Part shown: positions 1 to 64,000 of the stretch, one piece after another
How the letters are laid out: the number at the start of each line of letters is the position of its first letter
Position numbering within the stretch: position 1 is the first letter of the stretch
Source: Aliiglaciecola sp.
GTDB lineage: Bacteria; Pseudomonadota; Gammaproteobacteria; Enterobacterales; Alteromonadaceae
Assembly (NCBI GenBank): GCA_028356795.1
Contig: JAOMVH010000001.1
Coordinates: forward strand, 1 to 64,000
Reading direction: 5' to 3'
Length of the DNA: 64,000 nt
The notes under the pieces: generated by a model
Told to the model about the DNA's origin: nothing
The model's input: the letters and a program-made list of their open reading frames with translations, nothing else
Databases searched by the model: none
Position numbers and translations under genes: made by a program

Positions 1-1
1 G

Positions 2-187
2 ACCTTTTCACCCATGTTTAGCGCAAAAATCACCGACTTTAAACTCACTATCACATTCGATAAAATCGACTCATACATTTTACCCTTGCAAAATAAGCTA
101 TCGATGAAAGGCACTTTTGCCTTTTTTACTGATATCGACGAAGAGTCCTTGGATACCTTTTCCGAATACCGATTCATCGCACCGTGA
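2..187 (+). CDS. C-terminal fragment of a hypothetical protein (5' end outside window)
   Basis: Frame 2 is open from the window edge to TGA 185-187: TFSPMFSAKITDFKLTITFDKIDSYILPLQNKLSMKGTFAFFTDIDEESLDTFSEYRFIAP*. Convergent with the kinase gene ending at 218. Confidence 0.5.
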   Translation, partial: TFSPMFSAKITDFKLTITFDKIDSYILPLQNKLSMKGTFAFFTDIDEESLDTFSEYRFIAP

Positions 188-217
188 TTTTATCGGTAAG
201 GCTAGGCGTGTATTGCA

Positions 218-1501
218 CTATACAGAAACAGCCCCTAGCTTTACCGATACTTTAGTGCCTGTGCCACTTGTCACACTAAGTTGCCAGCCTTGTTGTTGGC
301 ATAAACGTTTGACGATGGATAACCCAAAGCCGTAGCCCAAACTTTGTGAACCTTTAACGCCCGACTCCATGATCTTATCTGATATCGATTCAGCAATGCC
401 CGGGCCGGTATCACTAACATGTAGGCTACCATCAACAAAATCCAGGCGCACTTCGCCCGATTCGGTATATTGGAAGGCATTGCTTAGAATATTGTCGAGT
501 AGCACCTTGAGCATACCTGCGTGTCCACTAATGGTTGTATCACAACGGTCGCTGATATCTATTTCAATGTCTTTTTTATCCAGCAATATGCGATTATCTA
601 GTACTGCTCGTTCGATAATTGGCATCAAGGCAATGGTTTCGCTGTTGGCTGAACCGTTTTCTTCTCGCGCCAACATTAGTAAAGTATTGACTGCCATGTC
701 CATTTGTTCTGCGGCTTGGGTTATTCTGCCGATTATTTGGTTTTTAGCTTGTTCAGTTTTGTTGTCATTTTGCAGCAGTTCCAAGGCATTTTTTATCACC
801 GCCAATGGCGTACGAAGCTCATGGCTGACATCTCGGGTGAAGTACTTTTCTCGGGTCAGTGCTTCAGCCATGCGCTGTAAGGAGTTTTCAAGTGTTTTGG
901 CCAATATGCCCACTTCATTGTTTGGAAATTGATGGGCAAAGGTATCCGGGATGTTTTCAGGGGCCACGCCATCTACAAGGTCGGCAAGCTGTTTTAATGG
1001 CCGGGTGGTTTTACGTCCCAGTAACCAAGCAATCAGGCATGCAATAATGGTAATGGGAACGGCAAACAACACAAGAAACTTAATCACACCGGAGGTGATT
1101 TGGCGCACCACTAGGTTTTTGCTGACTTCGGCAAGTAGGAATACACTGTTATGATCTTTGAATGTATAAAGGTGATAATGTTGGCCATTTTGCCCGAAAA
1201 ATTCCACTCTTCTAGGTTCTGTTAGCGCGGTATCACGCATGTCTAATGGGAATGTTTCCTTTGAGAAGTGCAGTGTCATTGTTGCTTCTCTGCTCTCTGG
1301 CCAAACTCCCGTTTGTTGATATGCGGCGCGCATATAGTCCGCTTCTTCTTTTAGGTATTTTTCAATAAAGCGATCTTCAAGGGTATACATCAGCATAAAA
1401 GATACTACGCCGTATAACACCGATAATACCAACGTAAATACGCAAAACAGTATCACTATCCTGCGACTTAGACTGTGGTATTTAGCAATTTTTTGCGTCA
1501 T
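218..1501 (-). CDS. Two-component sensor histidine kinase
   Basis: Two TM segments, H-box 'FTRDVSHELRTPLAVIKNALELL', N-box 'LLDNILSNAFQYT', G-box 'DTGPGIAE...GYGFGLSIVKRL'; 4-nt overlap with the upstream response regulator. Confidence 0.95.
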   Translation of the reverse strand: MTQKIAKYHSLSRRIVILFCVFTLVLSVLYGVVSFMLMYTLEDRFIEKYLKEEADYMRAAYQQTGVWPESREATMTLHFSKETFPLDMRDTALTEPRRVEFFGQNGQHYHLYTFKDHNSVFLLAEVSKNLVVRQITSGVIKFLVLFAVPITIIACLIAWLLGRKTTRPLKQLADLVDGVAPENIPDTFAHQFPNNEVGILAKTLENSLQRMAEALTREKYFTRDVSHELRTPLAVIKNALELLQNDNKTEQAKNQIIGRITQAAEQMDMAVNTLLMLAREENGSANSETIALMPIIERAVLDNRILLDKKDIEIDISDRCDTTISGHAGMLKVLLDNILSNAFQYTESGEVRLDFVDGSLHVSDTGPGIAESISDKIMESGVKGSQSLGYGFGLSIVKRLCQQQGWQLSVTSGTGTKVSVKLGAVSV

Positions 1502-2208
1502 TGTTGGTTGTTCTCGTTATCTTTGAATTGAAGGGTAAACCCCACGCCAAATACCGTTTTTAACATGGGGTAACTAAAAGGTTTGTCCAGCACACTGCGC
1601 AACTGATAGATATGGGAACGAAGTGCATCTGACTCTGTTGGTTCATCGCCCCACAATTTTGCACTTAGCTCTGAGCGGCTAACGACTTGCGGGTAGGCCT
1701 CTGCGAGCACCGCTAGTATTTTAAACCCCATACTATTTAATACCAGCTCATCCTCTTCACGGGTTGCTGATTTGTTTTTTCGATTTAGGGATAATGGACC
1801 AATCTCCAAAGTGTCATTTGACTGTAGTTTATGGCGACGAGATAGTGCCAAACAACGAACTTCGAGCTCTTGCAATGAAAAGGGCTTGGTGAGGTAATCA
1901 TCAGTGCCAGCATGAAAACCAGAGACTTTATCATCGATACTGTCGCGCGCGGTGAGCATCAAGATGGGAATGTGCCGATCTGCGGTTTCTCTGAGATGTT
2001 GACAAACCTCGAGCCCATCCATGTAGGGTAGGTTTAAATCAAGAATGATGAGGTCATAGTAGGTTTCTAGTGCCAGCTCCAGTCCTTGCTTACCGTTGAT
2101 CGCAAAATCAAAAACATGTCCTTTGTCTTCCATATACTCGGCGATATTCTTGGCAATGTTGAGTTGGTCTTCAACTAATAAAACATGCAAGCTATTGGTG
2201 TTTTTCAT
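1498..2208 (-). CDS. OmpR-family response regulator
   Basis: Receiver 'DLIILDLNLPYMDGLEV', 'LMLTARDS', 'DDYLTKPF', C-terminal winged helix. Confidence 0.95.
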   Translation of the reverse strand: MKNTNSLHVLLVEDQLNIAKNIAEYMEDKGHVFDFAINGKQGLELALETYYDLIILDLNLPYMDGLEVCQHLRETADRHIPILMLTARDSIDDKVSGFHAGTDDYLTKPFSLQELEVRCLALSRRHKLQSNDTLEIGPLSLNRKNKSATREEDELVLNSMGFKILAVLAEAYPQVVSRSELSAKLWGDEPTESDALRSHIYQLRSVLDKPFSYPMLKTVFGVGFTLQFKDNENNQQ

Positions 2209-2378
2209 CCCTTATCCTAAAAGTCGTCACGCAACTAGACCGGAAAAAATCGCAACGTTTCACTGTCATTATTACATGCAATTGGTATTAGTTAATAAAA
2301 ACAAATGTACCGAACAAAGATATTTCACACGTAAACTGACATGAGCATGCCAATTTCAATGTGAAATAGTTGTGAAAC

Positions 2379-2404
2379 GGCGTTGCTTGTATGCAACGCC
2401 TTTT
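2379..2404. terminator. Perfect 8-bp hairpin next to the stop codon of the ABC permease
   Basis: GGCGTTGC-TTGTAT-GCAACGCC followed by TTTT on the + strand; the - strand side lacks a strong U-tract, so orientation is uncertain. Confidence 0.5.
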
Positions 2405-2406
2405 GT

Positions 2407-4887
2407 TTACTCGGTGAGCAGTTGCCTAATTGAGCTCTTCAAGCTGTTTTTACTGGCGTAGACGCCCAGTGTAGTAACGATGGCCAATATTATGGACATT
2501 GTGCCAATCAACCACAAAAAGTCAGGCTGGTAAGTGAGTGAAAATTGCGATTGATATATCAATACGCCAGCCAAATATGTGCCCGATATTGCACCTGTAG
2601 CGGCAATTAGTCCGGTGGTAATCCATTCTACCAAACTAAGTTTTAGGCAGGTTACCTTGTTGAAACCAAAACTCATAATGATGCTATTTTTCTTTTTCTC
2701 TGCTGCCTCCAGCGCATGACTAGACGACAAAACAACAATAAAAGCGAGAAGAATGATAATCACAGAAAAGCCGCTGATCACTTGCGTTACCATGGCCAAT
2801 ATTGAATCGAAATGAGCCGTCAATTCATCCAATGAAACCATCCGCAGCGTTGGGTGCTGTTGCCATAAATCACCAAGCAATGTGAACTGTTGCTCAGTTA
2901 ACTCTAGACTGGCCATATTGTAGTGTGGAGCTTTAATATGTTGCAGGGCCGATGCCGGCATTTGTACCCAAAATGTTATTGAACCTGCGCCTGGTTTATA
3001 GGCGTGACTTGCCACTATTGTGAACTGGTAGTTTTGTTGGCCAATGTGAAAGGTCAATTGATCACCAATATCCAGCCCCAAGTCGGTCATCACTTCTTGT
3101 TCAATGGAAATTTGTTGCCAATTAGGGTTATCGCCGGACCACCATTGTCCATCCACTAGCTCATTGTTGCTTGGAATGTCAGCGCTCCAATGTAAACGAA
3201 TGGATTTTTTAAAAGTAGACAGACTTTCACTGGGTTTGTCGATTGCTTCAGACACTTGTTGATTGTTAATGCCAATCAACTTGGCGTGCATATAGGGTTT
3301 GCGCTGACGAATGGGAATAGTATTCTCTTGCGCCCATGAGCTCAGGTCGATCATTTGTTTTGCGGTGGCCTGGGAAACTAATAAATTACCATCATGCTGA
3401 CGTTGATAAGCCGACATGGTGTTGCCTAGATCTCTTAGTAGCATCAAGATAAACAGCAGTAAAAAAGCACACAGCCCAACACCTAATATTTGCGTGCTTT
3501 TGCTCACAAGTCGTTGCTTCATCATGAATAATGCAAACGGTACCAATCCAGAAATATTCTGCGTGATTTTTTCGCCCACGGTTAAAGACAACCAACTGAT
3601 GCTAAGAATTAGGCCAATACATAAGGCAACAGACACCAATACCATACTGGTTAGTAGGCCGTTATCGGAATAAGCGAATGCGACAAGAAACAAGACGGCC
3701 AATGCACAGCTAGAGGTAAACCATACGCTTTTTTTAAGTTCTATATTATTCACCAATTGCACAATAGAGCTTTGTTTAAGCCCGATCCAAATCGGTAGCT
3801 GAAAAATTAATAGTACGGCGGATATTGCCAACACCGACTTTGCAGCCAATAGCATGTTCCATTGCCAAGCAAGATCTGAAAACGTAGCGGTTAGCCAATG
3901 GATCAGTGCAGCATGCAATAAGGCGGATATTGCTAACACCACGGGTAACATTAACGCCCAGTGAAACAACCATTTAAGTATTGAAATTTGAATGCCGGTT
4001 GCTTTTGACGCGCCAAGGCTCATGCATACTGCAGAAAAGTATTTTTCTTTACGCATATGAACGTGGGTGAGCTGTTCGATGGCAATTGCAGCCATGAAAA
4101 ATAATATAATGGATGCCAAACCAATAAAGTTTTCGGTTCTTTGCCAAAATAATGCGAGCGGGTGAGCGCCCTGTTTATGACTGATCTGAGCGGCAGGCAG
4201 GTCGCTTTTTTGCCACGCAATAAGCTTTGCTGTTTGTTGTGTATTGGCGGCCAACAGGTATCGATGTTTGATAAGGTCTGCTGGGAATGCCAATGCGTCT
4301 AAATCTGTAACGTTTATCATTGCCCGCATATCAACATTGTGGCCTTCCATCATACGATCAGGCTCGTGCAATAAAACACGGGTCACTTTGAACCCTTGGT
4401 CCGCCAATGTTATCCGATCACCAATTTGCAGCGACAAGCTTGCCAACACACGGCTATCGACCCACATTTCGCCCTGTGACGGCCCGGATAACGTTGTTTG
4501 AGCTTGCTCGTTTAATGAATAACTGGTTTTCAATTCGCCCTGCAAAGGATAAACGTCGCCAACCCCCTTGAGCTTGATTTCTTGCCATTTACCCTGATGG
4601 GTGATTGTTGTGGACAGGCTCTTGGTAACAGTATGTTGTTGCGACAACTCGACGATCTTTTCCTGCTGACTAGCAGTAAGTTCAGACGTTTGACTAATTA
4701 CCAAGTCTGCGCCTAACAAATTGTTTAAATTATCGGTTAAGTAGTTTTGGATACTGTTGCTTGTTTGACTTAAGGTCACAATGAAGATCATCAAAATGGC
4801 TTGTGTCCAGCTCATGAATCTATGATGAGACAACCCTTTTTCTTGACGGTAAAACTGCCAAGCTAAACGCAAATTTGTAATCAACAT
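2407..4887 (-). CDS. ABC transporter permease, FtsX/MacB-like (YbbP type)
   Basis: 826 aa with multiple hydrophobic segments in two halves and large extracytoplasmic domains; overlaps the adjacent ATPase gene. Confidence 0.85.
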   Translation of the reverse strand: MLITNLRLAWQFYRQEKGLSHHRFMSWTQAILMIFIVTLSQTSNSIQNYLTDNLNNLLGADLVISQTSELTASQQEKIVELSQQHTVTKSLSTTITHQGKWQEIKLKGVGDVYPLQGELKTSYSLNEQAQTTLSGPSQGEMWVDSRVLASLSLQIGDRITLADQGFKVTRVLLHEPDRMMEGHNVDMRAMINVTDLDALAFPADLIKHRYLLAANTQQTAKLIAWQKSDLPAAQISHKQGAHPLALFWQRTENFIGLASIILFFMAAIAIEQLTHVHMRKEKYFSAVCMSLGASKATGIQISILKWLFHWALMLPVVLAISALLHAALIHWLTATFSDLAWQWNMLLAAKSVLAISAVLLIFQLPIWIGLKQSSIVQLVNNIELKKSVWFTSSCALAVLFLVAFAYSDNGLLTSMVLVSVALCIGLILSISWLSLTVGEKITQNISGLVPFALFMMKQRLVSKSTQILGVGLCAFLLLFILMLLRDLGNTMSAYQRQHDGNLLVSQATAKQMIDLSSWAQENTIPIRQRKPYMHAKLIGINNQQVSEAIDKPSESLSTFKKSIRLHWSADIPSNNELVDGQWWSGDNPNWQQISIEQEVMTDLGLDIGDQLTFHIGQQNYQFTIVASHAYKPGAGSITFWVQMPASALQHIKAPHYNMASLELTEQQFTLLGDLWQQHPTLRMVSLDELTAHFDSILAMVTQVISGFSVIIILLAFIVVLSSSHALEAAEKKKNSIIMSFGFNKVTCLKLSLVEWITTGLIAATGAISGTYLAGVLIYQSQFSLTYQPDFLWLIGTMSIILAIVTTLGVYASKNSLKSSIRQLLTE

Positions 4888-5576
4888 GGTGATATCTCAC
4901 TAGTGGATGAAATGAATTGGTTGGCGGCGTTTTTTAGCGAGAAGTTATGTTGGGCTCGGGCTGCAAGTTCATCACTGTGGGTCACAACAATCAACCCGGC
5001 ACCATTTTCTTTACAGCAATCAAAGAGCGTGTCGGCAACATCCGAGGCATTTTTTGTATCAAGATTACCGGTTGGCTCATCAGCAAAAATAAAATTGGGT
5101 TCAAATACCAGCGCTCGTGCAATGGCAACACGTTGTTGCTCGCCACCACTTAACTGTTTTGGAGTATGGTGTAACCTATGACTCAATCCTACTTTTTTGA
5201 GCCATTCTTTGGCTCTGTTAATCGCATCTTTTTGGCCTCTTAATTTTAGTGGCAAGGCGACATTATTGAGCGCCGTCAACTCCGGCAATAGATGGAATTG
5301 TTGAAAGATAAATCCAATGTGATTTCTCAAGGATTGCAGGGGAGAGGTTGTCTCATCATTGATATAGTAGCAACTGCCTTTACTTGGTACTTCAAGTCCC
5401 GACATCAACATTAACAGGCTCGATTTGCCAGAGCCGGAAGGGCCTGTAATGGCATATGACCTTCCTTGTTCAATTGATAAGGTTAAGTCACTGAACAGGT
5501 GAACTTGATTGTCGTTTTTACCAAATGATTGACTCACATTGTCTAAATGAATGCGGCTGACTGGCTGTGATAACAT
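4881..5576 (-). CDS. ABC transporter ATP-binding protein (LolD/YbbA-like)
   Basis: Walker A 'GPSGSGKSSLL', signature 'LSGGEQQRVAIARAL', Walker B 'FIFADEPTGNLD', H-loop 'VVTHS'. Confidence 0.95.
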   Translation of the reverse strand: MLSQPVSRIHLDNVSQSFGKNDNQVHLFSDLTLSIEQGRSYAITGPSGSGKSSLLMLMSGLEVPSKGSCYYINDETTSPLQSLRNHIGFIFQQFHLLPELTALNNVALPLKLRGQKDAINRAKEWLKKVGLSHRLHHTPKQLSGGEQQRVAIARALVFEPNFIFADEPTGNLDTKNASDVADTLFDCCKENGAGLIVVTHSDELAARAQHNFSLKNAANQFISSTSEISPC

Positions 5577-5759
5577 ACTAATATCTCGTGGCTAGAATAA
5601 TGATATCAATCTTACGAAAGCCGCTGTGAAATCAATGTGAAATGTGAGTAGAGCTCAAACTTACCTGCTATTTGGCAACCTAGAACCTTGCTTTGGGGGC
5701 AGGTGTTTAGTGATGATAATGACAAGAAAACAGCAAAGATCAACACGCCCTAGTTAGTA

Positions 5760-7055
5760 TTAACTTATTGTCCACAGATTTTGAATCTCTTGATTCACAA
5801 ACATATCATGTGGTTCCCAGTATTCGGGTATCGGCTTTTCGCCGTCTTTGGCTTTATAATTGTGGGACAAGGCTCCCATGATTTCTGATAGCCTTTCAGT
5901 GCTGATCGAAGAGATGGATTTTCTGGCGTCTGGAAAATGCAGGTTTTGTGCTTTTGGTACTAATAAATTATTCCCGGAGGAGTTGAAAACGCCTTTTCTG
6001 GATACTTTACGGCACAAGGGCGTTTGTTTATTTGGTGGATACAAGCGATTAACCACTGCATACTCAAAATTTGAGCTTTTGTTCGACTGTTCTGGGATAT
6101 AGCAAATGCCATACCCTTGGGGAAAGTAGCCTACAATACTGACAAATTCATTGACAGCCTTGGCACTTAATGTTTTTTTAATGGCCATTTGTTCGAGCAA
6201 TATAGCGGCTTTTGGTAAGTCTGACATTTTGTAGTCTTGCTTGGAGGATAGTACAACCGATGTATATATTTGAGGTACTTTTAGGATTTCAGAAACACCG
6301 GTTTTAGAGCTTGAACCGTCACTAATTAAGTTTTGTTGGAATATTAAACGTTCTGATTCTATGTGTTCAAATTCACTTCGCTCATAGCTTGAGTTTCCTC
6401 TGTACTTTTGCGCCCCAAGTCCTTCTCGAAGGTACAACAAGGTGTATTTGTGATTCAATTTCAGCATGTGATCACGTTCTTCAGGCGCTAAAACGCGAAA
6501 CGGATCTAATTTGTTATTATCAGTTCCTTCGAGCACCTTAACAACGCTCGGGTGCAGCATTCCCACATCCTGGAAAATAGCGCCAAGCAGAATCGGTAAA
6601 ATCACCGCTTGAACATAGTCTTGAGCTTGAAAGCCTAGATGTTTTTGCGGTCGTTCGTACATCGAATAGTTAGTGATATGGGCATTTCGAATCGTGTTGC
6701 TTTTATCAAGTTTGCTTATAAATTGATAACAAAGCACAGCTTTGTATGCTGGCTTCAATTGTTGATGATAGCGCGACAAGCTTTTGCCTTTGCCCGGTGA
6801 TAACAATAAAATCGTACCTAAAACTTTTGCACAGCGAACTTGTGTGTCTTCTTCATTGTCACCTTCTATGAGAGTTAACAGCTGATCACATACCACAAGG
6901 GCACTAGAAAGCCTCACTAGCCGCTTTTCTTCTAGCTCTGCATTGAGCTCTTCCAACTTTTGGATCAAGACATTTCGTTTACTTGTGGTATTGTGCGAGT
7001 CGGCTGACTGGGCACTCAGGGCTTCAATTTTTTTTAATAAGTTCTGCTTTACCAA
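5760..7055 (-). CDS. Protein with a degenerate HD-GYP-like domain
   Basis: 'GAIFQDVGMLHPSVVKVLEG...LDPFRVLAPEERDHMLKLNHKYT' resembles HD-GYP 'LLHDIGKL...LTPEERERMKxHP' with HD replaced by QD; the C-terminal 'FVSIVGYFPQGYGICYIPEQ' resembles the HD-GYP end 'F...LGIYPxGSLVxL'. Confidence 0.5.
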   Translation of the reverse strand: MVKQNLLKKIEALSAQSADSHNTTSKRNVLIQKLEELNAELEEKRLVRLSSALVVCDQLLTLIEGDNEEDTQVRCAKVLGTILLLSPGKGKSLSRYHQQLKPAYKAVLCYQFISKLDKSNTIRNAHITNYSMYERPQKHLGFQAQDYVQAVILPILLGAIFQDVGMLHPSVVKVLEGTDNNKLDPFRVLAPEERDHMLKLNHKYTLLYLREGLGAQKYRGNSSYERSEFEHIESERLIFQQNLISDGSSSKTGVSEILKVPQIYTSVVLSSKQDYKMSDLPKAAILLEQMAIKKTLSAKAVNEFVSIVGYFPQGYGICYIPEQSNKSSNFEYAVVNRLYPPNKQTPLCRKVSRKGVFNSSGNNLLVPKAQNLHFPDARKSISSISTERLSEIMGALSHNYKAKDGEKPIPEYWEPHDMFVNQEIQNLWTIS

Positions 7056-7354
7056 TAAGTACTGGGACTTTTCTTTGAAAAAAAGTTTTGCATCAGCATA
7101 CAGTGAGCTTTTTAACCCTGTTATGTCATCGATGAGTTTGGTTACGGAAACAGTATGCTGATTATTAATTTTTTCTGTTCCTTGTACGGGTGTGTGGCAA
7201 TTATTAAACGTAAGAATTGATCGAGAATAAAATTAACCGGTTATTAATGCAAGTAACCCATTGAATTAGTTAAAAATAGCACTGAATCTCATGTTAAACA
7301 ATGTAACTACCTGTTATATGGATTTAACGCTTTAGTGACTAACGGGCATGTTGG

Positions 7355-9364
7355 CTAGCGGTTAAGTACCTGAGACAAAGGGGTTAAGTCGTTTTCATAG
7401 TTTTTCCATTGTTCCAGGCCTGAACGATAAATTGGCTGTCTTACTTGCTCTGAGCTGGGAGTTTTAATTGTTCTTTTTGTCTTATGAAAATCGATACATT
7501 GCTGTTCAAATGGTAGTTCACAAAACGTCAGTATTCTGCGCACCTGAGCTTCTAAATCATTGATTACGTCTTCGTGCTGCACACGCAATACAAAACCGGG
7601 TAAGACCTTGTCCCAATGACTCATTAGCTGCTCGTAGGCATTGTAGTAGCGTCCAATGTTTTCAAGGCCATAGGTAAATTCTTGGCCTTCTCCGAATAAT
7701 TGTTTAAAGCCACTAAAACAGCAGGCCATTGGATGGCGACGGGCATCAATAATTTTAGCATTGGGCAAAATTAATTTGATCAATCCAATGTGAAGAAAGT
7801 TGTTTGGCATTTTATCGATAAAAAAAGCTGCGCCACTGCGATAAACCTGAGTGTCTGCAATAAATTGCTCGCCAAACCGTTTAAAATAGCTGTCGTCTAA
7901 CTCACTCAAAAGGGCTGGGTAGCGATTTGTTTGTCCGTGCAATCGAGACGCTAATCCCAGAATATTGTGCAGCTCCATGGTGCCATCAACTTGTGAATGA
8001 GAGGCCAGTATTTGTTCCAACAAGGTTGAACCCGCTCTGGGTAAGCCAACAATGAAAATGGGATCGCGCGCTTGTGCTCCAACTGTTTGCCGCGTTTTAA
8101 ATAAAGAGGGACTACAAACAGAGATTTGCTGAGCGACTTGTTTTTCAAAAACTTCAGGATTGTACCCGAGTTGTTGCTGTTTACATTGGTTACCCAGCTG
8201 ATAATGCTCAAATGATGCTTGGTAGGATTTAGCGTCTTCTAGTGCTTTGCCAAGGGCAAAGTGCAGGTGAATTTTATCATCCACAGCAATATCTTTTTCA
8301 TCCACCAAACTCTGCATCTGGTGAATCTCTTGAGCGCTAAACCGATATGTTTTGGTATTTGCTAGACTCCAATAAGCATCGCCAAAGTCTGCTTTGTACT
8401 GATAGGCTTTTTGATAGGCTAGAATTGCTTTGTCGAAGTCGCCTGAGGCCTTGAGAGCATGACCATGCAACAGGTGCATCCCAGGCTGATTGTCTTCTTT
8501 GTGCAGGATCTGCTGATACAAGTCTAAGGCTTGGTCAACTTCAGAGAGGCCTAACATGGCACTGGCTTTTGATGACAATAAAATTGGGCTGTCAGGCTGT
8601 TGCTCCAAAAGCTTACTCGCAAGGGCTTTGGCATCATTGAATTTGCCCATTTTTGACAATAATTTTAAATACTCTAAACCTGCGGCTTTGTGCTCAGGGT
8701 GCAGCTCAAGGCAACTTTCAAGTAGGAACTCAGCTTCGCCATAGACCTTCAAACGAATACCAATTTCCGCGAGTACCAGCAGCGCTTCGGAATGGTGCTT
8801 GTTGGTTTGCAAAAATTGGCGGCATATGCGGTCGGCCTTATGCAATTCGCCGTCATACATTAAGTCTCTGGCGCCCAAAAGCTCCCGAGATAAACTGCTT
8901 AGGTAATCAATTTGAGCGCGACTGATACTAACTGCTCGGGTGTTACCCATGTCTTTGTATAAATCATGGAGCGCTTTCCAACTAGCTAAGAGTGCGGGAT
9001 TGTTCTGGGTAGCGCGGTAGTAGGCCGTTGCTGCATCTAAAGGGTTTGATTGTGCCATATTGATATGGCCAATTTCTTGATGCCCCCTTGCATGGTCTGG
9101 CCGACTTTGTAACAGCTTATCAGCGGCAGACATAGCTTGCTTATATTGTTTGCTCAATCGATGAGAGACGGTCAACAAATACAATAGCTCGTCTTTTTCA
9201 AACTGCTCTTCGCTGTTTTGAAGGGCTTCTTCTGCTGTTGTGATCGCATCGGTGAACTGGCCCTTGCCTATGGCGACTTTAATTGCTTGAAGTTGACTCA
9301 TTGTGACTTTGCTATCCATGGTTGCTATCGAAAACGTTGGGGTGATGTCGTTTATTGTGCGCAC
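7355..9364 (-). CDS. TPR-repeat protein with C-terminal sulfotransferase domain
   Basis: N-terminal TPR repeats; PAPS-binding loop 'DPIFIVGLPRAGSTLLEQILASHSQV'; 'NAKIIDARRHPMACCFSGFKQLF'. Confidence 0.9.
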   Translation of the reverse strand: MRTINDITPTFSIATMDSKVTMSQLQAIKVAIGKGQFTDAITTAEEALQNSEEQFEKDELLYLLTVSHRLSKQYKQAMSAADKLLQSRPDHARGHQEIGHINMAQSNPLDAATAYYRATQNNPALLASWKALHDLYKDMGNTRAVSISRAQIDYLSSLSRELLGARDLMYDGELHKADRICRQFLQTNKHHSEALLVLAEIGIRLKVYGEAEFLLESCLELHPEHKAAGLEYLKLLSKMGKFNDAKALASKLLEQQPDSPILLSSKASAMLGLSEVDQALDLYQQILHKEDNQPGMHLLHGHALKASGDFDKAILAYQKAYQYKADFGDAYWSLANTKTYRFSAQEIHQMQSLVDEKDIAVDDKIHLHFALGKALEDAKSYQASFEHYQLGNQCKQQQLGYNPEVFEKQVAQQISVCSPSLFKTRQTVGAQARDPIFIVGLPRAGSTLLEQILASHSQVDGTMELHNILGLASRLHGQTNRYPALLSELDDSYFKRFGEQFIADTQVYRSGAAFFIDKMPNNFLHIGLIKLILPNAKIIDARRHPMACCFSGFKQLFGEGQEFTYGLENIGRYYNAYEQLMSHWDKVLPGFVLRVQHEDVINDLEAQVRRILTFCELPFEQQCIDFHKTKRTIKTPSSEQVRQPIYRSGLEQWKNYENDLTPLSQVLNR

Positions 9365-9402
9365 GTGATATTACGTAATACGAACTTGATAGACAAACAA
9401 AA

Positions 9403-9427
9403 AGGGCAAACCGATGCGGTTTGCCCT
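9403..9427 (-). terminator. Rho-independent terminator of the TonB receptor gene
   Basis: Perfect 10-bp stem AGGGCAAACC-GATGC-GGTTTGCCCT; on the - strand it is followed by TTTTGTTTGTC. Confidence 0.85.
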
Positions 9428-9448
9428 GATTTTAAATTAGACTCCTGA

Positions 9449-12091
9449 TTAGAAGTCGTAAGACAGTCTTAGTCCAATAGTACGTGGTCTATTAGTTACC
9501 ACTTTCGGTGTGAACTGTTGATTATCGATGTACAAAATAGCGCTCTTATCGGTTAGGTTGTCGATATAAAGCTCTGCTTTCCATTCATCATTGGTGACAC
9601 CAAATGCCACATTCACAATGGCGTAGCTATCTTGCACGTAACGACCGCCTTTGAACGTTTGGCCATTAGAATCAGAGTAAGTGACGCCTTCATAGACATC
9701 GGCTTCTTGCTGAATCGTCAACCCAGAACCTGTGCCGTAAACTAACTGCGTAGTATCTTCAAGTACGTAAGCATCCATTTTCATGCTTGCTAAACGGTCA
9801 CCCGTATAAGAGATTGAACCATTCACGTAGCCCGTTAAACCGTCTGACAAATCATAGTAATAGCGAGCACGTAAGTTACCTGAAAACTCTGCAGAGTAGG
9901 GCAGACGACTACCCACGCCAGGCGCAATACCTTGAAGCTCAGCATTGATACGTGTGAGTTCAGTATCTAGCATGCTAAACGACGCATCAATAATGAGGTT
10001 TTCAGTTGCTAACCACGTGATGTCGGCATCTAAGCCTCGAATTTCGGCATCACCCACGTTATCAGTAAATACCAAGAAGCTAATGTTAGTCGGGTCAAAA
10101 CGCGATGTTTGTAAGTCAGTGATATCGGAATAATAGGCCGTCGCATTGACACGTAAAATACCGTCTAAGAAGTCACCTTTCATACCCACTTCAAAATTAT
10201 CTAGCGTATCGGTCAAAGAATAAACTGGGATTCGGAAACCTTCGAAAGCACCACTTTGATTCGTTGCCTGACCACCACCTACACGGTTAGTAACCGGGGG
10301 ACGGAAACCTTCAGAGTAGGTCGCGAAAAGCAGCACGTCGTCATTCACTTTCCAGTCTACTGACGCCTTTAAAATCACGTCGTCGGCAGTTAAGACACCG
10401 TCGTCGTCAAGCAAATCAACTTCCAATTGCCCATTGTTAATGGCTTCTTGGATGGCCGCTGGGTCTTCACCGACTGCGGTTAGTTCGTCAGGATTTAGCG
10501 TACCAAAAGCGCGAATACGTCGTGTGACATCTACAGTGGTTGTCGATCCTCTGAAGGTGTCTTCAATTTCATACCAACGAGCACCAAGTGTTGCCGTTAC
10601 AGAATCGGTTAAGTCATATTCAAATTGTCCAAATAAGGCTATTTGATCAATGGTATGAGTCACATCGTTTACGAAGCTCACTTCTGACTCAAATGGCCCA
10701 CCGTTGGTATTGATCCCTTCCGTACCGACTGTGGTGCGGCCTAAATCAGTGAAAAACCCTAGCTCAGTATTGGCGATTTGGAACTTACCCACGGTTTCTA
10801 AGTCTTGTGAATCATAGAAAATACCAGCGGTAACACGCCATGGATTATCGGTGGATGTATTCATACGAAGCTCATGAGTTAAGCGCGACGTACTAGTTTG
10901 TTCTTTATAGAATTTGGTAGGATCTAAACAACGCTCATCAGCGGGAGTTTCTGCTTCATAGTGATTACATACATAATAAGCGGCGAATAGTCCGCCATTG
11001 GTGTAGCCGGTGTAATCAATGGTTGAGCTAATTTCACGATCTAAATAACCACCGGTATACACGATATCAAGTTTGTCCAAGCGGCCTTCTAGCGTCCAGG
11101 TTGTTAAACCGAATTCATCATCGTTATCTTCTGGAACGAAGCGATTTGCGGAGCTTTCGCCTTCAAGGTTCGGGTCATAAGCAAACACCCCTTCAGTTTC
11201 AAGGGTTTGTTGGGTGTGCTGAACGAGTAACTTCCAATCATCGTTGATCAAGTAAGACAATCCGAAACGTACACCAGCATAGGTTGCGTCGTTACCATCT
11301 TCTTCGACTAATGCATCATTGTTGGGTGCTTCTACCGGTGTATTGGCCGGGTCTGATAAGACACCGCCTGAGATTCTATCAATAACCACCGCGCTGCCAT
11401 TGTACCCGCCGTTGCCCGGCTCATTAAGGATGTTGTCAATCCAACCTCCTTGATGTTCATTGTATGCAGCAACACGCACGGCCAAATCATCTGTTAGCGC
11501 GAAGTTCATATAAGCTTCAACCGTGTTGCTCATTTCGCCACCTTTGGTAAAGGCAACGTTAGTATCAACACCTGCTGAAAACCCTGAGTGATCGGGCTTT
11601 TTAGTAATTAGACGAACCGTACCTGATTGAGAACTTGCACCAAATAGTGTGCCTTGTGGTCCAGGAAGTACCTCTACACGCTCCATATCAGTGGCAAAAA
11701 TATCTAAATTACGGCCTTGCATGGAAACTGGCTGCTCATCGAGATAAAAAGCAACTGATGGCTGCAATGCTTGTACTGAGGATACCGCGATATTCGTTTG
11801 TGATGTTGCCGCTCCGCGAATGTAGATTTCATTTTGGCCAGGGCCTGTACCTTGAAATACTACATTGGGAAGAAACTCAACATAGTCTTGGAAGTTATCA
11901 ACACCAAGGTTTTCGAGTGCTTCACCGTTTAAAGCGGTAACAGAAACAGGAATAGCTTGAATGGACTCAGAGCGTTTTGTAGCCGTAACTTCGATCGTTT
12001 CGATTTGAGCCTTAGCAGTTTGCTCTTGTGCATATACAGGAGTGACGGCAAGTGCTGCAACGACGGCGCAACTCAGCTTAGTTTTTTTCAT
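9449..12091 (-). CDS. TonB-dependent receptor
   Basis: Signal peptide, 'IETIEVTATKRSESIQAIPVSVTALNGEAL' plug, 'VEVLPGPQGTLFGASSQSGTVRLITKKP', C-terminal aromatic 'RTIGLRLSYDF'. Confidence 0.95.
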   Translation of the reverse strand: MKKTKLSCAVVAALAVTPVYAQEQTAKAQIETIEVTATKRSESIQAIPVSVTALNGEALENLGVDNFQDYVEFLPNVVFQGTGPGQNEIYIRGAATSQTNIAVSSVQALQPSVAFYLDEQPVSMQGRNLDIFATDMERVEVLPGPQGTLFGASSQSGTVRLITKKPDHSGFSAGVDTNVAFTKGGEMSNTVEAYMNFALTDDLAVRVAAYNEHQGGWIDNILNEPGNGGYNGSAVVIDRISGGVLSDPANTPVEAPNNDALVEEDGNDATYAGVRFGLSYLINDDWKLLVQHTQQTLETEGVFAYDPNLEGESSANRFVPEDNDDEFGLTTWTLEGRLDKLDIVYTGGYLDREISSTIDYTGYTNGGLFAAYYVCNHYEAETPADERCLDPTKFYKEQTSTSRLTHELRMNTSTDNPWRVTAGIFYDSQDLETVGKFQIANTELGFFTDLGRTTVGTEGINTNGGPFESEVSFVNDVTHTIDQIALFGQFEYDLTDSVTATLGARWYEIEDTFRGSTTTVDVTRRIRAFGTLNPDELTAVGEDPAAIQEAINNGQLEVDLLDDDGVLTADDVILKASVDWKVNDDVLLFATYSEGFRPPVTNRVGGGQATNQSGAFEGFRIPVYSLTDTLDNFEVGMKGDFLDGILRVNATAYYSDITDLQTSRFDPTNISFLVFTDNVGDAEIRGLDADITWLATENLIIDASFSMLDTELTRINAELQGIAPGVGSRLPYSAEFSGNLRARYYYDLSDGLTGYVNGSISYTGDRLASMKMDAYVLEDTTQLVYGTGSGLTIQQEADVYEGVTYSDSNGQTFKGGRYVQDSYAIVNVAFGVTNDEWKAELYIDNLTDKSAILYIDNQQFTPKVVTNRPRTIGLRLSYDF

Positions 12092-12423
12092 GGACGATTA
12101 TGCCTTGTGTGGACTAGTTTTTAATGTTTTTAATTTCGTTTCTGTTCTTATTATTCGACTTAGATCATAATGGAATGAAATTAAAGTGCAAATTAGTTTC
12201 AGTACTAATTAAAATAATTAAGCTAAAATCTCATTCAGAGCGCGATAATTTCGGTGTGTTCAGCTTTTGTGCGCTTAAATGGTGTGTGCTTTCATTGTGA
12301 GCAAATTATTTGAGTAGATGTTTTCAGTGACAGGTTAATCCTCTATAGTGGTCGAAAGATTTTATTTTAATCCTTATCGGTCAATTATCAGGTCGAATTT
12401 CAGTCATAAAGGGATATCTCTCG

Positions 12424-14391
12424 TTGAACAATAAAAAGTTATCAAACCTGAATGCCAGCGTTTTTTATCCATCCTCAGTTGCAATTGTAATCCTCGTACT
12501 TTTTGCATTGCTTGCGCCAGAAGTTGCAGACAGTTTGTTCCAGCATATACAAAAAGTGATTGTTGATAACGGCAGTTGGTTTTATGTATTGAGTGTGGCC
12601 ATCATCCTACTCGTGGTTCTGTATTTGGGCTTTTCTCGATACGGTGAAATCCGCCTTGGCCCTGATCATGTTTCCCCTGATTATTCCTATGGAACCTGGC
12701 TATCCATGCTTTTTGCCGCAGGAATGGGGATTGGCCTAATGTTTTTTGGTGTCGCTGAGCCGGTGATGCACTTTCTGGCACCACCGACGGCACAAGCTGG
12801 TTCAGTAGAAGCCGTGCGTGAAGCCATGAAAACCACGTTTTTTCACTGGGGCGTACACGCATGGGCGATTTACGCTATCGTTGCGCTGATTCTGGCTTAC
12901 TTTAGTTTTCGCCATGAACTCCCCCTAACGTTGCGTTCGGCATTGTATCCATTGATTGGCGATAGGATCCATGGTTGGGCGGGGCACACCGTTGATATTT
13001 TTGCCGTGATCAGTACCATTTTTGGTGTGGCAACATCGTTGGGCCTTGGTGCATCCCAAATCAACGCGGGTCTGGCCTACCTGTTTAATATTGATGTCAG
13101 CAACACCAACCAAATATTGCTTATGGGCGGGATTATTACTTTGGCTGTTGTCTCAGTGGTCTCCGGTTTGGATAAAGGTATACGAAGACTCTCAGAGATA
13201 AACATGGGACTAGCGATTGGCCTATTAGTTTTGATTTTGGTGTTGGGACCTACGGTATTTTTATTAAAAGCTTACCTGCAAAACACCGGTGCTTATTTGT
13301 CGGATATTGTTAAAAACACCTTTAATCTTTTTGCCTATCAAAAAACTGATTGGATCGGTGGTTGGACAATTTTCTATTGGGGCTGGTGGCTGGCATGGGC
13401 GCCGTTTGTTGGACTCTTTATCGCTCGCATCTCAAAGGGGCGAACGATTCGCGAGTTTATGCTCGGAGTTCTTCTGATTCCTAGTGCGTTTACGCTACTT
13501 TGGATGACAGTATTTGGTAACTCTGCGATTGAATTAGTATTTGAACAGCAGCAAGTGAGGCTGGGAGAAATGGTCAATCAAGATGCGTCAGTCGCCCTGT
13601 TTGTATTCCTAGAAAACTTCCCATTCTCTGAGGCCCTCACTGCCATTGCCATATTAATGGTGGTGATATTCTTTGTGACATCATGTGACTCAGGTGCCAT
13701 GGTAGTCGATATGTTGTGCTCCTATGGAAACAATAATACACCGGTATGGCAGCGTATTTATTGGGCCGTTGGCGTGGGTGTCGTTGCTGCCATTTTATTA
13801 GCTGCTGGCGGACTGAGTGCCCTGCAAACAATGACCATAGCCTCAGCACTGCCGTTTGCGATTATTCTTCTATTAGCATTAGTCGGCCTGATGAAAGCAT
13901 TGCGGATCGAGGGGCATAAACGCGATAGCTTGCAGTCAAATACCTTGTCACTGCAACCTGATACCAGTTCAACTGATTGGCGAGAGAGACTGCGAAACGT
14001 CGTGAGTTTTCCGGACAAAATGGCGGTTGAGAGCTTCATTGAGCAAACAATTTTACCTGCTTTTGAAAATGTCTCAGAAGAATTCAAATCAAATCAAATT
14101 GATGTTGAGATCATCCATGATCAGCGTTCGGTTGAATTACGCGTTAAACATGGTGATGAACGAGACTTTGTCTATGGCGTTCACCGTCGAGGTCATGCCC
14201 AGCCAGGGTTTGCTTCTGGAGAAAATGAATTATTGGACAACGATGATGAACAGACATATTATCGCGCTGAAGTTCACTTGAGTGAAGGTGGACAAGACTA
14301 TTGCATTATGGGTTGGTCGAAGTTAGCAATTATTAATGATGTGGTAGATCAGTACCGTAAACACTTACATTTTCTGCATCTTGTGCGCTAA
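12424..14391 (+). CDS. BCCT-family (betaine/choline/carnitine) transporter, BetT-like, with C-terminal cytoplasmic extension
   Basis: 'AAGMGIGLMFFGVAEPVMHF', 'WTIFYWGWWLAWAPFVGLFIARISKGRTIREF'; start codon appears to be TTG. Confidence 0.93.
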   Translation: MNNKKLSNLNASVFYPSSVAIVILVLFALLAPEVADSLFQHIQKVIVDNGSWFYVLSVAIILLVVLYLGFSRYGEIRLGPDHVSPDYSYGTWLSMLFAAGMGIGLMFFGVAEPVMHFLAPPTAQAGSVEAVREAMKTTFFHWGVHAWAIYAIVALILAYFSFRHELPLTLRSALYPLIGDRIHGWAGHTVDIFAVISTIFGVATSLGLGASQINAGLAYLFNIDVSNTNQILLMGGIITLAVVSVVSGLDKGIRRLSEINMGLAIGLLVLILVLGPTVFLLKAYLQNTGAYLSDIVKNTFNLFAYQKTDWIGGWTIFYWGWWLAWAPFVGLFIARISKGRTIREFMLGVLLIPSAFTLLWMTVFGNSAIELVFEQQQVRLGEMVNQDASVALFVFLENFPFSEALTAIAILMVVIFFVTSCDSGAMVVDMLCSYGNNNTPVWQRIYWAVGVGVVAAILLAAGGLSALQTMTIASALPFAIILLLALVGLMKALRIEGHKRDSLQSNTLSLQPDTSSTDWRERLRNVVSFPDKMAVESFIEQTILPAFENVSEEFKSNQIDVEIIHDQRSVELRVKHGDERDFVYGVHRRGHAQPGFASGENELLDNDDEQTYYRAEVHLSEGGQDYCIMGWSKLAIINDVVDQYRKHLHFLHLVR

Positions 14392-14407
14392 TTTCGCACA
14401 TCTATAG

Positions 14408-14908
14408 ATGTCATCAAATCAGAGATTTATCATGCAAAGAGACGAAGAATTATTGGTTGCACTTCGAAAAGTGATTCGAGCCATCGATTTAAGGTCTAAA
14501 CAACTCAGTAAAGATGCCGGACTCACCGGTCCACAACTGCTAGTTATGCAAAGTATTGGCAAAGAACCAGGCATTATGGTTCGCCAAGTGGCACAAAACA
14601 TTAATCTTAGCCCAGCAACCGTCACCAGCATACTTGACCGATTGGAGTTGAAAGAGTTTGTGCAACGTATTCGAAGCACAGAAGATAAACGACGGGTAGG
14701 TGTGTTCCTGACTGAAAAAGGCCAGTTGATAATGCAAGATGCACCGCGGCCTTTTCAAGAGCACTTCGTCAATCGTTTTGCCCAATTAAAAGAATGGGAG
14801 CAGAGTCAGATGGTTTCCACTATCCAGCGCATTGCCAGTATGATGGATGCAGAAGATATTGATGCATCACCCGTTCTTGAAGTGGGAAGCTTAACGGAAA
14901 AACTCTAG
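14408..14908 (+). CDS. MarR-family transcriptional regulator
   Basis: 'LSPATVTSILDRLELKEFVQRIRSTEDKRRVGVFLTEKG'. Confidence 0.92.
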   Translation: MSSNQRFIMQRDEELLVALRKVIRAIDLRSKQLSKDAGLTGPQLLVMQSIGKEPGIMVRQVAQNINLSPATVTSILDRLELKEFVQRIRSTEDKRRVGVFLTEKGQLIMQDAPRPFQEHFVNRFAQLKEWEQSQMVSTIQRIASMMDAEDIDASPVLEVGSLTEKL

Positions 14909-14927
14909 GCTCAATAAGGGAGGATCC

Positions 14928-15266
14928 ATGAGCAACTTAACCTGGCAACAATTTGAGCATGTCGACATTCGAGTGGGTACCATTGTTGAAGCGATTGATT
15001 TTCCCGAAGCACGAAATCCAGCCTATCTACTTATTGTCGATTTCGGTGCTGATATCGGTACCAAAAAATCAAGCGCACAAATCACTGAGCACTATTCCAA
15101 GCAAGATTTGGTTGGTCGGCAGGTGTTGGGCGTAGTTAATTTCCCCCCGAAACAAATTGGTCCAATTATGTCTGAATGTCTAGTCACCGGCTTCTACGAT
15201 GAAAATGGTGCTGTGGTATTAGCCTCGGTCGATAGCGGTATCGCCAATGGCGCAAAATTAGGTTAA
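14928..15266 (+). CDS. csaA: tRNA-binding (CsaA-like) protein
   Basis: 'FEHVDIRVGTIVEAIDFPEARNPAYLLIVDFG...SSAQITEHYS...LVGRQVLGVVNFPPKQIGP'; ~112 aa OB-fold. Confidence 0.85.
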   Translation: MSNLTWQQFEHVDIRVGTIVEAIDFPEARNPAYLLIVDFGADIGTKKSSAQITEHYSKQDLVGRQVLGVVNFPPKQIGPIMSECLVTGFYDENGAVVLASVDSGIANGAKLG

Positions 15267-15351
15267 AAAACGTGATTCAAAACGAGTGTCGCATCTTTTT
15301 ATAGATACTTGCTGTTAGGCACTTTCAAGCTAATATTGATAAAAAAGGGTA

Positions 15352-16914
15352 ATGCAGTCAATAAAGGAGTCTGCTTTGGCAAAGCGAAATACACATACAA
15401 TTGATCAGGAAGTGACTTTCGAAGCACATCAAGAGCTAGTTTCGGTTACCGATGTGCGAGGAGTGATCACCTACGCAAATGATATTTTTTGCGATGTCGC
15501 CGGATATCACCAAGATGAGTTAATTGGTAAAAACCACAATATTGTTAGACATCCTGATATGCCAAAAGCTGCATTCGCTGACATGTGGGCAAAACTCGAG
15601 GCCGGCCAACCTTGGCGGGGAGCGGTAAAAAATCGTTGTAAAGATGGTCGCTATTATTGGGTGGACGCATTTGTGACACCGCAATTTACTGGCGATAAGC
15701 TAACTGGTTATCAATCAGTAAGAACGGTCCTAAAACCCAAATATAAGGCAAATGCACAAACGCTATATCAACAGATCAATTAGGGCAAGTTTAAATCTGA
15801 TAGTTTTGCATCAAGCATGAAAGCTAAGTCAATGCTGCTGATTATTGCGGGGTTAGTGCTAGCTACAGGTGCGCTCTTTATTCCCTTCTTTGCGTTTTTG
15901 ATTATAGCCTTACCTTTCCTCATATTTTACGACGAGCTAGTTGCAACATCAGAGTATGTCAGTCATTTGAAAAATGACTATGATAGTGTTTCACGACACG
16001 TTTATTGTGGTCGAGGGAGCCTTAGTGTGGTTCGCTTTAGAGCCAAAATGCTAGAGGGCAAACTTAAAACAATTCTTGGTCGCGTTGTAGACAGCGCCAA
16101 TGTATTAATGACCCGGGTTGATGGTCTCAATCAAGCATCTCTTAGTGCCAGTGAAGGTGTGAAGCAAGAAACGCAAGAGCTATTTCAAGTTAGTACCGCG
16201 GTTGAACAGATGACGTTAACTATTGCAGAGGTTGCCAGCAACACGGTTGATACTTCTACAAAAGTTGAGTCAGTGCATGCAGATTGCCGTTCAGCAACAG
16301 ATGCGATGTCGAAAACCAAGGAGCGCGTTATTGCGCTAGCCACAGAGGTATCTGCTTCGGCTAACGCCGCAGGTGAACTGGCCAGCGAAGCTGAACAAAT
16401 TGGCAACGTTATGCAAGAGATCCAAGGTATTGCTGACCAAACTAACTTACTTGCTCTAAATGCTGCCATTGAAGCAGCGCGGGCGGGCGAACAAGGGCGC
16501 GGTTTCTCAGTGGTTGCCGACGAGGTTCGAGCGTTATCAAGTCGAACCCACAGTGCTACCGAGCAAATTCAAACCTGAGTGAATGAGATCCAAGCGACCT
16601 TGTTAAAATGGTCATCTACTATGCACAAAGGCAAAGAAATGGCTGATGAGTGTGTAGAGGACACAAATACCAGCCGTGATATTGTCTTTAAGATATACGA
16701 TGAGGTGAGCATGATTGCTGATCTTACCGCGCAAATCTCTACAGCGTCTGAGCAGCAGAGTGTGGTGTCGAATGAGATTAGTCAAAACATTATTCGCATC
16801 AATACAATTTCTAATTCGAATCTTGAACAAGCCAACATTGTTAGCCAAGAAGCCGCTGATATTGAGGAGCGCACAAAAGTCCTGCGCTCTATGATGTTAA
16901 CTTTTAACAAGTAG
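15352..16914 (+). pseudogene. Aer-like PAS + methyl-accepting chemotaxis protein interrupted by two in-frame stop codons
   Basis: PAS ORF 15352-15783 ('EVTFEAHQELVSVTDVRGVITYANDIFCDVAGYHQDELIGKNHNIVRHPDMP'), TM + signalling ORF 15817-16578 ('[28 protein letters not shown]'), tail ORF 16579-16914. All are in one frame, separated only by TAG 15781-15783 and TGA 16576-16578. The true start is probably TTG 15376 behind AAGGAG. Confidence 0.8.
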
Positions 16915-16932
16915 CGCTCTAGTCGCTGTCTG

Positions 16933-17715
16933 CTAATTAACCAAGGTGGTGCCGCCATCTACCGGGATTATTTGACCGGTGATGAAGGCCCCAGCCTTGC
17001 TCGCCAGCATAATCGCTACACCCGCAATATCTGAGGCTTCTCCCCATCGACGCATGGGAATGCTTTGCAGTTCCTGTTCAAAAGCGGCTTGGTCTTCACT
17101 TAAGAACTCGGTCATTTTTGAGTAAAAGCGGCCAGGTGCAATGGCGTTAACTCGCACATGAGAAGACGCCAACTCATTCGCCAATACTCGGGTTAGTTGG
17201 TGGATAGCTGATTTTGATGCTGCATAACTAAAGGTGTCTAAACCATTACCTACGATACCGGCAATGGAACCAACGTTGATCACTGATGAGGACACCTTCG
17301 AGTTTGCATTGGCTGTTAACAAAGGTGTTAGGGCCTGGGTTAAAAAGAAAGGACTTTTTACGTTCACATCCATGACTTTATCCCAGCCAATCTCAGGAAA
17401 CTGTCCAAAAGGTGCCCCCCAAGCGGTGCCCGCGTTGTTAACTAATACATCTAAGTGGGTCTCTCTTTTATGCAATTCAGTAACTAGCTGAGTGACACCT
17501 TCTGCGGTCGAGACATCTCCAGGTAGTGGGATACATTCTCCGAACTGGCTCAGCTCTTTTGCCGCATTTAGGCATGCCTCGGCCTTTCTGGCGGTAATAT
17601 AAACTCGCTTAGCGCCCGCTTCTAGAAATCCTTGGGCCATAAACGCGCCTAAGCCTCTTGAGCCGCCAGTGACGAGACATATTTTGTCCTGCATTGAAAA
17701 TAGAGATTCGAACAT
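16933..17715 (-). CDS. SDR-family NAD(P)-dependent oxidoreductase
   Basis: 'CLVTGGSRGLGAFMAQGF', 'LVNNAGTAWG', 'YAASKSAIHQLTRVLANELA', 'ITGQIIPVDGG'. Confidence 0.95.
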   Translation of the reverse strand: MFESLFSMQDKICLVTGGSRGLGAFMAQGFLEAGAKRVYITARKAEACLNAAKELSQFGECIPLPGDVSTAEGVTQLVTELHKRETHLDVLVNNAGTAWGAPFGQFPEIGWDKVMDVNVKSPFFLTQALTPLLTANANSKVSSSVINVGSIAGIVGNGLDTFSYAASKSAIHQLTRVLANELASSHVRVNAIAPGRFYSKMTEFLSEDQAAFEQELQSIPMRRWGEASDIAGVAIMLASKAGAFITGQIIPVDGGTTLVN

Positions 17716-17920
17716 CCTTTTGATTTCCTTACTAGTGGGTTAGTAACCAAGGAATACAGCACACCTTGGCTCTTGCTTGTTTAAGGTAAAGTAACACAGG
17801 TTTTTGGCCAACCACATTTTTGTTGTGTCATCACTTTATGAGGATTAAGGATGTATTGCATATTCAGCTATTGACGTTTACTCTTCGGTCCATAATATGT
17901 GCGCTGAGTTAATGAGCTAA

Positions 17921-18820
17921 ATGACAACGATAACCCTTCTTGATGGCGGTATGGGGCAGGAGCTATTGCGCCGAAGCACGCGAAAAATCACCGAGCTCTG
18001 GTCTGCTGACATCATGTTAAATGAGCCTGAATTGGTGAGTGAATTACATCACGATTTTATTCGCAGTGGCTCTCGGGTGATTACACTGAATACTTACACC
18101 GCCACGCCCGAGCGTCTCAAGCGAGAAGGTGTGTATGAACACATCAATGGTTTACACCAATCAGCCATGGACGCGGCAATCTCTGCGATCAATCAATCAC
18201 AGCGCGATGATGTAAAAATAGCGGGTTGTTTACCACCGTTAGTGGCGAGTTATCGACCAGAAGTGTCTTTATCATTTGAACAGTCACTGGCGAGTTATCG
18301 TCAACTTGTCGACTTACAAGCACCAGCAAGCGACTTGTTTATGTGCGAGACAATGGCGTCAATTAATGAGGCCAAAGCAGCTTGCACTGCAGGCTTAGAA
18401 AGCGGTTTGCCCACTTGGGTGGCATTGACGGTAAGCGATACAAAACCAGGGTATTTACGAAGTGGCGAACGCCTAAGCACGGCAGTGAATGAAATCGAAT
18501 CATTGGGTGCAGACGCGATACTGCTTAATTGCAGCCAGCCTGAAGCCATTACTGCCAGCTGGTTGGGCCTGAAAAATACGAAAAAACCTATTGGGGCTTA
18601 CGCAAATGGATTTGTGTCAATTGCTGCCTTACATCCTGGTGGCACGGTCGAAGAATTAGAAGCCAGGCAAGATCTAAATCCACAGGAATACGCCGGTCAC
18701 GCCCTCAATTGGGTTGAAAATGGCGCGACAATCGTTGGTGGTTGCTGCGAAATCAGTCCCGCTCATATCAAAGTACTGCATCAAAGGTTGTGTGATGAAG
18801 GCTTTATCATCACTAGCTAA
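17921..18820 (+). CDS. Homocysteine S-methyltransferase family protein
   Basis: 'LLDGGMGQELLRR', 'ILLNCSQPEAI', Zn-ligand motif 'ATIVGGCCEISPAHI'. Confidence 0.92.
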   Translation: MTTITLLDGGMGQELLRRSTRKITELWSADIMLNEPELVSELHHDFIRSGSRVITLNTYTATPERLKREGVYEHINGLHQSAMDAAISAINQSQRDDVKIAGCLPPLVASYRPEVSLSFEQSLASYRQLVDLQAPASDLFMCETMASINEAKAACTAGLESGLPTWVALTVSDTKPGYLRSGERLSTAVNEIESLGADAILLNCSQPEAITASWLGLKNTKKPIGAYANGFVSIAALHPGGTVEELEARQDLNPQEYAGHALNWVENGATIVGGCCEISPAHIKVLHQRLCDEGFIITS

Positions 18821-18998
18821 CACCAAAGATCAACAGCCCGAGTGTCGTTTCGATATCTATATCGATAGTTATGACATAGTTCCTTTTAATCTATCCCATT
18901 TTTGAAATAGTCTTTTGCATTTTTATGTCTACTCTAGGCCAAGAGGGCTGTGAGATAATTATCCCAAGTTAAAATATTCAATAGAAGGAGTCGACATT

Positions 18999-19652
18999 AT
19001 GTTGGCCAAGCCGCTCACCGCAGCTAAAGCGTTGCTGCAAACTATGTTGTTAACCATGGTTGTTTCATTTAACACCTACGGCAACGAACCACAAAATCCA
19101 CAGGTTTTATTGGAGCAGGTGGCAAATGCCACATTCGCACGAATAGAACAAGAAAAGCAGCAAATTGCCACTGATCCAAATCACTTGAGAAGTATCATGG
19201 AGCAAGAGTTAATGCCTCATGTGGATCACAGGTTTGCTGCATTTAAAGTCTTGGGCAAACATTTTAGAACCGTGCCTAAAGACAAGCTGCCAGAGTTTGT
19301 CAGCGAGTTTAGACAATACTTAGTGTCGAATTTTGCCGTAGCGTTGGCCAGCTATGATGGACAGGAGGTACTGTTTCAGCCTATTCAAGACATTGGCAAG
19401 GGTAAAGAGATGAGTGTGAAGGCTATTATCCGTGAAAGTGGCCGGCCTGATATCAATATTACCTTTAAGCTTAGAAAGAGTAAGAAAACACAGCAATGGA
19501 AAACCTATGATTTAGTTGCAGAAGGCATCAGTTTGTTGTCGAGTAAGCGCAATGAGTTTTCATCATTGATTCGTCAACAAGGTATACAAGCTGCTATCGA
19601 CGCAATGAAAAACAAAAATGGCGAAGAGTTAACGGTTGCGGCTCGCAACTAA
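18999..19652 (+). CDS. MlaC/Ttg2D-like periplasmic phospholipid-binding protein
   Basis: Signal peptide; 'LMPHVDHRFAAFKVLGKHFRTVPKDKLPEFVSEFRQYLVSNFAVALASYDGQEV', 'WKTYDLVAEGISLLSSKRNEFSSLIRQQGI'. Confidence 0.88.
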   Translation: MLAKPLTAAKALLQTMLLTMVVSFNTYGNEPQNPQVLLEQVANATFARIEQEKQQIATDPNHLRSIMEQELMPHVDHRFAAFKVLGKHFRTVPKDKLPEFVSEFRQYLVSNFAVALASYDGQEVLFQPIQDIGKGKEMSVKAIIRESGRPDINITFKLRKSKKTQQWKTYDLVAEGISLLSSKRNEFSSLIRQQGIQAAIDAMKNKNGEELTVAARN

Positions 19653-19811
19653 TATCAAGCCTGCGTGTTAGCCCGTTGGGTTAGCACGCAATGTCACACC
19701 AATCAAATTAAACACACAATATCCATACTCTTTCATCGAGTCAATAACCCCTATGTGAAGTGGTGACAACGGAGGTTATCGCGCTGTAATATGTTGTTCC
19801 TAAGTTGCTAA

Positions 19812-20453
19812 ATGGAAGAGCGTTATATGGAAGGCGTGATCATTGTCGTACTGCTGATAGTTCTGGCTTTTGTATTCTATCAAACTTATCGAAAAAGGCT
19901 CGTTGCGAAACGGCAAAACAGCATCAATACATTTAAGTTTCCCATGACAATTTCGCAAAAAGTGATGGCTCAATATCCCCACTTATCCCAAAAAGAAGTC
20001 AATAAAGTGATGGATGGTTTACGGGAATATTTCCACTTATGCAATATTGCCGGCAAAAGGATGGTATCTATGCCATCACAAGCGGTTGATCTGGCTTGGC
20101 ATGAGTTTATTTTGTTTACCAAACAATACGAGACATTCTGTACCAATGCATTTGGTCGATTTTTGCATCACACTCCAGCGGAAGCTATGACATCGCCCAC
20201 TGTCGCGCAAACAGGAATCAAAACCGCATGGCGAATTTCTTGTTACAGAGAAAAAATGCAACCAAAATCTGCCACTCGCTTGCCGATGCTATTTGCAATG
20301 GATTAAAAACTACAGATACCCGACGGATTCATGTACTCACTAAATTGCAGTCCAAATGGCAAAAAAGAATATTGTGGTAGTCACATCGGTTGTGGCTCTG
20401 GTTGTGCTGGTGGCAATGACGGTGGTGATGGTGCAGGTTGTGGAGGGGATTAA
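19812..20453 (+). pseudogene. Membrane-anchored protein resembling 'glycine-rich domain-containing' proteins, with the Gly/Cys tail cut off by an in-frame TAA
   Basis: ORF 19812-20306 ('AVDLAWHEFILFTKQYETFCTNAFGRFLHHTPAEAM') ends at TAA 20304-20306. The same frame then reads KLQIPDGFMYSLNCSPNGKKEYCGSHIGCGSGCAGGNDGGDGAGCGGD* to 20453. Confidence 0.65.
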
Positions 20454-20806
20454 AAACGTTTTGAACAACGCAAAGGCTCACATATGTTACAACCGCCTGT
20501 AGAACTACAAACCTGTTTGTCCTCCAATTAGTTCAAATGGTTGGCACCGTGAATTTTTCGGCTGCCGCGCCAAGAGATCCTTTCACCGAAGAGGAATTTA
20601 GGTTTATAAAGATGCTGGCGAATTGGCTAGGTGCAAATCAGGCATAAAATTTTACAATCTCGGATTGGTATAAAATAGCTATTGCAGTTTTAGGGTAAAA
20701 AATTCAGTATAGGCACAATGGTATTTTTTTAACCAGTGATAACAATGTGTTGGCTGTAGACCTAACGTGTCGCTGGTATTCATGGCTAGGGAAGATCTCG
20801 TCTTAA

Positions 20807-23800
20807 GTGGACATTAATCAATTCTATTTAGGTGATTGGCATGTATCGCCTGCAGCCAATAGTTTACGCTTGGGAAAAACAACCAAAACGGTTGAACCCA
20901 AAGCCATGGATGTGTTGTTGCTACTTTGCCAAAATGCTGGTGAGGTGCTCAGTGCAGATGTGATCGTCGAGCAGTGTTGGGGTGACGCCGAAATAGGCGA
21001 CAACCCCATCCACAAAGCGATCAACCAATTACGCAAAGTACTTGGCGATAGCGCCTCTAATCCCTCTTATATTGAGACCATTAGACGACGGGGATACCGT
21101 GTCGTCGCCGACGTCAGCTTTCCTGAAACCATTGAACCTGAACTGCAATTACCTCAGTGGCAAGGCAGCTCCCCTTATCCCGGGTTAAGTGCTTTTGAAC
21201 CCAAACAAGCCAATGTATATTTTGGTCGTCAAACCCAAGTCAATCAATTGCTGGCGCAATTAAGTGAACAAATAGCTGCGTCTCGTACATTTACTCTTAT
21301 CCTCGGGGCCAGCGGTTCAGGTAAGTCCTCGTTAATCAATGCTGGCGTGTTGCCAAAGTTGATCGCAGATAATGGTTTTCACGGGATTAAGGCCATTGAC
21401 TATGCCTTGATTGATTTTGCCGATATTCATCAAGGTGGGCTTTTTTCTGAGTTAGCTAGTGCGATGCTTGATTGGGAGTGCCACCAAGTTCCGGTATTTG
21501 ATGGGCTCAGTGCTGATGATCTGGCGCAAAAACTGACAGGCGACATTGAGTCGGTTATCGCCATGTGCCAAGCGATTATCACAAAACAGCAATACTCAAC
21601 AAACATTACCACTGCTCGATTTTTCTTATCCATCGACAGACTCGAAGTGCTGTTGTCATCGTCACGTTTTAGCTCGCAAGAGAGAAGCGAGTTTTTGGCG
21701 GTCATTGACGCCTTAGCCTGCAGTGATTCGGTGATCATATACAGTGCTTGTCGCAATGACTTTTATCCCCAAGTGGTTGAATTTCCGAGTTTAATGAAAG
21801 GTAAGCAAGACGGGTCACATTTTGATTTGGCTGCCCCTACGCCCAATGAATTGAGTCAAATGGTCCGATTGCCTGCACTCGCTGCTGGCTTAAATTGGTC
21901 GGTGGATGAACAAACTGGTGTGGCGCTGGATGAGTTGTTAACCAATGAAGCATCGGGTCATCCTGATGCCTTGCCATTATTGCAATATACCCTTCAAGAG
22001 CTGTATTTACAGCGTGGCGAAGGCCAAGCCTTATTAGCTTATACCTATCGTGATTTAGGCGGTATCGAAGGCGCAATTGGTAGCAAAGCAGAACAAGTTT
22101 ATCGCCAACTGGCCTCGCAAAATGAGAAAGATCTCTCTCATGTACTGTCATTGTTAGTGACCCTAAATGAAGATGGCAGTATTACCAGTAAAGCTGCCAA
22201 GTGGTCAGAACTACTCAATCAACAACAGCGTGATTTTGTTGACGCGCTGGTAGAGAACCGACTGTTTGTTTCTCATCTGCAACACGGGCAGGCCTGTTTT
22301 AGCGTGGCTCACGAAGCACTATTGCGTCGTTGGTCCAGAGTTGAAACCTGGTTAAGCGCCCATCGGGATAGTTTGGTTGCCAAATATCGTATTCAACAAC
22401 AAACCAAACACTGGTTAGATGACAATCGCAGCACAGCGTATTTATTGGCTGACGGCAAACCGTTAGAAGAAGCCAAAAGCTTGTTGGCCGACTCTACCTT
22501 TGAACTCAAATCAAACGAGCAGGCACTAATACAAAGCTCAATCGCTTTGTCTCGCCGTAAACGTTGGTTAAAACGCGGCACCATCACCATGTTGTGCCTA
22601 CTTACCCTAGTGTCAGTGATGATGAGCATACGTAGTCAATATGCTGAAGATATCGCGCAACAAAAACGCCAAGAAGCCGAGAGTTTATTGGGATTCATGG
22701 TCGGTGAGTTTGCCGACAAACTACGCAGTGTGGAGCGTATGGATTTACTCGATGGAATAAGTAACAAGGCATTGGAGTATTTCAGCACTGCTGATACAGA
22801 ATCAACGGATTTTTTGTCTCGCATTTTCCCAGCACAGAAAAGTTTTGTTGATCAATTTCAGCACGCTCAAACTCTCGAAGCTATGGGAGAAGTGGCATAC
22901 TCAAGGGGCAAACCGGACGAAGCGGAACAAGCATTTTTAGCGGCGAAGTCTATTCTGACCTCTTTACATGAGCGACAGGCAGACAATCTGGAAGTGCTAA
23001 AAACCTTGGGTGAAAACGCGTTTTGGTTGGGGCAGCTGAAATATGATGCCGGTGAGTTAGCACTAGCGAAACTAGATTTTACCCAGTATCGTGATTTTAG
23101 TATTAAATACAGTCAGCTAGAACCAGACTCAGTAGAAGCGCAAATCGAATTAGCTTTTTCACAAAACACCTTGGGTTCAATCGCAGTCAGAATGCAGGAA
23201 TATGAAAACGCGAGAAAAGCTTTTGAGCATTCTCTTTCACTTTTTAACCAAATAAGTGAAAAGAAAGTGGGTGATGTCGATTTAATTGTTGAAACCGCTG
23301 CAAATATTTCTTGGCTAGCCACTGTTTACGAGCACCTTGGAAACTATCAAACAGGTATTAAACTTCGTTCTGAGGCTCAAAAAAAATTATTTGGCGGGTT
23401 AGAACTTTCTGAAGGCAACGCCGGTATTATTGAAGGGCTGGTGTTAAATCAATGGCAGTTAGCAAGGGCGCTTAGTTATAGTGGCAAATATTCAGAAGCA
23501 ATGGCGAAAATTGATACTGCGAAAGAATTGCTAGTTGAATTGCTTGCTCAAGATCCTGGCAATAAGTTTTGGATACAACATTTAAACAGTATTCAGAGCT
23601 TTCAACTTGCACTGGCCTCGGAGCAACAGAGCTTCAATCCTGATCTAGATACTATGGCAGGTCGACTACTAGTAAAGTTAGCCAATGATGAACCTTTTAG
23701 AATTTCTGCAGCGACTTATCTAACGCAGTATTTTCAACTAAGCAATTACTGGGAATTGAGTCAACAGGCATTAGAGCATCTTAACAGCAAAGTTGAAAAA

Positions 23801-24124
23801 GCATCCCTCAAAAATAGAAAAGACCCAGAAGCCTTAATGGTTCTTTCAAATGTTTATTTAGTGAATGTTAGGCAAGCTGAATTTGTGACCCAAGCAGAGC
23901 AAACTAAACAAACAAATGAATTGTGCTCAAAAGTAACAAGTTCATTGGGGCCTATTACACAGAAAAGTAAAAAATTAATGTTTTGGCTACCTTTTGTTAT
24001 TGGTCAACAATGCGTTGGGCAATCAAAAACCTCCTCATTGCATATTAAAGAATTTCAAAAGCAAGGTATCGCTATACCAAGCCACCTTTTTATTAACCCA
24101 ACAAAAAAGAAGACAAAAATATGA
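20807..24124 (+). CDS. Winged-helix (Trans_reg_C/CadC-like) + nSTAND-like NTPase + TM + TPR-like sensor/regulator
   Basis: N-terminal wHTH 'VEPKAMDVLLLLCQNAGEVLSADVIVEQCWGDAEIGDNPIHKAINQLRKVLGD...IETIRRRGYRV'; 'PYPGLSAFEPKQANVYFGRQTQVNQLL' and P-loop 'GASGSGKSSLINAGVLP'; TM 'GTITMLCLLTLVSVMMS'; C-terminal helical repeats. Confidence 0.85.
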   Translation: MDINQFYLGDWHVSPAANSLRLGKTTKTVEPKAMDVLLLLCQNAGEVLSADVIVEQCWGDAEIGDNPIHKAINQLRKVLGDSASNPSYIETIRRRGYRVVADVSFPETIEPELQLPQWQGSSPYPGLSAFEPKQANVYFGRQTQVNQLLAQLSEQIAASRTFTLILGASGSGKSSLINAGVLPKLIADNGFHGIKAIDYALIDFADIHQGGLFSELASAMLDWECHQVPVFDGLSADDLAQKLTGDIESVIAMCQAIITKQQYSTNITTARFFLSIDRLEVLLSSSRFSSQERSEFLAVIDALACSDSVIIYSACRNDFYPQVVEFPSLMKGKQDGSHFDLAAPTPNELSQMVRLPALAAGLNWSVDEQTGVALDELLTNEASGHPDALPLLQYTLQELYLQRGEGQALLAYTYRDLGGIEGAIGSKAEQVYRQLASQNEKDLSHVLSLLVTLNEDGSITSKAAKWSELLNQQQRDFVDALVENRLFVSHLQHGQACFSVAHEALLRRWSRVETWLSAHRDSLVAKYRIQQQTKHWLDDNRSTAYLLADGKPLEEAKSLLADSTFELKSNEQALIQSSIALSRRKRWLKRGTITMLCLLTLVSVMMSIRSQYAEDIAQQKRQEAESLLGFMVGEFADKLRSVERMDLLDGISNKALEYFSTADTESTDFLSRIFPAQKSFVDQFQHAQTLEAMGEVAYSRGKPDEAEQAFLAAKSILTSLHERQADNLEVLKTLGENAFWLGQLKYDAGELALAKLDFTQYRDFSIKYSQLEPDSVEAQIELAFSQNTLGSIAVRMQEYENARKAFEHSLSLFNQISEKKVGDVDLIVETAANISWLATVYEHLGNYQTGIKLRSEAQKKLFGGLELSEGNAGIIEGLVLNQWQLARALSYSGKYSEAMAKIDTAKELLVELLAQDPGNKFWIQHLNSIQSFQLALASEQQSFNPDLDTMAGRLLVKLANDEPFRISAATYLTQYFQLSNYWELSQQALEHLNSKVEKASLKNRKDPEALMVLSNVYLVNVRQAEFVTQAEQTKQTNELCSKVTSSLGPITQKSKKLMFWLPFVIGQQCVGQSKTSSLHIKEFQKQGIAIPSHLFINPTKKKTKI

Positions 24125-24501
24125 CTACGAGTTCTGATGCACCACAATTTTCTTTTACCGTCAGTGTGACAATAACCAATGACCAAGCAACATTTGTCAT
24201 TTATGATCAATCGGGCGAGCCAACCGAGGACCCCGTCGAGGTTACGGTGCACAACACCCAAATAGTATATACCCTAGTTAACAATAACGATGGCCTTATA
24301 TTTGTTGCACCTGAGATTACCGATGACCCAAACAATGATTTGAGTTATGCGTTAAGCGATGGTGACCAAGTGATCACTATTACAGACACTGATGCAGACA
24401 ATGAAAATATTTGTTTGAAACTCGTAGTGGCCAAGTCTTCTGATCCTAGTGTGACCTTTACCAGCCCGGACCCACAGATTAAAAATATACCGCCATTCTA
24501 A
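24121..24501 (+). CDS. Small acidic protein translationally coupled to the nSTAND-like gene (perhaps the 'DP-EP' family)
   Basis: ATGA overlap at 24121-24124 with the upstream stop; 126 aa, beta-rich, no signal peptide. Family name is from memory and not checked. Confidence 0.75.
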   Translation: MTTSSDAPQFSFTVSVTITNDQATFVIYDQSGEPTEDPVEVTVHNTQIVYTLVNNNDGLIFVAPEITDDPNNDLSYALSDGDQVITITDTDADNENICLKLVVAKSSDPSVTFTSPDPQIKNIPPF

Positions 24502-24528
24502 ATCTGTTCGTTAATGGTTATTGAGAAG

Positions 24529-24550
24529 CGCACCTTCTGGTGCGTTTTTT
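24529..24550 (+). terminator. Rho-independent terminator
   Basis: CGCACC-TTCT-GGTGCG followed by TTTTTTG, 28 nt after the 24501 stop. Confidence 0.9.
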
Positions 24551-24718
24551 GTTTTATGCACTTTATTTTAGCCAAAAAAAATCAGAATGAAAAATAAAGG
24601 TTTTAAAATCAATTGGTTACAATCGGAAGGTTAGCGGAAGGTTAACAGTTAATAGTTTCTCTAAGCTTGTCATCAAATCGGTCCTATAAATTTGATAACG
24701 CGCTAAGAGGCACAACTT

Positions 24719-25756
24719 ATGATCAGTTCAAATCCTAATATTTATTATCAGTGGAAACATTTTTCCGATACTTCATCGGATACATTGGCATCAAATGACA
24801 ACCTTGATATGAGCACAATGGAAGTTGCCTCTACTGAGCGTTCGACAACGAGTGAATGTGGTTCAGATTCCATCTCAAACATGATTAACTTCATTAGTGA
24901 AGGCATTTTTGCAATAGATCGCAATGGCATTATTGAAATGATTAACCCAACGGCTGCCAACATGTTTGGGCAAAGTAGAGACATGTTGATTGGCCGTTCT
25001 TTATTGGACTTCTTGGGCGCCAATCAAAGTCACGAATACATCGGCTTGTTTGAGCGTTTATTGAGTCGCGACAATCAGGTGATTAATCACGGTCCCAAAG
25101 AAATCAAACTGGTTCGTGAAGACGGCAGTTGTTTAGAAGCTGACCTGTCTTTATCAAACTTGCCTGAGTCGTTTATTACCGACCGAAAGCTGATCATTGG
25201 TGTTATGCACGACCTCACCAGCCACAAAGCGGAATATGGAAAGCTAAAACGTTTGGCGCGGACAGACTTTTTGACTGGCTTGGCTAATCGTCATGCCTTT
25301 GAAGAAAGTTTAAATACCAATTGGTTGGAATGTGTTAGTGATGAAATGCCGTTGAGTTTGATGGTTATCGATGTTGACCACTTCAAGCTGTTTAACGACG
25401 AACATGGTCATGTGACGGGCGACAAATGTTTGCAACGTATCGCCAAAACCATTGAATCATGTTTACCTGCTCGAAACTGTCTTGCAGCCCGTTATGGCGG
25501 CGAAGAGTTTGCGCTGGTGATGCCGCACTGCCACAGCCAAATTGCTCAGCTAGTCGCGATACGGATAAAACGTCAAGTTGAAGCATTGACCTTTGAAGAC
25601 TTAGGGCTAGGAAAGGATGTCAATATTACCGTGAGTGTAGGGATAGCCTGCCAGCAAAAAGGTTTATACCACACAGCCGAAGCCTTATTGTGCTCGTCTG
25701 ATATCGCCCTATATCGTGCCAAAGAACAGGGCAGAAATCGTATTTGTTGTGTTTAG
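24719..25756 (+). CDS. PAS-GGDEF diguanylate cyclase
   Basis: PAS 'FAIDRNGIIEMINPTAANMFGQSRDMLIGRSL'; GGDEF core 'ARTDFLTGLANRHAF', 'DVDHFKLFNDEHGHVTGD', 'ARYGGEEFALVMP'. Confidence 0.95.
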   Translation: MISSNPNIYYQWKHFSDTSSDTLASNDNLDMSTMEVASTERSTTSECGSDSISNMINFISEGIFAIDRNGIIEMINPTAANMFGQSRDMLIGRSLLDFLGANQSHEYIGLFERLLSRDNQVINHGPKEIKLVREDGSCLEADLSLSNLPESFITDRKLIIGVMHDLTSHKAEYGKLKRLARTDFLTGLANRHAFEESLNTNWLECVSDEMPLSLMVIDVDHFKLFNDEHGHVTGDKCLQRIAKTIESCLPARNCLAARYGGEEFALVMPHCHSQIAQLVAIRIKRQVEALTFEDLGLGKDVNITVSVGIACQQKGLYHTAEALLCSSDIALYRAKEQGRNRICCV

Positions 25757-25918
25757 GGCGTGTTTCACCTCATCAATAACTTTGGGTTAGGTTTAGCCTA
25801 TGGGCTTAGCAGGGAAGGGTTTGGTGTGAACACTCATTAAAATGGATTTTGATTATGAGTGTTCATTTTGTTCATTGAACCATGCAGTTTAATTGGACTT
25901 TTAGTGATGAATTTCCAT

Positions 25919-26461
25919 TCAACTCTCGACTTCGCCAACTAGTTTGAACCTTAATCCCGTTAATTTATTCTGATTATAAAATTCAATAAAACTTTCTGTG
26001 ACTAATGGAAAATGGCCTTTTAAATTGGATAGCCTGAATATCGGCCAGTACTTTGTGCATGGCTTGAATGCGTATTGAGTAACTCCAAGTTTATAACCAT
26101 CACACTCAATAAACTTAGTTTCATTTACATCTAAAATATCAACTTCCTTCGTTACACTAAAATAATAAAGAGGCCCTTGGATTGAATAAAACTCTGTCCA
26201 GCAACCACATTGCTCTATAAATGGTGATATTGTTTTCATTCCAGCCAATGTTGCCAATAAACCATCAGGGTGAAAAGAGGGAAAATCAAAGTTTTCAATC
26301 GACTTATTTCTATGGGTACCTTGGGTAAGTCGAATATGTTTATTTGGCAATTCCTTGAAATTACCGCTAAAAAGGCCATCCATAATATCCCTAAGATCTT
26401 TTTTGGAATCACATGTATAAAATGTGCCACCCTCTATAGGTAAAAACTCAAAAACCATCAT
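25919..26461 (-). CDS. Probable Imm11/DUF1629-like immunity protein
   Basis: C-terminus 'PIFRLSNLKGHFPLVTESFIEFYNQNKLTGLRFKLV' resembles the Imm11-type ending ('LVSExFxxxxxxxxLTGxxFxxV'). Recognised by eye only. Confidence 0.5.
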   Translation of the reverse strand: MMVFEFLPIEGGTFYTCDSKKDLRDIMDGLFSGNFKELPNKHIRLTQGTHRNKSIENFDFPSFHPDGLLATLAGMKTISPFIEQCGCWTEFYSIQGPLYYFSVTKEVDILDVNETKFIECDGYKLGVTQYAFKPCTKYWPIFRLSNLKGHFPLVTESFIEFYNQNKLTGLRFKLVGEVES

Positions 26462-26568
26462 CCTTGCTTGCTCTTCATATAATCTACCAATTTGAAAGCC
26501 TGACTTAATAAAGCGTTTATATCAGGCCCCAGTTTTGTGGTTTTCAGCCGACTAAAAAAATGATTTAG
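26458..26568 (-). pseudogene. Remnant C-terminus of a polymorphic toxin-like ORF
   Basis: Frame upstream of the Imm-like ORF reads LNHFFSRLKTTKLGPDINALLSQAFKLVDYMKSKQG*, no start codon, TAG just upstream; its TGA overlaps the ATG at 26461. Confidence 0.4.
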
Positions 26569-26655
26569 CTAAGCTAAAGCCCATTCTCGGAGTATAAGTC
26601 TAAGTACATCATTAATTTGACCTTTAATTATTGGCGTCGTCGTAAACATTTCTAA

Positions 26656-27270
26656 TTACACGTCAATAACTTTTGGAAAGGGTCTTATTGTGTATGTAAT
26701 TACCCAGTCATTATTTAGCACTTTGTATTTGCAAAATCCTTCGTATTGAAGAGTGTCACAAGTATCAACCGTTTCTTGATGTATGTTTGAGTGAGTTCGG
26801 GTGAGGTAAATTGCAAACTTTTTAGTGAAGTCGTTATTTGACGCATCAAATTTAGACATCCAAACGAAAAGTACAAATTCGACGTCTCTTTTCGGTGTTT
26901 CTTCATTTGATGAAAAAGCCTCTTTAAGCCCGATATCAAACAGCGTTTTAAAGTTAGTGTTCATTTTTTGATGTAACCCATGCACATATATCGTTCTGGC
27001 AAAATTCAGGGTGTTATCGGCCAGTATTCTGGACTCAGCTTTACGTATCGCTTCGATGTTCGATAACGTTTTTGCGCTATATAAGTCGACTTTTCTTTCA
27101 ATAAAATCAATGTCTTTTGATGTGATTATGGTCGATTCAGTGGCGCAGCCGTTAAGTGCGCCGAGCATAAATAGCACTAACATGATCCCGCGAATATTAA
27201 TTTTGCTCATGGGTAAGTGAAACTTACTTTTTTTGATCGTTTTATCCTTGTTTAATTGTTTTTTTGACAA
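26656..27270 (-). CDS. Hypothetical lipoprotein
   Basis: Lipobox 'IMLVLFMLGALNGC'; the start is probably the internal Met (MSKINIRG...). Confidence 0.65.
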   Translation of the reverse strand: MSKKQLNKDKTIKKSKFHLPMSKINIRGIMLVLFMLGALNGCATESTIITSKDIDFIERKVDLYSAKTLSNIEAIRKAESRILADNTLNFARTIYVHGLHQKMNTNFKTLFDIGLKEAFSSNEETPKRDVEFVLFVWMSKFDASNNDFTKKFAIYLTRTHSNIHQETVDTCDTLQYEGFCKYKVLNNDWVITYTIRPFPKVIDV

Positions 27271-27363
27271 TAACTCAAAATGCTTTGGAAGAGGCGTTAA
27301 CGGTCTATTTTTGTTGAATTTGCAATACCGTAGCGGCTTGAGACTTGATTCTCAACAATACCA

Positions 27364-29223
27364 TCAACTGGTACTGTTAAAAAAGCGGCGTTTTTTATAG
27401 CTCAGCCCATAGCCTGTTGGAAACAGTGGGTGGTAGTAGCGGTCGCCAACATTGACGTTAGGGTGGGAGGCTTTTGGCCAGCTGAAGGCAAGTTTTCCAC
27501 TGAATGTGCTGTTGCCACAAAGCACATCGGCGATGCCACTTCCCTCTGAGCCGGGTAACCAGGCGGCGATAAATGCGTTGGAGTAGGACAGTTCGTCTTC
27601 GATTAGTAGTGGTCGCCCTGATACCAATACTGTGATCACTGGTATACCTTTGCTATTAAGGGTTTGTATGGTGTTTGCGTCTTGCGGACAAATCGCTCCT
27701 AGGGCGAGTGAGCGTGATCTTGCTTCGTACATACTGACTTGGCCATGCACATAGCGACCTGATTCAACCACTAGGGCATCGTCACTTCGAATATCGCCAA
27801 GTATCTCTGCATAAGGCGACTCACCAATCACCATAATGGCGGCATCAAAGTCTGCATCGTGTTGCAAAGTCGTCTCAACATTTTGTTGTAATTGTGCGTG
27901 GGGGAAGCGCTTTTTAATACCTTGCCAAATTGAATCGCCGAGGGGCAGGTGGTCGTTTCCTTCAATACCTTGCCAAGTGATGGTGAAGCCTCCACATTGG
28001 CTGCCTTTGCAGTGGGCATTTTTGCCCGCAACCAGTATTCTTGCGCTGCTATTTAAGGGAAGTAAATCGTTTTCATTTTTTAGCAGCACTAACGATTTTT
28101 GAACCGCTTTTTGTGCCAATTTACGATGTGTGGAGCCTCCAAACATGCTGCTATTTGATGATACCCGCTCGGATGGAGCCGGTTTGTCAAACAATCCACT
28201 GGCAATTTTTACCGATAAAATACGTTTAACTGCGTCATTGATGCGCTCCAATGGCACTGTGCCAAGTTCCACATGATTGGTAAGGTGCTCGATGAATTTT
28301 TGCCAATTGCCCGGCACCATGAACATATCGATGCCGGCATTTACACCCTGCGCGACTGCCAAATAAAAATCATCTGCGAGGTAATCTATGCCTTGCATGT
28401 CTGACAGCAGAAAGCCGTCAAATTGCATTTTTTGTTTTAAGGTGTCATTGAGCAAAAATTTGTTGGCGTGACACTTTTCACCGTTCCAACTGCTAAACGA
28501 CACCATGATTGTCATCGCGCCAGCGTTGATGGCTTCGTAGTAGGGGAAAATATGGTTTTTTTCTAGCTCATTCCAGTCTATTACTGCGTCGCCTTGGTCG
28601 ATACCATTTAAGGTTCCGCCGTCTCCCACCCAATGTTTGGCGCAAGCCAATACGCCTTCTTCGCTATCTAATTTGCCTTGCAAACCTTTTATCATGGCTT
28701 TGGCAAACTTGCTCACGAGTTTGGGATCCTCAGAAAAACTCTCATAGGTTCTGCCCCAATTATAATCTCTGGCTACCGCTAGATTAGGCGCAAACACCCA
28801 ATCTACGCCTGTGGCTAACACTTCTTTTGCGGTTGCTTTGGCAATGTCCTTGATGAGGGAAAAATCATCAGTGGCGCCTAACCCAATGTTGTGAGGAAAA
28901 ATGACTGCGTCTTTGACGTTACTATGACCATGAATGGCATCAACGCCATATAAAATTGGAATACCCAGGTGCTGCTGATCAACCTTTGTTGATGCGTACC
29001 AGTAGTCGTCACACATCTCTACCCAGTCATTTAGTTCATTTTGCTTGGGGAAAGAACCCGCAGCGCTCAATATTGAGCCTAATTGGTAATGGTAGACATC
29101 ATTTGGGGTGCAAGTCGTCCGCTCGGCCTGGGTCATTTGGCCTATTTTTTGGGCGAGCGTCATCTTACTCAAGATAGCATTCACTCTTGCTTTAACGTGT
29201 TTGTTAAAACGCATCTTAGCCAT
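27364..29223 (-). CDS. GH3 exo-beta-glucosidase/glucan glucohydrolase, no obvious signal peptide
   Basis: 'GIPILYGVDAIHGHSNV', 'ACAKHWVGDGGT', nucleophile region 'FDGFLLSDMQGIDYL', C-terminal 'LAFSWPKASHP..YYHPLFPTGYGLSY'. Confidence 0.93.
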   Translation of the reverse strand: MAKMRFNKHVKARVNAILSKMTLAQKIGQMTQAERTTCTPNDVYHYQLGSILSAAGSFPKQNELNDWVEMCDDYWYASTKVDQQHLGIPILYGVDAIHGHSNVKDAVIFPHNIGLGATDDFSLIKDIAKATAKEVLATGVDWVFAPNLAVARDYNWGRTYESFSEDPKLVSKFAKAMIKGLQGKLDSEEGVLACAKHWVGDGGTLNGIDQGDAVIDWNELEKNHIFPYYEAINAGAMTIMVSFSSWNGEKCHANKFLLNDTLKQKMQFDGFLLSDMQGIDYLADDFYLAVAQGVNAGIDMFMVPGNWQKFIEHLTNHVELGTVPLERINDAVKRILSVKIASGLFDKPAPSERVSSNSSMFGGSTHRKLAQKAVQKSLVLLKNENDLLPLNSSARILVAGKNAHCKGSQCGGFTITWQGIEGNDHLPLGDSIWQGIKKRFPHAQLQQNVETTLQHDADFDAAIMVIGESPYAEILGDIRSDDALVVESGRYVHGQVSMYEARSRSLALGAICPQDANTIQTLNSKGIPVITVLVSGRPLLIEDELSYSNAFIAAWLPGSEGSGIADVLCGNSTFSGKLAFSWPKASHPNVNVGDRYYHPLFPTGYGLSYKKRRFFNSTS

Positions 29224-31438
29224 CGATTAATTCAAACCCTTGTTGAAGTGTTGTGGCTGAACTACCACCAACCCACACGTGGAAGTGACCTGATTCAGCA
29301 GCCCATTGCATCTCATCATTATAAAACGATAAGTCATTAATATTCAGCGAAAATATCACCTTTTTATGTTCGCCGCGCTTAACATGAACCCGTGAAAATT
29401 GCTTAAGTTCTTTTACCGGACGGGTGGCGCTAGCAACTAAGTCTCGAATATACAATTGCACAACTTCATCAGCATCCCAGTCACCTGTGTTATGCACGGT
29501 AACAGCCACTTCGAGAGTTTCTGAACGATTAATATGATGTTGACTCAACGTTAATTGGGAGTAGGTGAACTGGGAGTATGATAAACCAAAACCAAATTCA
29601 AAAAGCGGCGAAAAGTGGGTATCCAAATGAATTGCAGCCATGCCCAAAGAAGTTTGTGGGCTTCGAGGGGGAATATCATTCATGTGGATATATTGGTCGT
29701 TGGTGGCTGGCTTCCCTGAATTTTTTTGGTTGTAATACAGAGGGATTTGACCCACTTTACGAGGGAAGGTCACTGGCAATTTGCCACTGGGGACCGCTTC
29801 ACCAAGCAGCAAATCGGCAATAGCTGGGCCTGCCATTGTACCTGGGTGCCAAGCATATAGCACGCTGTCTACTTTTTCGATAATTGGCTCTAAGGTTAGG
29901 GGTCTACCCGCCAGCACTACAAGCACAATGGGTTTACCCAGTTCAGCCATTTTTTCAATTAGTTCCATCTGGCTGCCAGGTAAATCAATATCAGCGCGAC
30001 AATGTGCTTCTCCTGATAAAATCGCTTCCTCGCCAACACACATGACGATCACATCAGCTTGATTGGCCGACGCTAATGCTTGGGCGTACAAATCGGTTGT
30101 ATATGAGCGGGTTGTCGCCATTGCCCTGTCATAGGTGATGTTAACTGAGCTTGGGCACGCAGATTCTAGGGCGCTGCGAATGGTGACACTGTGCTGCGGC
30201 TCACCGTCAAATATCCAGGTTCCCAGTTGTTCAAAACCATCATCAGCCAATGGCCCAATTAACGCGATATGTTGGGTTTCTTGGGCGTTTATGGGGAGCG
30301 TTTGATTGTGGTTTTTTAACAGCACACAGCTTTGTGTAGCGATCTGCTTGGCAACGTCTAAACTTTCTTGCTGATAAAAAGCATCCGCGGTGTCAGGGGA
30401 TTGGCAGTCTTTGTCAAACAATCCCAGTTGTTCTTTGACAGATAAAATGAGACCTACGCTATGGTCAACTTGTGCAATGTCTACTTGTTTTGTTTCAAGC
30501 AACTCTTCTAGGTGCTCGCGATACGTGGTGCTGACCATTTCCATATCTAAGCCGGCATTAAAGGCTTTTTGTGCAGAATCTCGCGAGTTTTCGGTTAAAC
30601 CATGTATCTCTAACTGGTAGATTGATTCCCAATCGCTTACCACAAATCCTTTGAATCCCCATTCTTCTCTGAGTATCTTTTTCATCAACCAACGATTACC
30701 GCTGGCAGGCACGCCATTCAAATCACTAAAGCTCGACATAAAGGTTGCCGCGCCTGAATCTGAGGCCATTTTAAATGGCGGCAAATAGATATTGCGCAGT
30801 TCATTTTCGGGAATATTGGTGGTGCCGTAATCTCTGCCACTTTCAGTCGCCCCATAGCCGGCAAAGTGTTTAGCACATGCTGCAATCTGTCCCGATTCAG
30901 ACATATCCGTGCCTTGAAAACCGTCAACCATTGCTGCACCGAGTATGGAGCACAGGTAGGGATCTTCTCCCAAGCTTTCAGCAATACGCCCCCACCTTGG
31001 GTCGCGGCTAATATCAATCATGGGCGCAAAGGTCCAGTTTACCCCTACTGAGTTAGCTTCGAGCGCCGCTATACGGGCGGCTTGTTCAACTAGCTCTGCA
31101 TTCCAGCTTGCGGCTTGACCTAATGGGATGGGAAAGATGGTTTTGAAACCGTGGATCACATCTCTACCAATTAACAGTGGAATGCCCAATCGACTTTCCT
31201 GTTTGGCAATATGTTGAAGGTAGTTCACTGTGGGACCATCGACTTCGTTGATAACCGACCCAACCCAACCGTCTCGCACCTGTTGTGCTAGATGTTCGCT
31301 TACATGGCCCTCGCATCCTGACACTTGGCACAATTGGCCAATTTTTTCGTGCAGGTGCATATTTGATAACAATTGAGATACCCGTTCAGAAAACCTTGGA
31401 TTCGAACTGACTTTCGCCATATCTGCCGCTACGTGCAT
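29216..31438 (-). CDS. GH3 beta-glucosidase (BglX-like) with C-terminal Fn3-like domain, no obvious signal peptide
   Basis: 'IPLLIGRDVIHGFKTIFPIPLGQAASWN', 'KHFAGYGATESGRDY', 'GFKGFVVSDWESI', 'FGFGLSYSQF'; 8-nt overlap with the next GH3. Confidence 0.95.
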   Translation of the reverse strand: MHVAADMAKVSSNPRFSERVSQLLSNMHLHEKIGQLCQVSGCEGHVSEHLAQQVRDGWVGSVINEVDGPTVNYLQHIAKQESRLGIPLLIGRDVIHGFKTIFPIPLGQAASWNAELVEQAARIAALEANSVGVNWTFAPMIDISRDPRWGRIAESLGEDPYLCSILGAAMVDGFQGTDMSESGQIAACAKHFAGYGATESGRDYGTTNIPENELRNIYLPPFKMASDSGAATFMSSFSDLNGVPASGNRWLMKKILREEWGFKGFVVSDWESIYQLEIHGLTENSRDSAQKAFNAGLDMEMVSTTYREHLEELLETKQVDIAQVDHSVGLILSVKEQLGLFDKDCQSPDTADAFYQQESLDVAKQIATQSCVLLKNHNQTLPINAQETQHIALIGPLADDGFEQLGTWIFDGEPQHSVTIRSALESACPSSVNITYDRAMATTRSYTTDLYAQALASANQADVIVMCVGEEAILSGEAHCRADIDLPGSQMELIEKMAELGKPIVLVVLAGRPLTLEPIIEKVDSVLYAWHPGTMAGPAIADLLLGEAVPSGKLPVTFPRKVGQIPLYYNQKNSGKPATNDQYIHMNDIPPRSPQTSLGMAAIHLDTHFSPLFEFGFGLSYSQFTYSQLTLSQHHINRSETLEVAVTVHNTGDWDADEVVQLYIRDLVASATRPVKELKQFSRVHVKRGEHKKVIFSLNINDLSFYNDEMQWAAESGHFHVWVGGSSATTLQQGFELIDG

Positions 31439-31727
31439 TCACAATTTCCTTTAAAGTGGCCTTTTGGCCTGCTTAGTTCGCCTTTTTTAACGCTGCTAAG
31501 CCTAATTAGTTAAACTTGTCTTTCTTCACCTTAATTGTGCGTTTAAGCAATTCAAACTAAATCAGCCCAAGTGGACTTATCCAAAGACTAAATGGAGTCT
31601 GATAGATCATTTTGATTGAGCAAATTATTTAACGAGCCATTAACAATGGGGCTGTTTTGAAAAGTGACCATCTCAACGTATCGTTTGTGCCCGCTCGTCG
31701 TATTTACATTGTGATGAAAATATTAGC

Positions 31728-31758
31728 GTGTAACGTGGATGTTAATTTTTAAGTTAAC
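31728..31758. promoter_or_regulatory. Candidate regulator site upstream of the MFS gene (GTGTAAC-N6-GTTAAT plus GTTAAC)
   Basis: gtgtaacgtggatgttaatttttaagttaac in the divergent GH3/MFS intergenic region; same arrangement at 47061-47079. Confidence 0.35.
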
Positions 31759-31787
31759 AGCAAGTTGCGCACAGTTGGGAACCAGCA

Positions 31788-33224
31788 ATGACAGACCAAG
31801 AACATTACACCACCGCCCCAGAAGACAAAATTCCGTTTTTTAGTAAAGTGATTTATGGATTTGGCGCTATGGTTAACAACCTGTTGGCTGCCGCGATTGG
31901 GGGGATGGTGATAGTGCTGAACCTAGGTTTAGGCATGAACCCCGCTTTGGTTGGCCTTGTGAGCGCCTTACCTAGGTTAACCGACGCCATTACCGACCCT
32001 CTAATGGGTTATATAAGTGATAAGACCAAGTCAAAATGGGGACGTCGGCGTCCTTATATTTTTGCTGGCGCCATTGCTGCCGGGATCTTATATGCCCTGT
32101 TGTGGCAGCTTCCTGCCGAACAAAGTGAAAGCTACTACTTTTGGTATTTCCTGATTGGTTCTTTGGTATTTTATTTAGCCTATACCATGTTTGCTACGCC
32201 TTGGGTGGCGCTAGGGTATGAGCTTACGCCTGACTATCATGAGCGTACCCGCTTGATGGGGGTTCAGAACTTCATGGGCTACATCGTTTATATGATAGCC
32301 CCATGGTTTTTGTGGTTTATGCAAAATGATAACTGGTTCGACAGCATGGCTGAAGGAGCAGGCTGGTTGGCGATGATCATTGGTGCATTTACAATTTGTG
32401 TTGGTATTTTACCCGCAATTTTCCTTAAAGAGCGTCATCAAAGCATCCCAACAGAAAAAACTGAAAATGATACCGAAGACTTTACACCAGGCATCAAGGG
32501 CTTCTTTTCTGGATTCGGTGAGACCATAAAATGTAAGCCGTTTTTGTACCTGTGCTGCGCTACCTTTTTGGTGTTTAACGGATTTATGATTGTTTCTGCC
32601 TTCCAGTTTTACGCCATTATTTATTATGTATTTGGTGGTGATACCAGCCAAGGCTCTGAATATGCCGGTTATGCGGGCACCTTGATGGCATTCTCGACAT
32701 TGTTCGTGATTATCTTGGTTTCTAAATTGGCAACTATTTATGGCAAGCGCAAAGCGTTTTTCTTTACCACTGGTATGTCGATGGTGGGATATGGGCTTAA
32801 ATGGTTCTGTTATGACCCAGATACGCCTTGGTTATTGTTTATCCCTATGCCTTTCATCGCGTTCGGTTTGGGCGGGTTATTTACCCTAATGGGTTCGATG
32901 ATTGCCGATGTATGTGATTATGATGAGCTTAAAACTCACCAACGTCGTGAAGGAATGTTTGGTTCAATCTATTGGTGGGTGGTGAAACTGGGTCAAGCCG
33001 CTGCCTTAGCTGCGGGCGGATTCTTGTTAAATGCCACAGGTTTTGACGTTGCCCTTGAGGGTGACCAGACTGAACTGACTCTTTCACTTATCAGATTATT
33101 TGACGGTGTCATACCGTTTGTTTTCTCCGGTATCGCGATTCTTCTGGTTATGGCTTATCCGCTGACAGAAGCAAGGTCTCGTGAAATTCGCATGGAGCTC
33201 GAAGCTCGCAGAGGGAAAGGCTGA
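31788..33224 (+). CDS. MFS sugar transporter, GPH (glycoside-pentoside-hexuronide) type
   Basis: 'FGAMVNNLLAAAIGGMV', 'LPRLTDAITDPLMGYISDKTKSKWGRRRPYIFAGAI', 'DYDELKTHQRREGMFGSIYWWVVKLGQA'. Confidence 0.93.
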   Translation: MTDQEHYTTAPEDKIPFFSKVIYGFGAMVNNLLAAAIGGMVIVLNLGLGMNPALVGLVSALPRLTDAITDPLMGYISDKTKSKWGRRRPYIFAGAIAAGILYALLWQLPAEQSESYYFWYFLIGSLVFYLAYTMFATPWVALGYELTPDYHERTRLMGVQNFMGYIVYMIAPWFLWFMQNDNWFDSMAEGAGWLAMIIGAFTICVGILPAIFLKERHQSIPTEKTENDTEDFTPGIKGFFSGFGETIKCKPFLYLCCATFLVFNGFMIVSAFQFYAIIYYVFGGDTSQGSEYAGYAGTLMAFSTLFVIILVSKLATIYGKRKAFFFTTGMSMVGYGLKWFCYDPDTPWLLFIPMPFIAFGLGGLFTLMGSMIADVCDYDELKTHQRREGMFGSIYWWVVKLGQAAALAAGGFLLNATGFDVALEGDQTELTLSLIRLFDGVIPFVFSGIAILLVMAYPLTEARSREIRMELEARRGKG

Positions 33225-33326
33225 TACTCAGTCAGCCTATATTTCCTTAGGTTCCCTTAAGCTAAACCGCTTTTTTTACATTTATTTTTTTTATAGCCAC
33301 TTACCCAAAGGGTTAAGTGGCTGCTA

Positions 33327-36300
33327 ATGATTTTTTCAAAGGGATATAAAATGAAGTTTTTTGGTCCAGTTGTTCTTGCGCTTTCTTTAACGGTATTGTC
33401 CGCATGTGGAGGCGGTGGTGGCAGCAGCCAAGAGCCTGCGCCAACGCCTGTGCCCGATCCACCGCCGGCACCAACACCTGTGCCCGATCCTCCGCCGGCA
33501 CCAACACCTGTGCCTGATCCACCGCCGGCACCAACGCCTGTGCCCGATCCACCGCCGGCACCAACGCCTGTGCCTGATCCTCCACCGGCGCCAACACCTG
33601 TGCCTGATCCACCACCGGCACCACCTCCAGTGCCTGATCCAGATCCTGCTCCTGACATCGATATTATTCCAGTGGGTAAGGGCAGTGTTGCGGTTGATTT
33701 TAACCCTGATGGATACCGTTGTACCGAAGACTATGGTTTCTGGGTGTATAACGCCGGAGTCGTATTACCTGGTGTAAGTGGCTGTACAAATGATGATAGA
33801 CCCATTGGCAACATTACCAAACGCTATCCGCAAGTTGTGGGTAAAGCAGCACAAGATCCTGTGGCGTCCCACCGCTGGTGGGGGTCGGTGTCTTTCCTGG
33901 GCGAAATGGCCATAGGCGACCCTAACAGCGCGGCTTATATCACGCCTGATCCGATTATCGCGCGGATCACTAATAAAGGTGTGCGCGTGATGGGAATACC
34001 GTCAGGTTTGCAGTCAATGGATGAGATTAATTTCCAATACCCCATACCTGATCCATTTTCCGAAGTCTTTGATGGAATAGCAGTTGCTAACTCAAATCAC
34101 GCCGATTTAGAGGCATTTTTAAAAGATAGTAGTGAAGGCTCTGTCACCGTTGAGTGGCAAGCAAATAATACTGCCGTGATGGAAGCCACCTTTGTGCATG
34201 GCTCACCCTATATCTTCTTTACTTCTTTTGATGGCGACTTTTTGCTTAGAACCTTACGTGAAGATGGTGGAGAGAAAGGTCATTTTGAGGTGGCCGACAA
34301 CGTTCTTGGTTTATGGACAAGTGTAGCGGGTAACAAAAATACGTATTTGGCGGTGGGTGACAGCGGCACTGAGTTTGCCAATATCACTAGCAATCAAATT
34401 CAGGTCACAAGTCCCGACAACACCTTTACCTTGGTATTGATGCCTGAGTCGGGTGATGTCACACCGCCCCAAGCCATGATTGATAGTTTTGTTGAGCTTG
34501 CACTAAATCAGGTGACGTCAGTTAAAATTGATTATGCGGTTAATCCACAAACTCAGGCTGTCACGGTTTCCCATCAATACCTAAATGCTGCAGGCGAAGC
34601 CACACAAACCATGGCGGGATTACATCCACTGCACTGGAAAAACAGCACAGTGGCAACTACTGATTATTCGGTCAGAAGTGCTCGTGGTACGGTGAAGTTT
34701 GCTAAAATCGATGGTTTTGATTATGCCATTCCGTCAATGGGGGTACTGCCTTATTTGCCGTCAACTAATCCGTCTATGGATTCATCCACATTAACTGCGT
34801 ATATCGAATCATTCATCGCCGAAGGCCCCTCAAATTGGAATACTTTTACAGATACTTATTGGTCTGGAAAAGCCTATTCAAAGGTCTCTGAATTGGCCGC
34901 CATTGCCCGAGCAAATGGGATGGAAGAAGAGGCGGATATTTTCATTGATTGGCTCAAGCTAGAGCTTTCTACCTGGTTTAGCGCCACCACCAATGATGAA
35001 ATCGATACTGATAAATACTTTGTCTACGACGACGAGTGGGACACCTTGTTAGGCGTCACCGAATCATTTGCAGCGCATCAGATGTTAAACGATCACCATT
35101 TTCATTATGGCTACTTTGTGCGTGCGGCTGCTGAGATTTGCCGGGTAGACGCACTTTGGTGTGCAGACGATGAATATGGCCCTATGGTTGAAATGTTGAT
35201 TCGGGATTACGCCGGTGGCAAAGACGATGATATGTTTCCTTACTTGCGACATTTTGACCCAGCCAATGGTTTTTCATGGGCCTCTGGCACCGTTAACTTT
35301 GCACGTGGTAACAACAATGAGTCCACTTCAGAAGCGGCAAATGCTTATGGTGCCATGGTGTTGTACGGCTTAATTACCGACAATCAAGCATTGGTGGACC
35401 GAGGAACCTATCTGCATGCATCTACGGCTGCTACTTACTGGCAATATTGGAACAACATTGATGCCTATAACAACATGCCAGAGGAGTTTGATAACTTTCC
35501 AGCAACCTATGACAAAATTACCACGTCGATCATTTGGGGTGATGGGGCGGTATTTTCCACATGGTTTAGTCCTTTATATGCCCATATTTTAGGTATACAA
35601 GGCTTGCCGATCAATCCGCTAACTTTGCATGTGGCGCAATATCCTGATTATATGGCTGACTACATCGAGCTTGGTCTATCTGAGTCATCTAATGGCAAAC
35701 CATCAGGATTAGGCACAGATCAGTGGCGTGATATTTGGTGGAACCTGTGGGCCATGAATGATGCGACCAGTGCTATCGCTGACTTTAACTCAGTAAGCAA
35801 TTACACCCCTGAGTTTGGCGAGTCCAAAGCTCATACCTATCATTGGATACATGCCCTTGAAGAACTCGGTCAAGTGATCAGTGGTACCGGCGATGTTACC
35901 GCGGATGATCCTGCTGCCATGGTATTTGAAAAAGACGGAAGTCGCAGTTATCTGGTGTACAACTTTGGCAATGATGCCAAAACCGTTAATTTTAGTGATG
36001 GCGTTTCATTTGAGGCGGCAGCATCAGTGTTTACGGTGCGTACCACCTTTGATTTAGAAACTGACGATAACGAACCGCCAAGCGCAGTGACGCTGTTAGT
36101 GGCTTCAAATATTCGCCAAACCCAAGCGGATCTCACATGGCAAGCGGCCACTGACAATGTGCGTGTTGCCAGCTACCGTGTTGATGTATTGCAAGATGCT
36201 GAAGTCATAAACACCTATGGGACCCAGTCGACACAATTCGGTTTAACTGGGTTAACCGCCAACACTGACTATGAAGTCACGGTGACAGCCATCGATGTGG

Positions 36301-37136
36301 CGGGTAATGAATCTGTTGCAGATACGATTGATATTACCACTGCCCAAGAAGGGCAAGATTTACCGCCACTGATGTCTGGGGTGATCATGCTAAACAGTGT
36401 TTCCAGCACGGGCATGACAATCAGCTGGTCAGCGGCTGAAGATGAGGGCGAGATAGCAAGTTATTCGGTTGTGGTTACTGGACCGGACAACTTCCTGTTT
36501 GAAACCTCAACGCAAAACTTGACTATTGAATTGACAGATTTAACCGAAAATACCCTTTACACCCTTCAGGTTACGGCACTGGACGATAGTAATCAGGCGT
36601 CCAACACTCTTGAGCGTCAAGTGACGACTGCTACATCAACTCCGGCACTCGTGGTCTTTGCCACAAGTCTACCTGATGGCTATGTGACGGCTAATTATCC
36701 GGGTAATGATGAGGCGGATAACGATATTATTTCGACTGATGGTGGCGTGTTAGAGGCAGACTTCACCGGTGGTGGTAATGTGTATATCACCGCTCCCAGC
36801 ACCGTGGACTTAAGCCCCTATGAAAGTGGTTACTTAGAATTTGAGTTGCGTGTTGTAAGCATGGGTAGCCATTCTGATATTTTGGTGAAAATTGATAGTG
36901 GTTGGCCGGCAGTCAGTGATTTGGATGTCTCGGCCTATGGCGGCTTGCCTACTAATGATACTGACTTTGTGGCGTATCGAATTCCAATTGCCGACTTTGT
37001 CGCTTCGTCAAACCGCTTTGTTGAAGGCAATACGATGGATATTAGTTCAGTGGTTAACCCCGTTGTTTTTGAAGGTAGTGAAGGCGGCGATGCGTTGCAT
37101 ATTCAGTTGCGCAACATTCAGTTTGTTGCTCAGTAA
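33327..37136 (+). CDS. GH81 endo-beta-1,3-glucanase, lipoprotein, with Pro-rich linker, Fn3 domains and C-terminal jelly-roll-like domain
   Basis: Probable start Met at 33351 with lipobox 'LTVLSACGGGG'; GH81 motifs 'HRWWGSVSFLGEM', 'LNDHHFHYGYFVRAAAEI', 'NNESTSEAANAYGAMVLYG'; two Fn3-like segments; C-terminal 'GYLEFELRVVSMGSHSDILVKIDSGWPAVSDLDV' (ExoP-like beta-sandwich). Confidence 0.93.
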   Translation: MIFSKGYKMKFFGPVVLALSLTVLSACGGGGGSSQEPAPTPVPDPPPAPTPVPDPPPAPTPVPDPPPAPTPVPDPPPAPTPVPDPPPAPTPVPDPPPAPPPVPDPDPAPDIDIIPVGKGSVAVDFNPDGYRCTEDYGFWVYNAGVVLPGVSGCTNDDRPIGNITKRYPQVVGKAAQDPVASHRWWGSVSFLGEMAIGDPNSAAYITPDPIIARITNKGVRVMGIPSGLQSMDEINFQYPIPDPFSEVFDGIAVANSNHADLEAFLKDSSEGSVTVEWQANNTAVMEATFVHGSPYIFFTSFDGDFLLRTLREDGGEKGHFEVADNVLGLWTSVAGNKNTYLAVGDSGTEFANITSNQIQVTSPDNTFTLVLMPESGDVTPPQAMIDSFVELALNQVTSVKIDYAVNPQTQAVTVSHQYLNAAGEATQTMAGLHPLHWKNSTVATTDYSVRSARGTVKFAKIDGFDYAIPSMGVLPYLPSTNPSMDSSTLTAYIESFIAEGPSNWNTFTDTYWSGKAYSKVSELAAIARANGMEEEADIFIDWLKLELSTWFSATTNDEIDTDKYFVYDDEWDTLLGVTESFAAHQMLNDHHFHYGYFVRAAAEICRVDALWCADDEYGPMVEMLIRDYAGGKDDDMFPYLRHFDPANGFSWASGTVNFARGNNNESTSEAANAYGAMVLYGLITDNQALVDRGTYLHASTAATYWQYWNNIDAYNNMPEEFDNFPATYDKITTSIIWGDGAVFSTWFSPLYAHILGIQGLPINPLTLHVAQYPDYMADYIELGLSESSNGKPSGLGTDQWRDIWWNLWAMNDATSAIADFNSVSNYTPEFGESKAHTYHWIHALEELGQVISGTGDVTADDPAAMVFEKDGSRSYLVYNFGNDAKTVNFSDGVSFEAAASVFTVRTTFDLETDDNEPPSAVTLLVASNIRQTQADLTWQAATDNVRVASYRVDVLQDAEVINTYGTQSTQFGLTGLTANTDYEVTVTAIDVAGNESVADTIDITTAQEGQDLPPLMSGVIMLNSVSSTGMTISWSAAEDEGEIASYSVVVTGPDNFLFETSTQNLTIELTDLTENTLYTLQVTALDDSNQASNTLERQVTTATSTPALVVFATSLPDGYVTANYPGNDEADNDIISTDGGVLEADFTGGGNVYITAPSTVDLSPYESGYLEFELRVVSMGSHSDILVKIDSGWPAVSDLDVSAYGGLPTNDTDFVAYRIPIADFVASSNRFVEGNTMDISSVVNPVVFEGSEGGDALHIQLRNIQFVAQ
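33441..33650 (+). repeat. 30-bp tandem coding repeat (about 7 units) for PTPVPDPPPA linker
   Basis: ccaacRcctgtgccYgatccWccRccggcR repeats at 33441, 33471, 33501, 33531, 33561, 33591, and a diverged unit at 33621. Confidence 0.95.
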
Positions 37137-37191
37137 TAGAGGCCGTTTACCGCTGGTGGGCGCTAACTAAGCGCCACCGGCTATTGCACAA

Positions 37192-38205
37192 CTAGTTATT
37201 TAATTTATTGATTAAGCTTGCACGTAACTGACGGGCAGTGGTTTCATTCAGGGGGGCTAAAACCCCCTTTTTTGATGCTGGAATATGTTCCGTATCTGGC
37301 TGTGAAAACACATAGTGCTCAAACATGTTTCGCCAGCTATCACGCTGGGCTTCAGGCAAGTCACGAATACTTAAAATGGCATGGTTGAGGGCATCTAGCG
37401 GGGTACCCATAAAGTTAGGTACTTGTCGCCACCAATAGTTGATGAGTATATTAAATGGCTGTAATCCTTCCACATGATGCCACCACATACTGGGTATATA
37501 AATAGCGTCACCCGGGCTTAGCTCAACAATCGAACAGTGCTCAATAGCTTGTTGGAACTTAGGAAAGCGTTGGAAGTCGGGCTGATAAAAGTCCACCAAA
37601 CTTGCGGGTTGTCCTGCTGGGGTGTAATCCAATGGCCCAATATATAAATTGTCCAATTGATCAGGTGGGAACAAGGTAAATCGGCGTTTTCCGGCAATAC
37701 AACAAGCTAGATTGTCGGGGACATCAAAGTGCGCGGCGATCCTAGACTGGGTGCCTGCCCAGATACTTACGAGCGGTATATTTTGTAATTGCGGAATGTC
37801 ATTGTGCTCACGCATACCCGGTAATATGTGATTGATAGATGCCGACCCTAAATAGACAGAGGGTGGACTAGGCGCATCCAGTGTTGCCAATATCTCATCC
37901 AATATCTGATTAACCGTGGTGTTCTTTGGCGAAAAGTTGAATCCATCGAGGTTATCGTTATAAAAAAAGCGACCGTTAACCTCATTGGGAGCCTCAAATG
38001 CCTGAACTGGATTGTCATTAGACCATTGTTGTAAATAGTCCTTAGCTTGCTCAGGCGAGGCTTTAGCAGCCCCTACCAGTGGCCAGTCTCTCACTAACCC
38101 CCTAAAAACCGTAGGCTCAGAGGAGGTCATCCTCTGCGCCGTTAAGTCTGCGTAGGTAGCATTGGGGATCTCGGTAATTGTGTGAGCAGAATTAAAAGTA
38201 AGCAT
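37192..38205 (-). CDS. Cupin_8/JmjC-like (2OG-Fe(II)-type) protein
   Basis: 'IAAHFDVPDNLACCIAGKRRFTLFPPDQ' and 'SPGDAIYIPSMWWHHVEGL' supply HxD...H metal ligands. Confidence 0.9.
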   Translation of the reverse strand: MLTFNSAHTITEIPNATYADLTAQRMTSSEPTVFRGLVRDWPLVGAAKASPEQAKDYLQQWSNDNPVQAFEAPNEVNGRFFYNDNLDGFNFSPKNTTVNQILDEILATLDAPSPPSVYLGSASINHILPGMREHNDIPQLQNIPLVSIWAGTQSRIAAHFDVPDNLACCIAGKRRFTLFPPDQLDNLYIGPLDYTPAGQPASLVDFYQPDFQRFPKFQQAIEHCSIVELSPGDAIYIPSMWWHHVEGLQPFNILINYWWRQVPNFMGTPLDALNHAILSIRDLPEAQRDSWRNMFEHYVFSQPDTEHIPASKKGVLAPLNETTARQLRASLINKLNN

Positions 38206-38212
38206 GATTGGA

Positions 38213-38947
38213 CTAGAGTGTGCTATTTTTCTTTTCTATCAACAATGACAAGTTAGACATAGATGCTTCCATCATGTGGATCAGCTGCAAATAGCCGAGT
38301 TGATGTAGTTGCTGAAGTGTGTCGCCAGATAATCCCGCGACTTTTTCTTCATGAATGGTGTACAAACTGTTTAGCTCATGCTGCGAGTTGTCTTTTAACG
38401 TGACCTTGATATTGACCGATTCAATCAAATCTAACTCAAGCAGTTTGTCGATGAATTCTTTGCTTTGCTGGTGGCCCAGGTGAATGGCTTGCAACACTGA
38501 ATTAATGTTATGCAAATAGTCACTTTGTCCACCTTGACTCAAAAATACCGGCACCGCATCAGTGTCTGAGTCATCGGTAGACACTCTGGGGCTGTCCATA
38601 TCCACAAAAACCACCGGATCTTTGGTTAAAACACCGTCTTTTTGAATGTTTTGAAAACCAATTAAAAATGGACGGCGCTGAATACTTAGTGGGATGTAAT
38701 TCGCCTGCCAGCCATCATCGTTCAAAAACAAGTTTTCATTGTCTCCAAAGCCCAACATGGCGATAGTTTCAAATTGACCGGTTTCAGAATGTTTATGGAA
38801 AAATATTGGATAGAACCCCTGAACCTCACGAAACTCAGACACAAAGACATTGCTAAAACTAACATCGTCGCCAAGGCCGGGTCGCATGCTGGCGATGACT
38901 TTTAGGTCTTTGTGAGTAACGTTATCAAGAAGTTGATGATTGGGCAT
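38213..38947 (-). CDS. SapC family protein
   Basis: 'FYPIFFHKHSETGQFETIAMLGFGDNENLFLNDDGWQANYIPLSIQRRPFLIG' pattern typical of SapC proteins next to halogenases and TonB receptors. Confidence 0.85.
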   Translation of the reverse strand: MPNHQLLDNVTHKDLKVIASMRPGLGDDVSFSNVFVSEFREVQGFYPIFFHKHSETGQFETIAMLGFGDNENLFLNDDGWQANYIPLSIQRRPFLIGFQNIQKDGVLTKDPVVFVDMDSPRVSTDDSDTDAVPVFLSQGGQSDYLHNINSVLQAIHLGHQQSKEFIDKLLELDLIESVNIKVTLKDNSQHELNSLYTIHEEKVAGLSGDTLQQLHQLGYLQLIHMMEASMSNLSLLIEKKNSTL

Positions 38948-39033
38948 GAAAGCTCCTAATAAATAATTCGAATCATGGTGTTAACCTGAATAGGCTACCA
39001 CCATGGAGATAAACAGAGCAACACAGAGCTGCG

Positions 39034-40620
39034 TTAAATTCGTTGTAAACCAAATTCACGGATTTTTTCAATCAATTCGCGATTGGTGGGCAATCCTCTA
39101 AGCAATTTGTCGGTGGTTTGTTGGTTTTTTCTAAAACTCTCCATGGCCATTTGATAATTGCTTGAGCGCCTTGCTGTGGCGGGTGTTTGGGTTTTAAAGC
39201 CCATTCCATAAAGCACATATTGATAACTAGCAGACGGGAATACTTCGTCTATCTGGGTAAAGTCACTGTGCCATGGGCTATGGTACTGCCAAAGTGCAAG
39301 TTGCTGTTTTAGATCTTCAGGGATTGTTTCAGGTCGACAGTTATCAACCCAATAATCGGTATCTGTGCGTTTGGTTAATATGTAATGAAGTTTCAAAAAA
39401 TCGATAATACGGTCCCAACGATATAGAAACTTATCATTGAATCGCTTGGCGACAATATCCATCACCCCACGGGTGGCTGGAAGCTGTTCACTGATCATCG
39501 CAGCTGACAGCTCTACCAATACTAATGCAGACGCTTCTAGTGGCTCTAAGAAGCCTGCAGAGAGGCCGACTGCGACACAGTTTTTGTGCCAAAATACTTG
39601 TCGATGTCCCGGTGTGATGGGGATTTTGCGCACCGTGAGCTCATCGGCTTTGTCACCGACACTTTGGCGAACATAATTTCGCAATTCCACTTCGGCTTTG
39701 TCATCGGTGGTATGTTCAGACGAAAATACATGGCCCACACCGCGTCTTGAAGGCAAGCCTATATCCCATATCCAACCAGCACTTTGCCCGGTTGATATGG
39801 TGTGTGATGCGATAGGGCTTTTATCTGATTCGTAAGGCACATGTACGGCTAGGGCCGTATCATTAAATAAGATATGGCGCTTGTTAATAAACGGAATTTG
39901 ATAATGTTTTCCTAACAACAAGGAGTTAAAACCGGTGCAGTCGATAAACAAGTCTGCTTCAAGCTCGCCTTTATTTCTGGTGTTAAGAGTTTTAATATCC
40001 CCATTCGGGTGAGAATTAATGCCCTCAACATGGTCAAGAATATGGTTAACCCCGAGCTTTTCAGTACAATGTTTTTGTAACATCACTGAGAATTTACCCG
40101 CATCCAGGTGATACGCATAATTGGCCACATGGGCATACTCAGGTGTGGTGTTTTGTTTGGGCGCAAGATCTTGTTCACAAATATGGCCTTGATAAGATAC
40201 CGCATCAGCAAAAGGAATATTTGGTGCTTGTTGCTGCCAAAATGGCGCAAGGTTGATACGTTCATAACCCTCTGGCAAAACCAACGGATGATAATAGGCA
40301 TCATCTTCTGCGCCAGTTACCCATTTCGCAAATTTAGCTCCTTGTTTAAATGATGCGTCACATTCACGGATAAACTGAGTTTCTGTGATACCCATTTTAC
40401 GAAGCGTACCGCGCATGGTTGGCCAAGTGCCTTCACCCACACCAACTGGGTTCACATCTGGTGACTCTATCAACGTCACCGAGATACCATCTGGCGAGTC
40501 AGCCATATGCTCAGCGGCAATCACGCCTGCGGTTAACCAACCCGCAGAACCACCGCCCACAATCACTATTTTGCGAATCGGACTATCCATCAATCTGTAC
40601 TCCAAACAATCGTCTTTCAA
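39034..40620 (-). CDS. Flavin-dependent (tryptophan) halogenase family protein
   Basis: 'IVIVGGGSAGWLTAGVIAAE', catalytic-Lys motif 'DASFKQGAKF', 'GWIWDIGLPSRRGVGHVFSS', 'GFLEPLEASALVLVE'. Confidence 0.93.
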   Translation of the reverse strand: MKDDCLEYRLMDSPIRKIVIVGGGSAGWLTAGVIAAEHMADSPDGISVTLIESPDVNPVGVGEGTWPTMRGTLRKMGITETQFIRECDASFKQGAKFAKWVTGAEDDAYYHPLVLPEGYERINLAPFWQQQAPNIPFADAVSYQGHICEQDLAPKQNTTPEYAHVANYAYHLDAGKFSVMLQKHCTEKLGVNHILDHVEGINSHPNGDIKTLNTRNKGELEADLFIDCTGFNSLLLGKHYQIPFINKRHILFNDTALAVHVPYESDKSPIASHTISTGQSAGWIWDIGLPSRRGVGHVFSSEHTTDDKAEVELRNYVRQSVGDKADELTVRKIPITPGHRQVFWHKNCVAVGLSAGFLEPLEASALVLVELSAAMISEQLPATRGVMDIVAKRFNDKFLYRWDRIIDFLKLHYILTKRTDTDYWVDNCRPETIPEDLKQQLALWQYHSPWHSDFTQIDEVFPSASYQYVLYGMGFKTQTPATARRSSNYQMAMESFRKNQQTTDKLLRGLPTNRELIEKIREFGLQRI

Positions 40621-40630
40621 AACAATAACA

Positions 40631-40657
40631 AAAAGCCGCTATGAAAGCGGCTTTTTT
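40631..40657 (-). terminator. Hairpin between TonB receptor and halogenase genes (bidirectional terminator-like)
   Basis: aaaaGCCGCT-atgaa-AGCGGCtttttt. Confidence 0.8.
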
Positions 40658-40673
40658 CGTAAAACAGAACCCG

Positions 40674-43643
40674 CTAGAAAGAGTAGCGAGCACCAAAGTT
40701 ATATCGAGAGCCGTATTGACGAGCAAATAGGAATTGCTCTTCATAACGACCATAACCTTCTTCTGTTTCATTGGTTAGGTTTATTCCTTCAAAGAATACC
40801 GTCAAATTGTCATTCACATCATAGTTGATGCTCAGATCAGTTTGCGCATACTCTTTTCCAAATTGCGGCGGACTTTCTGCCGAACCTTGTTGTTGTCCAA
40901 CACCAATCAAGTAATCATCACGCCATGCGTAAGTGAGTTTGACTGACAAACCGTCTTTTTCATAAAACAGTTGGGTGTTTGCTGAGTCACTCAAGCCGTT
41001 CAACGGAGATTGTGCATCGAAGCTTTCTGTATCGTACTCCACATCGCCATCAACTAACGTGATATTGAAGCTAGCACCAAAACCAGTTTCACCAAACATG
41101 TGCTGAATCGCGAACTCGATACCATCTACCGACTTGTCGTCACCATTTTCAGGACGGCTTACTAACCACTCAATCAAAGGATCATTTTCGTTTTGACGAA
41201 TGATTTGAGTTTGACAACATGCATCATCAACCCCTTGGCCACTATCAATCAATTGTTGCCAAATGGCACCGTCAGTCACATCAACGCCGTCAGCAACTAG
41301 CTCAGCGGCAGCTTGCGCAGCACGCGGGCCATTCAACGGATCACGAAGGTTATCAACGGTCACTAAGGTTTGAACCGTACTAATGAAGTTCTTCACGTCT
41401 TTTCTGAAGTAACCTAAAGCAATGTAACTGGCATCAGCGTAATAATATTCAGCCGTTAAATCGAAGTTGGTTGACTCGAAAGGCTGAAGATTAGTATTAC
41501 CAGAGCTACCATTTCTGCTACCTGGCTTAGGAGCCGCAGATAGTGATCTGGCACCAACTAAGTTACCCAAAGGCGCACGAGTAATGGTTTTACTCGCTGA
41601 GAAACGCGTAATCAATTCGTCAGTAACTTCTACTTTAATATCTAAATTTGGCAGAAGTAAGTCGTGCTCTCCAGAGAAGGCGACACTACCCGTATCACTG
41701 GCTCTGTAACGCAGTTGCCACTCAGTGGGGTTTGACCAAACCACAAAGTCTTCAATATCTTGATTAACCACACTGGTGACTTCGGTTTCTTCGTAACGAA
41801 GACCGACGTTAACATCAATGGGCATGTCGTCAATTTCAAAATACATATCAGCAGCTATGTAAGCACTTTGTGTTTGCTCGGTTAAGTCAGCGTATGTATT
41901 AACCGCATTTGACTGGGCAAATGGGTCTGTCTCAAAGCCAAAGAACGACTGCAGACGACCAACCGCTTCGGCGTAATCAAAGTCGTAAAAGTAGTTGGTT
42001 GTTAGGTTTGCACCACCATTTGAAAACTGATCGAGCAAATCACCTGTGCTAGTACGGGTGAACATACTGTCAGGGAAAATCGCCTGGTTGCCATTGTAAC
42101 CACCTGGTCCTTGGTTGCCACTAAATGCATTGCGACCGCCAAAGGTTTGATCAGTGCTTGATAAGCCGCCTCTAACAGCCATCAAGAAGCTATCTTCAGG
42201 GTTTTCCCAAGTACCATGTAATTGCAACTGCTCAACAGTAGACTCACCGACTCCGCGACTGAACTGCGCAAACAAGGGATCAAAGTCATTTGCTGAAGCT
42301 TCCGCTGCACCGTCTGGCCAAGTTATGTCATATTGCGGAATGCCACCTTGAGAGAAATCATAGGTTTTGGTGACAATGTTATTCGGCCCTAAGATGATGT
42401 TACCTGAGTGATTGGTGCCGCCATCAGCACCGTTATCAGTGGTCGTTTTAGAGTCGTGGTAATCTAACTCGAAATGCAAACTATCATTGAACTGCCATTC
42501 CCAGTTGAAACCAATCGAGTCACTTTCAACCAACAGCGTTTCAGCGTTTGCAGAGTGAGCAAAATCGTTGGCTGTTTCTGTAAAGTTAATCGCGGTACCG
42601 CGTTCATCTAGTTCATAATCAGTAACGTTACCACCGAAGTTAAACCAAATGCCAAACCCTTTTCCGGCAGTTGCCTGCTCAATCTCAGAGTAAACATAGT
42701 CGAGGGTAAAGGTCATGTCATCACGAGGCGCATATTGTAATGTAGCTTGGCCATTAAAACGTGAACGATCGACGTTATTGATATTGTTTGAAATTTGACG
42801 AGGGAAGTAGGTGTGTCCTGCTTTGCCGTCTTCAGTTGCACCATCAGCAGTATCTTCCGCTGCATTAGCGGCGTCAGGTCTTGCGTCAATAAACGATGTT
42901 GCATTGGTAAATGGTCCCTGATCGGCTTGCCAACCGGGAATATTTGCACTTTGCTGTTGGAAATTACGAGTTTGGTGAGACAAGGAAACCGCAAAACCTA
43001 AGGTATTGTCTAAGAATGTGTCGCTGTATAGCGCTGACAATTCAGGTGTAACATCTTCACCTTCCACATTGGATTCGTCGTATATGCCCTTGGCAGATAC
43101 AGCATATTTCAAACCGGGTGAGTTTAACGGTTTAGCGGTAATAATGTTAACCGTCGCACCCAAACCACCTGAAGGTATATCAGCTCGGCCTGTTTTGTAT
43201 AGCTCTAGTGCACTAACACCGTCAGAGGCTAAGTTTTCCAAGTCAAACGAACGAGTATTACCCGTTCCCGGCATCTGACGGCCGTTTAGGGTTACCAAGT
43301 TAAAGCTTGGACCAAAACCACGTACTGTGATTTGGCTACCTTCACCATTTTTGCGACTAATAGTTACACCGGTAATACGTTGTAAGGATTCTGCTAAGTT
43401 GGTGTCTGGGAATTTACCCATTTCCTCAGCGGAGATAGCATCAACAACACCTTGTCCATCACGTTTGATGTCCATAGCGCGAATTAAACTGCCACGGATA
43501 CCGCGTACTGCGATGACTTCGACATCATCACCAGCTGCTGAGGCCGCTTCTTCTTGGGCTTGTGCCGTTGACATTGCTGCTGTTCCCATTAGCAATGAAA
43601 TCGACGCCGCCAAATATTTTTTATTGAAAGTCATATGTTTCAT
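40674..43643 (-). CDS. TonB-dependent receptor (glucan-oligosaccharide uptake candidate)
   Basis: 'VEVIAVRGIRGSLIRAMDIKRDGQGVVDAISAEEMGKFPDTNLAESLQRITGVTISRKNGEGSQITVRGFGP', terminal 'YGSRYNFGARYSF'. Confidence 0.95.
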   Translation of the reverse strand: MKHMTFNKKYLAASISLLMGTAAMSTAQAQEEAASAAGDDVEVIAVRGIRGSLIRAMDIKRDGQGVVDAISAEEMGKFPDTNLAESLQRITGVTISRKNGEGSQITVRGFGPSFNLVTLNGRQMPGTGNTRSFDLENLASDGVSALELYKTGRADIPSGGLGATVNIITAKPLNSPGLKYAVSAKGIYDESNVEGEDVTPELSALYSDTFLDNTLGFAVSLSHQTRNFQQQSANIPGWQADQGPFTNATSFIDARPDAANAAEDTADGATEDGKAGHTYFPRQISNNINNVDRSRFNGQATLQYAPRDDMTFTLDYVYSEIEQATAGKGFGIWFNFGGNVTDYELDERGTAINFTETANDFAHSANAETLLVESDSIGFNWEWQFNDSLHFELDYHDSKTTTDNGADGGTNHSGNIILGPNNIVTKTYDFSQGGIPQYDITWPDGAAEASANDFDPLFAQFSRGVGESTVEQLQLHGTWENPEDSFLMAVRGGLSSTDQTFGGRNAFSGNQGPGGYNGNQAIFPDSMFTRTSTGDLLDQFSNGGANLTTNYFYDFDYAEAVGRLQSFFGFETDPFAQSNAVNTYADLTEQTQSAYIAADMYFEIDDMPIDVNVGLRYEETEVTSVVNQDIEDFVVWSNPTEWQLRYRASDTGSVAFSGEHDLLLPNLDIKVEVTDELITRFSASKTITRAPLGNLVGARSLSAAPKPGSRNGSSGNTNLQPFESTNFDLTAEYYYADASYIALGYFRKDVKNFISTVQTLVTVDNLRDPLNGPRAAQAAAELVADGVDVTDGAIWQQLIDSGQGVDDACCQTQIIRQNENDPLIEWLVSRPENGDDKSVDGIEFAIQHMFGETGFGASFNITLVDGDVEYDTESFDAQSPLNGLSDSANTQLFYEKDGLSVKLTYAWRDDYLIGVGQQQGSAESPPQFGKEYAQTDLSINYDVNDNLTVFFEGINLTNETEEGYGRYEEQFLFARQYGSRYNFGARYSF

Positions 43644-43747
43644 AGTGTTCCTACTTATTCTTCTCTCAATTCAGTGCTTAGCGCCTTCGAGATAAGTGTT
43701 ACTTCACTTATGCAGGAAAGCGCTGCTCCTATTGGTTCTGTTAGCGA

Positions 43748-44252
43748 TTATTCAGACAAAATCACAGCGTTGTCGACACGATAAATTGCGCCACCACCTG
43801 TTGCCCATGCTGGGAATATCATCACAACATCAATTGCACTTATGTCTAGTCCGGCATCAGATAATGCTAGCAAATCGAAGGTATAGGTTTGCCATTGACC
43901 AACAACTGGGTCTTGACCTTCATTGCTGGTGTTAAGGTTCACTTCTGCAAACGACGTGTTGCCATCTGCTTCTATTTTTAACAACCAATCTGTATCACCA
44001 CCTGAAGGAGCCGCTACCATTTTCATTTCAAATTGTAGCTTACCTGTTGTTAAGTAGGCCGACGCGTCAAATGGTGTGCCATCGTCACGACTATAGAAAC
44101 CCAGTACCGTGCCATTGTTATCTAAGATTTGGAATTCAGCGGTTGCGCCATGGTCCGCATCATCTGCTTCAACCGTTGGCGTCGTTCCACCGCAACAATC
44201 CCATAATGGCCACCCTGTGTTCACCTCATCTTTAAAGAAGGCTAGCACTTCA
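43748..44252 (-). repeat. GH16 module repeat 4 (C-terminal)
   Basis: 'VLAFFKDEVNTGWPLWDCCGGTTPTVEADDADHGATAEFQILDNNGTVLGF...YRVDNAVI'. Boundaries approximate. Confidence 0.85.
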
Positions 44253-46939
44253 TTTGAACCTGCATCTGGCGTATCTGAACCCGGGTTACCAATAATGAGG
44301 TTATCTACACGGTAGATTGCACCTTCACCGGTTTGCCATGCTGGGAATATCATGATGACGTCAATGGCACTGATATCTAATCCTGCATCAGACAAGGCTG
44401 ACAGACTAAATGTATAGGTTTGCCATTCGCCAGTAACTGGGTCCAAACCTTCAGTACTGGTATTTAACGCAACTTCTGCAAACGATGTGTTGTTATCCGC
44501 TTCTACCTTTAACAACCAGGTTGTATCAGCAGTAGGCGGGCTAACCACTTTCATTTCGAAGCTTAATGAACCGCTTGTTAATAGTGCAGATGCATCAAAT
44601 GGTGTGCCTTCCTCTGGTAGGCGGCTGTTAAAACCAAGTACCGTACCGTTGTTATCTAGTATTTGGAATTCAGCAACTGCGCCGTGATCAGCATCATCTG
44701 TTTCAACCGTTGGTGTTGTGCCGCCACAACAATCCCACAATGGCCAGTTACCACTTGCTGCATCAGCAAATACCACTTCACGAGGTCCTGTTGGTCCGTT
44801 TGTCGCGTTTGGATTGTAGATTTTTGCGTTATCAACACGATAGATTGCACCTTCACCGGTTTGCCATGCTGGGAATATCATGATGACGTCAATGGCACTG
44901 ATATCCAAACCTGCATCTGCTAAATCAGATAGCGAGAATGTATAGGTTTGCCATTCGCCAGTCACAGGATCCAAACCTTGAGTACTGGTATTTAAGGCGA
45001 CTTCTGCAAACGATGTATTGTTGTCAGCTTCTACTTTTAACAGCCAAGTCGTATCAGCCGTCGGTGGACTAACCACTTTCATCTCAAATTCAAGCACACC
45101 CACTGTTAGCAGTGCTGAGGCATCAAACGGTGCTACCTCGCCGGGTAAGCGGCTGTTAAAACCAAGTACGGTACCGTTATTATCGAGAATTGAGAACTCT
45201 GCTACCACACCGTGTTCAGCATCATCCATTTCCTCTGTTGGTGTTGTACCACCACAGCAGTCCCATAAAGGCCAATCTAAATTAGTTTGATCTTCAAAAA
45301 TTACTAATTCAGGGAATGTTTGGGCACCCGGTTCAGCAATGGTTAGGTTATCAACGCGATAGATTGCGCCTTCGCCTGTTTGCCATGCTGGGAATATCAT
45401 AATAACGTCAATGGCACTTACGTCTAAACCTGCGTCGGATAATGTCTGTAGCGGGAAGGTGTAAGTTTGCCACTCGCCAACTGCTGGGGCTGCACCTTCT
45501 AAGCTTGTATTCAAAGCGACTTCTGCAAATGACGTGTTGTTGTCACCTTCTACTTTCATCAGCCACGTTGTAGGGGTAGTCGTATCAGCAACAACCTTCA
45601 TTTCAAAGGACAAGTTACCCGTGGTTAACATCGCTGAGGCATTGAAAGGCACACCGCCTTCTGATACATCCGGGCGACTGTTAAATCCTAATACCGTACC
45701 GTTGTTATCCAAAATTTGGAATTCAGCCACTGCACCATGTTGTGCATCGTCTGTCACAACTGCTGGAGTTGTACCACCACAGCAATCCCAAAGTTTCCAA
45801 AGCGGGTTTTCCGCGTCAGAGAAGATGGTGATTGGAACGGCAACATCTGGCGTTGGTGGAGTAGGAGCAGGTGCTTTACCCTCTACTAAGGTGTCTTCGT
45901 CTTTGTAGCCAGCACGAATGGTTTCACAGCCTGCGCCTGTTAGTGGGTCAGCGGCACACTCGTAGACACGAACGTAATCTACTACCATGCTTTGACCTTC
46001 ACCGGCGAAAGCGGTCTCATCAATACCAAGATTATTGACATTTTCAGGCCAGTTTCCGCCTACTGCAACATTCAAGATGATATGAAAGTCTTGGTCAAAT
46101 GGAGAAGCATCCCAGAAGGTTTGTTGTTCACCGGTGGCAATATCAAAATATTCAGCGAACCAACCACGATGTTTCAGACCAACTGCTTCGCCTTTACTGT
46201 TGAAACGGACTTCAGAAGCCATTTGAGTTGCATACAAATAACCATCCATATACCAACGAATTTCACCTTCTTGCCATTCTATCGCGTAAGTGTGGAATCC
46301 ATCAGCAGGATTAGATGCTGGCGTATATGCTTGACCTGAGCTTTCATTGTTAGGAAAGTCGCGACCGTAGTGCAAGGTGCCGTAAATGTTGGTTTCTTCT
46401 ACGCCAGCATCATTAAGGGTTTTAAGGTTAACTGACTCGAAAATATCGATTTCACCTGATTTTGGCCAACCGCCATATACTTCGTCAGTTGGTAACATCC
46501 AAAATGCCGGCCAAGAACCTTGACCAGCGGGCATTTTAGCGCGCATTTCAAAACGACCGTATTTCCAGTCGCCTTTGTTCTTAGTGACCATTCGAGCTGA
46601 AGAGTAGGGTAATTGAGCATCTACTGCAGCTTTAGCAACAATATTTAGCATACCGTCGGCTACAAACGAGTTTTCAGCAGAATCTGTATAACACTGCTTC
46701 TCCTGATTGCCACCGCCAGCACAATCGACTTCGTGTGTCCACTTGGCCGAGTCAATGCTTGTACCTTCAAACTCATCGTTCCATACCATTACCCAATCAG
46801 ACACTGGGGCTGAGGTATCAACTGCCTTAATGTCGGTACTTGTGTCTGAACCGCCACATCCCGCCAGTGTGAGTGCCAATATGGCGCTCGCTGACAGAGA
46901 CAGATTGCGCGTCGTGTGCTTAACGCTTTTAATTCTCAT
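43748..46939 (-). CDS. GH16 endo-beta-1,3-glucanase (laminarinase) lipoprotein with four C-terminal carbohydrate-binding-like modules
   Basis: Lipobox 'LALTLAGC'; catalytic 'SGEIDIFESVN' (ExDxxE), 'MPAGQGSWPAFWMLP'; four ~165-aa repeats each with 'WDCCGGTTP'. Confidence 0.95.
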   Translation of the reverse strand: MRIKSVKHTTRNLSLSASAILALTLAGCGGSDTSTDIKAVDTSAPVSDWVMVWNDEFEGTSIDSAKWTHEVDCAGGGNQEKQCYTDSAENSFVADGMLNIVAKAAVDAQLPYSSARMVTKNKGDWKYGRFEMRAKMPAGQGSWPAFWMLPTDEVYGGWPKSGEIDIFESVNLKTLNDAGVEETNIYGTLHYGRDFPNNESSGQAYTPASNPADGFHTYAIEWQEGEIRWYMDGYLYATQMASEVRFNSKGEAVGLKHRGWFAEYFDIATGEQQTFWDASPFDQDFHIILNVAVGGNWPENVNNLGIDETAFAGEGQSMVVDYVRVYECAADPLTGAGCETIRAGYKDEDTLVEGKAPAPTPPTPDVAVPITIFSDAENPLWKLWDCCGGTTPAVVTDDAQHGAVAEFQILDNNGTVLGFNSRPDVSEGGVPFNASAMLTTGNLSFEMKVVADTTTPTTWLMKVEGDNNTSFAEVALNTSLEGAAPAVGEWQTYTFPLQTLSDAGLDVSAIDVIMIFPAWQTGEGAIYRVDNLTIAEPGAQTFPELVIFEDQTNLDWPLWDCCGGTTPTEEMDDAEHGVVAEFSILDNNGTVLGFNSRLPGEVAPFDASALLTVGVLEFEMKVVSPPTADTTWLLKVEADNNTSFAEVALNTSTQGLDPVTGEWQTYTFSLSDLADAGLDISAIDVIMIFPAWQTGEGAIYRVDNAKIYNPNATNGPTGPREVVFADAASGNWPLWDCCGGTTPTVETDDADHGAVAEFQILDNNGTVLGFNSRLPEEGTPFDASALLTSGSLSFEMKVVSPPTADTTWLLKVEADNNTSFAEVALNTSTEGLDPVTGEWQTYTFSLSALSDAGLDISAIDVIMIFPAWQTGEGAIYRVDNLIIGNPGSDTPDAGSNEVLAFFKDEVNTGWPLWDCCGGTTPTVEADDADHGATAEFQILDNNGTVLGFYSRDDGTPFDASAYLTTGKLQFEMKMVAAPSGGDTDWLLKIEADGNTSFAEVNLNTSNEGQDPVVGQWQTYTFDLLALSDAGLDISAIDVVMIFPAWATGGGAIYRVDNAVILSE
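44281..44790 (-). repeat. GH16 module repeat 3
   Basis: 'VVFADAASGNWPLWDCCGGTTPTVETDDADHGAVAEFQ...YRVDNLIIGNPG'. Boundaries approximate. Confidence 0.85.
44812..45311 (-). repeat. GH16 module repeat 2
   Basis: 'LVIFEDQTNLDWPLWDCCGGTTPTEEMDDAEHGVVAEFS...YRVDNAKIYNP'. Boundaries approximate. Confidence 0.85.
45340..45838 (-). repeat. GH16 module repeat 1
   Basis: 'ITIFSDAENPLWKLWDCCGGTTPAVVTDDAQHGAVAEFQ...YRVDNLTIAEPG'. Boundaries approximate. Confidence 0.85.
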
Positions 46940-47041
46940 TGTGTTCTCCGAAAAACAAAATCTAAGTGACTTTGACTGACCTTTGACTTAATGCTTCTAC
47001 GTTATTAAATCGCAGTGAATCAAAAAATACTCCGGCCAGAT

Positions 47042-47079
47042 GTTAACTGCCTGTTTTAATGTGTAACACAAACGTTAAC
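47042..47079. promoter_or_regulatory. Candidate regulator sites in the divergent GH16/GH16 promoter region
   Basis: GTTAACTGC at 47042 and 47074; GTGTAAC-N6-GTTAAC at 47061-47079, matching the layout at 31728-31746. Confidence 0.35.
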
Positions 47080-47342
47080 TGCTTCAACATTAAATACGGT
47101 AAGACGGGACTAGCAAAGGATGGAACGGACATTATGTCCAGTTGGACGTGTTTTTCGTTAATGAAGCCGTCTTTTTTTTACCACTATATTCGCTTGAATC
47201 TTCGCCAAGTGCACGGTTGGCCCACGTTGACGCAGCATCAGTCCGTTTGAGCTTATTTGCGTTGCGTGATAATCAACTTTGCATAGAGTTACCGTCAATA
47301 TTGTCGAAAAATGAACAATTATAGATAGGTGGTGACGTTAAA

Positions 47343-48731
47343 ATGGCAATGTCAAAACGTATAGATAGAACGTTTTTTATCATTCTATTAACATTTTTAG
47401 TGTTTGGATGTTCCAAGCAAAATGCTGGGAGGAATGTTCAAACCGTTGGGGTTGAGAAGGTAATCGAATCAACCTTTAATGGTGACTATCAGCAGAATAT
47501 TGCGGTAGCTATCAATATTGGTGGACCTGAATATACAGGATTTGACGGTATTCAATACGCCGCAGATACCCTGCAACTTGATGCGCCTAAATTGCAATCT
47601 GGAACGATTAAAGGTTCTCAAGATCCAACTTTGTATCAAAGTTACCGTGTCGGCAATATGAAAATACCCTTGCCGGTTGAAAATGGCACTTACGATATAA
47701 CATTCAAATTTGCCGAGCCAGACGAGGTACCGGTTGGTGGTCGTCTTATTGATGTATATGCGCAACAACAATTGTTGCTCAAGGACGTGGATATAAGAAA
47801 GGCTCGAGACGGTAATATTTTATCTTCCTTAGATAAGACAGTGACTGGTATCGAGGTCAGCAACGGAGTCTTGGAGTTATCGTTGCAAGGAAAGTCACAA
47901 CTGGCTGTTTTGCATGCTTTGATTGTCAGAAAAAGTGGCATTGATACTCAAGCATCCTGGCAGTTGGTTTGGCAAGACGAATTTGATTATCAAGGTGCGC
48001 CAGATCCTGAAAAATGGCGTTTTGATGTGTGGCCAGCTCGTAAAGTGAATGGCGAGGATCAGGCCTACACACAAAGGCCTAAAAATGTACGTGTCGAGAA
48101 CGGACACCTAATCATTCAGGGACACAAAGAAGAGTATGGCAACGCGGAATATACCTCAGGGCGTATTCATACTATGGGGACAAAAGACTTTTTGTTTGGC
48201 AAGGTAGAAGTACGAGCCAGAATACCAGCCGGACAAGGAACATGGGCTGCAATTTGGATGCTGCCCAGTGATCCGTATAAATACTCAACAACCTGCTCTC
48301 CAAATGAAGATTGGCAAGGCAGTACGACGTGTGATGCCTGGCCTAACTCCGGTGAAATCGACATTATGGAATATGTTGGATATGACCCGACTACCATACA
48401 CGGCACAGTGCACACTAAAGCCTATTATTGGATGAACTGGGAGCAACGTAAGGCCAGTATCGACGTGGATGAAAGTGTCAATCAAGACTTTCAGGTTTAT
48501 TCCATGGAGTGGGGTCCTGACTACATTTCTATCGCCATGAATGGTATCCCTTATTTTTATTATGCTAACCAAAACGAAGGTTGGCGGGCATGGCCCTTTG
48601 ATCACCCATATCATTTGATCCTTAATTTGGCAATCGGTGGGGATTGGGGAAGAGCTGGCGGGCCCATTGATAACAGCATTTTTCCCGTACAAATGGACGT
48701 GGATTATGTGCGAATTTATCAACGTAAATAG
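47343..48731 (+). CDS. GH16 beta-glucanase lipoprotein with N-terminal malectin/CBM57-like domain
   Basis: Lipobox 'LLTFLVFGC'; 'IAVAINIGGPEYTGFDGIQYAAD...YDITFKFAEPDEVPVGGRLIDVYAQ' malectin-like; GH16 catalytic 'NSGEIDIMEYVG', 'IPAGQGTWAAIWMLPSD'. Confidence 0.9.
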   Translation: MAMSKRIDRTFFIILLTFLVFGCSKQNAGRNVQTVGVEKVIESTFNGDYQQNIAVAINIGGPEYTGFDGIQYAADTLQLDAPKLQSGTIKGSQDPTLYQSYRVGNMKIPLPVENGTYDITFKFAEPDEVPVGGRLIDVYAQQQLLLKDVDIRKARDGNILSSLDKTVTGIEVSNGVLELSLQGKSQLAVLHALIVRKSGIDTQASWQLVWQDEFDYQGAPDPEKWRFDVWPARKVNGEDQAYTQRPKNVRVENGHLIIQGHKEEYGNAEYTSGRIHTMGTKDFLFGKVEVRARIPAGQGTWAAIWMLPSDPYKYSTTCSPNEDWQGSTTCDAWPNSGEIDIMEYVGYDPTTIHGTVHTKAYYWMNWEQRKASIDVDESVNQDFQVYSMEWGPDYISIAMNGIPYFYYANQNEGWRAWPFDHPYHLILNLAIGGDWGRAGGPIDNSIFPVQMDVDYVRIYQRK

Positions 48732-48800
48732 CGCTATCGATTAACCTGATAGCATTAAATCGATAGATATATTTTTAAAGAACATAAAGCAGTTAATACA

Positions 48801-51800
48801 ATGAACAACATGGCAAGCAAAACGACGCAGGGTGAATTTGTCACTCTAAGCGGACAAAAATTTTACAAAATTGAAAATGTAGACGGTATGGCACCGTTTT
48901 TTATCAGTCTCATTTCAAGTAGTGATCATTGGTTGTTTGCTGCCTCAAATGGTGGTTTAACAGCCGGGCGGGTGTCGCCTGAAACAGCTTTGTTTCCTTA
49001 TGTCACGGTTGATAAAATCTATGACAGTGCGCCGCATACAGGTTGCAGAACGATCATTAAACTCGACCACAATGGTGAGTCTGTATGTTGGCAGCCATAC
49101 AATGAGTTGTTAGAACAAAAATATGATGTTCAAAGAAACTTGTATAAGAACGTGCTTGGCAGTCAATTATGCTTTGAAGAAATAAACCACTCGTTGCAAC
49201 TGGCTTTTCGATACACTTGGGCAACCAGTGAAGAATATGGTTTTGTACGCCAAGTAGAGGTTCAAAACCTGTCGACTAATCAACGCAGCATTCATCTTGT
49301 CGATGGACTCGTCAACCTGTTGCCGGCTGGCACCCCAAGATTTACCCAAGCGCAATCCAGTAATCTTGTTGATGCGTATAAATTTAATGAAATTGATGAG
49401 CAAACAGGGGTGGCACTCTTTACCTTGTATTCTGGCATTACTGACCGTGCTGAGCCGAGCGAATCATTGCGAGCAAACACGGTTTTTGTTACCGGTGTTG
49501 AATACAAAAATCTCCTATTGACTGACCGTCAGCTAAAGGGCTTTAAACAAGGTGAAAGCCTCTCTACCGAGCTTGATAGCCGAGGGATACGCGGAGATTA
49601 TTATGTTCACGCTGAGTTAGAATTAGCCGGCGAGCAGTCTCAATCATGGCGAATTGTCGCCAACATCGACCAAGACCAATCGCAAATAGTTGAGCTGATG
49701 AGCCAGTTGGATGATCCTGACTTGCTGCACAAGGCCTTGAATGAATCGATTCTAGCTGGCGACGACGCCTTGGCGAAAATCATGGGTTCAAGTGATGGTT
49801 TTCAGCAAACTGCAGAGCAAGCGGTGGATGTGCATCATTATGCCAACACCTTGTTTAACGTATTACGAGGCGGTATTTTCAACGACCAGTACCAAATATC
49901 AACGGCTGATTTTGCTGCCACACTAGCGCATTTCAATAAAGATTTGGCAAAACGCCACCATGACTTTTTAAGCGCGTTACCAGAGATGGAAAATATTCAG
50001 CGTCTGCTTGATCAAGTACAGCAACAAAACGATCAGCAACTTACACGTCTTGCACTTGAGTATTTGCCCATTACCTTTGGACGTCGACATGGCGACCCAA
50101 GCCGTCCTTGGAACCAATTTGCGATCAATTTAAAAGACAAGCAAGGCAATCCTCTGTTGTCCTATCAGGGTAACTGGCGGGATATTTTCCAAAACTGGGA
50201 AGCATTGACATTCAGCTACCCTGATTTTATCGAAAGTGTCATCGCAAAATTTGTGAATGCCTCGACGATGGATGGTTACAACCCTTATCGAATTACCAAA
50301 GAGGGGATTGACTGGGAAGTGGAAGAACCTGATGACCCGTGGAGCTATATCGGCTACTGGGGTGATCACCAAATTATCTACTTACTGAAGATGCTTGAGT
50401 TATCGAAACAGTTCCATCCTGAAAAGCTGAGCCAGTTGTTGACCGAATCGGTATTTAGTTATGCCAATGTGCCTTATCGGATAACATCGTTTGAAAACAC
50501 CCTGAAAAATGCCAAAAGTACGGTGAGTTACGACGAGGCGTCAGCCAGTGAGATTGAAGCGCGCGTAGAACGTATGGGCGCCGATGGAAAAATGGTATTG
50601 GATGCCGACGGGAATGTTTATCAGGTTAATCTACTGGAGAAACTGTTAGTTCCTTTGTTGTCAAAACTGAGCAACTTAGTGGTTGATGGTGGTATTTGGT
50701 TAAATACTCAGCGTCCTGAATGGAACGATGCGAATAACGCCTTAGTGGGGCAAGGTCTGTCCATGGTGACCTTGTATTATATGCGCCGTTATATTCGCTT
50801 CATGCAGTCTTTGATTGCTGATATGGATCAGTCAACAGACATGTCCAGTGAAGTCAGTGTATGGTTACAGACTACCCATGGTGCCTTAGCCGAGTTTGCG
50901 GCGAGTTTGCAAGCTAACCAAACCGTTTCTATGCAACAGCGCTATGCACTACTCGACAAATTAGGACGTGCTGGTAGTGAGTACCGACTAACTGTTTACG
51001 CTAGTGAAGGCTTTAGTCAAAAAACAGATCAAGCCATTGATACCGTTAAACAATTATTAGACAGTGCATTGGTTTGTATTGATCGTAGTATTGCGCAGAA
51101 TCGAGATGATGACGGGCTATATCACGCTTACAATGTCATTAAACTGGGCTCTGAGACAGTTGAAGTGGGTAATCTTTATCCTATGCTTGAAGGTCAGGTG
51201 GCCGCTCTTAGTAGTGGCGCGATAAAAGGCGAAGAAGCGGTAGAAGTGATTGAGTCACTGTTTGCCTCTGACATCTATCGAGATGATCAACACACCTTTA
51301 TGTTGTACCCAGATAGACAGCAAACACGCTTTCTTAAAAAGAACAGCTTGCCTACTGAAAAAGTCACTGCCATTGGGGTTGTAAAAGACATGTTGGCCGC
51401 GTCAGATAATCGAATCATTGGTCAAGATAAACGCGGTGTCTATCGTTTCAACGCAGACATTAAAAATGCCGGTGATCTAGAAGATGTTATCGCGCAACTT
51501 GCATCAACCTATAGCCCAGCGTTGAACAATGATAAAGCGGCTATTTTCGACTTGTATGAAAGCGTATTCGACCATCAATCATTCACCGGTCGTTCGGGCG
51601 GAATGTTTGGATTTGAAGGTTTGGGTAGCATTTATTGGCACATGGTGTCGAAACTATTGCTGGCAGTAAACGAACAGTTTTTTCAAGCCATTCGAGATCA
51701 ACAATCTGATACTGTCATACGTCGCCTTGGCGAACTATATTACCGTATACGATTTGGTATTGGTTTCAATAAAACGCCTCAGGAATATGGCGCGTTTCCT

Positions 51801-52253
51801 ACCGACCCTTATTCCCATACGCCAAAACATGCTGGCGCACAGCAACCGGGTATGACAGGACAAGTGAAAGAAGAAGTACTCAGTCGTTTTGCCGAACTCG
51901 GTGTGGTAGTTAACAATGGCAAAGTTTCTTTGTGCACACGTTTGTTGCGCACTCGAGAATTTAGTCTTGAGCCAACCCAGTTACGATATTTAACGGTTAA
52001 TCAACAGTGGCAGGAAATTCACATCCCTGCCAATGGAATTGGTTTCACATGGTGCCAAGTGCCGTTTGTCTATGAGTTATCCGATTCAACCTCCGGGAGT
52101 ATGACCATTAGCTATCAAAATGGCCAAACAGAGACAGTCGATGGTCTGGAATTGAACACCGAACAAAGTGCTTTGTTGTTTGATCGTTCAGGCGAAATCA
52201 GCCAAATTCACGTGTTACTAAACCGCCAACAGCTTTTTACAGCAGAAGGATAA
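48801..52253 (+). CDS. Putative beta-1,3-glucan phosphorylase (GH149/GH94-like), predicted cytoplasmic
   Basis: 1150 aa, no signal peptide; 'YLPITFGRRHGDPSRPWNQFAINLKD...LSYQGNWRDIFQNWEAL', 'MDGYNPYRITKEGIDWEVEEPDDPWSYIGYWGDHQIIYLLKMLE', 'PQEYGAFPTDPYSHTPKHAGAQQPGMTGQVKEE'. The GH149 choice over GH94/GH161 is by size and context. Confidence 0.75.
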   Translation: MNNMASKTTQGEFVTLSGQKFYKIENVDGMAPFFISLISSSDHWLFAASNGGLTAGRVSPETALFPYVTVDKIYDSAPHTGCRTIIKLDHNGESVCWQPYNELLEQKYDVQRNLYKNVLGSQLCFEEINHSLQLAFRYTWATSEEYGFVRQVEVQNLSTNQRSIHLVDGLVNLLPAGTPRFTQAQSSNLVDAYKFNEIDEQTGVALFTLYSGITDRAEPSESLRANTVFVTGVEYKNLLLTDRQLKGFKQGESLSTELDSRGIRGDYYVHAELELAGEQSQSWRIVANIDQDQSQIVELMSQLDDPDLLHKALNESILAGDDALAKIMGSSDGFQQTAEQAVDVHHYANTLFNVLRGGIFNDQYQISTADFAATLAHFNKDLAKRHHDFLSALPEMENIQRLLDQVQQQNDQQLTRLALEYLPITFGRRHGDPSRPWNQFAINLKDKQGNPLLSYQGNWRDIFQNWEALTFSYPDFIESVIAKFVNASTMDGYNPYRITKEGIDWEVEEPDDPWSYIGYWGDHQIIYLLKMLELSKQFHPEKLSQLLTESVFSYANVPYRITSFENTLKNAKSTVSYDEASASEIEARVERMGADGKMVLDADGNVYQVNLLEKLLVPLLSKLSNLVVDGGIWLNTQRPEWNDANNALVGQGLSMVTLYYMRRYIRFMQSLIADMDQSTDMSSEVSVWLQTTHGALAEFAASLQANQTVSMQQRYALLDKLGRAGSEYRLTVYASEGFSQKTDQAIDTVKQLLDSALVCIDRSIAQNRDDDGLYHAYNVIKLGSETVEVGNLYPMLEGQVAALSSGAIKGEEAVEVIESLFASDIYRDDQHTFMLYPDRQQTRFLKKNSLPTEKVTAIGVVKDMLAASDNRIIGQDKRGVYRFNADIKNAGDLEDVIAQLASTYSPALNNDKAAIFDLYESVFDHQSFTGRSGGMFGFEGLGSIYWHMVSKLLLAVNEQFFQAIRDQQSDTVIRRLGELYYRIRFGIGFNKTPQEYGAFPTDPYSHTPKHAGAQQPGMTGQVKEEVLSRFAELGVVVNNGKVSLCTRLLRTREFSLEPTQLRYLTVNQQWQEIHIPANGIGFTWCQVPFVYELSDSTSGSMTISYQNGQTETVDGLELNTEQSALLFDRSGEISQIHVLLNRQQLFTAEG

Positions 52254-52260
52254 TGAACCA

Positions 52261-53163
52261 ATGATTCGAGATTATTACCGCAATCGAACACTAGCGAGTG
52301 TTGACTTTTCTGCCCTAAGTATTGAGGAGAAAAAAGCCTTAGTGACGGATCGTTTGAAGCAGAAGGTGCATGGCATTTCATTTAGTCCTTATGTGAAAGG
52401 GCAAGGACCAGGTACTCAGGTGACCGATTCCTTGATCCGTGAACGTTTATCGATAATTTCTCCTTATGTGGAGTGGATCCGAACGTTTTCCTGCTCTGAG
52501 GGGAATGAATTAATACCGGCAATTGCTGCCGAATCTGGCCTTAAGTCTTTAGTGGGTATATGGCTTGATGACGATCTTGAAAAAAACGAAGAAGAGATTC
52601 AAGGTGCGATTAAAGTGGCGCAAGCCGGTCATGCTGGCATGCTGGCAGTGGGTAATGAAGTCTTGTTACGTGGTGAGTTGTCACCGGACCAGCTAATTGC
52701 ATACATAAAACGAGTACAAGCTGCCGCTCCAGGCGTGCCTGTTGGCTATGTCGATGCTTATTTCGAATTTGTCGATTATCCCCAAGTAACTGATGCATGT
52801 GATGTCATCTTTGCCAATTGTTATCCGTTTTGGGAAGGCTACCCCATTGAGCATGCGCTGGTTTATATGAAAGATATGTATCGACGAGCTAAAGATGTTG
52901 CCAAAGGTAAACCTGTTATTGTGAGTGAAACCGGCTGGCCAAATTTAGGCACAGCAGAAAGAGCGGCTATTCCATCTTTTGATAATGCAATTTCTTATTT
53001 TCTAAACGCCTATCAATGGGCCGACGATGAAGGAATTGATTTATTCTATTTTTCATCTTTTGATGAGGCATGGAAAGTTGAAGATGAAGGAGATGTTGGT
53101 GCTTATTGGGGCTTGTGGGACGAGCAGGGCGAGCCTAAATATGCCAATTTAGATAGCGAATAA
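52261..53163 (+). CDS. GH17 family beta-1,3-glucanase/glucosyltransferase-like protein, no signal peptide
   Basis: 'GISFSPYVKGQGPGTQV', acid/base 'LAVGNEVLLRGE', nucleophile 'KPVIVSETGWPN', 'LFYFSSFDEAWKVEDEGDVGAYWGLWDE'. Confidence 0.9.
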   Translation: MIRDYYRNRTLASVDFSALSIEEKKALVTDRLKQKVHGISFSPYVKGQGPGTQVTDSLIRERLSIISPYVEWIRTFSCSEGNELIPAIAAESGLKSLVGIWLDDDLEKNEEEIQGAIKVAQAGHAGMLAVGNEVLLRGELSPDQLIAYIKRVQAAAPGVPVGYVDAYFEFVDYPQVTDACDVIFANCYPFWEGYPIEHALVYMKDMYRRAKDVAKGKPVIVSETGWPNLGTAERAAIPSFDNAISYFLNAYQWADDEGIDLFYFSSFDEAWKVEDEGDVGAYWGLWDEQGEPKYANLDSE

Positions 53164-54111
53164 ATGTTGATGAATTTTCAAGCTCAAAACGCAATTTGCT
53201 ACTCAGGATACCGACTTGGCCAAAACCCACAAGACAGTGTTTTTCCCAGTTACGATGAGGTGAAGCAAGATTTATATATTTTGGCTCAGCATTGGTCACT
53301 GCTTAGGCTCTATGACTGTAGTCATCATGCACAATTGGTATTAAATGTTATTCGCAATGAAAAGCTTGCTCTGAAAGTTATGTTGGGTGCTGATTTAGCG
53401 GCAGAGGTTAGCAATCCTGATTGTCCTTGGGGTGCGCACTATAGCGATGGCCAATTACTGGCAAATAAACGTCACAACCAACAACAAATTAGACAGCTAA
53501 TTGATTACTGCAAAGCATTTCCTGAGTTGGTTTACGCGGTTTCTATAGGCAACGAAGCGAGTGTTGATTGGACCGATCATTTGGTACCAGTGTCGTCGCT
53601 AATAACCTATGCAAAGCAGCTAAAGCAGGCCATCACTCACCCCATCACATTTTGTGAAAACTATGTGCCTTGGGTTCACAAATTACAGCCATTGGTTGAT
53701 TTGGTCGATTTTATTTCTATCCATACTTATCCGGCTTGGGAATACAAAAACGTGCAAGATGCGATTGCGTATACCCACGATAATTATCTCACTGTGCGCA
53801 ATGCATACCCAGATAAACCCATTGTGGTCACAGAAGCTGGCTGGACAACTCGTTCAAATGGACGAGGGATAGAGGTTCATCATGCCAATGAAATGAATCA
53901 AGTATCCTACTATCAAGACTTAATGGCTTGGTCCAAGGAGCACAACATTCTGACCTTCACATTTGAAGCGTTTGATGAGCCGTGGAAAGGCTCTGGTGAT
54001 GATAATGAGCCGGAAAAACATTGGGGGCTGTTTTATGTGGACAGGACGCCCAAACCAGTTATGCAAAGTTTATTTGAACCCGCCCAACCATTATGTGTGG
54101 CCAGCGCTTAG
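53164..54111 (+). CDS. GH17 family protein (second), no signal peptide
   Basis: 'NAICYSGYRLGQNPQ', 'AVSIGNEASVDW', 'KPIVVTEAGWTT', 'TFTFEAFDEPWKG...EKHWGLFYVDRTPK'; starts directly after the preceding stop. Confidence 0.9.
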   Translation: MLMNFQAQNAICYSGYRLGQNPQDSVFPSYDEVKQDLYILAQHWSLLRLYDCSHHAQLVLNVIRNEKLALKVMLGADLAAEVSNPDCPWGAHYSDGQLLANKRHNQQQIRQLIDYCKAFPELVYAVSIGNEASVDWTDHLVPVSSLITYAKQLKQAITHPITFCENYVPWVHKLQPLVDLVDFISIHTYPAWEYKNVQDAIAYTHDNYLTVRNAYPDKPIVVTEAGWTTRSNGRGIEVHHANEMNQVSYYQDLMAWSKEHNILTFTFEAFDEPWKGSGDDNEPEKHWGLFYVDRTPKPVMQSLFEPAQPLCVASA

Positions 54112-54376
54112 CTGGCCTCTTTGGCTTTTAGGCGCCAGTTGCTTATCACAGCCTAGCACGTTCATTTCAGCCGTTGTTATACTAACCCGCCTTAATATGT
54201 GATCAGCCCGGAAGCTCATGATAAAAGTCTTATCAGAGCTTCCTTACGGGCGAGTTTAAAATGACGTATCTCTTTGTTGTATTGTATCGCTTTAACCCGT
54301 TAGACCTTCAACAATACGCCTTGATGTACGCCATTTTAATTCTCGCTGAGTGATCATATATAAAGGCAATTTGGTA

Positions 54377-55969
54377 TTATCTCACTAATGTAGCTTCCAA
54401 CTCTTCCAACGACTTACCTTTTGTTTCGGGTAGCAAGGACATGATGATCCCCAACCCAATCAAGGCAAATCCCCCGTAGATGGCGAATGTTAAGGTAACG
54501 CCTAAGGTGGCAAGTTCCCAAGGAAACACCAACTGTACTAAGAAACTGGTGGCAGAATTTATTAAGCCAACAAAAGAGATGGCAATTCCGCGGATGCGGT
54601 TGGGAAATAATTCAGAAAACAACACCCACATAACCGGACCTAACGAGATAGCAAAACAAGCAACAAAGCCAAGCAGGCTGTAAAGCACAACTTGTTGATT
54701 GATATTGATAGCCGCTGCGATAAGTGCTGACTCATGTTCTTGGGCCTCCTGCTTACCGAGTAATTCCACCATCTGAGCTTTGTAACTCAAGTCATTGTCA
54801 AACAGAGTATCTTGAATGGGGGCGAGTCTCGCTGTGCTAATGGTATCTGGTAGTTGGTCGATAGCTTGTTGGTCGAGTTGATATGTCGCTTGGTGAAAAC
54901 TAAAGGACAATAAAAACATACACAGTGCTATGCCGCCAACTCCGAACACCAACAAGGCTTTTCGCCCAATACGGTCAATTAATGCAATGGCTAGAATAGT
55001 AAATATAAGATTGGTGATGCCAACAAAGACCGCTTGCATAAACGAGGCGTCAGTGCCAAACCCAGTTTGCTCAAAAATCATGGGTGCGTAAAAGAATACC
55101 GCGTTAATGCCGGTTATTTGTTGCAAGATTGCCACACAGACACCAATGACTAACACTAACTTCATCGCTGGCTTAAACAAATCTTTGATGGAAGAGCTGC
55201 CACCCGATTGCCCTGAGGTCAGTGTTTCTTTTATATTGGCTATTTCTGTTTCCATTTCCTGTTCAGCCAGAGTCTTTGACATCACTTGTCTGGCATCTTG
55301 GTCCCTGCCTTTTAACAGCAACCAACGAGGACTTTCAGGTACGAACATCAGCGCAATAAAATATAGCAGAGCTGGTACCGCCTCAATGCCTAACATCCAG
55401 CGCCAATTCCACTCATTAATATTCAGGTTTTGTACCCATGTCTGCTCTGAAGAGCCCATCGACAAAATCAAATAGTTACTAAAAAACGCCACCGTGATAC
55501 CTACCACAATGTTCAGTTGATTGAGGGAAACGAGTCGTCCTCGATATTTGGCTGGTGCAAGCTCTGCGATATACATGGGGGCGATAATAAGCGCTGCACC
55601 AACTCCCAATCCGCCGAGCATCCTGGCGATAACAAGGGTAATAAACGACGGTGCAAGTGCAGACAACACCGCAGAGACTAAAAATAATAAGGCGGCAGCT
55701 TTTAGCACGGGTTTACGTCCATACTTGTCAGCGATAGGGCCGCTCAACATCATCGCCAAGGTAGCGGTTAAGGAAAGAGACGCCACAGCCCAGCCCAATT
55801 CAATTTTGCTGAGGTTGAACTCCGGTTCGATAAACTTCACCACGCCGGAAATGACAGAGGCATCGAATCCCATTAAAAAACCGCCAAGGGCAACGATAAA
55901 ACTTATATAGGTTATTTGGAACATCGCGCTAGAAACGAATTTTGACATAATTGACACTCTTTGAGTCAT
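54377..55969 (-). CDS. Sugar porter family MFS transporter
   Basis: 'GFLMGFDASVISGVVKFIEPEF', 'GPIADKYGRKPVL', 'PESPRWLLLKGRDQDA', 'QQITGINAVFFYAPMIFEQTGFG', 'LPETKGKSLEELE'. Confidence 0.95.
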   Translation of the reverse strand: MTQRVSIMSKFVSSAMFQITYISFIVALGGFLMGFDASVISGVVKFIEPEFNLSKIELGWAVASLSLTATLAMMLSGPIADKYGRKPVLKAAALLFLVSAVLSALAPSFITLVIARMLGGLGVGAALIIAPMYIAELAPAKYRGRLVSLNQLNIVVGITVAFFSNYLILSMGSSEQTWVQNLNINEWNWRWMLGIEAVPALLYFIALMFVPESPRWLLLKGRDQDARQVMSKTLAEQEMETEIANIKETLTSGQSGGSSSIKDLFKPAMKLVLVIGVCVAILQQITGINAVFFYAPMIFEQTGFGTDASFMQAVFVGITNLIFTILAIALIDRIGRKALLVFGVGGIALCMFLLSFSFHQATYQLDQQAIDQLPDTISTARLAPIQDTLFDNDLSYKAQMVELLGKQEAQEHESALIAAAININQQVVLYSLLGFVACFAISLGPVMWVLFSELFPNRIRGIAISFVGLINSATSFLVQLVFPWELATLGVTLTFAIYGGFALIGLGIIMSLLPETKGKSLEELEATLVR

Positions 55970-56123
55970 TTACTGACATTGCCCTTAGGCAATAATATAG
56001 GTGTTTAACTCACCAAGCTAACCTATCATTTGGCAAAATTGTTTTTGTACGCGATGAGAGGGACTTTATTGACGATATTCTGGATTACTCTGCTAGCCGA
56101 AAAAGTTAACAGCGTGTAAACTG

Positions 56124-57320
56124 ATGCCAAATGTCATTAGGATTTCTATGACCCGCAGATTTATTGATCTAATAATTAGATTCATTGAGAATCATCCCAT
56201 ACGGACGTTTTGGTTTTGGCAAACTGGTTTTTGGCTGTTCGTCAGCATCACCAGCTTTCTTACCTTAACTCTATGGTATGGGCCCTACGATTGGTCTCAC
56301 CTCATTCATATTATTGTTCAGGCCGGAATCGGATTATCTCTATCGTTGCTGATGTATTGGCTATTTATGGAGTCTTGGGAGAAGTCGACCCGTTATAGGG
56401 CCTGGATAGTGGCTGTAAGTATTATCATAGGTTCATTTGCTTGGACACTGGCAAGACTGCAAGTCTTTGTTTGGGTTACCGGCGAAACAGAAGAATGGTT
56501 GCAGTTAGGTGGTTGGCATTTTGCTAGTATTTTCATATTCTTATGTTGGACAGGCTTGTTTTTTGGTATTCGCTACTATGAGTTGTTACAAACCGAACAT
56601 GACATATTACTTCGTGCTGAGTCAGATGCTCGTGAGGAGCAGCTTAAGCGAATGAAAGCGCAAAACGTTGCCCGAGATGCGCAGTTGAAAATGCTGCGCT
56701 ACCAATTGAATCCGCATTTTTTGTGCAACACGTTAAATGCCATTAACTCATTGGTAGAATTCGAAGAAACCGAAAAAGCGCAAAATATGACGGTGCAATT
56801 GAGCAAATTCTTGCGTCATTCACTGGATAACAATCCTGATACAAAAGTGACGCTTGAGAACGAGATAAAAGCGTTAAACCTCTATTTAGAGATTGAAAAA
56901 ACTCGCTTTGAAGATCGCTTGGTGGTTAATTTTGAAATTGACGAGCAAGCTAAACAGGCACTGGTTCCAAGTTTGCTGCTACAACCTATTATCGAGAACT
57001 CAATGAAGCACGCTATTTCTCAAAGTGAAGATGGTGGTACCATTAGTTTGCAAGCTAGCGTCAAGAATAATCGTCTGATTCTTGCGCTAAGCGACTCAGG
57101 AAATGGCAATAAAGTTGCCAATACAAAGTTACAAAGTTCTACGGGACGAGGGGTTGGATTGCGAAATATCGATGAACGACTAAAAGCGCTCTATCAAGAT
57201 GATTATCGAGTAGATATTGGCTTTTTGTCTTCAGGGGGACTAAAAACAACCATTGTCTTACCTCATGAAAGTAACAAACTTACCTCTCCATCGGTTTATC
57301 AACAAGGAATTTTATCATGA
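56124..57320 (+). CDS. LytS-like sensor histidine kinase (His_kinase family)
   Basis: Multiple TMs then 'LKMLRYQLNPHFLCNTLNAINSLVEFEETEKAQNMTVQLSKFLRHSL', 'LLLQPIIENSMKHA', 'GVGLRNIDERLKALY'. Confidence 0.93.
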   Translation: MPNVIRISMTRRFIDLIIRFIENHPIRTFWFWQTGFWLFVSITSFLTLTLWYGPYDWSHLIHIIVQAGIGLSLSLLMYWLFMESWEKSTRYRAWIVAVSIIIGSFAWTLARLQVFVWVTGETEEWLQLGGWHFASIFIFLCWTGLFFGIRYYELLQTEHDILLRAESDAREEQLKRMKAQNVARDAQLKMLRYQLNPHFLCNTLNAINSLVEFEETEKAQNMTVQLSKFLRHSLDNNPDTKVTLENEIKALNLYLEIEKTRFEDRLVVNFEIDEQAKQALVPSLLLQPIIENSMKHAISQSEDGGTISLQASVKNNRLILALSDSGNGNKVANTKLQSSTGRGVGLRNIDERLKALYQDDYRVDIGFLSSGGLKTTIVLPHESNKLTSPSVYQQGILS

Positions 57321-58135
57321 GTAAGCTTACTGCCGTTATTGTTGACGATGAGCCCCTTGCGCTAAAATTATTAGCCTCAAAGTTGGCGCAATCCTCACAA
57401 GTTGAAATTGTCGGGCAAGGACGAAATGGCCGTCAAGCCATTGACTTAATCATGGACTTATCACCAGATCTGGTCTTTTTGGATATTGAAATGCCAGGAT
57501 TAAATGGGTTTGATGTCGTTAAGCACTTGCAAAGTGATATTGTGCCATTAGTGGTGTTTACCACTGCCTATGAGCAGTATGCGTTAGATGCGTTTGAAAT
57601 TCATGCGGTTGACTATATTTTAAAGCCGATAGATGAGACTCGCATAAATAGAGCGGTTGAACGTGCCGTAGAGCGCAAAATGGCGGCACAGCTTGATGAC
57701 AATAAGCCGCGCATCATTGATGCGATCCATTCAATAAGACGCAGTCAATCTGAACATGCCAGTGTTCAACCTGACGTCATTTCTCGGACTCAATCAGCTT
57801 TGGTTGACGCCAAAGTGGTGATAAAAGACCGCGATGAGATAACCGTATTAAAACAGAGTGAAATAAAGTGGATTGATGCCGCAGGAGACTATGTTTGCGT
57901 TCATGTCGATGGGGAAACACATATCAAGCGCAGCACTATGAAAGAATTACTCGAAGAACTAGACGACACTATTTTTAAACGTATTCACCGCTCTACAATT
58001 GTTAACTTAAACTTCATTGAAAAAGTGATCCCACATACCAAGGGAGAGTTTTTCCTAAAACTGGGTGAGTTTGAGCGAGTTAAAGTAAGCCGCAATTACA
58101 AAGAAGCCATTAAATCTTTTTTAACTGACCGATAG
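57317..58135 (+). CDS. LytTR-family response regulator
   Basis: Receiver 'VIVDDEPLALKLLAS...DLVFLDIEMPGLNGFDVV...ILKPIDETRI'; LytTR 'IKWIDAAGDYVCVHVDGETHIKRSTMKELLEEL...IHRSTIVNLNFIEKV'; ATGA overlap with the kinase. Confidence 0.95.
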   Translation: MSKLTAVIVDDEPLALKLLASKLAQSSQVEIVGQGRNGRQAIDLIMDLSPDLVFLDIEMPGLNGFDVVKHLQSDIVPLVVFTTAYEQYALDAFEIHAVDYILKPIDETRINRAVERAVERKMAAQLDDNKPRIIDAIHSIRRSQSEHASVQPDVISRTQSALVDAKVVIKDRDEITVLKQSEIKWIDAAGDYVCVHVDGETHIKRSTMKELLEELDDTIFKRIHRSTIVNLNFIEKVIPHTKGEFFLKLGEFERVKVSRNYKEAIKSFLTDR

Positions 58136-58249
58136 ATTCAGTTATAAGCGAGAAACCTTTACAAAACTTTACACGGTTAACCCCGTTCATGAATGATCAA
58201 AATCTGTTATTTTGAAGCACTATGGCAGGTTTATTTAGGCAGTTGATTC

Positions 58250-59296
58250 ATGAACAAACAGATGTCACGACAAGTCAGTATTATATTCTTCTTTTTTATT
58301 TTTGTGAGCCTTGGTGTCAATGCACAAGCTCGAAGAGGTGCTGGCCCCGCTAATGTCGTGACACAAACCCTGCTGTTTCAATCTCAAGAAACTAATGTTG
58401 AAGCTGTGGGCACTGCCGAGGCACTCAAGTCGGTGGACATTTTTCCTGCTGCCGCTGACAAAGTAACCGGTATTTATTTTGAACCCGGCAGCTGGGTAAA
58501 AAAGGGACAAATCTTGATGCAGCTCGATGCTCGCCGTCAAAAAGCGGCATTAGAGCGTGCTAAAATTGTCCTTAAAGATACCCGGTTAGCGTTGACCAGA
58601 TTGGAGCAAAGTAGTGACCGAGGAGCGGTGGCGCAAAGTGCCATTGATGATGCAAAAACGGCTGAAGCTTTGGCACAAGTGGCGGTAACTGACGCCCAAA
58701 CCGATTTAGACGACAGAGTGCTCGTTGCGCCCTTTAGTGGTTATGTTGGCCTAACGGATGTGGAAGTCGGGGACAGGATCACCACGCAAACTATGATCAC
58801 TACCTTGGACGACAGAAGCCTGCTATTTATTAATTTTAGTGCCCCTGAGTCGTCTATTTCAGTGGTTAATCAAAATACCCGTGTATCGGTCCAGCCATGG
58901 ACAAATCGAGAGCTTACTTTGCAAGCCAGTGTCGCCCAGGTTGATTCTCGTTTGAATATTCAAGACAGAACTATTCGAGTGCGGGCGCAATTGCAAAATG
59001 ATGAGGATGTCTACCGACCGGGAATGAGCTTCCGAGTTAACTTGGTGATGGCTGGTGACGAGTATGCAGTCATCCCTGAATCGGGTTTGTCTTGGGGGGC
59101 CAACGGTGCCTATGTGTGGAAAGTCGAAAATGACCAAGCTGTCAAAGTATCGGTGCAAATTAAACAACGTTTGCGCGGGCGTATACTGGTTGATGGTGAC
59201 CTTTCTGTTGGCGATACCTTGATTGTCGAGGGCATTCAGCGCTTGCGCCAAGGTCAGAAAGTTTCAGCGGTTGGGCAATCTGGTGATGCATCATGA
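58250..59296 (+). CDS. RND efflux periplasmic adaptor (membrane fusion) protein
   Basis: Signal peptide; 'EAVGTAEALKSVDIFPAAADKVTGIYFEPGSWVKKGQILMQLDARRQKAALERA', 'VLVAPFSGYVGLTDVEVGDRI'. Confidence 0.93.
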   Translation: MNKQMSRQVSIIFFFFIFVSLGVNAQARRGAGPANVVTQTLLFQSQETNVEAVGTAEALKSVDIFPAAADKVTGIYFEPGSWVKKGQILMQLDARRQKAALERAKIVLKDTRLALTRLEQSSDRGAVAQSAIDDAKTAEALAQVAVTDAQTDLDDRVLVAPFSGYVGLTDVEVGDRITTQTMITTLDDRSLLFINFSAPESSISVVNQNTRVSVQPWTNRELTLQASVAQVDSRLNIQDRTIRVRAQLQNDEDVYRPGMSFRVNLVMAGDEYAVIPESGLSWGANGAYVWKVENDQAVKVSVQIKQRLRGRILVDGDLSVGDTLIVEGIQRLRQGQKVSAVGQSGDAS

Positions 59297-62187
59297 GTCT
59301 TCAATCTTCCTCTCAAAATAAAGTGGCAAATCAGCATATCAACGATTTACCTTCACTATCGGTAAGACGTCCTGTGCTGATTGTCGTGGTCAACCTTTTG
59401 ATCATGATTGCTGGGCTAGCGGCGTTGAGTGGCCTTGAAGTGCGAGAGTTACCTGATGTTGATCGGCCAAGATTAACCGTAACGGCTAATTTTCCTGGTG
59501 GCTCTCCTGAAACCGTCGACACTGAAGTTACAAGCCGTTTAGAGGGCGCAATAGCGCGAGTGAGCGGTGTTAAAGCTATTCGTGCACAAAGTGAAGAGGG
59601 TTTTTCTCGAACGGTTGTTGAGTTTCGTCCTGGTGTTAACTTGGAAGACGCTGCTAACGAAACAAGAGAAGCCATCAGTCGGGTGCAACGAGAGCTTCCC
59701 GATGACGTCGAGCGATTGTCTATCATTAAAGCCGACAATGATGCCCAAGCGGTGGTTAATCTTGCCGTATCAAGCAGTGCAATGAGCATGGAAGCCATGA
59801 CAGATGTGGTTGAAACTGATTTGGCACCGCTATTTTTAAGCATTCCCGGGGTGGCGGATGTGCGTCTCAACGGGGATCGAGAGCGGGTGTTGCGGGTAAC
59901 GCTTGAGCCTCTTCGGTTAACCAGCTTCGGATTATCGGTCACCGAGGTCGCTAACGCCTTACGTCTTGCGCCCTTTGATGTGCCGGCGGGCAGTTTACGA
60001 TCCACCGACCAAACGTTAATCGTGCGTGCTGATGCGACATCGGTAACGGCTGCTCAGGTGAAAGACATCGTCATTCAGGGCGACACTCGAATTGGTGATG
60101 TCGCCGATGTTTACTTTGGTCCCGCGGACTCACAAAGTTTGGTTCGGTTAGATGGAACGCCAGTTATCGGCCTTGGCATATTGCGTCAAGCCAGCTCAAA
60201 CACCATTGAAATCTCTGATGAAGTTTTGGCCATGGTGGAGGAGCTCAGGCTTAGGTTCCCGGAATTAGACATCACAGTGACCTCTGATGATGCGGAGTTT
60301 ATCCGCGGGTCCGTTGCAGAGGTGATCACGTCTTTGGCATTTACCATTGCCTTGGTAGTCGCCACTCTTTGGCTATTTATTGGGTCGGGTCGTGCCACCA
60401 TAGTGCCTGCTTTGGCCACGACTGCTGTGCTAGTCGCGGTGTTTATTCCCATCGCGTTTTTACCTTCTACCGCCGGACGTTTGTTTCGTGAATTTGGTGG
60501 TGTGTTAGCCACCGCGGTGATTATCTCGTCGTTTGTGGCCTTGTCATTGGTACCGGCACTTACAGCCAAGTTACCACTCAAAAAAAATGCCAAACACTTC
60601 TTATCTGGGTTTGGTCAACGTTGTTTAAATGGTTATATCCGCTCGTTGCAGTGGTGTTTGCGCCACTCTTGGGTCGTGTTGTTGTTCAGTGTGGTGTCAG
60701 CGATTGCGGCTTATCAAGTTTATACAAGCTTAGATAATGAACTGTTACCCAGTGAAGATCGCGGCAATATTCGTATTTTTGCTCGCGGCCCAGACGGTGT
60801 TGGAATCAACTTCATGGATCGCCAAGCAGATAAAATGGAAGCTGCATTGGCACCGTTTGTTGAGGCGGGCGAAATCAAGTCTGTGTATACCGTGGTTGGC
60901 CAATGGGATCCTAATATTGTCTTTATTCGAGTGCCACTTGAGCCATGGTCACAACGGGAGCAGTCACAACAAGATATTATTAATAAGTTACGACCCAAAG
61001 TGGCAGCGATACCGGGCGCCCCAGGAAGAGCATTTGGCGGCAACAGTTTAAACCTGAGGGGCCAAGGTGGTGGCTTAGAGCTTGCCCTAACGGGAGAGGA
61101 TTACGACGAGATTTATCAAGCAGCATTGGCTTTTAAAGAAGCCATAGAATCCCGTTTGCCAGATTTTGGTAACGCCAGAATATCGTATCAACCTACACAG
61201 CCCCAACTTCGAGTGAATATAGATAGGCGCAGAGCTGAAGAGTTAGGCGTCAATTTTTCGGATATTTCTAGCACCTTGAGAGCTGCGATTAATGGCGATG
61301 ATATTGCGGATTTAAATGTCGGGGATCAATCCATTCCGATCATTTTGCAAGCCTCGAACGCCAATCTCAGCAACCCCTCTGATTTAACCAATTTGTACGT
61401 TTCATCACGAAATGGCGGTTTAGTGCCACTGTCTAGTTTAGCGTTTATTACCGAAGAGGGCGTTGCTGCAGAGCTTGAACGTCATGCTCAACGGCGTGCC
61501 ATTGAAATTGATATTGAGCTTGCTGATGATGCCTCGTTACAAAGCGCAGTGGAGAGTTTACGCTCATTGGGCCAAGAGGTTTTGCCTAACGGCATCGGCT
61601 TGGTATTTTTAGGCGAAGCTAGGACTTTCCAAGAAACCTCCAATCAAGTGATGCTGACATATATACTCGCATTTGTGATTGTATTATTGGTTTTGGCAGC
61701 ACAATTTGAAAGTGTCAACAGTGCCGTTGTGGTAATGCTGACTGTGCCATTTGGTATTGCCGCTGCTATTTTTGCACTGTATTTAACCGGTACCTCGATT
61801 AATATTTATTCTCAAATTGGACTGGTAATGTTAATTGGTTTGCTCGCAAAAAATAGTATCTTGTTGGTTGAGTTTGCTGATCAACTTCGAGATCGGGGCT
61901 TTGAGGTTAAAGACGCGATCATTGAAGCTGGAAAAGTGCGGTTGCGACCCATTATGATGACATTAGTGTCTACCATACTGGGCGGTTTACCTTTGATATT
62001 GTCCACTGGGGCAGGAGCCGAATCACGCAATGCCATTGGTTGGGTGGTATTTGGTGGTTTAGGGATAGCAGTTGTCTTTACGCTTTATTTGACCCCGGTT
62101 CTGTATTCATTACTGGCACGTTTGACTAAGCCAAGAGCCGACGAAGCTAAACGTTTGGAGCAAGAGTTACTCGACGCAAGCACCTAG
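59293..62187 (+). CDS. RND efflux transporter, AcrB/HAE1-like permease
   Basis: 'SVRRPVLIVVVNLLIMIAGLAALSGLEVRELPDVDRPRLTVTANFPGGSPETVDTEVTSRLEGAIARVSGV', 'VLLVLAAQFESVNSAVVVMLTVPFGIAAA'; ATGA overlap with the adaptor gene. Confidence 0.96.
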   Translation: MSLQSSSQNKVANQHINDLPSLSVRRPVLIVVVNLLIMIAGLAALSGLEVRELPDVDRPRLTVTANFPGGSPETVDTEVTSRLEGAIARVSGVKAIRAQSEEGFSRTVVEFRPGVNLEDAANETREAISRVQRELPDDVERLSIIKADNDAQAVVNLAVSSSAMSMEAMTDVVETDLAPLFLSIPGVADVRLNGDRERVLRVTLEPLRLTSFGLSVTEVANALRLAPFDVPAGSLRSTDQTLIVRADATSVTAAQVKDIVIQGDTRIGDVADVYFGPADSQSLVRLDGTPVIGLGILRQASSNTIEISDEVLAMVEELRLRFPELDITVTSDDAEFIRGSVAEVITSLAFTIALVVATLWLFIGSGRATIVPALATTAVLVAVFIPIAFLPSTAGRLFREFGGVLATAVIISSFVALSLVPALTAKLPLKKNAKHFLSGFGQRCLNGYIRSLQWCLRHSWVVLLFSVVSAIAAYQVYTSLDNELLPSEDRGNIRIFARGPDGVGINFMDRQADKMEAALAPFVEAGEIKSVYTVVGQWDPNIVFIRVPLEPWSQREQSQQDIINKLRPKVAAIPGAPGRAFGGNSLNLRGQGGGLELALTGEDYDEIYQAALAFKEAIESRLPDFGNARISYQPTQPQLRVNIDRRRAEELGVNFSDISSTLRAAINGDDIADLNVGDQSIPIILQASNANLSNPSDLTNLYVSSRNGGLVPLSSLAFITEEGVAAELERHAQRRAIEIDIELADDASLQSAVESLRSLGQEVLPNGIGLVFLGEARTFQETSNQVMLTYILAFVIVLLVLAAQFESVNSAVVVMLTVPFGIAAAIFALYLTGTSINIYSQIGLVMLIGLLAKNSILLVEFADQLRDRGFEVKDAIIEAGKVRLRPIMMTLVSTILGGLPLILSTGAGAESRNAIGWVVFGGLGIAVVFTLYLTPVLYSLLARLTKPRADEAKRLEQELLDAST

Positions 62188-62240
62188 TTAGGTTTAACCT
62201 TGTTGAGCCAGAACGACTCGCTTTCTAGCTCAAATTTTTA

Positions 62241-63353
62241 TTAGTGGGCTAAATCCGGCATGCTCTCGAGCATGCCTTCCGCTTTCACTACTGGATAGCC
62301 GAGGTTCATCCAACCAAAAATCCCTTCATACAACACGGCGGTTTGGGTATAACCTAAGTCTCGTAGTTGATTGACAATGTACTCGGTTGCCGCGCGAGGA
62401 CAAGAACAGTAACCAACAATTTGCACATCTTTAGGCAAGTCTTTGAGCTTTTCGGATAAATCTGTGTAATAAGGGAAGGGCACGGCCCCTTCAATATGTG
62501 CGCGCTGCCAAACCGAAGGTACACGGGTATCCAGTATGACCATTTTTTTATTAGCCTGCAGGGCTTGGTGTAAATCCACAGACGACACATAAATACCATC
62601 GGTTAACTCAAAATTAGGGTCGTCACTATCTGGATTAATAATATATTTATCTGGTGTAGGTATCGCTTTTAAGGATGTTGTTTTTATTTGTGCATCTGTG
62701 GCTTTGCTGCGAATAAACGCGGTGACATTATCAATATCTTGTTGAGACAGTTTGTCGGCAAATGCCACCATCGGGGTTCCGTCTCGACCTTTTTCTATGG
62801 TGTAGCGAATGAATTCGTCTTTATTATGGGCAAGCGCAGATGGGTTGGCTAAAGCCGGGGCATTGACTCCTTCACCCTCGACACCGTGACAGGTTGCACA
62901 ATGTGCTTGATAAACAGATTCGCCGCGCTGCACATCACCCTCCACTGGATCTTCAGATAGCTTTACCCGTTGTGCTCCTGATTGCCAAAACAACCAATAG
63001 GTTAAATCCCAAATTTCATCGAGTGTCATAGGCCCGCCAACTTCGTCTAGGTATCCCGCCATGGCGGTACCTTGTCTGCCATAGGATGTTGGTCTTAGAA
63101 TCGCATGAGGTACACCAGACTCAAACAAAGTTGCTGAGCGTAAAGAGGGCGCATGATCGTTTTTATATCCTTCGCGATCATCGCCATGGCATAACGAACA
63201 ATATTTTTGATAATTGGATGCGGCAACTTTGGCTTGTTGTTGGGTGAGTTTTCTTGGAGGATTTTGTTTTTCGTAGACTTTTTGTGCAAACGTGCTAGAC
63301 ATAATAACAAACGTAAGTAGGAGACCGGTTAACCTTACAAGGTTACGATACAT
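62241..63353 (-). CDS. Periplasmic c-type cytochrome (two CXXCH) fused to a C-terminal rhodanese domain
   Basis: 'YQKYCSLCHGDDREG', 'YQAHCATCHGVEGEGVNAPAL', rhodanese 'KKMVILDTRVPSVWQRAHIEGAVPFPY...IVGYCSCPRAATEYIVNQL'. The given ORF starts at 63467; the Met at 63353 precedes a signal peptide and is more likely. Confidence 0.9.
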   Translation of the reverse strand: MYRNLVRLTGLLLTFVIMSSTFAQKVYEKQNPPRKLTQQQAKVAASNYQKYCSLCHGDDREGYKNDHAPSLRSATLFESGVPHAILRPTSYGRQGTAMAGYLDEVGGPMTLDEIWDLTYWLFWQSGAQRVKLSEDPVEGDVQRGESVYQAHCATCHGVEGEGVNAPALANPSALAHNKDEFIRYTIEKGRDGTPMVAFADKLSQQDIDNVTAFIRSKATDAQIKTTSLKAIPTPDKYIINPDSDDPNFELTDGIYVSSVDLHQALQANKKMVILDTRVPSVWQRAHIEGAVPFPYYTDLSEKLKDLPKDVQIVGYCSCPRAATEYIVNQLRDLGYTQTAVLYEGIFGWMNLGYPVVKAEGMLESMPDLAH

Positions 63354-63483
63354 AATTGGATTCCCTCCAGGAATGGCTGTCCAAACTGCCCCATACGGGG
63401 AGACGGTTAAAGTTAATCTCTCTAGATAATCGCATATTGAGCGAAAGGTACACAAGTATTCGGCCAATTAACAAAATCTTAGG

Positions 63484-64000
63484 TTATTTTGTCAATTTGG
63501 GAATTAACACTGGGGTAGAAGACTTGTAAGTTTGATAATCAGGGTCATTTTGCCACTTTTGGTCGGCGCGCTGCTCAAGTAACGGGACCCCGCTGACTTT
63601 GGTTAGCAACAAGGTAACAAATAAAGGCGATATTAAGGCGACGTGTTGCCAACCCGTTAAGACCGGCAGGGCAGCAATAGCGACACCAAACCATAGGGCA
63701 ATTTCACCAAAGTAGTTGGGGTGGCGGGAATAGGCCCACAAGCCACGTTTTATAAATTGTTTGCGATTGTTAGGGTCTTGTTTAAAACGAAATTTTTGAT
63801 CATCTGCTATTACCTCAAACAAGAATCCAAACAGCCATATTGCTAAGCCGCACCACGTCAGCCAATGGGTGTGTGCTTGTTGAGTTGAAGTGATCACTGT
63901 AAGGGCTGCGCCTGCCGTGATTAACACCCACAAGCCTTGTAGGGTCCAGGCGGCAAAAAAGCGATATTTATCTGGCTTGATTTCATCAAAACGTCCGTCT
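63484..64000 (-). CDS. DUF1295-family membrane protein, 5'-truncated by window edge
   Basis: 'WAYSRHPNYFGEIALWFGVAIAAL'; the frame stays open past the listed TTG start to the edge (DGRFDEIKPDKYRFFAAWTLQGLWVLIT). Confidence 0.88.
   Translation of the reverse strand, partial: DGRFDEIKPDKYRFFAAWTLQGLWVLITAGAALTVITSTQQAHTHWLTWCGLAIWLFGFLFEVIADDQKFRFKQDPNNRKQFIKRGLWAYSRHPNYFGEIALWFGVAIAALPVLTGWQHVALISPLFVTLLLTKVSGVPLLEQRADQKWQNDPDYQTYKSSTPVLIPKLTK

Follow-up and report, generated by a model that had tools for sequence, protein, structure and literature searches.

What do two glycoside hydrolases of family GH17, both lacking a recognisable signal peptide, do beside a beta-glucan phosphorylase? The question is raised by three closely spaced genes in the window, the whole 64,000-nucleotide stretch of Aliiglaciecola DNA analysed here. 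Our preferred reading, to which we assign a probability of about 0.6, is a laminarin-utilisation operon in which the GH17 pair hydrolytically trims imported oligosaccharides for the phosphorylase. The operon has the following features:

48801..52253, + strand: predicted GH149 beta-1,3-glucan phosphorylase, 1150 aa, without signal peptide
52261..53163, + strand: GH17-1, 300 aa, signal-less, predicted TIM barrel like RmBgt17A/MlGH17B/FbGH17B
53164..54111, + strand: GH17-2, 315 aa (313 if the start is at 53170), signal-less, predicted FbGH17A-like TIM barrel
54099..54117, + strand: terminator-like hairpin from a consensus scan, overlapping the GH17-2 stop codon

The genes run in the order GH149, GH17-1, GH17-2 with intergenic gaps of 7 nt and then 0 nt; a preliminary description of this DNA had placed them 0-7 nt apart, and their exact coordinates, order and spacing were verified. 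GH17-2 may alternatively start at 53170, two codons downstream, where its homologues start. The hairpin (7 pairs, 6 of them G-C) probably marks the 3' end of the operon, the consensus scan being a weak one that gave 10 sites in the region against 6.8 expected. Comparison with one congener shows purifying selection on each of the three genes (pN 0.18-0.25, pS 0.83-0.85), reported as pN and pS only, dS between congeners being saturated.

The phosphorylase, previously described as a putative beta-glucan phosphorylase to be placed among GH149, GH94 and GH161 by HMM discrimination, scored 1723.6 bits against the GH149 equivalog HMM NF058639 (cut-off 1150, residues 6-1140). Its best solved homologue was the GH149 phosphorylase of PDB 6hq6/6hq8 (1077 bits over residues 7-1140), whereas the competing families were far lower, with 41 bits for GH161 (9qqk) and 11 bits for the GH94 laminaribiose phosphorylase 6ggy. 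The Pfam profile search gave no match for this protein and the family call came from NCBIfam. By homology, the gene clearly encodes a predicted GH149 beta-1,3-glucan phosphorylase, not a GH94 or GH161 enzyme. GH149 acts on chains of DP 2 and up (PMC6484121), so that released laminaribiose would be usable.

The N-termini of all three proteins are without signal-peptide-like features. This was judged from a hydropathy scan, taking the maximum over 10 residues within the first 40, and not from a trained predictor; GH149, GH17-1 and GH17-2 gave maxima of 0.39-1.93, where the 1.93 stretch sits 28 residues into GH149, and the GH16 and GH81 enzymes of the same locus reached 2.3-3.2 and carry a lipobox. 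In GH17-2 the core starts at residue 9, the N-terminal hydropathy is 0.39, and the signal peptide and lipobox of an FbGH17A-type exported endo-laminarinase are missing. The homologues are uniform, as a signal peptide is absent from all single-domain GH17-1 homologues and from all close GH17-2 homologues; the FaGH17A-type GH17s of the same loci, in which it is mostly present, are a positive control for the scan. The lack of recognisable signal peptides noted in the preliminary description thus stands, while its statement that export is the rule for bacterial GH17 enzymes leaves out of account a large subfamily without signal peptides, to which MlGH17B and the MFS-fused FbGH17B belong. Both GH17s are predicted from their sequences to be cytoplasmic.

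Both proteins match a GH17 profile above cut-off and combine a TIM barrel with an acid and a nucleophile glutamate. GH17-1 matched PF00332 and PDB 4wtp (E 3e-33), its nearest relative in sequence and fold being RmBgt17A, and its AF2 model (pLDDT 93.6) had 4wtr as top Foldseek match (TM 0.79/0.89). The catalytic residues E133 and E223 (general acid and nucleophile) are kept throughout an alignment of 44 homologues, and most MlGH17B cleft residues are retained at identical numbering, including W191, E192, E223, W271, K272, E276 and W283. In place of the combination Tyr136, Trp191 and Glu192 of an MlGH17B-type transglycosylase, GH17-1 has Leu136, Trp191 and Glu192. GH17-2 was above cut-off for both PF00332 and PF02836 and matched PDB 6fcg (E 1.6e-25), which ranked first in sequence searches and in Foldseek (AF2 model, pLDDT 94.3); its catalytic E131 and E224 are kept throughout an alignment of 24 homologues, V134 occupies the Tyr136 position and W192-E193 is retained. 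The divergence first noticed between the motifs VSETGWPN and VTEAGWTT is real: the two proteins are about 30% identical over part of their length, and sequence comparison assigns them to distant GH17 subfamilies with different nearest PDB structures. In the literature searched, no enzyme of the close GH17-2 subfamily had been characterised.

Evidence for a link to the phosphorylase came from the distribution of the pair. Among 199 genomes of the host family, 32 carry GH149. GH17-1 was found in 24 genomes at >370 bits and close GH17-2 in 22 at >350 bits, and every one of these belongs to the 32. The hypergeometric probabilities are 1.9e-24 for GH17-1 and 6e-22 for GH17-2, but since the genomes are related these genome-level values overstate independence, and the genus-level figure is 6e-9. 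A PF00332 search of the 199 genomes gave no match beyond the 24 with GH17-1. As a control for laminarin lifestyle we used GH81, present in 21 of the 199 genomes: the pair was found in 8 of the 9 that also have GH149 and in 0 of the 12 that do not (Fisher 4.4e-5), which rules out the pair as a general marker of that lifestyle. In a class-wide sample of 369 genomes single-domain GH17-1 (>400 bits) occurred in four, all with GH149, the remaining GH17-1 matches being mostly long GH17-GT2-like proteins. The dependence runs one way: 8 of the 32 GH149 genomes of the host family, several congeners among them, lack the pair, so the pair requires GH149, whereas GH149 can do without it.

In some relatives the pair lies 7-22 kb from GH149 or on another contig, still together as a pair. 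The order GH17-1 to GH17-2 is conserved in Alteromonadaceae, Colwelliaceae, Woeseiaceae, Steroidobacteraceae, SAR92 and Bacteroidota, and in 8 of 16 loci the two genes may overlap by 8 nt. In congeners without the pair the interval from GH149 to the MFS gene is 96 nt in one and 182 nt in another, and about 2.5 kb in three others; in the two of these examined it holds an unrelated convergent lipoprotein gene. A replacement glycoside hydrolase was rejected on the same grounds, the slot holding just that lipoprotein (two examined) or only 96 nt (another). Bacteroidota have GH17-1 homologues fused to a PF13347 importer, and the hydropathy of these MFS-GH17 fusions resolved 9-10 segments against 12 expected. 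A Colwellia MAG expresses GH17, GH16_3 and GH149 of PUL-like loci in Arctic spring sediment (PMC10811738).

Around the operon the window holds a laminarin locus with the following genes:

27364..31438, - strand: two adjoining GH3 enzymes, without signal peptide as judged from their N-termini (PF00933/PF01915)
31788..33224, + strand: MFS_2 inner-membrane importer (PF13347), the family fused to GH17 in Bacteroidota
33327..37136, + strand: lipoprotein GH81, exported (PF17652)
40674..43643, - strand: TonB-dependent receptor (TIGR01782 611 bits; PF00593, PF07715)
43748..46939, - strand: lipoprotein GH16 with repeated C-terminal modules, exported (PF00722, PF18559)
47343..48731, + strand: lipoprotein with malectin and GH16 domains, exported (PF11721, PF00722, lipobox), 69 nt upstream of GH149
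54377..55969, - strand: sugar porter MFS (TIGR00879 357 bits)
56124..58135, + strand: LytS-type histidine kinase (PF06580) and LytTR response regulator (PF00072 and PF04397)

These data suggest a route in which the surface lipoprotein GH16s and GH81 would cleave laminarin, and the resulting oligosaccharides would be taken up via the TonB receptor and an MFS importer. In the cytosol GH149 would release Glc-1-P by phosphorolysis at the non-reducing end of beta-1,3 chains. GH17-2, with its endo-laminarinase fold, may cut down long or branch-carrying oligosaccharides, and GH17-1, with a cleft of subsites -3 to +2, may take short units off the reducing-end side; together they would give GH149 more and shorter ends. 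The two signal-less GH3s would act as beta-glucosidases. The gene families and their order, the missing signal peptides, the conserved catalytic residues and the strict co-occurrence are observed. The substrate, the direction of attack, the mainly hydrolytic net outcome and the division of labour between the GH17s are our proposal. Import followed by cytosolic processing is preferred because it agrees with the predicted location of the proteins, with their gene neighbours and with the co-occurrence data, and the finding that the pair strictly depends on GH149 supports processing for phosphorolysis. Of the roles considered in the preliminary description, cytosolic processing of imported oligosaccharides is thereby retained, and internal glucan synthesis is dropped, as all neighbours whose part in glucan metabolism can be read are catabolic or importers. 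An obligate hydrolytic partner would still be odd for a phosphorylase, since hydrolysis forfeits the bond energy that the phosphorylase saves; moreover, the closest characterised relatives of GH17-1 include MlGH17B, a true transglycosylase that shares 53% identity with the hydrolase FbGH17B, and GH149 manages without the pair in the 8 genomes mentioned above.

A transferase would conserve that bond energy, which would account for the strict phosphorylase dependence. GH17-1, perhaps with GH17-2, could then act as a beta-1,3-glucanosyltransferase, converting short oligosaccharides into chains open to phosphorolysis by GH149, like MalQ beside MalP; we consider this possible but rather unlikely. 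MalP of E. coli is likewise a phosphorylase, paired with another cytosolic enzyme, MalQ, that shares its oligosaccharide substrates, but the two differ from GH149 and GH17 in their alpha-1,4 chemistry and unrelated folds, and a transferase role for a GH17 here would be a parallel to them. The fuller version, in which the signal-less pair would be an obligate partner module of GH149 disproportionating imported laminari-oligosaccharides in the cytosol as a MalQ/MalP counterpart, with close GH17-2 as an uncharacterised cytosolic GH17 activity, is more doubtful still. The largely preserved MlGH17B cleft and the RmBgt17A fold of GH17-1 argue for transfer, as does the Trp-Glu also retained in GH17-2, but the Tyr136 position (Tyr102 in RmBgt17A) is occupied by Leu in GH17-1 and by Val in GH17-2, and the Y102A change in RmBgt17A abolished transglycosylation (Qin 2015, as cited in PMC11005184). 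FbGH17B, with Met at this position, is reported as a glucose-releasing hydrolase. Leu or Met is also found at 136 in the MFS-fused Bacteroidota enzymes, and Tyr in nearly all stand-alone ones. Leu136 is, however, no proof of hydrolysis, since all 19 readable GH17-GT2 proteins have it; because the characterised members of that group are transglycosylases (PMC11005184), residue 136 does not decide between hydrolysis and transfer. What places hydrolytic trimming first is that MlGH17B-type transfer gives beta-1,6-kinked or branched products, which should be an obstacle to a beta-1,3 phosphorylase, and that the locus is catabolic. Rearrangement would also bring little where DP 2 is already usable by GH149.

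It is improbable that the pair is simply carried along with the laminarin locus, functionally unconnected to GH149. Its absence from a quarter of the GH149 genomes (8/32) and the variable intervals of the congeners would fit this, but GH81 genomes without GH149 never carry the pair, the genome-level pairing persists when the genes lie on another contig or 7-22 kb apart, and pair-bearing genomes show an excess of GH149 across about 570 genomes. Least probable is an internal beta-1,3-glucan store, made or remodelled by GH149 in reverse with the GH17s branching the chains: GH149 is reversible in vitro (PMC5827456), and a storage role has been proposed for MlGH17B (PMC13188888), but the neighbours with a readable role in glucan metabolism are catabolic or importers, the locus has no recognised glucan synthase and the pair is absent outside GH149 genomes.

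Laminarin is one of the major carbon stores of the sea, and that the pair depends on GH149 gives a reason for direct biochemistry on hydrolytic trimming versus transferase-assisted phosphorolysis. If the pair were a transferase module, the interest of the cluster would be higher. The natural Tyr/Leu contrast among related GH17s also offers a convenient way to ask what determines transglycosylation in this family.

Compared with known systems, GH17-1 belongs to the same subfamily as MlGH17B of Muricauda lutaonensis, a signal-less beta-1,3-glucanosyltransglycosylase (PMC11005184), but has Leu for Tyr136 and Phe for Tyr168, and its activity is a prediction. The Formosa GH17-MFS fusion FbGH17B (PMC6246565) is of this subfamily too, and its importer part is PF13347, as in the window; fused forms carry Leu or Met at 136, whereas GH17-1 has Leu but is unfused, and in the tree the fused Leu clade is separate from the gammaproteobacterial Leu clade of GH17-1 (support 100/99). 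The GH17-GT2 proteins (NdvB/Glt-type) share Leu136 and have a PYWE motif similar to PFWE in GH17-1, but are long fusions, mostly of 860-1000 aa, whereas GH17-1 is single-domain. GH17-2 is closest in fold and sequence to the endo-laminarinases FbGH17A/MlGH17A (PDB 6FCG, PMC13188888), with which it shares a beta3-alpha3 region longer than in GH17-1; these are exported lipoproteins, whereas GH17-2 is signal-less and about 26% identical, and MlGH17A has His/Asn where GH17-2 has Trp/Glu.

The cluster architecture with a cytoplasmic GH17 has been known since 2018, when Kuhaudomlarp published the Type II GH149 clusters of Alteromonadales. As described in that paper (PMC5827456), they share with the window GH149, a TonB receptor, a GH16 with pfam11721, a cytoplasmic GH17, the MFS pfam13347, the histidine kinase pfam06580 and a response regulator, here matched as Response_reg plus LytTR rather than by COG3279. 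The window is thus of Type II, with GH81 and the two GH3s in addition. The passages of that description considered here give no split into two GH17 subfamilies and no genome-wide dependence; what our analysis adds is that the GH17s are a conserved pair, never without GH149 in the searched genomes.

Since paralogues of GH17-2 that carry a signal peptide were found in related loci (denoted by L-numbers), the GH17-2 subfamily, as judged from sequence, includes predicted exported as well as predicted cytosolic branches. The paralogues predicted to be exported lie at:

L110:2346-3428, exported GH17-2 paralogue, signal peptide
L125:16981-18099, exported GH17-2 paralogue, signal peptide
L126:5260-6309, exported GH17-2 paralogue, signal peptide
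L082:14344-15441, exported GH17-2 paralogue, signal peptide

The host's own genome (L003) encodes one more GH17, its third, at C203:3105-3965; this protein carries a signal peptide, shares ~34% identity with GH17-2 and belongs to a different subfamily.

In one related locus an in-frame stop codon interrupts the GH17-1 homologue (L124:12101-12994). GH149 and GH17-2 are both intact there, and the interrupted homologue is either a pseudogene or the product of a sequencing error. In two congeners that lack the GH17-1/GH17-2 pair, its slot is occupied by an unrelated lipoprotein gene (~600 aa) on the strand opposite to GH149:

L113:12358-14205, opposite strand to GH149, unrelated lipoprotein gene
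L115:6225-8036, opposite strand to GH149, unrelated lipoprotein gene

Elsewhere in the window, the GH81 lipoprotein (33327-37136) has a lipobox followed by a long linker of PAPTPVPDPP repeats, and the C-terminal modules of the GH16 lipoprotein (43748-46939) are repeated and very similar (DNNGTVLGFNSR type, PF18559). One protein (62241-63467) combines cytochrome c domains with a rhodanese domain. The TonB receptor is adjoined by Cupin_8, SapC and tryptophan-halogenase-like genes (37192-40620), which were found again in many loci.
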